Shown: positions 1 to 46,820 of the stretch, in pieces
Layout of the letters: every line of letters starts with the position of its first letter
Numbering within the stretch: the stretch's first letter is position 1
Assembly: GCA_015232015.1 (NCBI GenBank)
Contig: JADGAM010000008.1
Span: 1 to 46,820 of the forward strand
From: Oligoflexia bacterium
Lineage (GTDB): Bacteria; Bdellovibrionota; Bacteriovoracia; Bacteriovoracales; Bacteriovoracaceae
Length of the DNA stretch: 46,820 bases
Reading direction: 5' to 3'
Made by a program: the position numbers and the translations under genes
Notes under the pieces: model-generated
The model's database searches: none
What the model was told of the DNA's origin: nothing
The model's input: the letters and a program-made list of their open reading frames with translations, nothing else

Positions 1-1
1 A

Positions 2-91
2 GGTCCAGGTCCAAGACCTCATCAACCAGGTCCAGTTGTTCGCCCAGGCCCAGGTCCAAGACCTCATCATCCAGGTCCAGTTGTTAACCCA
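2..91 (+). repeat. 45-bp coding minisatellite, two copies
   Basis: Two adjacent 45-base units, 2-46 and 47-91, differ at only a few positions and are in frame with the truncated protein. More copies may lie upstream of the window. Confidence 0.85.
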
Positions 92-538
92 AGACCAGGA
101 TATCGAATTCCTCACAATAGACCATGGGATTCAGGATATCGTCATTCTCCATATACTCCAGATTATCACAACAATCATTACTCAAGATCATGGGATTACT
201 TCTCAACAATCTCATACGATCGTAGATTTGTTTATCGTAGTAGATGGATTCTAGAAAGAGCTTGGTCAGATTTAATGTCTTATGTTGGTTACTATACGTG
301 GAACAATTATCCATATTATGTCTACAACGGATATATGTATCGTTATAGTTCAGCTGATTATTGCCAATATGATTTGATTGATCAGTATCAAGAACAAGAT
401 CAAGACTACCCTATTGAGACTTATGAAGGATACTGTAACGTAGCTTATGATCAATGTGCTGAGGCCCGTGATAGTTACAATTATCAAGAGAACGATTATC
501 GTTATGTATGTGCTGAAACCTATCAAGAACAATATTAA
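2..538 (+). CDS. 3' part of a Gly-Pro-repeat, Tyr-rich protein (5' end outside window)
   Basis: The frame is open from base 2 to the TAA ending at 538 and has no start inside the repeat region, so this is the C-terminal part (178 residues) of a longer protein. It begins with two copies of a 15-residue Gly/Pro/Arg/His unit (GPGPRPHxPGPVVxP), continues through a basic, aromatic stretch, and ends in a Tyr/Asp/Gln-rich tail with four Cys. Low-complexity Gly-Pro and Tyr-rich composition suggests a surface or exported structural protein, but no family is recognised. A strong terminator follows 75 bases downstream. A Met codon at 275 could be misread as the start, but the upstream frame is continuous and compositionally coherent with it. 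Confidence 0.7.
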   Translation, partial: GPGPRPHQPGPVVRPGPGPRPHHPGPVVNPRPGYRIPHNRPWDSGYRHSPYTPDYHNNHYSRSWDYFSTISYDRRFVYRSRWILERAWSDLMSYVGYYTWNNYPYYVYNGYMYRYSSADYCQYDLIDQYQEQDQDYPIETYEGYCNVAYDQCAEARDSYNYQENDYRYVCAETYQEQY

Positions 539-613
539 TAACAATATTAATTAATTTTTTATTTAATAAATTGATTGATTGATAGATAGATACACAACTT
601 GATACAAAAAAAG

Positions 614-660
614 CGGTACTCATCATTAAAACTAAATATGATGAGTATCGTTTTTTTTAT
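614..660 (+). terminator. Rho-independent terminator, possibly bidirectional
   Basis: A 13-bp stem (614-626 with 638-650, one G-T wobble) has an 11-base loop and is followed by eight T residues. A run of seven A residues before the stem would serve as the U tract on the other strand. It ends the gene at 2-538. Confidence 0.9.
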
Positions 661-774
661 TTTTTTTATTTTTTATTTTTAGCTACCCACTTAACTATAG
701 ACTTTATAGACTTTTAGACTTTAAAACTCTGCTATAGCTGCACCTATTTTTTCTTAAACTTGAAAGGAATTTTT

Positions 775-2538
775 ATGTTACTTACCTATAAAATTAAATC
801 AATAATCTTTTACTTTTTCCTATCCTGCTTTTTATACTCGACACTGACACTAGTGTATAGCATGGAAGTTTCATGCTCTAAGCTTTGGTCTACTGGTCTT
901 CCAGACCCATCTCTAGTAGGAGCAGTAGATCGCTGTGAGGAATTTTATTCGGCCCAGATTGGGGAAAATAAATACAAGGCCTTTTTTATCAAAGATATTT
1001 GGACTAATAATCCCAAAGTAAACGAATTAGCAGAAGCAGTTAAAGAAGGAATTGAAAAAAGTGTCAATCTTTATAATTCCTTAGGTAATACTAACAGTAT
1101 GAAAATGCCTTCTGTTTATGTACTCTATGCTGATTTTCCGGCCAAACCTTTAAATCCTGGTGGTCATGTTCAGAATGCAATCACCTATCCATTCTTTAAA
1201 AATAATGAAGCTTGCCCAATCATCATTTATAGTGGGGCCTTAACTTTAGATTCTCCAAAGCAAAAGCAGATGGTGGCCCACGAGCTATTTCATTGTTACC
1301 AATTTAAGAATATACTCTTCGGCAACAAAAGAGATGTTTTTATTAAAAATCAGAGTGCTCGTGAAAGCAATGGTTGGTGGCTAGAAGGATCGGCCAACTA
1401 TTTTAGCAACTTGGTCTATCCTTCCGTGAATTCAGAGTATCTGTTTGATCCACTTTATGATGCAAATGTAGAAGTACCCTTTCAAACATTGTCCTATAGT
1501 ACAACTGCTTTTTTTCAATACATGGGAGACAACACCTATGGGGGGCCAGGTCGGATGGCCTTCATTTTTAAAGTTATAAAATTTACTGACAATAAAGAAG
1601 ATCAATTAAAAGGTGCACGTTCATTGAGCGAGGGAATGAATTTTCATCTCTTTGCTGAAAAATTTATCATGAAGGCAATTCCCGATAGTGGAGGTGGTTT
1701 TCATCCGACTGTTTATCATGGACCTACAACACAATACTTTATTGATAAAGAGACTACCTCCTACGAAGTAGAGTTTAAACCATTTACTATTGCTAGCAAG
1801 ACCCTTAAATTTGCTCCGGGTGGAATTTACAATTTTACAGTAACCAACGATAATCCTTTAGGAAATAATTATTTTAGTTACCGAGACAAAAATGCAACCT
1901 CTTGGCAATACTTTAACCCCTATACTCCAGCTAATGTTGATACTTCCTGTGATAAGAAAGAGCGCGTACTAGAATTTCTTCCTACCAGTATGGCCATTAA
2001 AGAGTCAGTAGGCGAATTGGAGAAAGCAACTCTTAATTTTGAATATAAGGAGGCATCTTGTCCCTGTAAAGATGCTACCGCTCCTAATAGTTGTATAATT
2101 GGAACATGGAAAATGGATAATAAAAGTTTTGATAACTATATGAAAAATTTTTTCAAACCCTATAATGGCGATATTAATTATTTGGGATCGATGGGAGATC
2201 TTTATATCACTATCTCTTCTGATCAACGATTAAAGCTTTCCTCCTCAGATTTTCAAATTATCTATGCTATGAAAAATCCCAGTGTTGGTGTGACCAGTCT
2301 GTTTGTGGGCGGACTTCTGGCAGAAGTTGGTGCGACTAATGATGGATATCTTTGCTTAAAAAATATTGATGGTCCCATTAGTGTACATAATACCATTAAT
2401 ATGGGAGGAACAATTACTACAGGAGAAGGAGATCTTCCAATAGATAGTAAAAATACGTTTGTTAAATTTTCTTGTAATCAAAATACCCTTATCATTATTA
2501 ATGAAGCAATAGGTTCAAGAATACATTTTAATAAATAA
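775..2538 (+). CDS. secreted HExxH zinc metalloprotease-like protein
   Basis: 587 residues. I start it at ATG 775, which has an AAAGGA Shine-Dalgarno at 763-768; an in-frame TTG at 760 would overlap that site. Residues 1-29 form a signal peptide with a long hydrophobic core ending near VYS. The motif HELFH (169-173), followed 31 residues later by Glu204 in WWLEGSANYF, is the zinc-binding and catalytic pattern of gluzincin metallopeptidases. The region after residue 300 is a Cys-containing, probably beta-rich segment (a CPC motif near 440) that I do not recognise. It is most likely an exported peptidase; the substrate is unknown. It is transcribed alone and converges on the signalling genes that end at 2580. 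Confidence 0.75.
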   Translation: MLLTYKIKSIIFYFFLSCFLYSTLTLVYSMEVSCSKLWSTGLPDPSLVGAVDRCEEFYSAQIGENKYKAFFIKDIWTNNPKVNELAEAVKEGIEKSVNLYNSLGNTNSMKMPSVYVLYADFPAKPLNPGGHVQNAITYPFFKNNEACPIIIYSGALTLDSPKQKQMVAHELFHCYQFKNILFGNKRDVFIKNQSARESNGWWLEGSANYFSNLVYPSVNSEYLFDPLYDANVEVPFQTLSYSTTAFFQYMGDNTYGGPGRMAFIFKVIKFTDNKEDQLKGARSLSEGMNFHLFAEKFIMKAIPDSGGGFHPTVYHGPTTQYFIDKETTSYEVEFKPFTIASKTLKFAPGGIYNFTVTNDNPLGNNYFSYRDKNATSWQYFNPYTPANVDTSCDKKERVLEFLPTSMAIKESVGELEKATLNFEYKEASCPCKDATAPNSCIIGTWKMDNKSFDNYMKNFFKPYNGDINYLGSMGDLYITISSDQRLKLSSSDFQIIYAMKNPSVGVTSLFVGGLLAEVGATNDGYLCLKNIDGPISVHNTINMGGTITTGEGDLPIDSKNTFVKFSCNQNTLIIINEAIGSRIHFNK

Positions 2539-2579
2539 TCGGGGGCCGAAAAAAATAAGTAAGGGCCTGTGAAATAATA

Positions 2580-4109
2580 TTAAATATTAACCAACTCTAA
2601 TGATTGAATAATTTTTCTAAATGCATTTCCAGGATAATCTTTTTTTGCTTTTGAGATAAAATCAGCAATAGTCCAATTTTCATTATCAATCATATAATCA
2701 ATAAAACCATGTGAAAGAATAAATAGTGCTGATAAAGGGATAATTCTTGTAGAGGTAATCTTTTTTGGAAAACCATTACCTGTAGGGCTTTCGTGATGTT
2801 GCTCAATTATTAAATGAACATCATCAGGGAAGCCATCTATTCCTCTTAAAATATTTGCCATCTTAATCGGATGTGTTAGTACCAATTTTAAATCATCTGC
2901 AGATAATCCTTTCTCTATTGCATCCGTCTCTGTTTTGATTTTTGACAACTCCGGTTTTTCGGACAAACCAGCATCATGAAAATAAGAAGCATAGACCAAC
3001 TTTTCAATTGTTCGTTCTGTTTTCCATTCTACATTTACTGCAATGGCAGTACAAACATTTATTAAACTTCCAACATGAGAAGTATAATATTCATCCTTAT
3101 TACGATTTATTTTTAACATCTTTAATATTTTATATATATCTGGATTTTTAATTACCGTTTTAACAACTTTGGCAAGGTTTAATTTAATCTCTTCAACTTG
3201 ACTTGAATGTAATTGAAATGGTTTTCCCATAGAATTACTTATAAGATCTCCGGCATTTTTTATTTTGCTTTCATCTACTTCCGTTAGTTTCTCTTGTTCT
3301 TCTTTTGATTCTTCTTTTTTTGAATCCTCTTTTGAATCCGCAGATGTAGCTATTGTCACTACTTCTTTTTCTTTGCCCTCAATTACTTCTTCCACCTCTT
3401 TAATGGTCTCTTCTGCCGCCTCATTTTCTACCTCATTAACTGGTACAATTAGCTCAATCTTTCCATCATCTGAACTTATAATATCGTCCATTACATTATC
3501 AAGATTATCTAAAATCCATTTAGATGTTTTCTTTCTAATAAATAAGTAATTAATTCCTTTGTTGTAATATTTTTCTAAATCATCCGAGCAAAAAACATCT
3601 CCCACAGATAAAACTTTCAAATAACGAGTCTTTAATTTGATGAAACAAGGAAAAGAAAGTAATTTAAATCGCATTAAGGTTTTTAATGTTATCTGGGAAT
3701 ATTCATTCAGTTCATAAGTTTCATCTATTTTAAAATTTTCTATAATAAATTTATTAACTTTCATAACAGAAAACTTATTTTCAAATAATAGTGCAAGATT
3801 TAAAGACATAATATTTTTTACATTTTCATCGTTTTGATCATATTCTCCTATCACAATTAAAGCAAAATCAATGGTTTTTCCTTCTCCTTGTTGTTCTATT
3901 AAAAATTTGTTGATTTTTGAAAGAATCTCTTTATCCTCAGTGATGTTTACAAAGATTAATGAATATGTATTTTCAGAAAAACATTTATTAAATTGTTCCC
4001 AATTTCCTGCAATCGAAACTTCGAAATTAAATGTAGTATCAATACTATACAAAAAAAGATCTAAAATATCGCTATCACTAAGTATAATGGCCTTACTTTT
4101 TTCATTCAT
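2580..4109 (-). CDS. divergent HD-GYP-type signalling protein with N-terminal receiver-like domain
   Basis: 509 residues. Residues 1-125 have the alpha/beta pattern of a receiver domain but no convincing phospho-acceptor Asp. Residues 225-285 are a Glu/Lys-rich linker. Residues 310-480 form an HD-GYP-like domain: His345, HD at 378-379, His413 and HHE at 438-440. HD-GYP proteins hydrolyse cyclic di-GMP. Here, however, the usual HDxGK is HDAGL, and the DGxGYP motif is TGNGFP (443-448). The metal ligands are therefore largely kept while the GYP signature has drifted, so the protein may be an enzyme of altered specificity or a sensor. It lies 67 bases behind the receiver-like gene 4177-6018, probably in the same transcript. 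Confidence 0.75.
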   Translation of the reverse strand: MNEKSKAIILSDSDILDLFLYSIDTTFNFEVSIAGNWEQFNKCFSENTYSLIFVNITEDKEILSKINKFLIEQQGEGKTIDFALIVIGEYDQNDENVKNIMSLNLALLFENKFSVMKVNKFIIENFKIDETYELNEYSQITLKTLMRFKLLSFPCFIKLKTRYLKVLSVGDVFCSDDLEKYYNKGINYLFIRKKTSKWILDNLDNVMDDIISSDDGKIELIVPVNEVENEAAEETIKEVEEVIEGKEKEVVTIATSADSKEDSKKEESKEEQEKLTEVDESKIKNAGDLISNSMGKPFQLHSSQVEEIKLNLAKVVKTVIKNPDIYKILKMLKINRNKDEYYTSHVGSLINVCTAIAVNVEWKTERTIEKLVYASYFHDAGLSEKPELSKIKTETDAIEKGLSADDLKLVLTHPIKMANILRGIDGFPDDVHLIIEQHHESPTGNGFPKKITSTRIIPLSALFILSHGFIDYMIDNENWTIADFISKAKKDYPGNAFRKIIQSLELVNI

Positions 4110-4176
4110 ATTATTTCTTCTTCTATTTCTGAACTATTTCGGAGCTATTTCTTTTCCTAGTTACTCCTCTTATTTT

Positions 4177-6018
4177 TTATTTTCCCTTCTCTTTTGTTTT
4201 TGCTTTAGTTTGATTTTGATTTTGATCTTGATCTTGATCTTGATCATGTCCTGGTTGTTCTTGGTCTCTCATCTCTTTTGCTTGTTTTGCATCTTGATTC
4301 ATTTTTTTAAAATTCTCCACCTCTTGTGCTCTCTCACGACGTTTGGATTCCAACACTAAATCATTTAAAAGCTGTCTCAAGGAAGTTTTTTCTCTCTCGT
4401 CATAAGAGTGAAATAAACATCTATATCCATAGGAAGTTATTCCTTTTTTTTCCATGATAGGAGTAAAATTGATATCTATTGGAGTAGTCATACTATAAAC
4501 CGTATATAGCTTTAATTGTTTTACTGATTCAAGAATCATTTCACTTTCAGATAAAGTTAGCATCGTCACTCTATGTATTAAAAATGCCACACTCTTTGCA
4601 TCTTTTCCTCCTATATGTACAAGATTATTTCTTATCTGATCAATTTTAGCAGTTCTAAATTTTTTTGGTTCCGATGTCTTTAAGTGTTCTAATTTTATTT
4701 TTAAATTTTTTTCTTCTTCAAGAGCACAAAGTTTACGATAAGAAGAATCCATTTTGGTTAATTGCTCTATAGTAATCCCAATCTTACTATAAATAATTCT
4801 TGGATAACCGAAACATTTTTGAAGTCCCTCTGATGAATGCTTATTATCCGTACTAGAAACTAGTATTATTGGTTGATAACTAGGTATTTTTTTTACAGCA
4901 GTTATCAATGCTCCAAATGCTGTTTCATCGTTTTTTGCAAGAGTTTCATAGGTTTTTGTTAATTCTTCTATTTGTTCTTTCTGTAAATTCTCTTTCTCTA
5001 TTGTTTCAGCATCGATAGAAAAGGAGCGATCAAAATAAAAAACTATCATCTGTGGAAAAAAACGAACTAATTCTGCATCAATCTCTTGATTTATACACAT
5101 TTGAACTCTGACTGAAAGAAGACTTTGTAATTTATGAGTATGATCTAAAGCATTTAGTAAAGTAAATTCCTTATCAATAATTAATACTTTTGTAGCAGGA
5201 CTAACTTTCCCAGTATTGTTATTAATCCAATCAACTTGTCTTCCTTTGATCTCTTCTATTTGTTGATTTCGATCGTTCTCTCTACCTCGATATGATTCTG
5301 CCGTTTCATCATCGGATTTTGGAGGAAGAGGTTCAACATAACCATAGGAAAAATGATAAAAATTATCAAAATCATATATTAGATTTTCTTTTCCTTTGGT
5401 TTTAATCTGATAGTTCTTTGAAAAAATAAATTTTTCAAAAATAGGAGTCTCCAAAGTGACAAATTCATCATTTTCAATATAAGCATTCCCCTCTACATAC
5501 AAATAATCTTTTGATATTGATCCAACTCTCATTACTTCTCTAATGTCAATATCTTGTTTTCTATTCACACAAGCAAATTCACAACGTATACTCTCTTTGG
5601 GATACATAAGAACTAATGAATCAAATGCTACATCATAAAGTTCAATACCTTTATAGTGATTTATATAAATACCTGCACTATATGCTTCATACATGTATAT
5701 ATCTTCAATTCCTTGTTCAAAAAGTCCCATTACAATAATATTTTTTGTGAAATCAAGTCTCTTTAAAATCTGCCCTACCTTCAATGTAGTAGCAGGGTTT
5801 CTTGTAAAATCTAGATATATAACCCGAGGAGACATTGCAATTATTTTTAACATTAACAAATTAAAATTTTCAAAATCATATATTTTCTCTTTTATAAAAT
5901 CGAAGGTCTTCCCTTTGGACATTCCAGTAATCCGTCCTTGAATCGCCATCCAATAGCGCTCATCATCTCCAAGATATAAAAAAATATCGTTTTTTTTCCC
6001 TTGTTGTGCTTGTGCCAC
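4177..6018 (-). CDS. receiver-like signalling protein with two degenerate response-regulator domains
   Basis: 613 residues. The start is GTG 6018, with GGGGA six bases upstream. Residues 10-140 and about 275-420 each look like a receiver fold (hydrophobic strands ending in Asp/Phe clusters such as VIYLDF), but the canonical Asp/Lys pattern is not clear. Residues 140-260 are beta-rich and could hide a PilZ-like barrel; I cannot show this. The C-terminal 60 residues are charged and finish in a Asp-Gln/Asn-Gln repeat encoded by a 6-bp microsatellite at about 4209-4246. The protein is cytoplasmic. It is cotranscribed with the HD-GYP-like gene downstream, so the two probably act together. No exact family is recognised. 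Confidence 0.6.
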   Translation of the reverse strand: MAQAQQGKKNDIFLYLGDDERYWMAIQGRITGMSKGKTFDFIKEKIYDFENFNLLMLKIIAMSPRVIYLDFTRNPATTLKVGQILKRLDFTKNIIVMGLFEQGIEDIYMYEAYSAGIYINHYKGIELYDVAFDSLVLMYPKESIRCEFACVNRKQDIDIREVMRVGSISKDYLYVEGNAYIENDEFVTLETPIFEKFIFSKNYQIKTKGKENLIYDFDNFYHFSYGYVEPLPPKSDDETAESYRGRENDRNQQIEEIKGRQVDWINNNTGKVSPATKVLIIDKEFTLLNALDHTHKLQSLLSVRVQMCINQEIDAELVRFFPQMIVFYFDRSFSIDAETIEKENLQKEQIEELTKTYETLAKNDETAFGALITAVKKIPSYQPIILVSSTDNKHSSEGLQKCFGYPRIIYSKIGITIEQLTKMDSSYRKLCALEEEKNLKIKLEHLKTSEPKKFRTAKIDQIRNNLVHIGGKDAKSVAFLIHRVTMLTLSESEMILESVKQLKLYTVYSMTTPIDINFTPIMEKKGITSYGYRCLFHSYDEREKTSLRQLLNDLVLESKRRERAQEVENFKKMNQDAKQAKEMRDQEQPGHDQDQDQDQNQNQTKAKTKEKGK

Positions 6019-6178
6019 TTAATTCCCCAATAAAAATTATGTTATTTTATTATAAAAATTATAGTTGAGTACTTAATTAATAATTATTAATAGTATAACA
6101 TTAAGATATTTTTGTTGGTAGATGTTTCACTATCATCTATGCACCTATTTTATCTATCAATTTGTTGGGAGAATAATT

Positions 6179-7033
6179 GTGGACAATAATTGTAAAATTG
6201 GAATTTTTGACTCAGGATTTGGAGGACTAACAATATTCAAATGTATAAAAGAATTATTACCAGAATACGACTACATTTACCTAGGTGATAATGCAAGAAC
6301 TCCCTATGGTGTACGTTCATTTGAAACTGTTTATCAGTTTACAACTGAAGGAGTCGACTTTCTCTTTAAGAAGGGATGTCGTTTAATAATTATTGCTTGT
6401 AATACCGCTTCCGCTAGAGCTCTTAGATCAATTCAACAAAAATGGTTGCCTAAACATCTTCACTACAGCTTGTTTCCATTCTTGCGTGTGCTTGGAGTAA
6501 TTAGACCTACCGTTGAAGATATATCAAAATTCACTAAAAATTTTAATGTTGCTCTTTGGGCCACTCCTGGCACTGTAAAGTCTGAAAGTTTCGCTCTAGA
6601 AATAAATCACTTTGCTCCTAACATTAATCTTATTCAAACTCCATGTCCGCTACTTGTACCCCTAGTAGAGTCAGGTGAACTTGAAGGAGCTGGTGTTGAT
6701 TATTTTATTAGTAAATATTGGCAACAAACAATTAACCAAGACATCATAAATACAACAAACGTTGATACACTTTTACTTGCATGTACTCATTATCCGCTAC
6801 TGCTACCATCTATACAAAAGCTACTTCCTCTAAATATCAAAATACTTACTCAAGGAGAGTTAGTTTCAGAGAGTCTTAATGATTATTTAAAAAGGCACCC
6901 TGAGATGTCTTGCAAGTTATCAAAAAATAGTAGCGTGTTATTTTATACAACTGATCAATGTGATTATTTTAACAATCTTGCTCGGATATTTATGGGAGAA
7001 AAAATTTCTTCACAAATAGCAAAAATTAACTGA
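6179..7033 (+). CDS. murI: glutamate racemase
   Basis: 284 residues. MurI interconverts L- and D-glutamate to supply D-Glu for peptidoglycan in the cytoplasm. The family's motifs are all present: DSGFGG (11-16), the first catalytic Cys74 in ACNTASA and the second catalytic Cys202 in ACTHYPLL. The start is GTG 6179, with GGGAGA six bases upstream; the ATG at 6122 would add a poorly supported N-terminal extension. Length and the start just before the DSGFGG strand fit the family. It is followed 90 bases later by the PLP enzyme at 7124. Confidence 0.95.
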   Translation: MDNNCKIGIFDSGFGGLTIFKCIKELLPEYDYIYLGDNARTPYGVRSFETVYQFTTEGVDFLFKKGCRLIIIACNTASARALRSIQQKWLPKHLHYSLFPFLRVLGVIRPTVEDISKFTKNFNVALWATPGTVKSESFALEINHFAPNINLIQTPCPLLVPLVESGELEGAGVDYFISKYWQQTINQDIINTTNVDTLLLACTHYPLLLPSIQKLLPLNIKILTQGELVSESLNDYLKRHPEMSCKLSKNSSVLFYTTDQCDYFNNLARIFMGEKISSQIAKIN

Positions 7034-7123
7034 TAACTGATTATATTGGTCTGTTTATTTTTATATTTTTATATTTTTATTTTTTATTTTTTATTTTTTA
7101 AAAAACCAACAAAGGGGATTTTT

Positions 7124-8398
7124 GTGGAAGATTCAAAATCAAAGGATTTCATCAACAACCATCATGACAAATTTTATTTAAATTATGGTTTTGCGACTCG
7201 CTCACTTCATGCTGGAGAACATGTTGGTCAACCTGAAACCTCTGCTCACACAGGGGCCATCTATCAATCTTCCACGTTCGTATTTAAAAATTCAGATGAA
7301 GGGGCACAACTTTTTGCTGGCGAAAAAAGCGGTTATATCTACACTCGCTTAGGTAATCCTTCCGTAAGATTATTGGAAGCAAAAATAAATGCATTAGAAG
7401 GTGCAGAGCTGAAGAAAAAAAACCCAGATTTAAGAATATCCACAATTGCATTCTCCTCTGGAATGGCGGCCATCTCATCTACTCTAATGGCGATACTTTC
7501 AAATGGTGATACGCTAATTTTAGCAGACGTAGTATATGGGGCCACTGAACATTTAGCTTCTAATGTTTTAAGCAAATTTGGCATAAACACAGTTGAAGTA
7601 GACACCAGCAATATTTCGGCCCTTGAAAAAGTTATTAAAGAAAATCCTAAGGCAAAAGCTATTTTATTTGAAACTCCAACAAATCCAAGTCTAGTTGTAA
7701 GTGATATTAAAAAAGTTTCTGAAACTGTAAAAGCAGTTAATCCAAACATAAGAGTAATTGTAGATAATACATTCGCTACTCCTTACCTACAACGCCCACT
7801 GGAGCTTGGAGCAGATGTAGTTGTTCACTCTACTACAAAGTATATTTGTGGCCACGGAACCGTCGTAGGTGGACTTATGACTACATTTCATGATGAGATT
7901 AAAAACGCTGTTTACATGATGATAAAAGATGTAGGAGGAAACCCAAGTCCATTTGATAGTTGGCTTGTAAATTTAGGTCTAAAAACACTTCCTCTTCGAA
8001 TGGAAAAACACTGTAGTAACGCTATGGAGTTGGCAAAATATCTTTCCGACCATTCTAAGGTAGCAAAAGTTCACTATCCAGGTCTTAAAAATAGTCCATA
8101 TTTTGAATTGGCCAGTAAACAAATGAAACACTTTGGAGGGATGATCTCTATTGAACTTAAAGGTGGTTTTGAGGCCGGTAAAAAATTAATGGACAATATT
8201 GAAATTTTCACTCTGGCCGTATCCTTAGGTTGTGTTGATTCTTTAATTCAGCATCCGGCATCTATGACTCATGCTTGTGTACCAAAAGAGAAGAGATTAA
8301 AGGCCGGTCTTACTGATGGGCTAGTAAGAATTTCTGTTGGTCTTGAAGATTTAGAGGATTTAATTACTGCCTTGGATAAGGGATTATCAATAGTATAG
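7124..8398 (+). CDS. methionine gamma-lyase / cystathionine gamma-synthase family PLP enzyme
   Basis: 424 residues. The start is GTG 7124 with an AAAGGGG ribosome site six bases before it; the open frame upstream of that is T-rich low complexity. Family features are YTRLGNP (about 73-79), the SSGMAA turn, DNTFATP (214-220), the PLP-binding Lys239 in STTKYICGH, and the C-terminal HPASMTHA and VRISVGLED motifs. These place it in the Cys/Met-metabolism PLP family. The SLG..DSLIQHPASMTHA pattern is closest to methionine gamma-lyases and cystathionine gamma-lyases, which release thiol and ammonia. Close relatives act as O-acetyl/succinylhomoserine sulfhydrylases, and sequence alone does not decide between them. 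Confidence 0.88.
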   Translation: MEDSKSKDFINNHHDKFYLNYGFATRSLHAGEHVGQPETSAHTGAIYQSSTFVFKNSDEGAQLFAGEKSGYIYTRLGNPSVRLLEAKINALEGAELKKKNPDLRISTIAFSSGMAAISSTLMAILSNGDTLILADVVYGATEHLASNVLSKFGINTVEVDTSNISALEKVIKENPKAKAILFETPTNPSLVVSDIKKVSETVKAVNPNIRVIVDNTFATPYLQRPLELGADVVVHSTTKYICGHGTVVGGLMTTFHDEIKNAVYMMIKDVGGNPSPFDSWLVNLGLKTLPLRMEKHCSNAMELAKYLSDHSKVAKVHYPGLKNSPYFELASKQMKHFGGMISIELKGGFEAGKKLMDNIEIFTLAVSLGCVDSLIQHPASMTHACVPKEKRLKAGLTDGLVRISVGLEDLEDLITALDKGLSIV

Positions 8399-8550
8399 TA
8401 TTAGTAATATAGTATAAAGTAAGTGTAAGTGATAGAGTGACACCTTAAATCATCATAAATCAATTTTAAATTTGGCCCGTTGATTGCAGAAATAATAATG
8501 TAAGCAGGTAGCTTATTAAATTCTACTTTAAAGAGGGGAGTCTTATTTTT

Positions 8551-8640
8551 ATGTTTAAAAATATAAATAATATAATTATTTTGACCTCTCTACTTCTATT
8601 GGGCTTCATTATAATTTTGGCCCAGGCGAGTTCTGTATAG
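8551..8640 (+). CDS. possible 29-residue single-pass membrane peptide
   Basis: A 29-codon frame starts at ATG 8551, with a purine-rich GAGGGGAG about ten bases upstream, and stops at TAG 8638. The peptide has a short Lys/Asn N-terminus, a 16-18 residue hydrophobic core rich in Leu/Ile, and ends LAQASSV. It lies in a 260-base gap between two convergent genes. It could be a small membrane protein or chance. Confidence 0.35.
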   Translation: MFKNINNIIILTSLLLLGFIIILAQASSV

Positions 8641-8657
8641 AGATTATGAAATAGAGA

Positions 8658-9890
8658 TTATGAAAAAAAATCATCTAGGAAAATAACGTTGGCCACATTG
8701 GTTTTTGCATATTTTTCTTGAATCTTATTTTTACCATCTTCAAGATCAGGTGATTTTATTCCATGATTTATTGAACCACTGGCCTCAAGATATGCTGACA
8801 ATTCATCGGCCACTCTGACTAACAAACCATCTAGTGGATTAAATTTACATTCATTATATTTTTCATCTAATAAATAACTACTTTTCCCTGTACCGGTAGT
8901 TAATGCAGTTAATTTTATTTTTTTATTTTCATTAATTATTTTATTATCAAATTCATCTTCTACAAAATATAAAATCTCTTCATGCCAACTTACAGGTAGA
9001 GATGGCAATAAATGCAATTTTATCGCCTCTTTCTCATACTCTTTAACAATTTTTTCAACACCCTCAATACCACTTTTTACAGGAGAGATTATATCTCTAG
9101 TTAATGCCTCTGGAAGATCGTGAAAAAGTGCTGCAAAAAAATTATTATAAATGCGTTTATCGCAAAACTTTATCTTGGTTTCCAACATAAAAAAATAGGT
9201 TATTATTGCGGTAATTAAAAGATGCCCGAGTACTGATGTCTCTGGAGTACGAGGAGTTCTGGCCCAACGAATTTGAAAGCGAAGTTGTCCATACAAATTA
9301 ATAAAATTTGAAAATTCAGATAAATTACTGGCATATTTATTTTGTTCAATTTTACTACTGAGCTCTCCCCTGACTTCATCAACATTGTGAATATGGCGGT
9401 TTAAATCGTAAATTAAGTTGTATTCCCACAAAGAAGCAACTTTGCTGGCCAATTCAAGAATTTCTTTTTCTGTTGAGGCATAACTATCATCTGTAAAATA
9501 GCAAACCATGCGATCATAAAATCCGCCTGGTATATTTTCAATGTCACTTTGAACTGAATTAAAAATGAAACGATTAATCTCATCTTTCTTATGCTTTATT
9601 AAAAAAGAAAAGACGGGTCTTTTAATATCAGTAAGAACCATGTTTCTAATAAATTCAAAAATCTCCGCTTCAATCAAGCGCTGCCAATTAAAGTTACTTA
9701 TGATTTTTAAATCGCTATTATGGTTATTATCGTTATTATTTAATGTTAATGATTTTGCTAATACGTAAGCAATCATCATCTTGTGTGCCTGTTTATCTAA
9801 CTCCGTTAGTTTTATAGGGCGAAGATGATCATTCCATCTTTGTATAGAGGCCAGAGTAAAAAGTTTTGGAAAAAATTCTTTAGAAATCAT
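8658..9890 (-). CDS. HD-domain phosphohydrolase-like protein
   Basis: 410 residues from ATG 9890; a TTG at 9926 would add 12 hydrophobic residues, and neither start has a good Shine-Dalgarno. The centre contains LGHLL...FFAALFHDLPEALTRDI, the His...His-Asp pattern of HD-superfamily hydrolases related to YfbR (5'-deoxynucleotidase) and similar proteins. A further Asp in VRVADELSAYLEA near the C-terminus fits the last metal ligand. The N-terminal half (about 200 residues) is helical and longer than in YfbR. The substrate is unknown; nucleotides are the likeliest class. It sits downstream of the prepilin gene in the same direction. Confidence 0.7.
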   Translation of the reverse strand: MISKEFFPKLFTLASIQRWNDHLRPIKLTELDKQAHKMMIAYVLAKSLTLNNNDNNHNSDLKIISNFNWQRLIEAEIFEFIRNMVLTDIKRPVFSFLIKHKKDEINRFIFNSVQSDIENIPGGFYDRMVCYFTDDSYASTEKEILELASKVASLWEYNLIYDLNRHIHNVDEVRGELSSKIEQNKYASNLSEFSNFINLYGQLRFQIRWARTPRTPETSVLGHLLITAIITYFFMLETKIKFCDKRIYNNFFAALFHDLPEALTRDIISPVKSGIEGVEKIVKEYEKEAIKLHLLPSLPVSWHEEILYFVEDEFDNKIINENKKIKLTALTTGTGKSSYLLDEKYNECKFNPLDGLLVRVADELSAYLEASGSINHGIKSPDLEDGKNKIQEKYAKTNVANVIFLDDFFS

Positions 9891-9986
9891 ACTTATTAAT
9901 ATTAATATAACAAAGGTTAATAACAAACAAGAGGATATTAAAAATGAATTTTCCTATCTTGTTCGTTTTAAAATTAGAATGAGAAC

Positions 9987-10850
9987 TTAGGGTTGCACGC
10001 AACCGTATGATGAAAGATCAGTAGAAGGAGGCATATTTATATCTAGTAGATTAGAGGGAATTACATAATTAGCTTTATCTATAGAAAAAACTACATTCAT
10101 AGTTTTTTTAGGAAAGTGTGGATCAACAACCGAAATTTGAAGGGCCCGAACTCCAAATGGAATTACATTAGAAAATGAAAAAAAACCCAAATCACATGGT
10201 GCTATATTTCTGATTGTACTTGTTAAAAAACCTTTGCCATCAGGATAGATTATTGTCACAGTTGCCACTCCTTCAAAGGTCCTTCCTACATTTAAAATAC
10301 TCCCTGAGACGGTAGTTTTTACTAAATTTGCAGGTATAGAAATTCTAATATCTTGTTTAAAACCATCTCCTCCTTCTATCCCATCAGCACCATAACTAAT
10401 TAGTGTGGCACCTCCATCTACTGTTACAGTGTAAGAATAAGGATTATTCCAAGCATCTTTAAAATAGTTTAACGCTGTTTCTGAGCTACTTAAATAACTT
10501 CCATTCCACCCTGAAGCAATGGCCAACTGAGGCCTCATTTTCCAGTCCTGATACGAAGAAGGTTTGGTTTTTAAAACAGCTAGCCCATACTCTGAAGAGC
10601 TGGCAGGAAGTGCACCGATATCGCCTACAATTCCAAATGAGGCACGCACTCCATCTTTTAAAATATTTGGGTCTCCAATTAAAGCATTGCGTATTTCCTC
10701 CATTCTTTTTAAAGTACTCTCGAATCTATTTTCATCAAGAGAACTTTCCATGACTGAAATACTTCCAACCAACAATATTCCTGTTAGAAGAATAGACATT
10801 GTAAGCTCAAGAATGGTGTACCCACCTTGTTTTCTGCAAAGATCTGACAT
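9987..10850 (-). CDS. type IV prepilin-like / pseudopilin protein
   Basis: 287 residues, with AAAGG seven bases before ATG 10850. A ten-residue leader ends in Gly-Gly, followed by YTILELTMSILLTGILLVGS: Glu at +5 and a hydrophobic helix, which is the prepilin peptidase (class III) signal. The globular part is larger than in major pilins, with Gly/Asp-rich loops (GADGIEGGDGF) and single cysteines near 220 and in the C-terminal YGCVQP, which could form a disulfide. It is likely a minor pilin or pseudopilin of a type II secretion or type IV pilus system. No partner genes for those systems are in the window. Confidence 0.85.
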   Translation of the reverse strand: MSDLCRKQGGYTILELTMSILLTGILLVGSISVMESSLDENRFESTLKRMEEIRNALIGDPNILKDGVRASFGIVGDIGALPASSSEYGLAVLKTKPSSYQDWKMRPQLAIASGWNGSYLSSSETALNYFKDAWNNPYSYTVTVDGGATLISYGADGIEGGDGFKQDIRISIPANLVKTTVSGSILNVGRTFEGVATVTIIYPDGKGFLTSTIRNIAPCDLGFFSFSNVIPFGVRALQISVVDPHFPKKTMNVVFSIDKANYVIPSNLLDINMPPSTDLSSYGCVQP

Positions 10851-10871
10851 TTACAACCTTTTATAACCTTG

Positions 10872-12101
10872 TCATTGAAAATGTTGGGAAGTAACTTCTG
10901 TCGCTATTTTTTTATGAGGAGCGTGTGGCTGCCATCCGGAAATTAGCAAGATTAAAAAAAATCCTATGGTATAGGCCAAGGCCACGTGCCATCCATGTCT
11001 AATGAAACGAAAGACTGATTTCGCCTCAGGAAATTTGTTTGAAAGGGCCACTCCAGCGGATGATCCAAACCAAATCATGGAACCACCAAAACCTACGGCA
11101 TAGGCAAGCACGCCCCAATCGTATCCACCCTGAACAAGGCAGAGTTTGGTTAAAGGAATATTATCAAACACCGCCGAAACAAAACCAAGTCCCAAGGTCA
11201 CAGGCCAGGATGCCGACGGTAATTGCTCTACCGGCATGAGCGAAGCACATAAGACCAGCGAGATTAGAAAGATCGTTCCTTGCCAGGCATGTTTCAATTC
11301 ACTCCAAGGTGTTGAACGAAAGAAGGCCCCAAGTAAAATGGCAACCCACACACCAAGTGCTGGAAAATCGAGAGCGTAATTAGTAGCAATGGCCAAGAGA
11401 AGAATGAAGGCCACAATGGCCAATTTCCCAAAATCTACCCGAATCCCTGGAGGTGCATCACTTTGAATGGCCTGGTAATTGTGTTGTTGATAGGCACCAA
11501 TCAATCCAAACACTACAAATGATCCCAAGGATCCCCAGATTGCGTGAAATACGTCTAATGGTGATATGCCATCAATCCACATAAGTGTGGTTGTAGTATC
11601 GCCAAGCACACTAGGGGCGCCACCGGCATTTGATGCCGCGATGATTGAGGCCAAAAAACCAATGTGGACTTTTCCCTTGTATACAATGAGCGCAATCGTT
11701 CCCCCAATCATTGCTGCTGCAATGTTATCGAGAAATGAGGACATTAGCATGATAATAATTAGTAAGGTTAGGGATCCCCAATAACCATTGGGAATATAAT
11801 TTGGAAGAATGTCTGGCACTTTTGATTCTTCAAAGTGTTTTGCTAAAATGGCAAATCCAAAGAGGAGGCCAAGTAAATTGAGAAGCGTTCGCCATTCACC
11901 ACCTTGATGGCCGTGACCTCCCCCTCCGATAATATGGGTGTAAAGGGAAAAGTCCACGACATAAATCCACTTAAAGATTAGCACTGAAAGAAGTCCCGTT
12001 AGCGCTACATACATAGTTTTCGAATGAAAGAGTGCTACACCAACCAGGGTTGAAGCAAATAAAATAAATTCTAACCTGACTGGCCCAATATGCGGAATCA
12101 T
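10872..12101 (-). CDS. NhaD-type sodium/proton antiporter (ion transporter superfamily)
   Basis: 409 residues. I take ATG 12101 because GAGGTGAG lies directly upstream; an earlier ATG at 12122 adds seven residues. About eleven hydrophobic segments are visible. The two inverted-repeat motifs SSFLDNIAAAMIGG and SAVFDNIPLT, each with an Asp-Asn in the membrane, are the signature of NhaD/ArsB-CitM-type carriers, and SNAGGAPSVLGDTTT is typical of NhaD. It probably exchanges Na+ for H+ at the inner membrane. A His/Gly loop (GGGGHGHQGG) follows the second segment. It is downstream of the sodium-driven symporter operon, which is consistent with sodium cycling. Confidence 0.85.
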   Translation of the reverse strand: MIPHIGPVRLEFILFASTLVGVALFHSKTMYVALTGLLSVLIFKWIYVVDFSLYTHIIGGGGHGHQGGEWRTLLNLLGLLFGFAILAKHFEESKVPDILPNYIPNGYWGSLTLLIIIMLMSSFLDNIAAAMIGGTIALIVYKGKVHIGFLASIIAASNAGGAPSVLGDTTTTLMWIDGISPLDVFHAIWGSLGSFVVFGLIGAYQQHNYQAIQSDAPPGIRVDFGKLAIVAFILLLAIATNYALDFPALGVWVAILLGAFFRSTPWSELKHAWQGTIFLISLVLCASLMPVEQLPSASWPVTLGLGFVSAVFDNIPLTKLCLVQGGYDWGVLAYAVGFGGSMIWFGSSAGVALSNKFPEAKSVFRFIRHGWHVALAYTIGFFLILLISGWQPHAPHKKIATEVTSQHFQ

Positions 12102-12192
12102 GCTCACCTCATCATTCATCATTCATCATTTTATAAAATTATTGTTAATTATTGTTATCACTATCATTATGCCTGAGTGTATTACAGTTTGA

Positions 12193-12924
12193 CTAGGGAT
12201 CTAAAAGAATTTTATCTTCAGAATCCCAAATAACAATCGATGGATTAGTTATTTCTGGTAAGGCCATGAATGTAGTATTATCTACCATTGCTCTATGTTT
12301 GAAATGAAAGTGACCAAACACCCATGCTAGCGGACGAATTTTTAGAGAGTGCCATAATTTTGTCAGTTCCATTTCGCCGCAATCATCTTCAGGACCAGGA
12401 TCAACCTCTTCGGTATGAATACCTCGTATATAGCAGTTTCCCCCACTACGCAATTCTTCATTGGCATGCATGCCAATGCCGATGGAGGCCGGGCAGGAGT
12501 GAGTTATCACCAAGTCTGGAGGATTTTTATTAAAGCGGCGGGATGCCTTGATTCTCTCCGATGGTAAAATATAGTTGCATTTAAATTGCGGTCGATCCCT
12601 GTTCAGCGCCCCTCCTAAAAATCCGATTTTAGATTGACCAAAACTTAGCACACTTCCACGTGTAACATAGTTGAGATTGATTTTTGGATGCCACTTTGAT
12701 TTTTTCTTGAGCCAAGTGTGATCTTCATGGTTTCCATCGATGGCATAGACAGGAACTGGAAAAACAAGATCATCATCTGAAAAGAGATCAAAAGTTGTTT
12801 CATAAAAACCAAAATCACCGACTTGAATGGCAGCATTAATACTAAAGGTGGATCTGGCATAAGTGAGTAAGCGATGAAGGAGATGTAATTTTCCATGTAC
12901 ATCGCCAATCAATAGAATACGCAT
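12193..12924 (-). CDS. calcineurin-like metallophosphoesterase
   Basis: 243 residues from ATG 12924, four bases after the stop of the DUF294 gene. Its GGAGG ribosome site lies within the last codons of that gene, so translation is probably coupled. Metal-binding motifs appear in family order: GDVHG (7-11), GDFG (36-39), GNHE (64-67), a late HSCP segment and GHFHF near the C-terminus. Family members hydrolyse phosphoesters including cyclic nucleotides, dinucleotides and phosphoproteins. There is no signal peptide, so it is cytoplasmic. Its place in the symporter/DUF294 operon suggests it may reverse a modification or remove a nucleotide signal made there; that is inference. Confidence 0.85.
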   Translation of the reverse strand: MRILLIGDVHGKLHLLHRLLTYARSTFSINAAIQVGDFGFYETTFDLFSDDDLVFPVPVYAIDGNHEDHTWLKKKSKWHPKINLNYVTRGSVLSFGQSKIGFLGGALNRDRPQFKCNYILPSERIKASRRFNKNPPDLVITHSCPASIGIGMHANEELRSGGNCYIRGIHTEEVDPGPEDDCGEMELTKLWHSLKIRPLAWVFGHFHFKHRAMVDNTTFMALPEITNPSIVIWDSEDKILLDP

Positions 12925-12928
12925 AGGA

Positions 12929-15277
12929 CTAAAGACCTCCGCTGAAAACATTTTGGGCCCTGGCCCTAAAGAGTGCTAAATCGGAAAGAATTTTCTTGAG
13001 CATGGTTTGCTCTAATTGTGTCAGATCGTTAATCGATAGTAAATTATCTGGACGCAGCGATTTTTCAAACATCTGCATCTGATTTTTAAGACGTAACTGC
13101 ATCAGGATCTCGTAGGCCACCACTAATTCATCATGGCCGGAGCGACTAATAATTCCATTGATCTGCAAGCGAGACAAACGCTCCAAGGTATTGACCTCAT
13201 AGATGTTATTTTTAAGGGAATACAATTTTGCCAAATTACTTAATGGGATGAGGGCCTTTTTTATATTAATCGACTCATTGGATTCGAATTGAAAACCAAA
13301 AGGGCCAATAGGTGGTTTTGTCTGCAGTAGAGAATTTGCAAGATTTAAAAAGAAGATGTTATTGTTTTGGATTAAAGTAAAAAAAATTTTCTTTAACCTC
13401 TCTGCAAAGGAGTTGTCTCCATAAACTGTGCGCATATCAAAAAAAATGCTAATGTCGTGCAGATCCTGAGTTGTGGAAACAGTGGCACAATTTTTAAAAT
13501 AGAGTTCCCACTGAGAGAGTGACTTACACCACTTAGGGTTGTTGGCCATGACATTTCCTTGACATAGACGTTGCCCAAGCTGACTGAGGTTCTTGGTGAT
13601 AATCTCTCCAAGGCGCAGAAAGTAGTCAGTGCAGTTTTCTTTATTATCAAAGATGATTCCATTATCCTGATCTGAATAGAGCGTTTGCTCCGAGCGGGCC
13701 TCGCTACCAAAGACGACAAAGGCAAATTTGCCAAGGGGTGGCCCCCCACCTAACTCTTGAATGGCCAGCTCAATAATTCGTTTGATAACGATATCGGAGA
13801 GGTTGGTGATCACTCTTAAGGTTGCTTCAACCTTGGTTCCATTATTGATCATCGCCTTAACAAAGGTAGGAATCACCTTGTGGGCGGAGGCGATCTCTTC
13901 TATTGAGGTTGCGCTATTCATTTTGTTGATCAAAATGGATAATGGCCAATGTTTTGACAGCAAAATGTCTGCGGCCTTCAAGATGCCAGTGGGATGAGAG
14001 AATTCATCGATGACCAAGAGTTGATCCAGATTTTTTTCCTGCATCAGAGCGATCGCCTCAAAGAGCAGTGATCGCTCTGATATTGATTCTGATATTGATT
14101 CTGATATTGATTCTGATATTGATATAGAGTTGGAATGATGAGTATCAAGATTTCCATTTCCAACAGCTGTGGTCGCATCCTGTGGCATTACCTGTGGCAT
14201 TGGACGTTTAACGCTTGCAATGGTTTGAAACAGATGTTGAAAATCTAAAATGAGTCTAGAGATGGCCTCTTTCTCCTCATCCTTCTTGTTTTTTTGCAGA
14301 TCCTTGACCGTCAAAATAAAACAATCTTTTTGGAGGACAGCGGAAACAACCATTTCAAAAAGAGTGCGAGTACCATCGCGATGGATGAGGCCTTTTTGAT
14401 CAGGAGTTATAATCTCATTTAATGTAAGTTTGGTGAGTTCCTGCAGCTGGTATCCCAAAATATCGAGGAGCGCTTTGTTCGCGTAGACTGGAAGTCCATG
14501 CATTACCAGCAAGATTCCTTCGTGGCTGGACTCCACCAGCAAGCGATACCGCTCCTCTGATCTTCTTAAATCGTTTTGAAAACTAAAGCGCTGTCTCTCA
14601 ATATTGAGGCCTTGCTTGACCAGATAAAATAAAATCATCGCCATCAACAAAGATATACCTATGGAGATCAAGATTATTGTTTGGGTTACGTTAGAAATCT
14701 CTTCCCTGACGTCGTCCAAATAAACGCCAGTTCCAATAATCCATCCCCATGGTTGCAAAACCTTGACAAAAGAGAGTTTGCTCACCAACTTTTGCGATTC
14801 ATCCTTCCACTGCCAAATATATTCAACATATCCTTCACCATTTTGTGCAACCATATTCGCAAACTCAACGAAGGGACGTTTACCACTGCTGTCTGCGAAG
14901 TTGGTCAAATCCTTGTTGTTCAGATCGCTCCGATATGGATGCATTATCATACGGGCATTCATATCCGAAATCCAAAAATAATCCTTGCTTGCATTTCCAT
15001 AACGAATGCTTTGAACGCGTTTAATCGCCTCCTGCTGGGCACTTTCACGAGAAAGTTCTTGATTCATTTCTTGTTGATAGTAGTTGGAAAGTTCACTCCA
15101 AATAGCGTGAGTCAGCTCTTTAACCATCTCTTTTTTTCTTTCAACGATCACCTCCTTCATCTTGGGAATAAGTAGAAGGAAAATGGTCACATTAAACAGC
15201 ACCACTGCAAGAATAGCGGGTGCTGTGATGTGAAGAAAAAAATGTCGTAGGTGAGGTCGCTGACTACCGTCGATCAT
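12929..15277 (-). CDS. membrane sensor with Cache, PAS, partial CBS and DUF294 nucleotidyltransferase-like domains
   Basis: 782 residues from ATG 15277, 16 bases after the symporter gene; a TTG at 15319 lacks a ribosome site. Domains in order: TM helix 13-37, periplasmic single-Cache sensor about 40-195 (DYFWISD...MIMHPY...WGWIIGTGVY), TM helix 198-220, PAS about 238-325, a Ser-Glu-Ile repeat linker 383-402, a half CBS-like unit 403-445, then a GlnD-type nucleotidyltransferase core with GSEARSEQTLYSDQDNG (524-540, Asp536 and Asp538) and a C-terminal DUF294_C helical domain. The usual DUF294 proteins beside ActP-type transporters carry cNMP-binding and CBS domains instead. It probably senses a small ligand outside the membrane and controls the transporter operon. 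Confidence 0.85.
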   Translation of the reverse strand: MIDGSQRPHLRHFFLHITAPAILAVVLFNVTIFLLLIPKMKEVIVERKKEMVKELTHAIWSELSNYYQQEMNQELSRESAQQEAIKRVQSIRYGNASKDYFWISDMNARMIMHPYRSDLNNKDLTNFADSSGKRPFVEFANMVAQNGEGYVEYIWQWKDESQKLVSKLSFVKVLQPWGWIIGTGVYLDDVREEISNVTQTIILISIGISLLMAMILFYLVKQGLNIERQRFSFQNDLRRSEERYRLLVESSHEGILLVMHGLPVYANKALLDILGYQLQELTKLTLNEIITPDQKGLIHRDGTRTLFEMVVSAVLQKDCFILTVKDLQKNKKDEEKEAISRLILDFQHLFQTIASVKRPMPQVMPQDATTAVGNGNLDTHHSNSISISESISESISESISERSLLFEAIALMQEKNLDQLLVIDEFSHPTGILKAADILLSKHWPLSILINKMNSATSIEEIASAHKVIPTFVKAMINNGTKVEATLRVITNLSDIVIKRIIELAIQELGGGPPLGKFAFVVFGSEARSEQTLYSDQDNGIIFDNKENCTDYFLRLGEIITKNLSQLGQRLCQGNVMANNPKWCKSLSQWELYFKNCATVSTTQDLHDISIFFDMRTVYGDNSFAERLKKIFFTLIQNNNIFFLNLANSLLQTKPPIGPFGFQFESNESINIKKALIPLSNLAKLYSLKNNIYEVNTLERLSRLQINGIISRSGHDELVVAYEILMQLRLKNQMQMFEKSLRPDNLLSINDLTQLEQTMLKKILSDLALFRARAQNVFSGGL
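14076..14123 (-). repeat. 12-bp coding microsatellite, four copies
   Basis: Four tandem 12-base units encode the Ser-Glu-Ile repeat in the linker between the PAS and CBS/DUF294 parts of the sensor protein. The unit is a multiple of three, so changes in copy number keep the frame. Confidence 0.85.
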
Positions 15278-15293
15278 AATAAACTTAATCTTA

Positions 15294-17027
15294 TTAATCC
15301 ACGTCTGGCCTGTGAGCAAGGGCCATAAATGTTTCTGGATCTTTGCCAGTATCGCTAGTAAAGATGGTCACAAAATACAATACGATGAAAGAGGCGCTCA
15401 CTCCAAAAATGCCGGGACCTCCTGCTACAGGTAGGCCAAAGAACATATATTTTGATCCCTTGATCAGCAGAAGAGCAATGAAGAGTACTGAAACTGCTAG
15501 ACCTGTTAAGGAACTAGCAATCACTGCTTGCCTGGTGGTACGCTTCCACCACAGTGTAGCGATCATTGGAGGAAAGATAGCACTTGCTGCAATTCCAAAG
15601 GCGAGCATCACTAACCAAGCTATATTCTCCTGCTTCAGCATCACCGCCAAAGAAACCGCAATTGCCGACATCACTAGAGTTGTGATTTTGGCAATATTGA
15701 GCTCTTGCTTCTCAGTTGCATTAGGGTTGAGATAGACTTTGTAGAGGTCATGGCTGATAGATGATGCCACAGTGATCATAAGTCCAGCAGAAGTTGACAA
15801 AATGGCAGCTACTGCGCCTGCAGCACCGATGGCCATAAGCCATGGGCCACCAACCAAATGGCTGATCTCCAAAACCGCCATGTTTTTAGCTTGACCAATA
15901 CCTGTCGATCCTTGAGCAATCCATGTAACCAATTTGGTATATATACCAGGGAAGAGTAGGAATCCAAGAATGATGGCACAGATATAAAAAATACCAAGCG
16001 CTACAATACATAGAGTGACACTCTTTTTGGCGGCCCGAGCGCTAGGAACAGTAAAGAACATGATAAGGATGTGAGGAAGACCTGCAGTTCCGAATACCAA
16101 GGCAATAACAGTACTGATCATAGCAAGAGTATTGTCAGTCTTTACACCAATACTCATAGCACTCTCCGCAGTTGGCATCATCTGGCGTGCGGTAGCAATG
16201 GCCTCCATTGCAGGCATGTTGCTTATGGCACTAACTACCTCTTGATTTTTGGCCGCCAAAAGTGGCGGTACCACTTGATGAGCAGTTGCAAGTATCCCTG
16301 AAAAGGAACCTTCTCCAACAATGAAATAAGCTAGAACTGTCAGCACAACCATTGTAATGAAAAGAAAAACTGCCTGGATGGCCTGGTTGGCAAGCGTGGA
16401 TTTCATACCTCCAAAAATAATATAGATGCTCATAAGCAGACCGAGACCAATAGTCACATAAACAAAGTTCCATCCCAGTAGCAATTCAAAGAGTAAACCT
16501 GCTCCAAGCATTTGAGGCACAAGATAAAAGGTGGAGATAACAACAGTACAAAGCATGACAACTAATTTAATTCGGTTATCTGGAAAACGACTATATAATG
16601 CGCCAGCAACGGTATAGGAACCTACGTTTCTTAGCGGACCTGCAATCAATAATAGAACCGCCATATAGCCACCAAAAAAACCAATGGAAAGCCAAATGGA
16701 ATCGATGCCGAAGACACCGATGTCACCAGGACAGCCGAGGAAACTGGCAGCTGATAGATAGCTACCAACCATGGCAATGCCCACTTGTACCCATGGAACA
16801 TCATTTCCTGCCACATAAAAATCGCTAGTGGTACTGGTACTTCTACTGGTCCACCAAGTGATAACAATACTCGCTATCACAAAAAATAGGATAAAACCGA
16901 CCACGATGGAGGTATCTAGTTTTGAAGCGGCGACAGAAGATGTTTGCGCCCGTGTAAGTGCCGGGGTCATGATCATGGTCATGGTTATGGTGGCAAGGAT
17001 GAATGTGATTAATCTCTTTATACTCAT
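15294..17027 (-). CDS. sodium:solute symporter, ActP-like (VC_2705 type)
   Basis: 577 residues. ATG 17027 has GGAGGG four to five bases upstream and overlaps the TGA of the DUF4212 gene in an ATGA. A cleavable-looking hydrophobic N-terminus (residues 8-28) is followed by the 13-helix pattern of the SSS family. SDFYVAGNDVPW, GSYLSAASFLGCPGDIG and GLPHILIMFFTVP are characteristic of the ActP-like acetate/short-chain carboxylate branch that pairs with DUF4212. It imports its substrate with Na+ at the inner membrane. Substrate identity (acetate, pyruvate, lactate or another) cannot be read from sequence. It is followed by the sensor/DUF294 gene. Confidence 0.9.
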   Translation of the reverse strand: MSIKRLITFILATITMTMIMTPALTRAQTSSVAASKLDTSIVVGFILFFVIASIVITWWTSRSTSTTSDFYVAGNDVPWVQVGIAMVGSYLSAASFLGCPGDIGVFGIDSIWLSIGFFGGYMAVLLLIAGPLRNVGSYTVAGALYSRFPDNRIKLVVMLCTVVISTFYLVPQMLGAGLLFELLLGWNFVYVTIGLGLLMSIYIIFGGMKSTLANQAIQAVFLFITMVVLTVLAYFIVGEGSFSGILATAHQVVPPLLAAKNQEVVSAISNMPAMEAIATARQMMPTAESAMSIGVKTDNTLAMISTVIALVFGTAGLPHILIMFFTVPSARAAKKSVTLCIVALGIFYICAIILGFLLFPGIYTKLVTWIAQGSTGIGQAKNMAVLEISHLVGGPWLMAIGAAGAVAAILSTSAGLMITVASSISHDLYKVYLNPNATEKQELNIAKITTLVMSAIAVSLAVMLKQENIAWLVMLAFGIAASAIFPPMIATLWWKRTTRQAVIASSLTGLAVSVLFIALLLIKGSKYMFFGLPVAGGPGIFGVSASFIVLYFVTIFTSDTGKDPETFMALAHRPDVD

Positions 17028-17260
17028 TTTGCCCTCCAAAACCAAACGATAATGATAATCCACGAAATTGGAAAGATAAGCATTGAAAGCAACAAACCGA
17101 GAGGCATGCCCAATGTTGACAGAGAAGCTATTTCCCTAAAGGACGGCGTTTGAATAACGGCCGCACCCATGTAAAAAATGAAAAAAATGGCAAAGAGACC
17201 AAAATTAAAAATTATCTTACTTCGATAAGCTGTGAGCGGTGGTGGAACATTGTTAACCAT
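17024..17260 (-). CDS. DUF4212 small subunit of the sodium:solute symporter
   Basis: 78 residues with two transmembrane helices (about 18-37 and 51-75), separated by a short loop. ATG 17260 has AAAGGA seven bases upstream. Length, the two-helix plan, the FNFGLFAIFF...GAAVIQTPSF pattern and the 4-base overlap with an ActP-type gene identify it as DUF4212, which is regularly encoded with this symporter branch and is thought to be its accessory subunit. It is the first gene of the operon that runs to 12193. Confidence 0.88.
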   Translation of the reverse strand: MVNNVPPPLTAYRSKIIFNFGLFAIFFIFYMGAAVIQTPSFREIASLSTLGMPLGLLLSMLIFPISWIIIIVWFWRAK

Positions 17261-17334
17261 GATTTTATCCTTTTGCTAAACGATTTTTGATTTATGATTA
17301 GTATTTGCCAACTTACTTAGAAAGTCCAGAAAAT

Positions 17335-17380
17335 GCTAAAGCACTTTGAAACGCTAGAGTACTTTAAAACGCTAGAGGGC
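17335..17380. repeat. 18-bp tandem repeat, two and a half copies
   Basis: Units at 17335-17352 and 17353-17370 share the form GCTA(A/G)AG..CTTT(G/A)AAAC, and a partial third unit starts at 17371. This lies 75-120 bases upstream of the symporter operon and could be operator sites for a regulator, but no known consensus is recognised. Confidence 0.65.
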
Positions 17381-17479
17381 TTCTATAGAAATTCCTTCCG
17401 GGAAAGTGCATCCAAATAACAACAATTTTAAATGACAATTTTTTCTAAGTATGTTAGAAAATCGCACGAGATACGTTAA

Positions 17480-17505
17480 CTAGCTAGCGAAGAACTATTA
17501 GCTAG
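17480..17505. promoter_or_regulatory. short perfect inverted repeat upstream of the 5'-nucleotidase gene
   Basis: CTAGCTA (17480-17486) pairs with TAGCTAG (17499-17505) around a 12-base loop, about 60 bases before the ATG at 17565. It may be an operator or a leader hairpin. It begins with the same GTTAACTAGC string as the palindromic element at 45708, but the rest differs. Confidence 0.4.
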
Positions 17506-17564
17506 GCAATCAAGAAACTATCTAAATAATAATTTTTAATAATTTTTTAAAGGATGCTTGCTCT

Positions 17565-19376
17565 ATGAAAAAAACATTTAATATAACTTTCAAAGTCCCT
17601 CATCTAACTCTCTCTCTCTTCTTATTCTTATTTCTAATCCTTTTTTCAAGCACTCAACTCTCTTCATGTGAAACTTGTAGTGATAGCACGGTTGTTGGTA
17701 CCATTACAGACTCTTCGGCAACTCCACTTCCAGTTGCCGATCTTCAAGTAGCTCCTTGCCATCAATTGGATCAATCGGTGTTAACAGATGCTAAAGGTGA
17801 TTTCAAATTAAAATTTCAAACAAATAAAAATGGTAAAAATCTACTTTGCATCACAGGTTCTAAAGGAACTGGTAAGATACTAATTAAGACAACAGAGACA
17901 GAACCAGCATCCTCTCTCTCCTCCTCCTCCTCTCCTTCTAACCCTTCTAGTCCTTCCCATCCTTCTAAAGAAATCGTTATTAAGGCCAATTACCCAGTTA
18001 AAACTACAATAAAGATGCTTTATTTCAATGATGTTCATGGTGCTATCGATAACTTCCCAAAGGTAGCAGCACAAATTAATAAAATCAGAAAAGAAAATGA
18101 AAATACTTTTGTATTCAATAGTGGTGATAACTTCAGTGGTAATCCAATTGTTGATCAATACGAAGATAAAGGCAAACCAATCTTTGATCTTTTAAATGCC
18201 ATTTCTCTAACCACTATGGCCTTAGGTAATCACGACTTTGATTTTGGTCAAGAGATACTTCTTAAACGTGTTACTGAATCAAAATTTCCAATTATAAGTG
18301 CTAACGTAAAAGTTGTTAATAGCGAACTTGCCAAAATCTCCTTTCCATCTCATCAAATAATTTCTACATCTAATGATTTAAAAATTGCTATCACTTCAGC
18401 AATTGAAATCAGCAATAATGGTGCCCCATCCACGTTGCTTAAAAATACTGCTGGACTTAAGTTTACTAATCCTCTTGAAGAATTAAAAGCTCTAGATACA
18501 CTTAAAGAAACTAGCGGAGCAAATCTTTTACTAGGACTAACTCACATGGGATCGGAAGATGATTATAAATTGGCCGCTGAAACAAAAAATTATGACATCA
18601 TAATTGGTGGTCACTCTCATACTTTAATCAAAAAAGAAGTTATCATAAATAACACTTTAATTGCTCAGGCCGGAGATTATTTAAAAAATCTAGGTGTAAT
18701 TACTGTGGTATTTGAAAATGAATCTATTGTTAGTAAAAAGAACGAATTAATTGAAGTAAAAAAATTAACAGAAGAAGATCCTACAATTAAGGCAATGGTA
18801 AATACTTTTAATAATAACCCAACATTAAATCAAATAATCGGTATCGCAGAAGATGTTATTTCAGGCAAAGATGAACTTGGTGCTTTAATAACCGATTCTA
18901 TGCTTAGTGTTCATGGTGCAGATATTGCTTTTGAAAATAATGGTGGAATTCGTATGTCAAAATTAAATCGAGGTAATATCATCTTAAAAAATGCATATGA
19001 ATTATTGCCCTTTGGAAACGAAATTGTACTTTTAAAAATGACTACTAAAGAAATTAGAGCGCTAATTAGTTATTCATTCAATAAGAGAAAAAATATTGAC
19101 CTACAAGTTGCAGGAATAAAATATATTGTTAAAACCAAAAATTCTGAAATTGATAGCATTAGCTTACTTTCTTATAACAATGAACCTATTAATGAAGATA
19201 AAATCTATACTGTAGCAGTTAACGATTACATCGCCAGCAGCTATATGTTTGAACATAGTGATCCTGGTGTATCTACTACTTCTGCAGATAATGATACCTT
19301 AATTAAATTCATTAAATCACAGGCCAAATTAAATTATAAGGGAATAAAGCGCGCTTTAACTGAGAAAGTTCAGTAA
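17565..19376 (+). CDS. exported 5'-nucleotidase / UshA-type lipoprotein
   Basis: 603 residues. The signal peptide ends in a lipobox-like LSSC with Cys35, so it is probably a lipoprotein. Residues 40-110 resemble a carboxypeptidase regulatory-like beta domain (VVGTITD...VLTDAKGDFKL), and 113-135 are a Ser/Pro linker. The metallophosphatase domain starts near 148, with NDVHG (Asp156, His158), GDNFSG (Asp188), GNHDFDFG (222-229), THMG (His327) and GGHSH (348-352). The C-terminal 5'-nucleotidase domain has ENNGGIR and the ELLPFGN stretch. Such enzymes hydrolyse extracellular nucleotides so nucleosides can be taken up. The added N-terminal beta domain is unusual compared with UshA. AAAGGA lies about ten bases before the ATG. 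Confidence 0.9.
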   Translation: MKKTFNITFKVPHLTLSLFLFLFLILFSSTQLSSCETCSDSTVVGTITDSSATPLPVADLQVAPCHQLDQSVLTDAKGDFKLKFQTNKNGKNLLCITGSKGTGKILIKTTETEPASSLSSSSSPSNPSSPSHPSKEIVIKANYPVKTTIKMLYFNDVHGAIDNFPKVAAQINKIRKENENTFVFNSGDNFSGNPIVDQYEDKGKPIFDLLNAISLTTMALGNHDFDFGQEILLKRVTESKFPIISANVKVVNSELAKISFPSHQIISTSNDLKIAITSAIEISNNGAPSTLLKNTAGLKFTNPLEELKALDTLKETSGANLLLGLTHMGSEDDYKLAAETKNYDIIIGGHSHTLIKKEVIINNTLIAQAGDYLKNLGVITVVFENESIVSKKNELIEVKKLTEEDPTIKAMVNTFNNNPTLNQIIGIAEDVISGKDELGALITDSMLSVHGADIAFENNGGIRMSKLNRGNIILKNAYELLPFGNEIVLLKMTTKEIRALISYSFNKRKNIDLQVAGIKYIVKTKNSEIDSISLLSYNNEPINEDKIYTVAVNDYIASSYMFEHSDPGVSTTSADNDTLIKFIKSQAKLNYKGIKRALTEKVQ

Positions 19377-19745
19377 GTCTGGGCATACCTTACAAAAGAG
19401 GCCACTTGTTTACTTTGCTTTTTCAAAAATTTATTGATGTTCATCAGTTAATCCTTAAAATCGAATTCTTTAATCTAATACTATAAACTTAAATATATTA
19501 AATTTTGGATTTCTCAGAGGATATCGCAGGCCGTTTTATAATTTTGATGAAAAATACGGGCCTATCTGTTTTTTAAGAAGATAGAATTTTCACACCCATT
19601 ATTTATTTAGCCTTATTTATTAAAAACTCTTTGAATCTAGATAGGAATATGCTGAAACTTTAGAAAAGTGTTTAGACGTTTATAGAAAAAAAAGACAATA
19701 GTATTAATGGAAAATAATCAAATCAACAGGCCAAAAGGCCATATT
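19377..19745. other. intergenic region between convergent genes
   Basis: No gene is seen. A weak hairpin (AGGCCG near 19528 with CGGGCCT ending 19563) followed by a second small stem (CTATCT with AGATAG, about 19562-19584) might terminate transcription, but neither has a convincing T run. Confidence 0.4.
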
Positions 19746-20528
19746 TCAACGCACAGATGAAACCGTGCACGCACACAGCGCAGAGCCTTCTGAGGCAGGG
19801 GCAAAGCCGAGAGTGACGTAGCCTTTTGAGCCGTCGAGGAGAAAGGCACATTTTTTATCCTCACAAAACGATGACGACCAAAAAGAGCGATGTCCCCCCC
19901 TACCGCCTTGGTCACTATTTGGTGCCTCACTCAAATGGCTTTCTTTAGGAGGATTCCAATTTTTATCATACCCTTGAAACCCCATATCTCTTCCTAATTT
20001 ACCTAAAGAAAGAGTATTTGTTGAAGATGAAAAAAAGCCATATCCATCTAACAGACCAAATTTACATCCTAGCTCAGGATATTTTTTATTAAACCCATCA
20101 CAATATTCTGCTGCCTCTTTTTGATTCACGCCATCTTTGATGTCCGAAAATAGCAAATAAGTATCTTCCCCTTTTGCATTTTTCCATTTCCAAGCAAAAG
20201 GCCCCTCGCTGCCTATCCTCATCTTTGGAAGTTCTATTCCCGTAACGGTTTTCATCACTTCCCCTGTCTCGTAAAAAGGAAGAGTGTATTCAGCGATTAA
20301 TCTTGCTATGTCAGTGGGTAGATTATCACAGTGACTTCCCACTCTGCTCCCTGCGGCCTGACGAATGGCCTTTGTCAATTCTTGTGATTCCGCTGACTGC
20401 GCAGCTTTTCCTTTTTTTACGTCTTGAATTTTCTGTTGCTTTTGATCTTCACTTGCTACTACTGATGTTAAGTAGATCGATAACATCATACCAATTGTTC
20501 CCAATAAAAAAACATAACACTTTTTCAT
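19746..20528 (-). CDS. exported protein with F-box-like motif and DUF1566/lectin-like C-terminal domain
   Basis: 260 residues. ATG 20528 has AGGAGGT five bases upstream, one of the best ribosome sites here. Residues 1-24 form a signal peptide. After a charged linker (25-70), NLPTDIARLIAEYTLP resembles the first helix of F-box-type motifs. The C-terminal half has the layout of DUF1566/FISUMP and C-type-lectin-like domains: AAEYCDGFNKKYPELGCKFG, then RSFWSSS, then a closing CAC near the end. Its last 150 bases are visibly richer in G+C than neighbouring genes, which could hint at transfer. The family call is tentative. It is monocistronic, with a long upstream gap holding a CRP-type site. Confidence 0.6.
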   Translation of the reverse strand: MKKCYVFLLGTIGMMLSIYLTSVVASEDQKQQKIQDVKKGKAAQSAESQELTKAIRQAAGSRVGSHCDNLPTDIARLIAEYTLPFYETGEVMKTVTGIELPKMRIGSEGPFAWKWKNAKGEDTYLLFSDIKDGVNQKEAAEYCDGFNKKYPELGCKFGLLDGYGFFSSSTNTLSLGKLGRDMGFQGYDKNWNPPKESHLSEAPNSDQGGRGGHRSFWSSSFCEDKKCAFLLDGSKGYVTLGFAPASEGSALCACTVSSVR

Positions 20529-20956
20529 ATAACCTCCTAAGAAGACGCCCACTTGCGCTAATTATTATTATTCTTATTTTGCCATACGACTGTAATCGAG
20601 AGAGGTGTAACACAAAATGCTTGGTACTCAATCCTGGTCGCTGCTTTAATTACTATTCTACCAAGGTCGAGTTTTACGACTTATAAATTTTTTATAAAAT
20701 TTTTATAAAGTTTGTGTTGTTGGTTAGTTAACTCATGTAAAATAAAATAAATTTAATAAACCAAGTGATGATTGCAGGAGGCAGAGTTTTTCTTATTTAT
20801 GTTTATTTATAAATAGTTTTATTTAAGTGTGATTGTGATCACATTTACTATTTGCTGCCTTTCACTTCCTCAAAAAAGACTGACAGCTGAAGGCCATGAT
20901 CAAAATATATAAAGTGTATTGTATTAGGAGGTGAGTACTTACTTTTTAGGAATTTC
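20529..20956. other. long AT-rich leader/intergenic region upstream of the 19746-20528 gene
   Basis: No coding frame with a ribosome site is seen. Repeated A/T runs (TATAAA-TTTTTTATAAAA at about 20680-20720) and the perfect CRP-type palindrome at 20828-20843 are the only structured elements. The palindrome lies about 300 bases upstream of the gene start, so the transcript may have a long leader or an unannotated small RNA. Confidence 0.5.
20828..20843. promoter_or_regulatory. perfect CRP-family binding site consensus
   Basis: TGTGATTGTGATCACA is an exact match to the TGTGA-N6-TCACA palindrome bound by CRP/cAMP receptor proteins and close relatives. It lies in the gap between the alpha-mannosidase 3' end and the exported gene at 20528, and both genes are on the minus strand. 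Function depends on the host having such a regulator. Confidence 0.5.
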
Positions 20957-23900
20957 TTAAAAACTAAAAACATCGATCTCTGTATAGAAAGTTCCTTCAC
21001 CAATATCTGCAGAAACCCACATTAGAAAGCGAAATGTACCTAAGCTTTCCGTTGTTGTTCCTTCTTTATTACCAACAACAGAAGATAGGTGAACACCTCC
21101 TTCTGCTAAATGCTGATCATTCACTCGTGCAATCAGTTGCCAATCTTGCTTTGAGAGATGATTGAAATTGGGATTATCTTTATTAGAACCTAACAGAAGA
21201 AAATATTGAGGGGCCCGATTATAGCGATGCCGTGAATAGGTATTTATCTTCGCTAATGGAACGCTCTTTTTTAAATCTACTACAAATTTACCGATAGTGC
21301 CGTCATACCATACACAGCGATCTGGATCATCGTCATTTTGTGCATAATCACCATCATGAAGTCGTGGTAAATTTTTTCCTTGCGCTCCAGAGCGAGAATG
21401 AGGAGAGGCACCTACATAAAAAAGATCTGTATTATTTCCGCTATGACTATCAATAAAATCACTTTTGCTAGGAGCTCCTCCCACTAATTGATCAAAGGAT
21501 TGTGCTCGCTCAGTAGATGCAGTTCCTAAGGGAACATCATTATAGAATTTTTCAAAATCATCACTGCTCGCCTCTTCAGTTGGTTGGCGAATCACTCTTC
21601 CATCGAAATTATCATAGAGATCTACTGCTGCTTTGGTTGATTGGTTCAAATCATTAGCAAGCGACATGGCCATGATTTTTATTTTAGAATTTTGTGGCAA
21701 AGTTATAGTTTTGGCCCCAGCAGGAAGATTGATTGCATATTGAAAGAGATAACTAAAAATATAAGAATCATTTTTTCCTGTTTTAAGATGTCGGTGAGTT
21801 GCAAACCAGGCCACTTTATCTCTTTTGATAAATCCTGGAATCAGAGATTTAAGGTTCTTTTGGGAAAAACCAAAAATTCTTTTATCAAAGTTACCGATAC
21901 TACCCCACCATTTTTGGATGTTTAATTGCTTAATATTACCATCGATCTCAAAATTTCCTACTGTATCTTCAGATGCGGTCGCAAGTAGATAGAGTACATT
22001 GTGATTATTGTGATTATTGTGATTATTGTGATTATTGTGATTATTGTAATTACCTGTCTCGATTTGAGGAAGAGCAATCTTTTGGCCAGCTGCTGAGATG
22101 GCATTGGGTTTACCTAGAAAAACATCTGCTAATACAAAATGAACACCATCAGAAGTAATTCTTTTGGGATAGAGTTCTGCAGGGTAGGACGCACCAGAAT
22201 TGTTAAAATCAGCATTGCTCATGTTATTATCAAAAGAGACAACATCACTGTTAAAGTAAAGAGAGAGATCTAGCTGATAAGAGCTTTTGGGTGGGTAATA
22301 AGGAGTGCTTCTTTGCAATTTAAAGGCAAAACTTTTAGGTGAATATTTACTCATATCCACTACTAACTTTCCGCTCGATATTTCCGCATTTTGTAGGTAT
22401 CGTTCTTGTCCATCAACTTCTACTACTTTTTCAATGGGCGAAGCAAATTCAACCTCAAATTGCTGAGTATTTTTGCCAGCAAGTTCTTGCAAACGAAGAA
22501 TATAGGTATCCTTTTGATCTTCGGCCCTTTTGAGAGCGGCAATGGCCACTTGTGAAGTTCCGATTTTAATGAATGAGAAAACCTGGCCATTAGCTCCCAG
22601 ATGTTTTGTTGTAGTAAAAGCGAGTAAAGGATTGTTGAGACGTGCCGCTTGCCAACTAGAATCACCTTTTCGCCAATCACCAGCATGTCCATAAATAGCA
22701 TATAAAAATTGGTGGTGACCAAAGTCTTGGGAAGATTCATGATGATATCCACCTTTATCAGTGTTTGGCGTATAAAGAAGAGTTAATCTAAGTTTATTAT
22801 CACTAGGTTTATCTGAGCCAAATTTACCATCCTCTAAGATTGAAACTCCGTAGCTCTGATTGCTATCGGTTAAATCAAACCATTGATGAGAGGGAACTTC
22901 ATACTTTTTAGGATCATTGTTTTTTCGTTCGATAGTTCCTACTCCTAGATTATAGGTTGCATTTGGATTTTGAACTGTAAGAGGAAATGCCGCTTTAAGC
23001 GATGAATTTTTAGTTAGCCAATCAATCGATGTGCTAAATTCAACTTGCTTACCACCTTTAGTAAGTCTAATTTCTTGTATAAACTTTGAATTAAGTTTCT
23101 CTCGAGTAATTTCTAAAGCAACTCTAACTGGGCCATTTTCAATGATACGAATATTTGCCTGGCCATCAACATAGGCATATGGCGGTTTTTTACGATCATC
23201 CCAATCCATATTCCATGCTGGCCATTCACGTGGTTGTTCATATTGAAATTCAAGGCGAGCGGGCGCTTGCAAGAGCTCGCGCTGATTTGCTTTATCAAAA
23301 ATGGAGGCCACATCACCGTTTCCATTTATTGTTACAACAAGATTTTGGTTTTCAATTGTACGCGCCGAGATCTTTATCTCATTGTCTGCGATCTCATTGT
23401 CTGCGCTAAAGGGGGTAGCAGATGCACGAACATCATAAATTTTCCAACCCACAGACGGAATTTTTCCCAGAAAAATAATTTCGAGAGAATTATTTTCACG
23501 CTTAATAATTTGCGATGGTACTTCTTCGCCATTTGGATCAAAAACCCGCACATATTGAGGAAGCGATTCAGAGTTTGAATTTGAGTTTGAATTTGAATTG
23601 GAGTTATAAATTAATTTTGCTGATACTACGTCTTCTCTAGGAATTGATAGTGGGTTATAAACAACTAATGGTCTTCCTTTTATCCCAGTATGTGTGTCCA
23701 TGGTTGCCGCCACCGCACCAACACTGTCCTCTAAACTTGCTGAAAACAAGTTCATTGCTAAAACTTCATCATTGTAAGAAAAATCGTAGGCGGCAGGTAT
23801 TGATGTTCCAGGAAGAATGTCATGCATTTGCGACAAAAGCACTCGTTCCCAGCCCGAATTGATTTTCTTTATTGGATAAGGAGCACTACCCATCCAATCG

Positions 23901-24937
23901 GCCACAACCGAAGCTTTTTCAGAAGCATCCGCCAGTAACTCATTTTTTCTATTCCATCTTTTCATGTAGGCCTGAGAGGATAAAGAACCGGTCGAATGTT
24001 CAGTTAAAAGTAGATCCCCTTTGTACTTAGGCAATCTATTTTTTTGTTCTGTAGTAATATCACGAAAAATTTGATCAGATGATGCCGTAACAACTCTAAT
24101 TGGCCAATTGGTTTCAAGACTCCTCATAACATTATTAACATCTTCTGACCGGGGAGCGCCTCCTCTATCACCAACACCATAATAGTGAAAATCAGCAAAG
24201 ACTCCGTAGAGTTTTCCATTTTCCATAACTCGATTAACCCATGTACGATCTTGTTGTAATGGAATTTTTACTTTCCCAACATAGTCACCTGGGTTAAGGG
24301 CCGCTATTACAGATGCGCCATCAGGCCCCTCCCAGGTACCCAAATTAAAAGGAATGCCCACTGCTGATCCCCACGTTAATTTTTGGGTTGAAAACCCTTT
24401 GATTCCAGCATGGGCCCAGATGGAAGGTAGCGAGGCCGGGAAACCAAAACAGTCTGGCAGCATATAATCAATGCTTTCTTTGCCAAATTCCTGACGAAAA
24501 AAATTATTTCCATATAGTATCTGTCTGAATAGAGACTCAGAGGAAGGCACATTAACATCACCCTCATCAACCGAAGAGCCCGAAACAAACCAGCGTCCTG
24601 CTTTCACATATTCTTTAACTTTTTGATACTCGTGTGGATAGTACTCTTTTAACATTTTATAGCGAGCGGAACCGCTGAAATTAAAAGTATAGTCAGGAAA
24701 ATTATCAAAATTACTGAAATTTTGCTCGAGCGTATCTTTTAAATATTGTTCTATTGTATCCTTATAAGTCCATTGCCATTGGGTATCTAGATGAGCATAT
24801 CCCACGACATATAGAACTGGATCAGCAGCAGACAAAAGTTGGGCCTGAGCTGACCTGGTTTGTATAAATGTTATTGTTAGACTTATAAAGAGAGCAAATG
24901 AAAGTGAAAGTGAAAAAATACCTTGTGTTTTGTTCAT
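20957..24937 (-). CDS. exported GH38 alpha-mannosidase with C-terminal carbohydrate-binding-like module
   Basis: 1326 residues from ATG 24937 (GGAAGG five bases upstream); a longer frame to 25024 lacks a signal-peptide start. A signal peptide ends near SAQA. The GH38 N-terminal domain carries AHLDTQWQW (His49, Asp51 as zinc ligands) and PDCFGFPASLP with the expected nucleophile Asp162. Middle domains cover about 330-900, as in mannosidase II-type enzymes. Two linkers are encoded by microsatellites: Asn-Ser repeats near 455 and Asn-Asn-His repeats near 980. The last 150 residues (LHDGDYAQND...TFYTEIDVF) look like a discoidin-type sugar-binding jelly roll. It should remove alpha-linked mannose outside the cytoplasm. 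GH38 enzymes are best known from N-glycan processing and degradation. Confidence 0.9.
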   Translation of the reverse strand: MNKTQGIFSLSLSFALFISLTITFIQTRSAQAQLLSAADPVLYVVGYAHLDTQWQWTYKDTIEQYLKDTLEQNFSNFDNFPDYTFNFSGSARYKMLKEYYPHEYQKVKEYVKAGRWFVSGSSVDEGDVNVPSSESLFRQILYGNNFFRQEFGKESIDYMLPDCFGFPASLPSIWAHAGIKGFSTQKLTWGSAVGIPFNLGTWEGPDGASVIAALNPGDYVGKVKIPLQQDRTWVNRVMENGKLYGVFADFHYYGVGDRGGAPRSEDVNNVMRSLETNWPIRVVTASSDQIFRDITTEQKNRLPKYKGDLLLTEHSTGSLSSQAYMKRWNRKNELLADASEKASVVADWMGSAPYPIKKINSGWERVLLSQMHDILPGTSIPAAYDFSYNDEVLAMNLFSASLEDSVGAVAATMDTHTGIKGRPLVVYNPLSIPREDVVSAKLIYNSNSNSNSNSNSESLPQYVRVFDPNGEEVPSQIIKRENNSLEIIFLGKIPSVGWKIYDVRASATPFSADNEIADNEIKISARTIENQNLVVTINGNGDVASIFDKANQRELLQAPARLEFQYEQPREWPAWNMDWDDRKKPPYAYVDGQANIRIIENGPVRVALEITREKLNSKFIQEIRLTKGGKQVEFSTSIDWLTKNSSLKAAFPLTVQNPNATYNLGVGTIERKNNDPKKYEVPSHQWFDLTDSNQSYGVSILEDGKFGSDKPSDNKLRLTLLYTPNTDKGGYHHESSQDFGHHQFLYAIYGHAGDWRKGDSSWQAARLNNPLLAFTTTKHLGANGQVFSFIKIGTSQVAIAALKRAEDQKDTYILRLQELAGKNTQQFEVEFASPIEKVVEVDGQERYLQNAEISSGKLVVDMSKYSPKSFAFKLQRSTPYYPPKSSYQLDLSLYFNSDVVSFDNNMSNADFNNSGASYPAELYPKRITSDGVHFVLADVFLGKPNAISAAGQKIALPQIETGNYNNHNNHNNHNNHNNHNVLYLLATASEDTVGNFEIDGNIKQLNIQKWWGSIGNFDKRIFGFSQKNLKSLIPGFIKRDKVAWFATHRHLKTGKNDSYIFSYLFQYAINLPAGAKTITLPQNSKIKIMAMSLANDLNQSTKAAVDLYDNFDGRVIRQPTEEASSDDFEKFYNDVPLGTASTERAQSFDQLVGGAPSKSDFIDSHSGNNTDLFYVGASPHSRSGAQGKNLPRLHDGDYAQNDDDPDRCVWYDGTIGKFVVDLKKSVPLAKINTYSRHRYNRAPQYFLLLGSNKDNPNFNHLSKQDWQLIARVNDQHLAEGGVHLSSVVGNKEGTTTESLGTFRFLMWVSADIGEGTFYTEIDVFSF
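22003..22047 (-). repeat. 9-bp coding microsatellite, five copies
   Basis: Five perfect tandem copies of a 9-base unit (GATTATTGT on the plus strand) encode the Asn-Asn-His linker of the alpha-mannosidase. Confidence 0.95.
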
Positions 24938-25032
24938 TATAACCTTCCATTGATGATTAGGCCTGGAAAAAAATAACTTAAACATTTTTATGTAATATTT
25001 CAACATATTTATGTATTTCGGCAATTTGGCAA

Positions 25033-25078
25033 TTCGATGATCCGATGATTCGATAATTTAGATGATTCGATGACTCGG
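25033..25078. repeat. imperfect GATGATTCGAT tandem repeats
   Basis: Four or five diverged copies of an approximately 10-11 base CGATGATTC unit lie between the mannosidase start and the transglutaminase-like gene end. No function is apparent. Confidence 0.6.
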
Positions 25079-25099
25079 TATCTTGATGTATGGCAGATG

Positions 25100-26773
25100 T
25101 TAGAACATTTCACTCTCAAAATAATTTTCTTCTCCTCGAGAAGCAGCAGTCAATGCATATACAATTCTTCCTAAAGGTAATTTGAACTTTACTGCTTTTT
25201 TAGCATATTCGGCCCAATTTGCAGGTAATGCTTCAGTAATTGGATTCCATTTATTCGAAATCATTTTATCTAATGTCATATAAGGTTTGGCCCCAGGAGC
25301 AGGAGTCCACAAGAAGTCTGGATGAGAATCAGCATACCATTCTCCCCCTAGAATTTTACCAGTTTCGTCTAATTCTAAATCATAATAGTATTTAGCAGTA
25401 ACCAAAGAATCCAAAGTTGGATTATCATCTAATTGACTTGGATCAGTCTCCGCTAGATAGGTAATAGTCATCTTTACTCCTACTGCGTATTTTGCATCTT
25501 TTGAGCGGAAATTGGTAAATTTATCTTTAGTAAAATCTTTTAATAAAATAATAGCGCTTTTAGCATCAGAAAAATTTTCAGAAGTTTGTGGATTAAAATA
25601 GGTGTATTCATACGATAGCATCGGTTGATTCCAAACTTCATAATCATATATAGAATCGATGATAAAGCTCTTTTTTGCTAATCCTAATTGATTTACCACT
25701 GTCATATGCCATGTTCCCGGATTAGTATCAAAACATTCTGGATTCAAAATACGTCCACTAGTTGCATCTCTTTTTACTTCTTTATCCTTATCTTTAATTG
25801 AACATCTTCCTCCGGCCAAATATTGAGGGTAATTAGAATTGGCCCAAAAAAGAGAAGATAGTGCCTTTATGTCTGATGGATAAAAAGTGATTTTGTATTT
25901 GTTATTTAAAGAATTCACAATAACCGAATGAAGTGGCCGAGGAGACATGTAACTAGCTGCTGCCCAGCCATGACATATACCCATCCAGGTTTCAACTTTA
26001 AATTTTTCATTGTAATATTTTTCACCTTCTTTCCACATTGCTTTAGAGAGAGAGAACTCTTCATCACCAATTAAAAGATCATATTTTTCAGCAGGTGATA
26101 ACATATTAATTGTTCCCTTTTCTATATAATTTTGTGCTGGATTTTTTAAAACATATTGGTAATATTTTTTCCAACTACTGTCACGATTGAGTATCCGGTC
26201 CCATAAGTCGGTCAAGGCATCTTCAACAATTTCTGCATTAGGGTCAGCATAGCGAAAACCTAACCCTCCTTTATAAATAGGCCAATAATCATCTGACCAT
26301 GGTTGTGTCTCTAATGTGGCCTTGGTAAGACCTGCCTTATCAATATCAAAAATGTTTTTTATCATTGTCGTGCGATTGTAAACGATATTATCGGCCAAAT
26401 CATTTTCAAGATAAGCAGATCTAATATTAAAAAATTGTGAAACGTCTTTATTTTTATTATTTTGATTAAATTTTTTAAGAAGTCGATTGCGAAATGCATA
26501 TCTTATTCTCGATAATTTGCTTTTTTGTTCTTTCGTTAAAATTAATTTGGGAACAATCTCAGCATTAATATTTCTTTTAACTATTCTTTCACTCATCACT
26601 TTACTAGGGTTTTTAAAAAATCGTGTTAAGAATGTTTTGGTTTCTAGATCAAAGTTATCAGATGCCATAATTTTGCTAGCTGGATTCACCATCCCCAAAA
26701 ATAATAATAACAACAATGTTAATTTAAATTTAGTTAATTTAAATTTATTTGCATGGAATATTTTTTTACTCAT
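25100..26773 (-). CDS. secreted transglutaminase-elicitor-like protein A
   Basis: 557 residues. ATG 26773 has AAGGAG six bases upstream and overlaps the end of the subtilisin gene by 8 bases. An N-terminal signal peptide (a duplicated Lys-Phe-Lys-Leu-Thr, then a Leu run) ends near 37. The core matches the transglutaminase-elicitor family known from Phytophthora (GP42): GICHGWAAAS with putative catalytic Cys267, a SDIKAL motif at 300-305, GTWHM with His356, and VWNQP around 380. The C-terminal ELD..GKILGGEW..SHPDFLW segment is shared with protein B. Transglutaminases crosslink Gln to Lys in proteins; activity here is inferred from the conserved Cys/His. Confidence 0.78.
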   Translation of the reverse strand: MSKKIFHANKFKLTKFKLTLLLLLFLGMVNPASKIMASDNFDLETKTFLTRFFKNPSKVMSERIVKRNINAEIVPKLILTKEQKSKLSRIRYAFRNRLLKKFNQNNKNKDVSQFFNIRSAYLENDLADNIVYNRTTMIKNIFDIDKAGLTKATLETQPWSDDYWPIYKGGLGFRYADPNAEIVEDALTDLWDRILNRDSSWKKYYQYVLKNPAQNYIEKGTINMLSPAEKYDLLIGDEEFSLSKAMWKEGEKYYNEKFKVETWMGICHGWAAASYMSPRPLHSVIVNSLNNKYKITFYPSDIKALSSLFWANSNYPQYLAGGRCSIKDKDKEVKRDATSGRILNPECFDTNPGTWHMTVVNQLGLAKKSFIIDSIYDYEVWNQPMLSYEYTYFNPQTSENFSDAKSAIILLKDFTKDKFTNFRSKDAKYAVGVKMTITYLAETDPSQLDDNPTLDSLVTAKYYYDLELDETGKILGGEWYADSHPDFLWTPAPGAKPYMTLDKMISNKWNPITEALPANWAEYAKKAVKFKLPLGRIVYALTAASRGEENYFESEMF

Positions 26774-28286
26774 GATTACTCCTTATAAAATTGTCGAATT
26801 CACTAGGTAAAGGAATTACATACTCCAACTCTTTATATATTCGTGAAGTATTCGAAGGAGTTATTGGTCTCATTTGTGTATCTGCAGAAGAAAATGATTT
26901 TATCTCTTTTTTTGCTTTATCAATCGCTTGTGAAAGAGAATATCCATTTGAATATTTTGCCGCTAAAAGCGCCCTACTTTTATTTACAACTCCTGAACTA
27001 GCAATTTTCCCTTTTAAAGTTGCTTTATAATCAACTGTTTTTATAATAATTTCTTTCACGTTTGCAGGGGAAAGACGGGAGTTAATATTTAAAATTTCTC
27101 CAGCAATATTTGAAACGTATGGTGCTGCCTGGCTTGTTCCACTTAATGTTGCCGATTTGTTTCCAGGAATTACAGAGACAATTCCTACTCCAGGAGCTGC
27201 TACATCTACAGTTTTGTTTCCATAGTTAGAAAAACTTGCCAATTCACCAGAGTTTCTTGTAGCGGGGACAGGGCCTCTCCAAGCTCCTACTGATATAGTG
27301 TTTTCAAGTCTAATATTCGCAGGGGCCATATAATATTCATCGTTGTTGCTTCCATCATTACCGGCCGCAAATACAAATAAAGTATTGTTGGCAGATCCAT
27401 AGAGAGTTGTGGAATTTGCTAGTACTTGATAAAGGAAGTGGTTTCTAACAGAAAGTAATTCTTTTTTAGTAGGAAAACGTTTAAGAACCATTCGAAAAAA
27501 AGTAGTAACTATTTTTTCTCCTTGGACTATGCCAGTACCAAAAGAAGCATTTGCAACTTGAACACCAGTAGTGTCGATATATTTTATAATTTTTTGTACT
27601 ACTGCCAATTCTCGAATAACTAATCTTGCTAAAACGAATTTTACAAGATTTTCATTTGTTAAACCTTCCGCAATTGCATCCTTAATGTCTTTTTGAATAA
27701 CAATAGGAATAGGTAGATCTTCGATTCTAACATTTATATTATAATTATCTACTGGAGGTTTTGGAGTAGAAACAATTTTTATTATTTGTACTCTATTTTC
27801 ATTACTTTCATTAACTATAATACCAGAAACGTGCGTTCCATGGATATAAGTTCCTAGAAAAGTAATTTCTTTCATAAATTTTTTATCAGCTAATTTCTTT
27901 TTTATCCAAAAAATCTCATTAGGAGTGGCGGTTGCATAAGCAATTTTTGCCTCAATTTCTAAAAAGAGTTTATGTTCACTCGTAAAATCCACTGGATAAT
28001 TTGGGACCAGGAGTATATTGTTATCATCAACAAAATTCCAACCGAAAATATCATCAATGTGCCCATTATGATCATCATCTACAAAATTATTTGGTATCTC
28101 CAATTTGTTAATCCACAGGTGGTTTCTAATAATATTTGTATTTACATCTACTCCTGAATCAATAACCGAAATTGTCGATCCATATGCTTTTGTTAAAAAC
28201 AATGAATTATTTGAAAATAGTGCTAATGTTAATGTTAACAACACAAATCTTAGAATAAAAAAAAATTTTTGTTTTTGAATCCTCAT
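26766..28286 (-). CDS. secreted subtilisin-like serine protease (S8)
   Basis: 506 residues with an AGAGGT ribosome site before ATG 28286. A signal peptide (to about residue 36) is followed immediately by VIDSGVD; no I9-type propeptide is visible between them. The catalytic residues are all present: Asp43, His151 in GTHVSG, the oxyanion Asn309 in AAGND and Ser384 in GTSQAAPYV. The Asp-His spacing is long, with DDDHNGHIDD (69-78) between them giving a calcium-like loop. The C-terminal 90 residues are an extension without known domain. Its stop overlaps the transglutaminase-like gene, so the two are probably translated together. Confidence 0.92.
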   Translation of the reverse strand: MRIQKQKFFFILRFVLLTLTLALFSNNSLFLTKAYGSTISVIDSGVDVNTNIIRNHLWINKLEIPNNFVDDDHNGHIDDIFGWNFVDDNNILLVPNYPVDFTSEHKLFLEIEAKIAYATATPNEIFWIKKKLADKKFMKEITFLGTYIHGTHVSGIIVNESNENRVQIIKIVSTPKPPVDNYNINVRIEDLPIPIVIQKDIKDAIAEGLTNENLVKFVLARLVIRELAVVQKIIKYIDTTGVQVANASFGTGIVQGEKIVTTFFRMVLKRFPTKKELLSVRNHFLYQVLANSTTLYGSANNTLFVFAAGNDGSNNDEYYMAPANIRLENTISVGAWRGPVPATRNSGELASFSNYGNKTVDVAAPGVGIVSVIPGNKSATLSGTSQAAPYVSNIAGEILNINSRLSPANVKEIIIKTVDYKATLKGKIASSGVVNKSRALLAAKYSNGYSLSQAIDKAKKEIKSFSSADTQMRPITPSNTSRIYKELEYVIPLPSEFDNFIRSNHE

Positions 28287-28649
28287 TATTGTACCTCTTT
28301 TGTACTTTTTTTGTACCTCTTTTGTTCCTTACTAATATTTTAATTACAACAAATAACTTACTTTGAAATATATTTTTTCCCTAAATTAGGTAACGCCTTA
28401 CTGGTATTGTTTAAAAATAATAATTAGTCGCTGGCGCGAAAGCGACAGTGACTAATTAGTAAATCTATAATTTTCTAAATCTATAATTTGGTAAACACTC
28501 ACTATCGAAAAATTTTTTTTGACTTTTAAAAATGCTATTCGTATTTTGTAGTGTTTGTTATTTTTGATAATTTTTTTTGATAATATTTGCTTCTACTTAA
28601 TTTCAATCATTTTCTATTATTAAAAACAATATTTTCAAAGGAGAATCAG
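28287..28649. other. divergent intergenic region between the protease and second transglutaminase-like gene
   Basis: No gene is seen. It contains palindromic element copy 1 (28421-28460). Just before the protease there is a duplicated AAAGAGGTAC string (minus strand, about 28292-28322), of which the copy nearer the start is the ribosome site. Promoters for both directions must lie here, but I cannot fix them. Confidence 0.6.
28421..28460. repeat. palindromic intergenic element, copy 1
   Basis: An imperfect 40-base palindrome with outer arms TAATTAGTC / GACTAATTA and an inner CGAAAGCG core. By hand alignment, its reverse complement matches copy 2 (44574-44612) at 31 of 37 bases, and its forward strand matches copy 3 (45708-45748) at 32 of 42. 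Confidence 0.8.
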
Positions 28650-29852
28650 ATGAAATTGCTGGCCACAAAAATGCATTTTGTTTCTTTTTCAATTACGTTA
28701 CTATTCATGCTATGGTTACTACCATTAACAAAACTATATGCAGACACAGTTAATACAATTAATAGCGATAGAGAAGATGTAGACATTTCTACAGACCTCA
28801 TTGTGGATAAATCAGCATGGGATTCGGCCAATAATCCCTCTAACATAAATGAAGAAACTTCTGATCAAGCATTTGAATATAACTTTAATAGATTGCCAAT
28901 AAATGGTTCACTCGGTTATCAACCTTGGAGTGATAATTATTGGCCAAATTCTAAGGGAGGGTTGACCTATAGATGGCACTCACAAAGAGGTTTTGATCGT
29001 TTTCGATCTGCTCCTTCAAACAAACGAAAAGCTATGAGAATGTCTATGCGTAGAATAGCTGCATTATCACCTGCCGAAAAATATGACATCTTTACTGGGC
29101 GTTTTGATTATCCCCTTACAAGAGCAGAGAGAGCTAGAACTGCTGGAAGTGATGAAAAATGGGAAGGAATCTGTCATGGGCTTGCACCTGCTTCTTTCCT
29201 CTTTAAAGAACCAAAACCCGTTACACTAAGAAGTGTTGATGGAATTTTAATTCCTTTTGGTTCCTCAGATATAAAAGGATTATTATCGCTTCTTCAAGGT
29301 GAATATAATAAGAATGGTAAGAACTATTATGCAGGCAACCGTTGTAATGAAAAATTTAATGTACTTCGAGATTTTAATAGAAGCAATCCATGCTTAGATG
29401 TTAATGCTGGTGCTTTTCATGTTATCTTAAGCAATCGATTAGGAATTTTACATAGAGGTTTGGTAATGGATAAGGCAACAAATATAGAAATATGGAATCA
29501 TGCCCTTCTAGCTTATACAACTAAAGTAATTAGTTCAAGAAGACCATCTCGTGGGGCGGCCCGTAGCACAGTTAAAGAATTAGTAGTCTCAACAATTTTG
29601 ACATATACACTAGGAAGTGCTCAAAGTTTTTATCCAAATGACCCTGCAAGAAGAAAAGCTTTACGCCAAAACAAAGAATATAGATACATATTAGAATTAG
29701 ACAGTGATAGAAATATTGTTGGAGGTAAATGGATTTCCTCAGATTATCCAGATTTTTTATGGATACAAGATCGTGCAACTTTTACAAGCACATTTGAAGC
29801 TCTGGAAGAAATCTACAGACGTTCTATTGAATATAATGGAGATATATATTAA
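28650..29852 (+). CDS. secreted transglutaminase-elicitor-like protein B
   Basis: 400 residues. I start it at ATG 28650 (AAAGGAGA five bases upstream) and not at the earlier in-frame codon 28587. Residues 1-31 are a signal peptide. It shares the motif series of protein A at 25100-26773: QPWSD.YWP..KGGL, LSPAEKYD, GICHG.A.AS with putative catalytic Cys175, SDIKGL (206-211), the Cys232 block, GAFHV with His257, and a C-terminal LELD..NIVGGKW..SDYPDFLW. It is shorter than A and diverged, so the pair is an old duplication. It faces away from A across the protease gene. Confidence 0.78.
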   Translation: MKLLATKMHFVSFSITLLFMLWLLPLTKLYADTVNTINSDREDVDISTDLIVDKSAWDSANNPSNINEETSDQAFEYNFNRLPINGSLGYQPWSDNYWPNSKGGLTYRWHSQRGFDRFRSAPSNKRKAMRMSMRRIAALSPAEKYDIFTGRFDYPLTRAERARTAGSDEKWEGICHGLAPASFLFKEPKPVTLRSVDGILIPFGSSDIKGLLSLLQGEYNKNGKNYYAGNRCNEKFNVLRDFNRSNPCLDVNAGAFHVILSNRLGILHRGLVMDKATNIEIWNHALLAYTTKVISSRRPSRGAARSTVKELVVSTILTYTLGSAQSFYPNDPARRKALRQNKEYRYILELDSDRNIVGGKWISSDYPDFLWIQDRATFTSTFEALEEIYRRSIEYNGDIY

Positions 29853-29922
29853 CACTATTATCTAATATCTAATACCTATTATCTATTTATCTATTATCTA
29901 ATACCTAATATCTAATACCTAA
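29853..29922. repeat. TATCTAATA-type tandem repeat
   Basis: About seven degenerate copies of a 9-10 base (T)ATCTAATAC unit fill the gap between the transglutaminase-like and cysteine peptidase genes. It probably only spaces two genes of one transcript. Confidence 0.75.
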
Positions 29923-29940
29923 ACCTCGTTGGGAGGAAAA

Positions 29941-31758
29941 ATGAAAAAGCATGTGTGTTTTATTTCTATCTCATTCTCTTCCTTATATTTTATCATAACA
30001 TATTTTATCACAACATATTTTATCACAACTTTCATAACAACATTTGCTCAAAACGCTTATTGTAGCAGCGAACTCCATGATCTAATTTCCCATAAAAAAA
30101 CATATCCCATTATCTATAAAGGAAAAGAAATACCATGGAAAATACAAATCAATAAAGATAACTCGGAAGTTAATTTTGTTTATAAATTTCCAGATCACGG
30201 TAAAAAAATCATTCAGGAAATACCATGTAGCTTAAAGCTTAGAGGTAAGCAGATACAATGTATCTCGAAAAATATTCCTCAAAAGATAATTGGGCATATT
30301 AACAATCGTTATGCCACTATTTGTGATGAAAATTACAAAGACGTCTGTGAACTTTATTTTTCTGAATTATTTCCTTCCAAACGAACAAGCGCATTTCCTA
30401 ATAATGCTACCCCTATTAAAACCATCACTCTATCTTTATCAGGCATTTTCAATCTCAACAAAGAACACATTCAAGGTTCCCCCGGTTCCAGTAATTTGCT
30501 TCCCACTTCTCATACTAATCTTTTTCCATTTATTTTATCCTCTCCTTTACAAGAGGAAGCTGGAAGTTGTCTTTATATGGCATCAACTGGAGCAGCGGAA
30601 ATCATACTAAATAAAAAACTGAATCAAGCTAATAGTAAAATGGATGGGGATACTGATTTATCTGAAAGGTTTCTCATGAATATTAGTACTGAAACGCCGG
30701 ACTTCGCAGTTAATACTTTTGAAAAATTTAATGTTGTTGAAGGAGGAATGTTAAATAGGGATTACCGTTTTACCAAAGGATATTATTCTCGCGATGAAAA
30801 CGGAAATATACTAAGAGATGTTCATTCCTCCCTTTATGGAACTTCTTACAATTGGATCGAAGAGGTGCCTAGCGATTACAAACTCAAATTAGTAAAAATC
30901 CCTTATTTAAAGAGAAAGGATATCTTTGTTAATGGTTATGGGCCTTGGGACATTGGAGTTATGAATGATGATGTAGTCAAAAACATTAAACATTATCTTG
31001 CAAAATATAATTCCCCTATTTTGTTTATCTACAATCATTATAACTACTGGCATGCAGTTTTAATTGTAGGTTATGACGATAGTGTTTATGTAGGAAACTG
31101 TCCATTTGTTTATAGTTCCAGAAAGTATTTTTTAGAGCAAAATGAACGAAGCTTAGTAGAAAAAATTGATAGTGCTTTAAAAAGAAAGGACTGTAAAGAA
31201 TATGGTGTTTTCTATATTCGCGATTCGTTGTTACACGCTAGTAACGACACTTATGTTTATGATAGAAACGCTGGAAGCAGAGGCATCGGTCATTATGCCG
31301 AAAAAATCATTAAACAATCATATGATTGGGCCAGAGTGCTTGGAAATACTGCCTATATGATATATACAGATGCTCCCAACAACCCAATAATCACACCACC
31401 AATTATTCCTCCTGCTCCTTCACGCATTGTAATTAAAGCAAGCGATTTCCAGGTTAAATTTAAAATTTCTTTATCATCACGTTCATCACGTTTATCGCGT
31501 TTTAATAAAAAACGTCTCTTCACTTTATATCTTAGTGAAATCAAACCTGGAGTTTTAAAATATGTTAAAAGTGTTAAATATGATGTACACCCAAGCTATA
31601 GATCAGCTCCCACTTGTTTTAGCAGCAACAAAAATTCACAATTTTCTTGTGGAAATTATATAATCTCTAAAAATGGTTTTAAAACTAGAGGAGCAAAAAT
31701 AACTCTAACAGATGATCAGGTTCTTACTCTCGATGAAGGAACCCAAATTTCCTGGTAA
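29941..31758 (+). CDS. secreted papain-like cysteine peptidase
   Basis: 605 residues from ATG 29941, with GGGAGG four bases upstream; a TTG at 29929 overlaps that site. The signal peptide core is a Phe-Ile-Thr-Thr repeat made by a 15-bp tandem duplication. The family pattern is Q204EEAGSC210 (oxyanion Gln and nucleophile Cys), His371 in YWHAVLIVGYDD and Asn386 in GNCPF. These match papain (C1-type) peptidases, although the usual GSCW is GSCL. The first 200 residues may be a propeptide or separate domain, and a beta-rich tail follows a Pro-rich linker near residue 490. It lies downstream of transglutaminase-like B and probably shares its transcript. It converges tightly on the next gene. Confidence 0.75.
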   Translation: MKKHVCFISISFSSLYFIITYFITTYFITTFITTFAQNAYCSSELHDLISHKKTYPIIYKGKEIPWKIQINKDNSEVNFVYKFPDHGKKIIQEIPCSLKLRGKQIQCISKNIPQKIIGHINNRYATICDENYKDVCELYFSELFPSKRTSAFPNNATPIKTITLSLSGIFNLNKEHIQGSPGSSNLLPTSHTNLFPFILSSPLQEEAGSCLYMASTGAAEIILNKKLNQANSKMDGDTDLSERFLMNISTETPDFAVNTFEKFNVVEGGMLNRDYRFTKGYYSRDENGNILRDVHSSLYGTSYNWIEEVPSDYKLKLVKIPYLKRKDIFVNGYGPWDIGVMNDDVVKNIKHYLAKYNSPILFIYNHYNYWHAVLIVGYDDSVYVGNCPFVYSSRKYFLEQNERSLVEKIDSALKRKDCKEYGVFYIRDSLLHASNDTYVYDRNAGSRGIGHYAEKIIKQSYDWARVLGNTAYMIYTDAPNNPIITPPIIPPAPSRIVIKASDFQVKFKISLSSRSSRLSRFNKKRLFTLYLSEIKPGVLKYVKSVKYDVHPSYRSAPTCFSSNKNSQFSCGNYIISKNGFKTRGAKITLTDDQVLTLDEGTQISW

Positions 31759-31763
31759 GTTTT

Positions 31764-32930
31764 TTAAATTTCACATTCAAAACTTTCCGGAAGCTCGGCC
31801 ATTTTATTTACTACAAATGCCCTACGTAGAGAGGTGAGAATAATACTTTTTAGAACAATCTTTCGATTTTCCTCATAATCATATGGTTTAAATTCCGACG
31901 TAATATTTATCTCTTTTTGTTCATTATCTGATTGATATATTGACATTATATCAATTCCCATTACTGGCGCAAAACATGACATATCCAAATATTTCAAAAC
32001 ATCTCCAAAATTAATATACCTTGTTTTCTGCCCTTTCTTTCCTCTAACTTTAAAATAAACTCCTAAGTTATCTATGTCATAGATTATTTGCCATTGAGTA
32101 AAAGAAAGCGGATGGGCCACTTTTTTTAGAATCTGAAAACCATAATCGACACCCTCTATAGTGTTTAGAGGATCATTCATATGAAATTGTGATGCCATTA
32201 AACTTGCTTGTAAAAAATGAGCGATTGATTTATCTTTTTTATGAATAAGAGGGCGTACTACCGGAAAATTTCTTTCTCCCCCAAAACCACGATAGCTGGA
32301 AAAATTGGTGATCGAATCTTCGTAAGTAGAGTTAGTTAATGTTTTTAATTTTAATTTTTTACCAGTGGTTATCACCCAATGACCATTAAGATATTCAAAA
32401 GCAGCGCAGTTACGAGTGCGATCACACGCTAGATAGTGAACTTTACCATAGTAAGGAACAATATTGAGATTTTTCGTTTCATCGATCATTTCTTTTACGG
32501 ATGAAAAATTATCTAACTGGTATTGTACCCATTGTAGTTCATTTATAGTTTTTCCAGATTCAACAAATGAAGGGAATTTACTATCTTTTAATATTGAGAC
32601 TTCTACTACTAATCCCTTCTCGTTTATTCCACCATTAGGAAATTCTCGCCCATATTGATTGAAAGTCAAACTTCCATAACGAGACTTCCAAAAAGTAGTT
32701 GATCCATTACTTTTCATACCTTTCAAGACAATTGGACTTTTCTTAACCCCACGTTTATTCAGATAGATCATTCCTTGTCCCATATGCCAATCGTAATTCT
32801 TTCCCAAAAAAGCACGATCATGTCCATCACTATTATCCCACATAAAAAATGTTGTACAGGGATAGGCGGCCAGTATAGTTAACAATTGAATGATAATAAT
32901 TGTTGAACTAAAATTTAAGATCCTAATCAT
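31764..32930 (-). CDS. exported Ntn amidase, choloylglycine hydrolase / penicillin acylase-like
   Basis: 388 residues, AGGAG seven bases before ATG 32930. A signal peptide ends at AAYP, leaving Cys25 as the new N-terminal residue, as required of N-terminal nucleophile hydrolases. Family motifs are CTTFFMW, GKNYDWHMG (Asn45, Asp47) and PNGGINEKGLVVE (98-110). Members cleave linear amides such as bile-salt conjugates, penicillin V or acyl-homoserine lactones. The actual substrate cannot be told. Here its removal of the peptide before Cys25 would depend on signal peptidase. It ends only 5 bases from the convergent peptidase gene. Confidence 0.85.
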   Translation of the reverse strand: MIRILNFSSTIIIIQLLTILAAYPCTTFFMWDNSDGHDRAFLGKNYDWHMGQGMIYLNKRGVKKSPIVLKGMKSNGSTTFWKSRYGSLTFNQYGREFPNGGINEKGLVVEVSILKDSKFPSFVESGKTINELQWVQYQLDNFSSVKEMIDETKNLNIVPYYGKVHYLACDRTRNCAAFEYLNGHWVITTGKKLKLKTLTNSTYEDSITNFSSYRGFGGERNFPVVRPLIHKKDKSIAHFLQASLMASQFHMNDPLNTIEGVDYGFQILKKVAHPLSFTQWQIIYDIDNLGVYFKVRGKKGQKTRYINFGDVLKYLDMSCFAPVMGIDIMSIYQSDNEQKEINITSEFKPYDYEENRKIVLKSIILTSLRRAFVVNKMAELPESFECEI

Positions 32931-32950
32931 GATTTTACTCCTATGATTTA

Positions 32951-33018
32951 ATTACCTATGTTACTTATCAACAAAAATAGGAATATGGTTTTACAAAATA
33001 TCTGTCAACATAGGTAAT
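32951..33018. promoter_or_regulatory. perfect 12-bp inverted repeat with 44-base spacer upstream of the Ntn amidase
   Basis: ATTACCTATGTT (32951-32962) and AACATAGGTAAT (33007-33018) are exact reverse complements. They lie 20-90 bases upstream of the amidase start at 32930, so they could be paired operator half-sites or a leader stem. The rest of 32931-33140 has no gene. Confidence 0.6.
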
Positions 33019-33140
33019 CTTAAGCATATGAGAAAACCTAATCATAAATATTGTCTTAAAAAAATGATTTTAAAGGTGCAGGAGCTAAATGGTTCACCCG
33101 CTAAGGCGAGGCTGAAATATTTCCGTAAATGTATAAGTTT

Positions 33141-33914
33141 CTATTTTATATTTTTAACTACATTAATAAAAGAGTTCAACCATTCTTGATCAGTAGAAGG
33201 TATTTGATTGAAACAAATACCAATTTTATAAGCACTGCGAGTAAGTTTGTTTATTTTATTAGGTTTAATTTGGCAACAATTGATTATTTTACCTTGAACA
33301 ACAATATCTTTATTGTAATCGATTCTAATTGATAATTTATCAATTAAGTCGTCAACATGAAATAAGTTAGTATGTTCTTGCTCGATAATAAAAGATATTC
33401 CACCTATGCTTATATCAAAACATGGTAATTCAAAGTGACGAGAAAATGTTCTCTCCATTTTTTCATATTTTTTATTAAATTGTACGATTATATTATGATC
33501 TGTTTCAGATGCAGATAATCTAACATATTTTCTTTTATCCAATACATGGATTGTTAGTGGTAATTGAATGTTAAGTAGTAGTAAATTTTTATTTTTGTGA
33601 GTTTCTAATAACTGTGATTGAAACATGATTTTTTTATTTGGAATATAAATAAAAATATATTTATCATTTTTTTTAATGTTTTCAATAGAATTTTTATTTT
33701 CAGCATCTATTTTGAGTGACAAAAAAATGCTTTTAATATCGTTTGAATAATCTTTTTTATATGATTGTATAGAGACTTTAAGCATTTTCTTAATATTATT
33801 TTCAACTTTTACAATAAATATACTTTCTTTGTCTTTTTGAACTGAAGTTAGAATATCTATAATTGAAATTCTGTCAGATAAAGGAAATAATTTTTTATTA
33901 TTAATAGATGTCAT
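33141..33914 (-). CDS. PilZ-domain (YcgR-like) c-di-GMP receptor
   Basis: 257 residues. Residues 128-132 (RKYVR) form the RxxxR motif and 167-172 (DISIGG) the D/NxSxxG motif that bind cyclic di-GMP in PilZ domains; the region 1-120 resembles the YcgR N-terminal barrel. Such proteins are cytoplasmic and modify motility or secretion when c-di-GMP rises. The start at 33914 has no clear Shine-Dalgarno. It lies downstream of the 67-residue coiled-coil gene on the same strand, with 85 bases between. Confidence 0.88.
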   Translation of the reverse strand: MTSINNKKLFPLSDRISIIDILTSVQKDKESIFIVKVENNIKKMLKVSIQSYKKDYSNDIKSIFLSLKIDAENKNSIENIKKNDKYIFIYIPNKKIMFQSQLLETHKNKNLLLLNIQLPLTIHVLDKRKYVRLSASETDHNIIVQFNKKYEKMERTFSRHFELPCFDISIGGISFIIEQEHTNLFHVDDLIDKLSIRIDYNKDIVVQGKIINCCQIKPNKINKLTRSAYKIGICFNQIPSTDQEWLNSFINVVKNIK

Positions 33915-33999
33915 AAAGATATTTCGTACGAAAGATAAAAAATCTTTAAGAAATATTATACAATTGAAATATTATACAATTGAAGACTACAACTAAATA

Positions 34000-34203
34000 C
34001 TACTGCTTTCTCCTCCACTTTTCTATGGCCTTATCCCTCTGGTCCCTCGTCTCATTTAGTATACCAAGATCATCTAATGCTTGTTCTGTATTATTAAGTT
34101 CTTTTTTCTTATTATCTATTGCTTTTTCCAACTTTTTTTGCTTCTCCAGTAGCTCTACATTATCCGCACCAGCACGTTGAATCTCTCTGTTTAATCGTTT
34201 CAT
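34000..34203 (-). CDS. small coiled-coil protein
   Basis: 67 residues, rich in Lys/Glu/Leu heptads (LEKQKKLEKAIDNKKKELNN), so probably a coiled coil. GGAAG lies five bases before ATG 34203. It follows the 692-residue exported gene by 60 bases in the same direction. The frame upstream is closed by a TAG, so it is not a simple frameshifted tail, although it could be a remnant of a longer coil protein. No family is recognised. Confidence 0.5.
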   Translation of the reverse strand: MKRLNREIQRAGADNVELLEKQKKLEKAIDNKKKELNNTEQALDDLGILNETRDQRDKAIEKWRRKQ

Positions 34204-34263
34204 ATCATCTTCCAGTCCTGTAAATTCCTCTTCAGCATCCTTCGCCTATTTTCGCATTTCATA

Positions 34264-36342
34264 TTATTTTTTCTCCCTTTCAGCGCCACTGGGGGGGGCC
34301 GCCACTGCCTCCACTGCCGCCGGAGGCGCTTTTTGTTCTACTGGTGGTTCACTCAATCCTCCTAAATCTCGTTCACATCCTTTGGTAGTAGCTGCGAAAT
34401 CTTCAGTAGTTAATGCTTTTTTTTCCTCAGCGCCGGCCATTGCTCCTCCCATTGCATTTTCACAAAAGACACCACGAAAGGACTTAATCATTCTAAAAAC
34501 TTTGTGTGCATCCTCTTTTACAGTGGGTTTAATTCCATCTGATAGCGATAAAGTCTCAAGAGCGGCCATCGCTCCAGCAAAACCAAAGTTTTCGTCTTCA
34601 CTTCCTGTCTTTTTAAATCTAGTCAGCACTTCTTTCAATTTGACATCCTCGGGTTTTTTTGAATCTTTTAAAAGTTCTATTTGTTGCTTAAGTAAATCTT
34701 TTACATTTTTTACTGCGTTTTGTACTGTCTTTGGAAGTTCTTTTTTCTCATCTTCACGATAAGTTTGTCCCACGGCCTTATCTTTATTGAAGTAGTTCCC
34801 CATGTGCTCAAACGTATCTCCCCAATGATCTGCACCATGTTCTTCCATCTTAATGAAAATTTTTTTGTTTTCTCCTGAGCGTTTACCATCGCGAGAAACT
34901 TCCCCTAATTGTCCAAATAACATAGTTTTAAGTCCAGCGGCCCCAGGAATTTGAATTTTTCCATATCTAAAATCAAAACCTTTTTCATGATAAACAAATT
35001 TATCTTTTTGCTCTAATTTTTCTTTTTTATAATGGGAAGAGTAGCGATCATAGACTTTTGCCATATTACTGAGCACCTGAAAAATACGTTCATTTTTATC
35101 GTTTATTCTAAATGTTCCTTTTCTAACAAAAGCACGCTGAGGTCGCATGGTGACTGGATCTAAGGTAAATGATTTCCCACTTCGGGCCTGCATATACCAT
35201 AATAGCTTTGCAACTGCGTCCTGCTGAGCTCCTTTGGCCGCTTCTTTACCTTTTTTTTCTCCTATTTGCTTGGCCTCCCTTACTTTATCAGAAAATTGCT
35301 TAAATGGGTCTTCTCCCTTTTCAATTGCTAGAGCATACTTTTCACCGGTTTTCACGTAATCAATCAATGTCTCACGATTATCTATGCCTTTATTATTTTC
35401 ATTCGCAAAAAGGAAAAGTGCATCCATTAGGGATTCATCATCTGTAATTGATGCTGGCACATCTTCTTTTTCTTTTTTCTTTTCTTCATGCTTTTGCTCT
35501 TTCTTTTCCTCACGCAGCTGAAAGCTTATTTTTTTCATATCTTCGCCCAATACTTCAACTTGTGCTTTCTTCTCACATAGCGGCCCTTCTTCTGCTGACA
35601 TTAAATTTCTACTAGTTAGTAATTCCATAGTTTTAGTTTCCGAGTTCCTCAATGCCATTATGGCATCTGCTTCTACACTTATCGAAAGAACACCAGCGTT
35701 CGTAATGGGATGGCACTTTTCACTCCATCTCCAACTCATTTTTCCTATGGTACATTTTTCTTTCCATATCTCTTGCAATTTATCCCAAGTGCAACCACAA
35801 TCATTCATCAACTTAGACAGTGGATCTGTTAATCTGAGTCTTCCATTTTCAATAGCGCCAGGTATCGCCCTATCCGTCATCGTAGTGAACATCCTGCTGT
35901 CGCAGGAAGAACCAAAGGAGCGACCAAGAAGAGATGAAATCTCCTTACACTCACCTGGCGTTAATCTTCTATTTTCATCAGCAAATTCTAAATTCCTAAT
36001 AGGAGAGTCTGCACGAAGAGTAATCTGCTTCCTCTCTACTTTTCCATTTATTTCTTCGAATACAAAGTAGTGATTTTTCATCATATTTCTTTGCTTAACT
36101 ATGGCAGGTAGCCTTGTTGGAGCATCTGGCTGATTCCATGATAATAACTCAGCTTTTGTAAAGAAGATGGGGGTGGTACACTTATAAAGATCATTGCTTT
36201 GTACGACTTTGGCCTCTTCAGCGGCCGCGAAAACATCTGTTGAAAAGGTCCTGTAAAAAAACGTTAAAATTAGCATTGCGATTATCACACTAATCGCCCA
36301 TATCTTTTTTAATTTTAATTCCTTCAAAGTTTTCTCTTTCAA
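34264..36342 (-). CDS. large exported protein of unknown function, kinase-linked
   Basis: 692 residues from TTG 36342, with GGGGGAAA directly upstream, 15 bases after the kinase gene. A hydrophobic stretch at 14-30 and AFAA-like site near 41 give a signal peptide. The N-terminal 250 residues carry seven or more Cys, among them ECKEIS, DCGCTWDK and KCTIGKMSWRWSEKC, consistent with disulfides outside the cytoplasm. A Lys/Glu-rich linker (about 280-305) precedes a helical C-terminal half with a KKIFIKMEEHGADHWGD patch near 490 and a Pro/Ala tail. I recognise no family. The context suggests a substrate or partner of the kinase. Confidence 0.7.
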   Translation of the reverse strand: MKEKTLKELKLKKIWAISVIIAMLILTFFYRTFSTDVFAAAEEAKVVQSNDLYKCTTPIFFTKAELLSWNQPDAPTRLPAIVKQRNMMKNHYFVFEEINGKVERKQITLRADSPIRNLEFADENRRLTPGECKEISSLLGRSFGSSCDSRMFTTMTDRAIPGAIENGRLRLTDPLSKLMNDCGCTWDKLQEIWKEKCTIGKMSWRWSEKCHPITNAGVLSISVEADAIMALRNSETKTMELLTSRNLMSAEEGPLCEKKAQVEVLGEDMKKISFQLREEKKEQKHEEKKKEKEDVPASITDDESLMDALFLFANENNKGIDNRETLIDYVKTGEKYALAIEKGEDPFKQFSDKVREAKQIGEKKGKEAAKGAQQDAVAKLLWYMQARSGKSFTLDPVTMRPQRAFVRKGTFRINDKNERIFQVLSNMAKVYDRYSSHYKKEKLEQKDKFVYHEKGFDFRYGKIQIPGAAGLKTMLFGQLGEVSRDGKRSGENKKIFIKMEEHGADHWGDTFEHMGNYFNKDKAVGQTYREDEKKELPKTVQNAVKNVKDLLKQQIELLKDSKKPEDVKLKEVLTRFKKTGSEDENFGFAGAMAALETLSLSDGIKPTVKEDAHKVFRMIKSFRGVFCENAMGGAMAGAEEKKALTTEDFAATTKGCERDLGGLSEPPVEQKAPPAAVEAVAAPPSGAEREKK

Positions 36343-36357
36343 AGTTTCCCCCTATTG

Positions 36358-38190
36358 TTAAAACGCAGTTTTTAAATCTTGTAATGTTGGTCTGCCCTTT
36401 GGATCTGGATTACACATTTGCAATATAATTTGTTTTAATTTATCTCTTTCGTCCGAGACGCTTTTAGCTTTAATCGCGGCCATAGTTTTATTCCAATAGC
36501 TATCGTAACGTTCCTGTACTTCACTGGTATTTAGAAACTGGGAAGATAAATCTTTTAGAGAAGTTATATTGTGTAACCAAGGTATACGTTGAACAAAAAG
36601 CAATTCGTATAAAGAAATACCGAGCGAATAGATATCGCCACCCAATATCCTATCTACACTAGAAACATGGGATTTATCTTTTTGTAGTCGATAATAATCT
36701 TGAACCCATTCTGGGGCGTGGTATGGCAACGTTCCTTGAAACGAAGATAATTGCGTGGGATCAGTTAATAATTCAACACTTGTTCCAAAATCGCCTAATT
36801 TAGCAGTAAATTTTCCTTGTGATGATTGCTTCAAAAAAATATTTTCCGGTTTAATATCACGATGAACGATCTTTAAGGTTCTAAGTTCGTAAAGACCTGC
36901 AATAAGGTCTTTAAATATCTTTACGGCATCAGCAGTTTTTATTGATTGAGATGAAGGAAAAGTGCCGCTTTTTACTAATTGTTGAGTTGAAATCAGTTCC
37001 CTCATTGTTTGAGGATAATATTCAAAAAAAATGGCCTGTTTAGGAACTGATTTTCCCTTATCTTTCACTCGTCCAGAATAGTAAACTATATCTTTGCTTC
37101 CCAATAAACCGGGAAGTCCGTAAACTTTGCGAAGAATTCGTTCTTCTTGAAGAGCTGAAGCTAATATTTTTTGATCGGGATGATCAGATGGGGCCTTTGC
37201 CAACTTAGATGTAAGTTTTACTAACAATGTTTCGGGCATGCTTTGAACCGGATATAGCACTGAAAAAGTTGCTTTTTTAAAGGCCCCTCTCCCAAGAGAT
37301 TTTAAATAATGTTTGCTATCTAGATGAACAATAATTTCTCCATTAGGATTGCACTGAAACGAAAGAAAGGGTTTAAAGTTTTTGGTTTGGAAGGCCCGCT
37401 CTTTTTGATAATATACTGGGTGTCCGTCTTTTTTTGCATCAGCAAGACAGCGAGCTTTAACACTTTCTATATAGTATACAAGAACTAAAAAATCTTCTTC
37501 CGCCAGTGTTGAGGAACCAAAAACAGAGGGAAATTTATCTCCTAAAGAATTTAACTTTTTAGCAATTTCCATAACCATTTTCTCTGTAGGGTGATTTTTC
37601 AAACAACTGTTTTTCTCATCAAGGCAAGTGGGGATATCCTCATCTTTTTCAGAAGATGTTTGATCAATCTTTTTTTTACTTAAACGAGTAGCAACGATTT
37701 TACTGATAATATCTTCTATTTTTTGAAGTGCTTGCTCTCTTTCTTTTAGTGATGAAGCTGATGAAGTTCCTTTTTTTAGTAATTCTAAATATTCGTCTCT
37801 TGCTTCGTTGTACTCTTCTATCGCCGTTGTAGTTTTGCTAATCCTTAAATCCACTTTTTTAGTAGCAACTACTGATTTACTTTCTTTCTGAGAAAAAAAA
37901 TGAAATTCACCAAATATTTCTCTTAATATTTTTTTTAAATTTCCCTCAGGTGCTTGGGCAGGCGGTTGAATCGGACTTGACGAAGCAGAACTGGCAAAAG
38001 CGAGAGAAGTGATATTTGACTCTATAAATCCGGTATTTAAAAAAAGCACAACAAAGATAGTTAACATTAATATAAAGTCAGAAAAATATAAATTGAAAAT
38101 AGACTTTTTGTTTTTAAGATTATTATGTAAGTAAGTAAACTTATCGATATAATGTTTTATAGAATGTTTTATAGAATGTTTTATCAGCAT
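36358..38190 (-). CDS. Hanks-type Ser/Thr protein kinase with N-terminal signal/anchor
   Basis: 610 residues. The catalytic domain is C-terminal (about 295-610) and appears complete: Gly loop GRGAF (300-304), Lys325, Glu350, HRDIKPEN (443-450), DFG (467-469) and APE (492-494). Residues 38-56 form one hydrophobic segment ending near FASS, which reads as a signal peptide or anchor behind a 37-residue basic n-region with an Ile-Lys-His-Ser repeat. Bacterial kinases normally have the kinase domain at the N-terminus in the cytoplasm; this order would place it outside. Residues 85-290 are helical and unassigned. First gene of a set with 34264-36342 and 34000-34203. AGGTAGGG lies six bases before the ATG. 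Confidence 0.87.
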   Translation of the reverse strand: MLIKHSIKHSIKHYIDKFTYLHNNLKNKKSIFNLYFSDFILMLTIFVVLFLNTGFIESNITSLAFASSASSSPIQPPAQAPEGNLKKILREIFGEFHFFSQKESKSVVATKKVDLRISKTTTAIEEYNEARDEYLELLKKGTSSASSLKEREQALQKIEDIISKIVATRLSKKKIDQTSSEKDEDIPTCLDEKNSCLKNHPTEKMVMEIAKKLNSLGDKFPSVFGSSTLAEEDFLVLVYYIESVKARCLADAKKDGHPVYYQKERAFQTKNFKPFLSFQCNPNGEIIVHLDSKHYLKSLGRGAFKKATFSVLYPVQSMPETLLVKLTSKLAKAPSDHPDQKILASALQEERILRKVYGLPGLLGSKDIVYYSGRVKDKGKSVPKQAIFFEYYPQTMRELISTQQLVKSGTFPSSQSIKTADAVKIFKDLIAGLYELRTLKIVHRDIKPENIFLKQSSQGKFTAKLGDFGTSVELLTDPTQLSSFQGTLPYHAPEWVQDYYRLQKDKSHVSSVDRILGGDIYSLGISLYELLFVQRIPWLHNITSLKDLSSQFLNTSEVQERYDSYWNKTMAAIKAKSVSDERDKLKQIILQMCNPDPKGRPTLQDLKTAF

Positions 38191-38372
38191 AGCAAACCCT
38201 ACCTGTATAAAAATTTATCATGAAATTTATCATAATATTCTATCGGCATTTTATAATCCTTTTATTAGAAAACAAAAAAATTGTGACATAAAAATCGAGC
38301 TTAGTATTAACTATTAAATAATGTAACTTTAGAGGATTAGAAAAATTTGAATAGACGCGGACAATTTAAACT

Positions 38373-38392
38373 AATTTAATTTAAATTAAATT
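38373..38392. repeat. perfect 20-bp AT palindrome
   Basis: An all-A/T perfect palindrome lies 22 bases after the TPR gene end, in the 224-base gap before the kinase start. It could act as a weak cruciform or a protein site. No other element is seen in that gap. Confidence 0.6.
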
Positions 38393-38414
38393 AATTTAAA
38401 TTGATAAATCGTAG

Positions 38415-40148
38415 TTATAAGTTAATTGAAAAATCAAAACCCACTACATGTTTATTATATTGATATGCCACTTTTGATTTTGAAATATTTTTTGTGTAAT
38501 CATATTTAAAAGTTATTTCAAAAAATTTGGCAAATGTTCTGGCAATGCTTGTTGAAGGATTTATTGTTTGCTCATATCCTCTGGCCTCTCTCTGCTTCAT
38601 AGTATCTGTCAAAGTAAAACTTAATCCAAAAGAAAGTTGATAGTTTGTATAAAAATCAGGAATAATATAATCACCTCTTAAATTATAAACATTTTGAGAG
38701 TTATCTATGTTTCTAGGAGTTGTAGTAAAATCAGCATTAGATAAAAATAAAAGTAATGATTTATTTTGAAAAGCGAAATTTTGAGTTAGAGAAACCGAGG
38801 TTGTATTAGATTTTGTATCATATGTATTAGCAATATAATCTTTTCTTTTAAGTTTAAGTGTCGTATCTCCAATATCAAAGAAAGCAATTTTTTCAGCAAC
38901 ACCATAACTATAAGTTCTACTGTAAAAACGTAATATGCTCTCTTTATTAACATCTTTTGCTGTGTAATTATAATCAAAATCAAAAGTCAAAGTGGCCATC
39001 TTTTTTCCAAATTTATGTTCTGTTTGCCAGTCAATAAATGGATTAATAGTATAAGCATCGTTTTTCTTGATGTCACCAGAACCTCTGTGAGTAGCATTGT
39101 AATTGTTAGTAAGTCTTAGTGTAGGACTAGTTACATATCTTTTCGCAAAAATAAATCTCTTCTTAGCAGTAAAATCAGATTTTAAATAAAAAGTATCTTT
39201 AAATGATGCTTTTTGAGTTGTTTGTTCTGCCTCTGAAATTACGTTAGAATCATACATAGTGCTTTCTTTTAAACTAACAGTATAACCTTTTGGTGATAGC
39301 GTTCTCCCATTTACCATCTTATTTTCGTGTAAATCATACTTATCTTTGATCTCATTAATTCGTCTATTAATTTCTATGGCCAAAACAGATTTAGAATCAA
39401 TTTTTTTTGCCATTTCAAATTGTGGAATTATATCCTCTTTCACACTCTCCACTGGATCCGTTGCTGTTTCCGCTTGCAATAACATTATCTCTGCAATTTG
39501 AAAATTTGCAGCTTGATAAATATCTTTCTCTGAATTTTCATTAATTCTTTGATAATATTTAAGAGCTAAACTATATTGTTCAAGCGTTTGTGAAATATAA
39601 CCTAAATAATAAAGCGAAGAGGTCATCATATAATTTGCTTTAGCTGAATATTTAAATTGATTACGGGCCTTTTCCATCTCTTGGGCCGCATAGTATGCTT
39701 GCCCTAACTCATAATGAATATCCTTTGCAATATTACCTAACTTCAATGCCGACTTAAAATCAACTATAGCTTTATCAAAATCTTGCGATTTACTATAACA
39801 AAGGCCCCTCAAGTAAAAGGCAGTAGCAAAAAACTCTTTTTCCTGTTTATCACTATGAGTTTTTTGGGCCTTCGATTGATCATTGCCTAAAATATCATCT
39901 AACTCCTTCACTGCTGTGGCATAATTACCTTTCTTATAAATCTCCAAAATATTGGTCATAACCTTAGCTCTATCTTGATTTTTTCCATCAGTTGTATCAG
40001 TCACATTAGTTGTATTAGTTGTATCAGTTGTATCAGTGGGTGCGCTATGTACAACAGAAAGATTTATAATTATTGTAAAAAAAATAATTAGTACTAAAAA
40101 TAATTTATTTTTATTTATTCCTTTATTTATTCCTATAGATATCTTCAT
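38415..40148 (-). CDS. TPR protein with C-terminal outer-membrane beta-barrel
   Basis: 577 residues from ATG 40148; an ATG at 40199 directly follows the FecR gene stop, but puts a charged extension in front of the signal peptide. The Shine-Dalgarno AGGAGAG is unusually far (about 12 bases). A signal peptide ends near HSA, followed by a Thr/Asp repeat linker. Residues 60-270 contain four to six TPR-type helices (ATAFYLRGLCYSKSQDFDKA). From about 295 the sequence alternates polar and aromatic residues in strand pairs and ends in FDFSINL, typical of a beta-barrel. The TPR-plus-barrel plan recalls SlaM/PgaA-like exporters. Last gene of the envelope operon from 44548. Confidence 0.78.
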   Translation of the reverse strand: MKISIGINKGINKNKLFLVLIIFFTIIINLSVVHSAPTDTTDTTNTTNVTDTTDGKNQDRAKVMTNILEIYKKGNYATAVKELDDILGNDQSKAQKTHSDKQEKEFFATAFYLRGLCYSKSQDFDKAIVDFKSALKLGNIAKDIHYELGQAYYAAQEMEKARNQFKYSAKANYMMTSSLYYLGYISQTLEQYSLALKYYQRINENSEKDIYQAANFQIAEIMLLQAETATDPVESVKEDIIPQFEMAKKIDSKSVLAIEINRRINEIKDKYDLHENKMVNGRTLSPKGYTVSLKESTMYDSNVISEAEQTTQKASFKDTFYLKSDFTAKKRFIFAKRYVTSPTLRLTNNYNATHRGSGDIKKNDAYTINPFIDWQTEHKFGKKMATLTFDFDYNYTAKDVNKESILRFYSRTYSYGVAEKIAFFDIGDTTLKLKRKDYIANTYDTKSNTTSVSLTQNFAFQNKSLLLFLSNADFTTTPRNIDNSQNVYNLRGDYIIPDFYTNYQLSFGLSFTLTDTMKQREARGYEQTINPSTSIARTFAKFFEITFKYDYTKNISKSKVAYQYNKHVVGFDFSINL

Positions 40149-40199
40149 TTTTTTCTTTATCTCTCCTAAATGTCTTTTAACATCGATACATCGATACAT

Positions 40200-41834
40200 C
40201 TATTGCACATTAATAACAAAATTTACTTTAACAGCGTCAACTTGATTAGTAACTATAGTCTCTATTTTTGTTTGTTGTTGATCGATAAATATTTGATCTC
40301 GAGTTTGCTCAAACTTATTTACTAAATCTTGCATATTAGGTCCCATATAGTATGTGCTTACAGCTGTCGTTGGTGGCATCATACCTGCATAATTCATATT
40401 TACGCCTCCAAAATTCATCAATGGAATATCTGGTGAAATGTATGTCATGTTTGCATTTGGAACTAATACTGCCATAGATGGAGGTGCCATTAATCCAGCA
40501 GCGGTCGAGGTAGTTGCGATAGCTCCTCCGGTAGTGCTAGCAGGGCCTCTGTTTTCAGTTGTTATTGGAACAGTTACTTTTACAAACTGCCCACTTGCCT
40601 CTAACGTAAACCCTTGAGGAGGAAGATATTGACCTGTCCTAAGATCAATTCCTCCAACATTAGGAGGAGGAATAAATACTCCGGTATTTGAATCAAATGT
40701 ACTTCCTGGAGGTGGTGGTATATAAAAACCTGTTTTCAAATCCACAAATCCCCCAGGAGGAGGTCCATCTGCTGCCACTGTTGTTTGTTGTTGTTGCGTG
40801 GCCGATTTATCCCCTGACCCCTGTTGCCCTTCTTCTGTTTTTCCAGCAGCAGCACTTGTAGTTGTAGTTGTTGTAGTAGTAGTTGCAGTAGTTGATTTAT
40901 CTGTGCTTGCTGTTTGCTTATCAACTTTTTTATCTTGTCCACTCTCATTCGCAGAGGTAGAAGCATCAGCTTCAGCTTTCTTACTATCACTTGTAATAGC
41001 AGCACCCATTACTACAACTTTAACTTGTGATTCTAAAATGGCAGCATTACTAGTATTGGCAAATGATTTAGAAGAAACTCCGGGAGGAATTGGAGAAGCA
41101 TAATTTTTCTTTGATTCCGCCTGTGCCTCTTTCAATTCAGGGTTATTTTTAAGACTCTCAAATTGCGATGGTGAAATTTTAGCAGGAGGAGTGGAATTTC
41201 CGTCTTTTACTAAAGAAACTTGTCCTTCTCCAACCATCTTTGCTTGTGGAGAATTTACCTTTGCTTCCATCTTTTGATAATCAACGTTTTTACTTTCTGC
41301 TGGATCAATTGCGCCCATTTTAACTTGACCACTAAAAGTTAATAGCGATGTTAAATTTGTCTCTGAGTTAAAAATTACTTGGAAGTCAGTTCCCCTAATA
41401 CCTAGTGCTGCTGATTGAGTCTTAATAAATAATTTACTACTCTCATCACCTGGATTTTGTTTCAAGTAATCCTTAGTAACTGTACTTCTAATTTGCCCTT
41501 TAATTAAAGATATTAATCCAGGAGCATTTTTTTGAAATTTATTAATTTCCATTTGGCTTTTTGGACCAACATTTACCTGTGATTGATCAATAAAAATAAG
41601 TTTAACAAAACTTTTATCTTGTGTTTCAATAATACTTCCTTCAGTTATCCAATCATCCTTTTTTACAGATTTAACATTTCCACTCTTTTCCTTTGCACTA
41701 ACATCACCTCTTATAATAACTACTTTTGCTACATTTGCTGCCTTATTTTCTTCTCCAATAGCGATGGCCGTCACTAGATATAATAAAAGTAAAATTAAGA
41801 AAAAAGTACCGGAAGTACAGATTAAATTTTTCAT
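40200..41834 (-). CDS. exported FecR-domain protein
   Basis: 544 residues. A signal peptide (1-26) is followed by a FecR-type beta domain (about 35-165) with GDVSAKEKSG, WITEGSIIET, VKLIFIDQSQVNVGP and AALGIRGTDFQV. The rest is low complexity: a Ser/Asp/Lys stretch, a poly-Thr run near 315-325, repeated PPPG..D..TG.(Y/F)(I/L)PP units (about 350-410), and a C-terminal Ala/Met/Pro-rich tail. Without a FecA or sigma factor nearby, it is probably a cell-surface or periplasmic structural protein, not an iron regulator. It sits between two envelope genes in the same operon. Confidence 0.85.
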   Translation of the reverse strand: MKNLICTSGTFFLILLLLYLVTAIAIGEENKAANVAKVVIIRGDVSAKEKSGNVKSVKKDDWITEGSIIETQDKSFVKLIFIDQSQVNVGPKSQMEINKFQKNAPGLISLIKGQIRSTVTKDYLKQNPGDESSKLFIKTQSAALGIRGTDFQVIFNSETNLTSLLTFSGQVKMGAIDPAESKNVDYQKMEAKVNSPQAKMVGEGQVSLVKDGNSTPPAKISPSQFESLKNNPELKEAQAESKKNYASPIPPGVSSKSFANTSNAAILESQVKVVVMGAAITSDSKKAEADASTSANESGQDKKVDKQTASTDKSTTATTTTTTTTTSAAAGKTEEGQQGSGDKSATQQQQTTVAADGPPPGGFVDLKTGFYIPPPPGSTFDSNTGVFIPPPNVGGIDLRTGQYLPPQGFTLEASGQFVKVTVPITTENRGPASTTGGAIATTSTAAGLMAPPSMAVLVPNANMTYISPDIPLMNFGGVNMNYAGMMPPTTAVSTYYMGPNMQDLVNKFEQTRDQIFIDQQQTKIETIVTNQVDAVKVNFVINVQ

Positions 41835-41889
41835 TACCCATCCCTTCTTAATTTAATATAAAAAGCAATCATCAAATACAATAATACCC

Positions 41890-42636
41890 TCACATCACTC
41901 TTAAACCAACAAGTAATATAATTGTATGCTCTTTTACACTTCTTTTATTTTCATCAACATACAAAGTTTTCACCTCTTTTTTAGTTCCTCCAATAACGGA
42001 CATCTTTGAACTTTCAAGATATTTATAAAGTACTTCAACAAAGAATTCCTGACTATAAAGATTTATTATATCGACACCAAATCCACAAATATATCCTATT
42101 CCTTCATAGGTAAGTTTTTGGTGCATATAAAAATCGCTACGAGGATCACTGCTAGTAATATTTCCTCTTTCAAAGTATAAAGATTGTATGGCGATAACTG
42201 GATTTACTATTATGAAAGGATATAACTTTTTAATTTTTTCGCTTTTAGAATTATTAGAAAGCAAATTAAAATTGGTCAGATAATGAGTTATTTTTGGTCC
42301 AAAAGTAAGACTCATTAAAACACCATAATCACTATCTATTGTAGCATTGCCAACTCTAATATAAACGGGTGGTGATTTTGTTATGGTTACATATGAGGCC
42401 ATGGCAAAATCAAAATCTCTAAAACGATATCCAATTGAAGAAGCAAAATCAAAACCAGTATGCCATTTTTTAGGAGTTCTGCCATGAGTACGCATATGAG
42501 TAGCTGATACTCCAAGGGCGCCTTTTAAATTCCATCCTTGAGGTAATAAATTTAGAGTTTCTCCATATAACGAAGAAGAAACTGTAAATAAAGAAAATAA
42601 AGAAAATAAAATAAATAAAGTAATTCTACTATTCAT
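41890..42636 (-). CDS. outer-membrane beta-barrel protein
   Basis: 248 residues. A signal peptide ends near YG. The remainder alternates hydrophobic and polar residues in short strands (FDFASSIGYRFRDFDFAMASYV) and ends in a hydrophobic strand HTIILLVGLRVM, as in small barrels. No specific family. It lies 18 bases after the DUF3943 gene, so it is probably in the same transcript. The ribosome site is weak. Confidence 0.65.
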   Translation of the reverse strand: MNSRITLFILFSLFSLFTVSSSLYGETLNLLPQGWNLKGALGVSATHMRTHGRTPKKWHTGFDFASSIGYRFRDFDFAMASYVTITKSPPVYIRVGNATIDSDYGVLMSLTFGPKITHYLTNFNLLSNNSKSEKIKKLYPFIIVNPVIAIQSLYFERGNITSSDPRSDFYMHQKLTYEGIGYICGFGVDIINLYSQEFFVEVLYKYLESSKMSVIGGTKKEVKTLYVDENKRSVKEHTIILLVGLRVM

Positions 42637-42654
42637 TCTTTTTTTACTTAAAAC

Positions 42655-43446
42655 TTAAAATTCAACCGTTACTAAAACCCCCGGTACCTTCTTAGCATTC
42701 AAAGCAATAGTTGAGGGATATATTGCTACTTTACCTTCATAAAACCAAAATAAAGTTGTGGGATTAAGAATATGTCCTACTACTTTTAAAACAGAAACAT
42801 CAGTGTTAAGAAGAAGTAGGCTAACCTTTTCCAATACCACCCCTAATATACTACCTAAAACTGGTGTTTGATACATATCCTGAATGCTTGCTGGTTCCGT
42901 ATAAATTTCTATAGTAAATTCAAAAAGTGCGCTTTGAACAGCTGTCAATGCAAACGAATTTATTCTAGAATATCCATTGGCCCTATAATACAAATAAAGT
43001 TGTGAACCTGTCATAGGGTGAATTGTCCAATTCCAATAAGGTTCATCTTTATCGAAAACTGCTTTCCCAAAATTGTTTTTATAATTACTCCAAGATCCTT
43101 CACGAGCAAAAGTTTGTGGTTGTGATAAGTAATAAGCACCCCAATTAATTAAGTAAAAAACTCCCAAGTGAGTAAGAGTTTCTTTATTAGTGTGCTCACG
43201 ATCTTTATAGGTATAAATATATTTCAATTGCAGTTGACTCTTTTGCTCTTGAGTATTTTTGTTACTTTCTTCTTTGGCGGTTTTGGTGGATACTGCTTCG
43301 GATGCTTCTTCAGATACTTCTTTGGATACTTCGTCGGATACTTCTTTGGATGTGGCCGATGATATTGTTGGTAGCAACAACATCATCTCTATAAAAATCA
43401 AGAAAAATAAAAAATTAAAATAAAATTCAAAATGTTTAGAACGCAA
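42655..43446 (-). CDS. DUF3943-like exported protein
   Basis: 263 residues, TTG start at 43446 supported by GGAGTGAGAG directly upstream; it overlaps the preceding barrel gene by 11 bases. A signal peptide is followed by a Ser/Glu/Val repeat encoded by a 12-bp unit (about 43270-43355). The domain with WTIHPMTGSQLY, YRANGYSR, S..FEFTIEIYTEPASIQDM and TPVLGSILG matches DUF3943, a family of outer-membrane-associated proteins of unknown role. Second gene of the operon from 44548. Confidence 0.75.
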   Translation of the reverse strand: MRSKHFEFYFNFLFFLIFIEMMLLLPTISSATSKEVSDEVSKEVSEEASEAVSTKTAKEESNKNTQEQKSQLQLKYIYTYKDREHTNKETLTHLGVFYLINWGAYYLSQPQTFAREGSWSNYKNNFGKAVFDKDEPYWNWTIHPMTGSQLYLYYRANGYSRINSFALTAVQSALFEFTIEIYTEPASIQDMYQTPVLGSILGVVLEKVSLLLLNTDVSVLKVVGHILNPTTLFWFYEGKVAIYPSTIALNAKKVPGVLVTVEF

Positions 43447-44548
43447 CTCTCACTCCAAGATTTAATCCCCACAAATTTCCTCCAAAAGCATGGTTTAATT
43501 GTGCATACATTTTAACCGCCCAAATATTTACTTGAGTACCTAAAAAATATCTTGAAAACATTGATTTAGGTTTACCATCATCACCTAAATTAAGAGCAGC
43601 ATTAGCAGTAATACCAGTTAATGTATTGGTTGTATCATTGACAGCAATTGGTCCCGTTGAGACAGCAGTAATCTTAGAGCTACCAGAATTAAAATCAACC
43701 CCTATACCACCAAACAATGTAAGCACATATAGTAACTGCACATTTGTAGAAAGTTCAAGTGGAATAGTATTAATAGAAACATTGGATTCAATTGAGGCAT
43801 TTCCTGTAAAATTTGCATCTAGACTTCTAGTAACACCTGTAGGATCTGTAACATCTCTAGTCTTTGAAATGGCATAATCTTGCGACAATTTTAAATTGGA
43901 AGATCCATGATCAAAACCTGTAGTTATGTCTATTCCTCCCCATTTAAAAAAAAGAGGAGCTGAATAACCATTATAAATTTTATATTGAATGTGAAAACCG
44001 TATGAACTTAAATCTCCGGTAATACCTTTTTTAACTGAAGGTAATTTAACTTTCATAAAGTTTATAAAAGCTGTCATTTTTTTCAAATCAATCACATCAA
44101 ATAAAGTTGGCATACTATCAAAATATTTTAAATTAATACCGCCCATAAGAGATGTCTGAGCTCCTATTCCCTTAAAATTTTTAGCTTCAATTTTACTTGA
44201 GGTTACCTCAGAAAAATTATATCCACCTGTATCAGCGGCAATACCAACACCAAAACCTACAATAAATATGGAAGGATTAGTTGCATAGTCAGTACCTAGT
44301 CCTTTGAGTGCAATTGCTTGTGAGTTTGCCATTGCTGGAGGATAGGAAGTGGTATCAGCTGTAGGCAATTTGGAATTTACTTCAGTCTCTAGATTAGAAA
44401 ATAATGTATTAATATCTGCATGACTAGCAGTAGGAACATTACCATAATTTGTAACTGTTATTCTAAATGGCCCTGCCCATGCATCATTAGCATTTATTAA
44501 AAAGAAAAAGGTGCTTAAGAACAAAAAGATATGTGAAAAAATTTTCAT
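43436..44548 (-). CDS. outer-membrane beta-barrel protein (OmpA/Lsa36-like appearance)
   Basis: 370 residues. Signal peptide to about WAG, GAGGG seven bases before ATG 44548. The rest is Gly-rich alternating strands (FIVGFGVGIAAD, LYVLTLFGGIGVDF, WGLNLGVRVAF) and ends in Phe, the usual terminal residue of outer-membrane barrels recognised by BamA. It recalls Leptospira Lsa36-type proteins, without certainty. First gene of the five-gene operon that includes DUF3943, another barrel, FecR and TPR-barrel genes. Confidence 0.7.
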   Translation of the reverse strand: MKIFSHIFLFLSTFFFLINANDAWAGPFRITVTNYGNVPTASHADINTLFSNLETEVNSKLPTADTTSYPPAMANSQAIALKGLGTDYATNPSIFIVGFGVGIAADTGGYNFSEVTSSKIEAKNFKGIGAQTSLMGGINLKYFDSMPTLFDVIDLKKMTAFINFMKVKLPSVKKGITGDLSSYGFHIQYKIYNGYSAPLFFKWGGIDITTGFDHGSSNLKLSQDYAISKTRDVTDPTGVTRSLDANFTGNASIESNVSINTIPLELSTNVQLLYVLTLFGGIGVDFNSGSSKITAVSTGPIAVNDTTNTLTGITANAALNLGDDGKPKSMFSRYFLGTQVNIWAVKMYAQLNHAFGGNLWGLNLGVRVAF

Positions 44549-44961
44549 GAATAACCCTCACTTGATTGAAACTTAATTAGTCGGCGGCACTTTCGCGCTA
44601 GCGACTAATTAGCATAATTTCCATATTTAAAAATAAATTATATTTATTTTATAGGTATAGAGTAAGTGAAAATTACTAAGAAGAAAATAAAAATACTTGT
44701 AAACAAATGTTCACGTTATTTTTTTCCGGCCCCTAATTGACCGAGCTAATTACTCTGCTTTTAATCCAATTTATCCTCTCTTCATCAACGAGGAAAATAT
44801 GAGTCAGTCTGATTAGGAATGGGAACTTAACATTCTCAAAGCTTTTGCTTGATTTTTATTATTTTTTTATGTTAATGCTTGGCTTAGAAGCTGTAATTTT
44901 TTATTACATTACTTAAAAAAATAAAAAAAATAAAAAATAGGAATAGGATAAGAAAATTATT
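44549..44961. other. divergent intergenic region with palindromic element
   Basis: No substantial gene. It holds palindromic element copy 2 near the barrel gene, a five-codon frame at 44801-44818 behind GAGGA (MSQSD), and a weak hairpin with a T-rich tail near 44840-44870 that might be a leader attenuator or terminator. The promoters of both neighbours should be here. Confidence 0.5.
44574..44612. repeat. palindromic intergenic element, copy 2 (inverted relative to copy 1)
   Basis: The arms AATTAGTC and GACTAATT enclose a CTTTCGCG core, which is the reverse complement of the copy 1 arrangement. It lies 25 bases upstream of the start of the barrel gene, so it would be in its 5' leader. Confidence 0.8.
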
Positions 44962-45714
44962 ATGAAAACAACAAATATGCTTGCAAAAGCAAAAACCACC
45001 TTTTTTAATTTAACTCAAGTATTAATTCTAATATTAATTTTAATACTAGTTCTAATACTAAACATTACATTATATTCCCCAATACAAGCAAAGATTTCTT
45101 CGGCAACCTCGAAAACATCAAAAACATCAACAAAAGGTATTCATATCAATAATCCCACTATATCAGGAAATTGTAAAATGCTTGGAAAAAGCAAAATTAT
45201 CGTTGATCAAGACAAACAATCTTTTTGGATAGAGTTTGATAATTTTGGATTTGTATCAAATGCTACCGCCAATAAGTTCAAACGTATTAATTGCACGATT
45301 GCTATGCCAATTGTTGTAAGTAAAAATGTACGTGTCTCCTTACCCCATAATATATACTGGCACTTTGATTCCAACCTAGATAGTAGTGACAATATATTAT
45401 TTAACAGCGAATATTTTTTTGCAGGAGAAAGCGGAATAACACTTGAACAAAATATTTCTTCCTCAACTAATAATACAAAAAATAAACAATTAATAATTGA
45501 ACATATCCAAAAACAAAAACAGAAAACAAAAACATCAACTCAATCTTCTAATGATTGTGGCAAATCAAAAATATTTAGAATAAATTTAAGTTTAAATTTA
45601 AAGCAACTTAAAAAAAATGGTGGTTTCTTAAAATTAAAAGTTGCTAGTGGTAGTAATAGTAATAATAATAACAACACTCCAATAAAATTCCCTTCAAATA
45701 CTTGTGTTAACTAG
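44962..45714 (+). CDS. exported DUF4360-like protein
   Basis: 250 residues. A signal peptide with an Ile-Leu repeat core (12-bp tandem units) ends near IQA. The domain has SGNCKMLGKSKIIVDQDKQS, F.FDNFGFVSNAT and KRINCTIAMPIVV, then FFAGESG: the Cys pairs and the order fit DUF4360, a family of secreted proteins of unknown function. The match is tentative. The last 50 residues are Ser/Asn-rich. Its stop codon lies inside palindromic element copy 3. The ribosome site is weak (AGGA about 13 bases away). Confidence 0.6.
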   Translation: MKTTNMLAKAKTTFFNLTQVLILILILILVLILNITLYSPIQAKISSATSKTSKTSTKGIHINNPTISGNCKMLGKSKIIVDQDKQSFWIEFDNFGFVSNATANKFKRINCTIAMPIVVSKNVRVSLPHNIYWHFDSNLDSSDNILFNSEYFFAGESGITLEQNISSSTNNTKNKQLIIEHIQKQKQKTKTSTQSSNDCGKSKIFRINLSLNLKQLKKNGGFLKLKVASGSNSNNNNNTPIKFPSNTCVN

Positions 45715-45748
45715 CCGCTAACACGAAAGCGCCAGCAACTAACTACTA
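45708..45748. repeat. palindromic intergenic element, copy 3
   Basis: Same orientation as copy 1, with CCGCTAACACGAAAGCGCCAG at its centre (21-base region partly shown as the CGAAAGCG core). It overlaps the last codons and stop of the DUF4360-like gene and lies in the 49-base gap before the convergent lipoprotein gene, where it could act as a terminator stem. Confidence 0.75.
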
Positions 45749-45763
45749 AGCTCGACTTAATAC

Positions 45764-46507
45764 TCATTGAAAAGATATGTAAATATATTGACCTTTGGCC
45801 TTAAATCTTTGGCAGGCCATATCATCACCAGTATAATATAAATAATTCATGCAATCCTGATATGCCATTGTATATGTTGGTATTCCGCTTGTATGATAAG
45901 GAGTAACTTCTCCATATGGCATGTCTTTTACAATTATAACTCCTGTCATAGCTTTATTTGTAAAATCTGGACGATTTATTGAGAACTCAATTTGAGATAT
46001 TTTTTCAGCAGTCACTGTGCTTATACATTGCGGATCTCCTATCATAACTGATCCAGTAGTACCGGCGATAGCTGTCGGAAAAAAACACACTCTGTAATCT
46101 GAAATTGTACTCTTTGCTTGAAATAAAATTTTTGTAGATTTGCTTTCATTACTATTGCAGACATTAAAATTTCCTATGAGTGCATGATTGAAATTGTATT
46201 TTGGAGGATATACATTACAACTTGCAAACTCTGCAGGTAATGAAGCAGTAGCTGAAGCAGTAGCTGTGGCGGTATCAGTAGTCGTCGTTGTAATAATTGT
46301 ACCAGAAGTCCCAACGGTATTTATTGTAGAAACACCACTAGTAGATCCTGTAGCAGTAGTATTATCAGTGCTACTAGTACTATCACTTACACTGGCCAAT
46401 CTTCTCCTCTCATTTGGTTGATCACATGATTGTAAAAGCAAGATGATCAAAAATAAAATTACCAATGTAATATTTTTTTTTCTATTAAATATGGATGAAA
46501 AAAACAT
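45764..46507 (-). CDS. lipoprotein of unknown function
   Basis: 247 residues from ATG 46507 (AAGGAG seven bases upstream). A lipobox LLQSC puts the lipidated Cys at 28. Residues 35-100 are a Thr/Ser/Ala/Gly-rich linker, partly repetitive, as in surface lipoprotein tethers. The C-terminal 145 residues contain six Cys and a beta-rich pattern (NFNVCNSNES...ISDYRVCFFP), but no family is recognised. It is monocistronic and convergent with the DUF4360-like gene. Confidence 0.75.
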   Translation of the reverse strand: MFFSSIFNRKKNITLVILFLIILLLQSCDQPNERRRLASVSDSTSSTDNTTATGSTSGVSTINTVGTSGTIITTTTTDTATATASATASLPAEFASCNVYPPKYNFNHALIGNFNVCNSNESKSTKILFQAKSTISDYRVCFFPTAIAGTTGSVMIGDPQCISTVTAEKISQIEFSINRPDFTNKAMTGVIIVKDMPYGEVTPYHTSGIPTYTMAYQDCMNYLYYTGDDMACQRFKAKGQYIYISFQ

Positions 46508-46580
46508 TTTCTTACTCCTTAAAATCAAAATATTACAATCCTCCATGATCTAATCGGTTTGATTAAAAATAATTTGAATA

Positions 46581-46640
46581 ATTAATATTTGATTGTGATT
46601 AATATTTGATTAATATTTGATTAATATTTGATTAATATTG
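46581..46640. repeat. 11-bp ATTAATATTTG tandem repeat
   Basis: One copy at 46581-46591 and four consecutive copies from 46598 to 46640, the last one base short. The surrounding region 46508-46820 has no clear gene. Confidence 0.9.
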
Positions 46641-46660
46641 CGCCAATGTTTGACGGCCTC

Positions 46661-46722
46661 GCCGCTAATAAATAAAAGTTGATCTTGTTGCTCAAATGTT
46701 CAACTTATTTTGTTATAGCGGC
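46661..46722. repeat. long imperfect hairpin
   Basis: GCCGCTAATAAATAAAAGTT and the sequence ending TATAGCGGC (arms 46661-46682 and 46700-46722) pair over about 20 bases with a small loop and a few mismatches. Outside the arms GGCCTC and GAAGGCT may extend the stem. It might be a structured RNA or a mobile palindrome. Confidence 0.5.
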
Positions 46723-46820
46723 TGAAGGCTGAGTAGGATAAACTTAAAATTATGATTTGATAAGACGAAAGCTGGCCCTTTTAATGGACTTAATATCAAG
46801 AAGTGCTATTTTATCAATCA

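Follow-up and report, generated by a model that had tools for sequence, protein, structure and literature searches.

Two GP42-family transglutaminase genes in a probably loosely conserved, export-rich gene neighbourhood of an Oligoflexia genome

A run of genes for exported enzymes with predicted roles towards proteins, glycans, nucleotides and amides raises the question of whether these genes represent a functional island for the degradation or remodelling of prey or host material, or a neighbourhood of a looser kind. The run is located in the window, i.e. the whole stretch of 46,820 nucleotides analysed here, which corresponds to bases 1-46820 of contig C402 (52,230 bases) of a 4.9-Mb metagenome-assembled genome (MAG) that is 85% complete. 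Its sister species from the same genus, G001 (Oligoflexia bacterium isolate nKLK_bin12), is counted among the magnetotactic genomes in a review (PMC9160268), and magnetotactic Bdellovibrionota are described as potentially or probably predatory in a 2026 paper (PMC13200544). Judging by the nKLK_bin12 record and the literature, the window genome probably belongs to the same phylum; a magnetochrome match was obtained in it at sub-threshold level only. As the window genome and G001 are both MAGs, calls of absence and of distance carry an assembly risk.

All seven enzyme-encoding ORFs proposed in the initial annotation were found in place, and the families of all but the cysteine protease were confirmed by Pfam and PDB searches. 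The proposed run of seven holds for the enzymes, while an eighth gene for an exported protein (19746-20552) was found inside the block. The features of the block are as follows:

17565..19376, + strand: exported 5'-nucleotidase/UshA-type phosphoesterase (Metallophos and 5_nucleotid_C, Pfam 2.8e-26 and 6.4e-12; heuristic signal peptide)
19746..20552, - strand: exported protein (predicted signal peptide)
20957..25024, - strand: exported GH38 alpha-mannosidase (Pfam GH38N/mid/C/C2; PDB Ams1, E 1e-71)
25100..26773, - strand: TG1, GP42-family transglutaminase, PF16683 (Pfam 1.4e-40; 3tw5 8e-25; AF2 model)
26766..28286, - strand: S8 subtilase (Pfam 6.2e-31), upstream of TG1 with an 8 nt overlap
28425..28454, no strand: palindrome between the divergent S8 and TG2 genes (fold z -6.3)
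28650..29852, + strand: TG2, second GP42-family transglutaminase, PF16683, with CH motif (Pfam 7.8e-29; 3tw5 2e-16)
29941..31758, + strand: exported cysteine protease with a papain fold, family unnamed (invariant Q208, C214 and H375; Foldseek cathepsin K 1.4e-6)
31764..32930, - strand: exported Ntn-type hydrolase of linear amides, similar to choloylglycine hydrolase (Pfam CBAH 1.5e-7; PDB 3hbc 8.5e-15)

The ORFs of TG2 and of the papain-like protein were listed from 28587 and 29929 (29929-31755), respectively; their likely starts are 28650, with an AAAGGAG ribosome-binding site just upstream, and 29941. The exported protein at 19746..20552, which had no match in Pfam or NCBIfam, is represented by at least one more copy in the genome (C409). 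The block had also been described as lacking a nearby transporter, yet an SSS symporter (15294-17063) and an NhaD-type antiporter (10872-12122) are encoded directly upstream, although neither is an obvious carrier for the products. Together with genes for a metallophosphoesterase and a Cache/PAS/CBS/DUF294 protein, these two genes make up a stretch (10872-17063) with a GC content of 0.41-0.44, compared with ~0.31 in the genome, which looks foreign. On the other side of the block, genes for exported proteins are again abundant at positions 34264-46546. This second run, which may represent an envelope operon, encodes protein kinase-like, TPR, FecR and DUF3943 proteins along with unknown ones.

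N-terminal export signals, claimed for all seven enzymes, were recovered for five by a home-made, simple heuristic predictor that has no reference benchmark, and for the other two by eye: the papain-like protein has a hydrophobic N-terminus, and the Ntn protein contains AAYPC, the Cys of which is located where the mature N-terminus is expected. According to this predictor, the exported share was 22 of 100 genes on random contigs of the same genome (20 contigs, three of which read as N), 61 of 138 (44%) around the transglutaminase paralogs and 15 of 29 (52%) in the window. The expected number of runs of eight exported genes per genome ranges from 0.02 to 3.5, depending on the export rate assumed. 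The run is therefore uncommon at a low rate and unremarkable at a high one, i.e. export-rich, not exceptional.

Comparison with related genomes bears on whether the block behaves as a unit. Orthologs lying far apart in relatives, which the initial annotation had named as grounds against its interpretation, are largely what G001 displays: its closest S8 and TG1 relatives are on contig C14, the TG2 relatives on C22, the CBAH relative on C23 and the papain-like relatives on C5, C6, C9, C12 and C41, and GH38 is absent from this genome. In contrast, a 150-kb contig from genus g20 (G020:C92) was shown to carry relatives of TG1, TG2, the papain-like protease and the CBAH protein in the same order as the window, across 55 kb compared with 7.8 kb in the window, with neither S8 nor GH38. 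No tight block that is kept or inserted as a unit was thus observed.

A true functional island, in which the genes for degrading prey or host would be co-regulated and would move horizontally as one block, is considered highly improbable. Eight exported genes in a row (by predictor and by eye), two likely transcription units placed back to back (S8-TG1 and TG2-papain-like) and the four families in the same order on G020:C92 speak for such a block, whereas the dispersal in G001, the uniqueness of GH38 in the phylum sample, a GC content that differs gene by gene and the occurrence of exported-gene runs (of 5-7 genes) on related contigs speak against it; moreover, there was no tRNA, and no integrase family was recognised in the proteins scanned. 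A single transferred island was accordingly rejected as a whole, on account of GH38 uniqueness, G001 dispersal and GC differences, and was retained only for the part that is colinear with G020:C92.

The scatter in G001, the rarity of GH38 and the order shared with g20 point to a loose neighbourhood that is rich in exported proteins and has received lineage-specific additions. Part of it is old, given that the order of four relatives is preserved on a single g20 contig. We regard it as probable that the locus represents such a loosely conserved neighbourhood, rather than a single mobile island, compact in the window, drawn out in g20 and dispersed in G001. The older core would consist of TG1, TG2, the papain-like protease and the Ntn amidase, whose order is kept in a second genus; the S8 subtilase would have joined TG1 later, within the genus of the window, and the GH38 mannosidase would be a later, lineage-specific addition.

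Chance co-location of ordinary envelope and nutrient housekeeping genes in an export-rich zone, with transglutaminase-fold proteins that act on the envelope of the cell itself by cross-linking or shaping it, was weighed as an alternative. Zones rich in exported proteins occur generally in this group, no partner other than S8 recurs in the transglutaminase neighbourhoods, and the kinase, TPR, FecR and DUF3943 proteins of the flanking run at 34264-46546 resemble envelope functions. Against this stand the 16 divergent transglutaminase paralogs of the genome, the absence of PF16683 from many relatives, the sporadic gain of GH38 and the colinearity with G020:C92, which is unlikely to arise by chance alone; this housekeeping reading is therefore judged to be unlikely.

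Assignment of TG1 and TG2 to PF16683, a family known chiefly from plant-pathogenic Phytophthora, is supported by scores of 139.7 and 101 bits, respectively, against a curated cut-off of 25, and both proteins contain the CH active-site motif (WMGICHGW in TG1 and WEGICHGL in TG2), a signature peculiarity of the GP42 active site (PMC10318531). The AlphaFold2 model of TG1 (pLDDT 82.5) retrieved 3tw5, the Phytophthora sojae GP42 structure, as its only confident Foldseek match (4.9e-17), and superposition on 3tw5 aligned 305 residues at an rmsd of 2.4 with a Z-score of 26.6, compared with 5.2 for the next chain. The GP42 fold was obtained by structure modelling for TG1, while TG2 was assigned by sequence. 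Across 20 relatives, W, G, C266-H267, D348, N350 and H355 were invariant in the alignment.

Both proteins thus resemble P. sojae GP42 in family (by Pfam and PDB sequence search), CH motif and predicted secretion, and TG1 additionally in fold and in the Pep-13 core VWNQP. They differ from it in being bacterial, in sharing only ~31% (TG1) and ~26% (TG2) identity with the oomycete protein and in having many paralogs per genome, and the TG1 gene is overlapped by the subtilase gene. TG1 possesses an N-terminal extension of ~100 residues. Pep-13 in the form known from P. sojae (VWNQPVRGFK...), which marks the GP42 elicitor recognised by plants, was found in neither protein, with TG1 containing VWNQPMLSYEY and TG2, in which the core itself is altered (IWNHA), IWNHALLAYTT; among the sequences listed, VWNQPVR occurs only in the proteins encoded on contig C80 of the window genome and contig C42 of G001. 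Two Cys residues, in the contexts R-C and C-x-D-x-N, are conserved in the aligned bacterial sequences and correspond to Phe and Tyr in 3tw5; this pair may form a disulfide.

TG1 and TG2 could instead be peptidases or peptidoglycan amidases with a GP42 fold. The papain-like nature of the fold and the appearance of IdeC/Mac-1 proteases as the next structural matches are consistent with this, and families of one fold often differ in chemistry. However, the Mac-1-type matches are weak (Z ~5, as opposed to 26.6 for GP42), and the CH motif and D348/N350 are arranged as in GP42, which renders this alternative somewhat doubtful. TG1 and TG2 are more probably secreted papain-fold thiol enzymes of the GP42 family, with a predicted transglutaminase-type activity.

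The two genes represent two of the 16 PF16683 loci detected in the window genome (18 matches, two being second pieces of one frame). Among 59 relatives, 30 contained PF16683. A scan of 368 phylum genomes, which scored at most five candidates per genome and thus reports presence, not copy number, detected the family in 208. Further holders in a wider collection were mostly Myxococcota, so that the family is frequent in two phyla known for predators. A search of open-licence papers for PF16683 together with Bdellovibrio returned no paper. At one of the additional loci (contig C235 of the window genome), the reading frame of a PF16683 fragment extends into a histidine kinase/receiver region at the end of the contig; this may be an assembly join.

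The S8 assignment is supported by a Peptidase_S8 score of 108 bits (cut-off 21.8) and by Asp, His and Ser catalytic motifs in the alignment, with deseasin MCP-01 as the best PDB match (8.5e-27). Unlike known subtilases, this protein has no recognised prodomain and contains long insertions between the catalytic blocks, and its gene is paired with that of TG1, an AGGAG sequence being present upstream of the TG1 start. Three S8-TG1 neighbour pairs were found in the genus, each in a different orientation: as overlapping genes in the window, convergently with one LysR-type gene between them on contig C210 of the same genome, and divergently on contig C14 of G001. For both proteins, the C210 and G001 copies are closest to each other (S8, 70% identity; TG1, 69%), with the window copy outside (58-60% and 65-66%, respectively). 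This concordance may be explained by one ancestral S8-TG1 adjacency kept through duplication and inversion, and the pairing suggests a functional link.

The subtilase can be viewed as a candidate processing enzyme of TG1, which represents a directly testable hypothesis. A model of prodomain removal is weakened by the G001 TG1, as this protein lacks most of the N-terminal extension and is nevertheless encoded beside S8. The TG1 relatives on contig C288 of the window genome and in G020 have no adjoining S8, and S8, in one clade only, was the sole recurrent partner family found around the transglutaminase paralogs. Proximity of S8 and transglutaminase genes in other genomes of the family was discarded as a signal, since the pairs are several kilobases apart, at about chance level as judged from coordinates.

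Among the remaining enzymes, the mannosidase exceeded the Pfam cut-offs in its N, middle and C domains (four GH38 domains). It shares all GH38 domains with Ams1-type alpha-mannosidases, while differing from these in being exported and bacterial and in having ~450 extra C-terminal residues. GH38 was detected in one of 368 phylum genomes, that of the window, and is therefore considered a lineage-specific addition; its gene has a GC content of 0.382, compared with ~0.31 on random contigs of the same genome. A eukaryotic origin, raised by Ams1 as the top PDB match, was unsupported, since closer proteins are encoded on bacterial plasmids, the nearest relative seen being an Acidisarcina plasmid protein (44%). 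The 5'-nucleotidase, which has a CarboxypepD_reg-like stretch at its N-terminus, had only a weak match (22%) among the contigs compared.

The proposed cysteine protease had no significant sequence match in Pfam, NCBIfam or PDB. Its papain-like label was nonetheless borne out, because the core of its AlphaFold model matches cathepsins (cathepsin K, TMt 0.66) and the Q-C-H residues are invariant in the alignment; predicted fold and Q-C-H order are thus those of the papain/cathepsin (C1) fold, whereas a sequence family match is absent. The Ntn hydrolase scored 31.8 bits against CBAH (cut-off 20.4), with a Cys directly after AAYP in the translation, in agreement with CBAH/C45 Ntn membership, while its match to the C45 model fell below the cut-off of that model.

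The 30-base palindrome at 28425-28454 (TAGTCGCTGGCGCGAAAGCGACAGTGACTA) has 13 intergenic copies in the genome (at most three mismatches), and related copies are present in G001. A role as operator for the exported enzymes was dropped because copies are also located between convergent genes and beside genes for non-exported proteins; the palindrome looks like a dispersed REP-type element. Scans for promoters and terminators yielded counts equal to those of shuffled sequences.

Transglutaminase activity has been reported for the oomycete enzyme, and the low identity of TG1 and TG2 to it speaks against a firm transfer of this function. TG1 and TG2 would most likely cross-link or deamidate proteins outside the cytoplasm, where the subtilase and the papain-like protease would cut proteins, and the mannosidase, nucleotidase and amidase would handle glycans, nucleotides and amides. 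As a whole, the set may serve scavenging or prey processing, prey use being possible. From the families, the export signals and the phylum, we predict extracytoplasmic protein modification and digestion with scavenging of glycans, nucleotides and amides, possibly on prey. The initial proposal of degradation or remodelling of prey or host material likewise fits the families, the export signals and a phylum of predators.

In a tree with SH-aLRT support only, TG1 grouped with the homologs from C210 and C288 of the window genome and G001 C14, and TG2 with those from C99 and C188 of the window genome and G001 C22. P. sojae GP42 was placed among Myxococcota sequences (Nannocystis, Polyangiaceae and Kofleriaceae) and the C80 and G001 C42 proteins, the latter two being 42-45% identical to it. 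TG1 and TG2 belong to the same family, yet to other clades, composed mostly of Bdellovibrionota sequences. Going by the title of Reiss et al. 2011, to which PMC10318531 and PMC9879208 refer, the GP42 family has been discussed as a link between oomycetes and marine Vibrio. The homolog of a Vibrio owensii plasmid (NZ_CP025798.1), which is annotated as a ricin-type beta-trefoil lectin domain protein, shares 29% identity with P. sojae GP42 and falls on the TG1 side of the tree, and a topology joining it with GP42 was rejected (p-AU 3.5e-5). As a single oomycete sequence, on a long branch, and a single Vibrio sequence are too few, no firm claim on the origin of GP42 is made.

It is conceivable, although quite unlikely as a whole, that predators of the Bdellovibrionota and Myxococcota deploy GP42-type transglutaminases in large numbers against prey, that in this genus an operon-encoded subtilase processes TG1, and that the Phytophthora GP42/Pep-13 gene was derived from this bacterial pool and not from Vibrio. 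If the enzymes act on prey, they would represent a little-studied class of predation enzymes, and a bacterial origin of the oomycete gene would need re-examination. The C80 and G001 C42 proteins, the closest GP42 relatives in the genus, have a layout of their own: in a chain of 1201 residues, PKD-like repeats are combined with a GP42-like domain, which contains VWNQPVRAY or VWNQPVRGY, respectively, and with a repetitive C-terminal region.

Follow-up and report, generated by a model that had tools for sequence, protein, structure and literature searches.

What does a subtilisin-like protease gene do between two genes of the type known from the Phytophthora protein GP42, and does the protease act on either of their products? 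The question is raised by a DNA stretch of 46,820 nucleotides (the window), which is contig 402 of a Bdellovibrionota MAG (4.9 Mb in 413 contigs) from Oligoflexia, a class within Bdellovibrionota. What is known of the GP42 family concerns mainly a Phytophthora surface enzyme that plants recognise. The two window genes of this type are referred to as TG1 and TG2, and the protease as S8; the sister species (G001) carries the same genes as L028, recorded as Oligoflexia bacterium nKLKbin12. As judged from sequence, gene order and structure models, TG1 is most likely a secreted pro-transglutaminase coupled to the neighbouring protease, probably for activation.

The gene order proposed in an earlier, sequence-only reading is borne out by the open reading frames, the PF16683 profile and the match to the GP42 structure 3tw5: two transglutaminase-elicitor-like genes flank S8 (Table 1). 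The overlap of 8 bases between the protease and one of these genes, also described there, is exact and joins the S8 stop to the TG1 start (ATGAGTAA). A ribosome-binding-like AAGGAG lies just upstream of the TG1 ATG, within the 3' end of S8. The other copy faces away as stated, TG2 being divergent from S8 across 300 bp. TG2 comprises 421 aa when read from TTG, and the in-frame ATG at 28650 is its likelier start. TG1 is separated by 75 bp from the start of the long GH38 reading frame, the product of which contains NS and NH low-complexity runs. The REP-like palindrome gave 42 genome matches at E<=0.1, some of them representing both strands of one site; five Y1_Tnp genes are found in the source genome.

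Table 1. Positions of the genes, motifs and other features in the window, with the basis for each assignment
Feature	Position	Strand	Basis
TG1, TGase_elicitor-family protein, predicted secreted, 557 aa	25100..26773	-	PF16683, 3tw5 match, structure model
TG1 residues 49-66, block LxxFxxNPxxxMxxxPxK ahead of catalytic core (putative pro-block)	26576..26629	-	alignment, pLDDT
TG1 residues 67-124, linker mostly of low confidence, K/R-rich (putatively cleavable)	26402..26575	-	pLDDT, alignment columns
TG1 Cys267-His268, family CH dyad	25970..25975	-	alignment and PMC10318531
TG1 Asp301 of SDIK	25871..25873	-	alignment
TG1 VWNQP, letters identical to aligned GP42 stretch	25622..25636	-	alignment
S8 subtilisin-like protease, 506 aa, signal peptide	26766..28286	-	PF00082, catalytic motifs
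Overlap of S8 stop and TG1 start, 8 bases (ATGAGTAA)	26766..26773	-	likely translational coupling
REP-like palindrome between S8 and TG2, dispersed in genome	28418..28461	.	genome matches
TG2, TGase_elicitor-family protein, shorter, signal-like N-terminus, without pro-block	28587..29852	+	PF16683, 3tw5, Foldseek
TG2 Cys196-His197 dyad	29172..29177	+	alignment
TG2 IWNHA replacing VWNQP	29490..29504	+	alignment
PAP, divergent papain-like (C1) protein, 76 bp after TG2	29929..31758	+	family alignment
GH38 alpha-mannosidase-like, next same-strand gene after TG1	20957..25024	-	ORF and profile

TG1 and TG2 almost certainly belong to the GP42 transglutaminase-elicitor family, as sequence profiles and predicted folds both show. 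The sequence-only reading had proposed a search with the family profile and a structure prediction as checks. In the former, TG1 scored 139.7 bits (E 1.4e-40) and TG2 101 bits (E 7.8e-29) against Pfam TGase_elicitor (PF16683), far over the curated cut-off of 25 bits. The sole significant PDB sequence match was GP42 (3tw5), with E values of 8e-25 for TG1 and 2e-16 for TG2. The latter gave a GP42-like fold for both proteins (pLDDT 86.5 and pTM 0.85 for TG1; pLDDT 78.4 and pTM 0.75 for TG2). In a Foldseek search against the PDB, 3tw5_A was the only match at E<=0.001 for either model (TG1 E 1.4e-17, TG2 E 3.2e-18), with TM values by target length of 0.64 and 0.66, respectively.

The family is widespread, being present in 163 of the 291 sampled Bdellovibrionota genomes. 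About 17 TGase_elicitor paralogues occur in the source genome, which the sequence-only reading had missed. TG1 clusters with L029, L104, L101 and L118 in the tree, and TG2 is placed elsewhere with L105, L106, L120 and L121. A further protein (L098:5187-8786, G000:C80; 1199 aa) combines PKD-type regions with a TGase_elicitor domain; its score against GP42, 257 bits, greatly exceeds those of TG1 and TG2, and in the tree it falls with 3tw5 and the copies from myxobacteria.

The active site was compared in a family alignment of 113 sequences (112 members and 3tw5), using the definition of the GP42 site given in PMC10318531. According to that source, GP42 has no His at the canonical papain-like position and uses the His right after the Cys (CH) together with Asn or Asp (PMC10318531). 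The Cys is conserved in 112/113 aligned sequences, the exception being 3tw5, a crystal form with Ser for Cys. The SD.K Asp is conserved in 107, the Asn (column 301) in 102 and the CH His in 100 of the 113. Both TG1 and TG2 have the Cys-His pair of CH with the Asp and Asn of the GP42 site. TG1 equals GP42 at the 21 checked signature positions save Cys/Ser; TG2 differs at four of them, with IWNHA for VWNQP and YPD for HPD. The motif GICHG...SDIK..L...H(M/V) described in the sequence-only reading is found in both proteins, and its Cys and Asp align with those of the eukaryotic enzyme. Its last His probably does not take the expected place in the site, which in GP42 is assigned to the CH His. The H(M/V) His is probably non-catalytic, since it varies in members that retain CH and PMC10318531 puts the His next to the Cys; F, L or Y stands there in several CH-retaining paralogues of the source and sister genomes, and a catalytic role was judged unlikely.

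A GP42 fold might also serve a chemistry other than crosslinking, with TG1 and TG2 acting as cysteine peptidases, deamidases or amidases. Enzymes of the papain-like fold have diverse activities (PMC10318531), several source-genome paralogues (L106, L107, L109, L110 and L112) no longer have the CH His, and TG2 departs at VWNQP. TG1, however, retains all the checked GP42 signature positions, and this alternative is regarded as improbable.

The proposal that one protease serves both crosslinkers is not shown by the gene order. It is unsupported because TG2 and S8 are divergent and the nearest same-strand neighbour of TG2 is the papain-like gene. In the family alignment of the latter protein (PAP), Q208, C214 and H375 are invariant. 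The window PAP gave no match to PF00112, one relative (L135) reached 24.6 bits against the cut-off of 20.7, and other relatives were below it; the best profile-PDB matches were weak ones to cathepsins (E 0.026). Near the C-terminus of PAP there is a weak pYEATS match below the cut-off. A conserved TG2-PAP pair was considered and found weak: of the relatives of PAP that were surveyed, G020:C92 alone has TG genes as well, at a distance of about 2 kb.

The S8 protease was rightly described as intact, as it matches PF00082 (Peptidase_S8; 108.2 bits, from residue 36) and has all the catalytic Asp, His and Ser motifs (IDSGVD, HGTH and GTSQAAP). A profile search of the protein detected no I9-type prodomain. 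The catalytic Asp is residue 43 and immediately follows the signal peptide, so the inhibitory prodomain usual in secreted subtilisins seems to be absent.

Three S8-TG loci are found in the genus: that of the window (same strand), C210 (convergent, with one LysR-like gene in between) and C14 of the sister genome (divergent). The adjacency is kept in two source-genome loci and one sister-genome locus at 59-69% identity with changed orientations, and the three loci probably share one ancestry. A unit of two TG genes plus S8 was rejected as a conserved arrangement; in the tree, the second TG of the sister genome (L118 10005-11048) falls with L109 instead of TG2. S8 genes are abundant; chance alone would yield about 0.17 neighbouring S8-TG pairs in each genome, and the S8 linkage on its own could have begun in this way. 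It might then have been copied by duplication and carry no functional meaning, which would fit the differing orientations of the three loci and the S8 paralogues that have no TG neighbour (G000 C144 and G001 C6). Such an origin does not readily account for the persistence of the adjacency through changes of orientation, nor for the pairs with C11 and C14 proteases found elsewhere, and there seems to be little likelihood that the linkage is without function.

These other pairs extend the association of proteases with TG1-type genes to relatives. At 24 loci, 21 of them non-identical, a TG1-type gene is succeeded in the same orientation by a clostripain-like C11 gene (PF03415), with a spacing of -17 to +57 bp in 20 of the 24. 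Both WGHG and DAC motifs were found in 22/24 C11 partner proteins. Of the 23 C11 genes in the genomes of 59 relatives, 11 come immediately after a TG match, where a random distribution of the C11 genes would give about 0.02. The C11-TG1-type pairs occur in Bdellovibrionota and in a few Polyangia and Deltaproteobacteria MAGs. Caspase-like C14 genes adjoin TG1-type genes or lie in between them in cable bacteria, in a further MAG of the Desulfobulbaceae and in a Crocosphaera MAG. Signal-like N-termini are present in the C11-paired TG proteins and the majority of the C11 proteins, whereas the C14-paired TG proteins and the C14 proteins lack them; from these sequences, the C11-paired enzymes appear to be mostly exported, the C14-paired ones look cytoplasmic, and the compartments of the partners are in broad agreement.

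Speaking against the coupling, no C11, C14 or S8 neighbour was found in 42 of the 71 TG1-type loci surveyed. Immediate C11 or C14 partners accompany 22 of 47 TG1-type proteins with a longer N-terminus versus none of 24 with a shorter one (Fisher p ~2e-5), a statistic confounded by phylogeny and start-codon calling. Many of the shorter proteins have no signal peptide or pro-block. Also against the coupling, TG1-type proteins L104 of the source genome and L114 of G001 have a long N-terminus yet no protease neighbour.

Other genes also accompany the family. A caspase-like gene and an unnamed gene of ~375-500 aa stand beside signal-less TG1-type genes at six loci from Desulfobulbaceae and the Crocosphaera MAG (L053, L056, L057, L058, L065 and L087). 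An unnamed family of 246-260 aa directly follows the TG gene at L012, L051, L067 and L072, and amine oxidases are found beside TG1-type genes at L061 (copper) and L114 (flavin). An anti-phage role was considered and set aside: PADLOC yielded generic caspase and subtilase matches and marginal candidates only.

The genes around TG1 could alternatively form an exoenzyme cluster, in which protease, mannosidase, amidase-like and transglutaminase-like products are co-secreted onto the same prey or polymer without mutual processing. The window neighbours would suit such a role, as GH38, papain-like, CBAH/C45-like hydrolase and 5'-nucleotidase genes are present and several neighbours have signal-like N-termini; at the TG1-C11 locus L044, two subtilases also lie within ~7 kb. 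Simple co-secretion, however, leaves unexplained both the close and frequent placement of C11 after TG1-type genes and the cytoplasmic TG-C14 pairs, and it is held to be unlikely.

The reading preferred here, that of a pro-enzyme processed by its neighbour, draws on the N-terminus of TG1. In the TG1 model, pLDDT is above 90 at residues 41-70, falls to 50-78 at residues 71-120, and the core is confident. The LxxFxxNPxxxMxxxPxK block is kept in most TG1-type proteins. Together the block and the following segment look like a pro-block with a linker. In the mechanism envisaged, S8 and TG1 would be translated together owing to the 8-base overlap; outside the cytoplasm, TG1 would most likely have its N-terminal block and its linker removed or cut by S8, and the cleaved pro-enzyme would become a Gln-Lys protein crosslinker at the cell or target surface. 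TG2 has no such block and would not obviously be served by S8. The neighbouring place is taken by a C11 protease in related bacteria and by a C14 protease in cable bacteria.

The recurrence of a protease neighbour in one branch of the bacterial family, that of the TG1-type genes, suggests that the crosslinker may be switched on by its neighbour. The idea that the protease may activate the crosslinkers, already put forward in the sequence-only reading, is made plausible by the C11 (24 loci) and C14 neighbours and by the block with its linker. In G001, however, the TG1-type protein encoded beside S8 has no pro-block, and this speaks against a simple cleavage model in that species. That TG1 and the protease next to it are functionally coupled is somewhat favoured, and activation by S8 specifically is a more tentative proposal; these two gradings, like that of family membership, are judgements and were not computed. 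The whole account, with GP42-family TG1 and TG2 secreted and a co-translated S8 cutting the TG1 pro-enzyme, is given slightly less than an even chance.

It is conceivable, though rather doubtful, that bacterial GP42-type transglutaminases and proteases form a recurrent two-gene module in which the protease family is exchangeable (C11, C14 or S8) and the compartment matched. If this is true, bacteria would have a general system of crosslinking under protease control, with cytoplasmic versions linked to caspases among its forms. If the pairing is functional, it would offer a handle on the bacterial role of GP42-type enzymes and on how they are switched on. In one open-access collection, no relevant literature was found on transglutaminase with Bdellovibrio or predation, or with clostripain or zymogen.

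Among the systems available for comparison, the TG1-C11 pairs of relatives resemble the window in having a protease beside a TG1-type gene and in being mostly exported; they differ in gene order, the C11 gene being placed downstream of its TG gene and the S8 gene upstream of TG1. With GP42 of Phytophthora sojae (3tw5; PF16683), TG1 shares the fold, the Cys and the next His, the SD.K-type Asp, the Asn, VWNQP and HPD..W. Unlike GP42, the window proteins are bacterial, with an identity of ~20% in structural alignment; TG1 has the additional conserved N-terminal block and the adjacent protease gene, and TG2 is altered at VWNQP and HPD. The transglutaminase of Streptomyces mobaraensis belongs to a different transglutaminase family from the GP42 type. 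It is made as a pro-enzyme activated by the protease TAMEP (PMC9052465) and so provides a precedent for the activation of a bacterial pro-transglutaminase by a secreted protease, while TAMEP, in contrast to the partners considered here, is not an S8, C11 or C14 neighbour.

What the first reader, a model, noticed from the sequence alone, without database searches (positions are those of the whole stretch)
36358..38190. Ser/Thr kinase placed behind an N-terminal signal sequence
The kinase motifs (Gly loop, Lys325, HRDIKPEN, DFG, APE) are all present, but the only hydrophobic segment is N-terminal (38-56) with no second one, so the kinase would be outside the cytoplasm if that segment is a standard signal or N-in anchor. 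Known Hanks kinases of bacteria are mostly cytoplasmic with a C-terminal sensor. Such a kinase could be a secreted effector or a periplasmic kinase, for which ATP supply would be a question.
Basis: partly seen in the sequence, partly recalled or inferred. Interest (0 to 1): 0.7.

Follow-up and report, generated by a model that had tools for sequence, protein, structure and literature searches.

The report
Exported bacterial kinase with relocated lysine
A relative of predatory bacteria encodes a protein kinase with a secretion signal; it is one of about 28 such exported kinases in its phylum, nearly all of which carry the ATP-gripping lysine in an unusual place, which suggests enzymes that phosphorylate targets outside the cell that makes them.

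Summary
ORF 36358-38190 (-) encodes 610 aa: positive N-terminus, one hydrophobic segment (39-57), a signal-peptidase-like site (AFA|SS), a linker and a C-terminal Hanks kinase domain with HRD, DFG and APE. Codon preference and ribosome site favour the first ATG. The window's family contains Halobacteriovorax marinus (Bdellovibrionota). No ortholog was found, even in the congener, but the layout is no one-off: I found 28 kinases with an N-terminal signal peptide (one a probable lipoprotein) ahead of a C-terminal kinase, 3 in this genome, at least 10 in the congener, the rest in two other genera of the family and in a second family. Of 27 with a readable glycine loop, 25 have Lys in place of the third glycine (window K305); of 56 aligned ordinary bacterial kinases none has. 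The beta3 'VAIK' Lys is mostly lost (2/24 against 55/56), while aC-Glu, HRD-Asp and DFG-Asp are invariant. This is the lysine relocation known from WNK kinases, and WNK1 is the profile's first PDB match. Most likely this is a Sec-exported, active, effector-like kinase. Topology is predicted, not measured; substrate, delivery route and ATP source are unknown.

The parts
36358..38190 (-). Whole kinase gene, 610 aa, including stop codon
   Evidence: ORF list; PF00069 E 3e-28; codon preference in frame throughout
38197..38204 (-). AGGTAGGG ribosome-binding-like site ahead of the first ATG
   Evidence: Sequence read directly; 4 of 6 to AGGAGG at 7 nt
37993..38190 (-). Predicted Sec signal peptide, aa 1-66, cleavage AFA|SS
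   Evidence: Charge, hydrophobic core and -3,-1 rule; no SignalP available
38020..38076 (-). Hydrophobic core, aa 39-57
   Evidence: Kyte-Doolittle mean 2.18
37339..37992 (-). Linker aa 67-284, no family match, four Cys
   Evidence: Pfam finds only the kinase; Cys positions
36361..37338 (-). Kinase domain aa 285-610
   Evidence: AF2 model pLDDT 87.5; VIA-align Z 25.6
37270..37293 (-). Glycine loop aa 300-307, GRGAFKKA, with K305 in place of the third glycine
   Evidence: Lys in 17 of 18 exported kinases and 23 of 24 against 0 of 56 ordinary
37216..37218 (-).
   Evidence: beta3 Lys in 2 of 24 exported/GxxK kinases against 55 of 56
37144..37146 (-). E349, helix aC glutamate
   Evidence: Invariant in all 80 rows
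36841..36864 (-). Catalytic loop HRDIKPEN, aa 443-450
   Evidence: H443, D445 and N450 invariant in all 80 rows
36784..36792 (-). DFG, aa 467-469
   Evidence: D467 invariant in all 80 rows
34264..36342 (-). Next gene, 15 nt downstream, 692 aa with N-terminal signal-like segment; probably same transcript, accessory like the kinase
   Evidence: partial homolog only in G001:C16; absent with the kinase from the syntenic place in G001

Best explanation
It is a Sec-exported, catalytically competent Hanks-type kinase. The signal peptide takes the protein out of the cytoplasm and is cleaved after Ala66 (inferred). The kinase domain works outside the cytoplasm and holds ATP through the glycine-loop lysine K305 paired with aC-Glu349, as WNK kinases do (inferred from conservation). 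It is one of a fast-diverging, lineage-expanded set of exported kinases in Bdellovibrionota that I take to be effector-like enzymes released to act on another cell, prey or host, where ATP is at hand. Export is strongly indicated (about 0.88), activity through the loop lysine is likely (about 0.65), action on another cell is a reasoned guess (about 0.45).
For: Signal peptide anatomy and start site. 28 kinases share the layout, one a probable lipoprotein; ordinary kinases of the same genomes have an N-terminal kinase and no signal. Loop Lys in 25 of 27 readable exported kinases; 23/24 against 0/56 in the aligned comparison, with beta3 Lys 2/24 against 55/56 and aC-Glu, HRD-Asp, Asn, DFG-Asp invariant. 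WNK1 first PDB match of the profile. dN/dS about 0.36-0.44 in an ortholog pair. T2SS secretin in the genome. Gene absent from the syntenic place in the congener, as for accessory effectors.
Against: No topology, activity or secretion data. The n-region is unusually long (about 38 aa). Exported kinases do not form one proven clade and have long branches. The loop Lys is absent from two exported kinases (G000:C40, G001:C33) and a loop-Lys kinase without signal exists (L100), so the link is strong but not absolute. Lifestyle of this species is unknown.
Confidence: 0.55

Rival explanations
1. A periplasmic kinase that stays in the envelope of the producing cell and modifies its own periplasmic or outer-membrane proteins.
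For: Sec signal alone leads only to the periplasm; one relative (L140) has a probable lipoprotein signal, as expected for an envelope-anchored enzyme; outer-membrane and TPR/FecR-type genes lie upstream.
Against: No ATP is expected in the periplasm of a free-living cell (general knowledge); many divergent accessory copies with no ortholog in the congener fit effectors better than housekeeping.
Confidence: 0.25
2. A kinase for sugars or glycans in the manner of POMK, another secretory-pathway kinase with its lysine in the glycine loop.
For: POMK also has the loop lysine and works in the secretory pathway (PMC12599244); some exported relatives have DFD or DLD in place of DFG.
Against: The window protein keeps DFG, APE and the aC-Glu that POMK lacks according to the same paper; Pfam gives protein kinase; profile matches protein kinases.
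Confidence: 0.08
3. An exported pseudokinase that binds but does not phosphorylate.
For: The usual beta3 lysine is lost in most relatives.
Against: HRD-Asp, Asn, DFG-Asp and aC-Glu are invariant in 24 of 24 at about 20% identity, and a substitute lysine is present.
Confidence: 0.07
4. A cytoplasmic kinase: the N-terminal segment is removed by an internal start, or inserts with the C-terminus inside.
For: The n-region is unusually long; no experiment on topology.
Against: Codon preference holds from aa 1, no good later start, charge bias N-in, cleavage site present; same layout in 28 kinases.
Confidence: 0.05

Closest known systems
WNK protein kinases (e.g. WNK1, PDB 4pwn)
   Same: Third glycine of the loop replaced by Lys, beta3 Lys lost in most members, aC-Glu, HRD and DFG kept; WNK1 is the first PDB match of the profile
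   Different: Bacterial, with N-terminal signal peptide; WNK1 does not group with them in the tree; window keeps a Lys in or next to the beta3 position
Membrane Hanks kinases of bacteria (PknB type) and the ordinary kinases of the same genomes
   Same: Same catalytic fold and motifs
   Different: Those have the kinase N-terminal in the cytoplasm, GxGxxG/S/A loop, VAIK lysine and often a C-terminal TM; here the kinase is C-terminal behind a signal peptide
Secretory-pathway kinases of animals (Fam20C, POMK; PMC7948968, PMC12599244)
   Same: Kinase exported by signal sequence; POMK has a loop lysine
   Different: No sequence grouping tested; POMK lacks aC-Glu and phosphorylates a sugar; different kingdom and compartment
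Translocated bacterial effector kinases (LegK4 PMC4588518, SteC PMC2253691)
   Same: Bacterial kinases acting in another cell; accessory genes
   Different: Delivered by T4SS or T3SS; the present set has N-terminal Sec signals

Membership tests
Hanks-type protein kinase | Kinase fold with HRD-Asp, Asn, DFG-Asp, APE and aC-Glu | tested here: met
Hanks-type protein kinase | beta3 VAIK lysine as ATP lysine | tested here: inconclusive
   K325 falls in that column by MAFFT, but relatives lack it and suggest a one-residue shift
Hanks-type protein kinase | Phosphotransfer activity | not testable with these tools
   Needs an assay
PknB-type membrane kinase | N-terminal cytoplasmic kinase, TM, C-terminal outside sensor | tested here: not met
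   Kinase is C-terminal, only hydrophobic segment is N-terminal
WNK kinases | Loop lysine in place of the third glycine | tested here: met
   K305; 17 of 18 in A2
WNK kinases | No lysine at the beta3 position | tested here: inconclusive
   Met for most relatives (22 of 24), unclear in the window because of K325
WNK kinases | Common descent with WNK | tested here: inconclusive
   WNK1 does not join the exported kinases in the tree; branches long
Sec-exported protein | Charged n-region, hydrophobic core, -3,-1 cleavage site, no second TM | tested here: met
   rule-based, SignalP not available
Sec-exported protein | Protein found outside the cytoplasm | not testable with these tools
   Needs fractionation or reporter fusions
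POMK-like glycan kinase | Loop lysine with loss of aC-Glu and DFG changed | tested here: not met
   Window keeps E349 and DFG

The most novel reading that the evidence does not exclude
An undescribed class of Sec-exported bacterial protein kinases, expanded in relatives of predatory bacteria, that work outside the producing cell with a WNK-like loop lysine and act on prey or host proteins.
Probability: 0.4. Interest if true: 0.85.

Novelty: new variant of a known kind. Interest (0 to 1): 0.68.

Why it matters
Bacterial Hanks kinases are normally cytoplasmic. A recurring, lineage-expanded set behind signal peptides implies phosphorylation outside the cell or inside prey, and makes the ATP question testable. 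PMC1821047 named Wnk the only functional ePK family without the usual lysine; a bacterial set with the same shift would be a second case and gives a clean mutational test (K305A against K325A).

Tried and rejected
Ortholog search in GTDB contigs by peptide patterns: none. Centring a phylum search on L181 not possible; its own genome was searched instead. First AF2 model with 18 rows was poor in the N-lobe and was replaced. No WNK chain among the 50 rows shown by Foldseek or VIA-align; the absence says nothing either way. Extra domains in nine exported or loop-Lys relatives: no convincing Pfam family besides the kinase. Literature searches found no paper on Sec-exported Hanks kinases of Bdellovibrionota (a comparative genomics paper of the predators, PMC11656739, does not mention kinases), but subscription papers are not held. 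Internal start, C-in topology and pseudokinase were considered and rated low.

Full report
Observation. The minus-strand ORF 36358-38190 encodes 610 aa. Pfam places PF00069 at aa 341-607, E 3e-28. The one strong hydrophobic segment is aa 39-57; a weaker peak at aa 515 lies inside the kinase domain, where helix F is expected. Aa 1-38 hold 7 K/R and 2 D/E, aa 57-84 hold no K/R, and AFA|SS follows the segment. This reads as a Sec signal peptide of N-in/C-out sense, which would put the kinase outside the cytoplasm. Codon preference favours this frame from the first ATG on, and that ATG has GGTAGG 7 nt upstream; Met42 has no ribosome site and would keep the hydrophobic segment, and later in-frame starts are poor.

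Organism. The window lies in a 4.9-Mb, 413-contig genome. Contig C1 of the same-family genome G003 is 3,435,933 bp, exactly the chromosome size of Halobacteriovorax marinus SJ in PMC5760749. The family is therefore that of H. marinus, in Bdellovibrionota. Whether this species is itself a predator is not known.

Not a one-off. No ortholog was found in the congener or in 129 family genomes or, by peptide patterns, in GTDB contigs. Relatives by kinase core kept showing the same layout: signal peptide, linker, C-terminal kinase. Own genome: the window, C40 and C53. Congener G001: ten (C27, C11, C47, C4, C1, C44, C22, C33, C88, C18). G002: two. G020: three. A second family of the phylum: G031 four (one with the probable lipoprotein signal FSGC), G323 two, G324 two, G325 one, G331 one. 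That makes 28. A 29th, at the start of a contig in G323, is cut and its N-terminus unseen. Ordinary kinases of the same genomes have the kinase at or near the N-terminus, often a C-terminal TM, and no signal. In the congener the five-gene cluster upstream of the kinase is conserved at 55-75% identity, but the kinase and the gene after it are missing, so the pair is accessory.

A shifted lysine. In alignment A2 (18 exported kinase domains) the third glycine of the loop is Lys in 17. Among the 28, Lys is present in 25 of the 27 with a readable loop; the exceptions are G000:C40 (Ser) and G001:C33 (Asn), and G020:C66 is unreadable. In A4, 24 such kinases (20 from Bdellovibrionota, one of them cut, and 4 from a 'Verrucomicrobia' MAG without signals) have Lys in 23, against G/S/A in 56 of 56 ordinary kinases; the odd row, L126, reads GIGRFKNI and seems misaligned there. 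The beta3 lysine is Lys in 2 of 24 against 55 of 56. aC-Glu, HRD-Asp, Asn and DFG-Asp are invariant in both groups. Clear cases such as FALAVE, YALSRI and VAIACM show the lysine gone beside an anchoring alanine. Selection caveat: relatives were found by similarity that rests mostly on the HRD-DFG region, but the profile itself favours the loop lysine, A4 left out the two exported exceptions, and in the second batch loop and signal were viewed together. An outside control chosen by the HRD motif alone gave one Lys among 75 readable loops; that one is in MAG SZAS-8, whose genome holds several loop-Lys kinases without signals.

The two lysines of the window. K305 is the loop lysine. K325 falls in the beta3 column by MAFFT, but L140 (EYLLIE) against the window (ETLLVK) suggests that it sits one residue past it.

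Comparison. The A2 profile hits WNK1 (4pwn) first among PDB sequences, E 1.4e-32, only slightly ahead of other kinases. WNK is described as the functional ePK family in which the lysine moved to the loop (PMC1821047); POMK is another case (PMC12599244). In the tree ordinary kinases separate from the exported set; the exported kinases do not form one proven clade, WNK1 does not join them, and many branches are long. The set works like WNK at this position but is not filed as WNK.

Function. Conserved catalytic residues at about 20% identity, and dN/dS of about 0.36-0.44 in one ortholog pair, argue for an active enzyme. A T2SS secretin in the genome offers a route out. Many divergent, accessory copies suggest effectors. 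Targets, route and ATP source are not shown.

Noticed in passing
window 34264-36342: 692-aa orphan secreted protein 15 nt after the kinase; only a 31% match over aa 294-548 to a secreted 451-aa frame in G001:C16 (L031). No Pfam family.
   Followed up: partly
window 17565-46546: Most proteins of this half of the window carry N-terminal signal-like segments (GH38 mannosidase-like, TGase_elicitor, CBAH, DUF3943, FecR, DUF4360), a secretome-rich stretch.
   Followed up: no
L246-L249, L251 (G368, MAG SZAS-8, titled Verrucomicrobia): One genome holds several kinases with the loop lysine (GIGETKIV and similar), some side by side on one contig, without signal peptides; possibly effectors sent by another route.
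   Followed up: partly
L142 and L115 (G323:C156): Two loop-Lys kinases of the same family side by side on one contig.
   Followed up: no
L100 (G018:C11): Kinase in a 313-aa frame with RGGFKIV loop and an apparently normal beta3 lysine (EALKLV), but no signal peptide: an exception to the link between loop Lys and export.
   Followed up: no
L245 (G001:C9) against window 38415-44548: Five-gene cluster of TPR/outer-membrane, FecR, DUF3943 and two other proteins conserved at 55-75% identity in the congener, without the kinase pair.
   Followed up: partly
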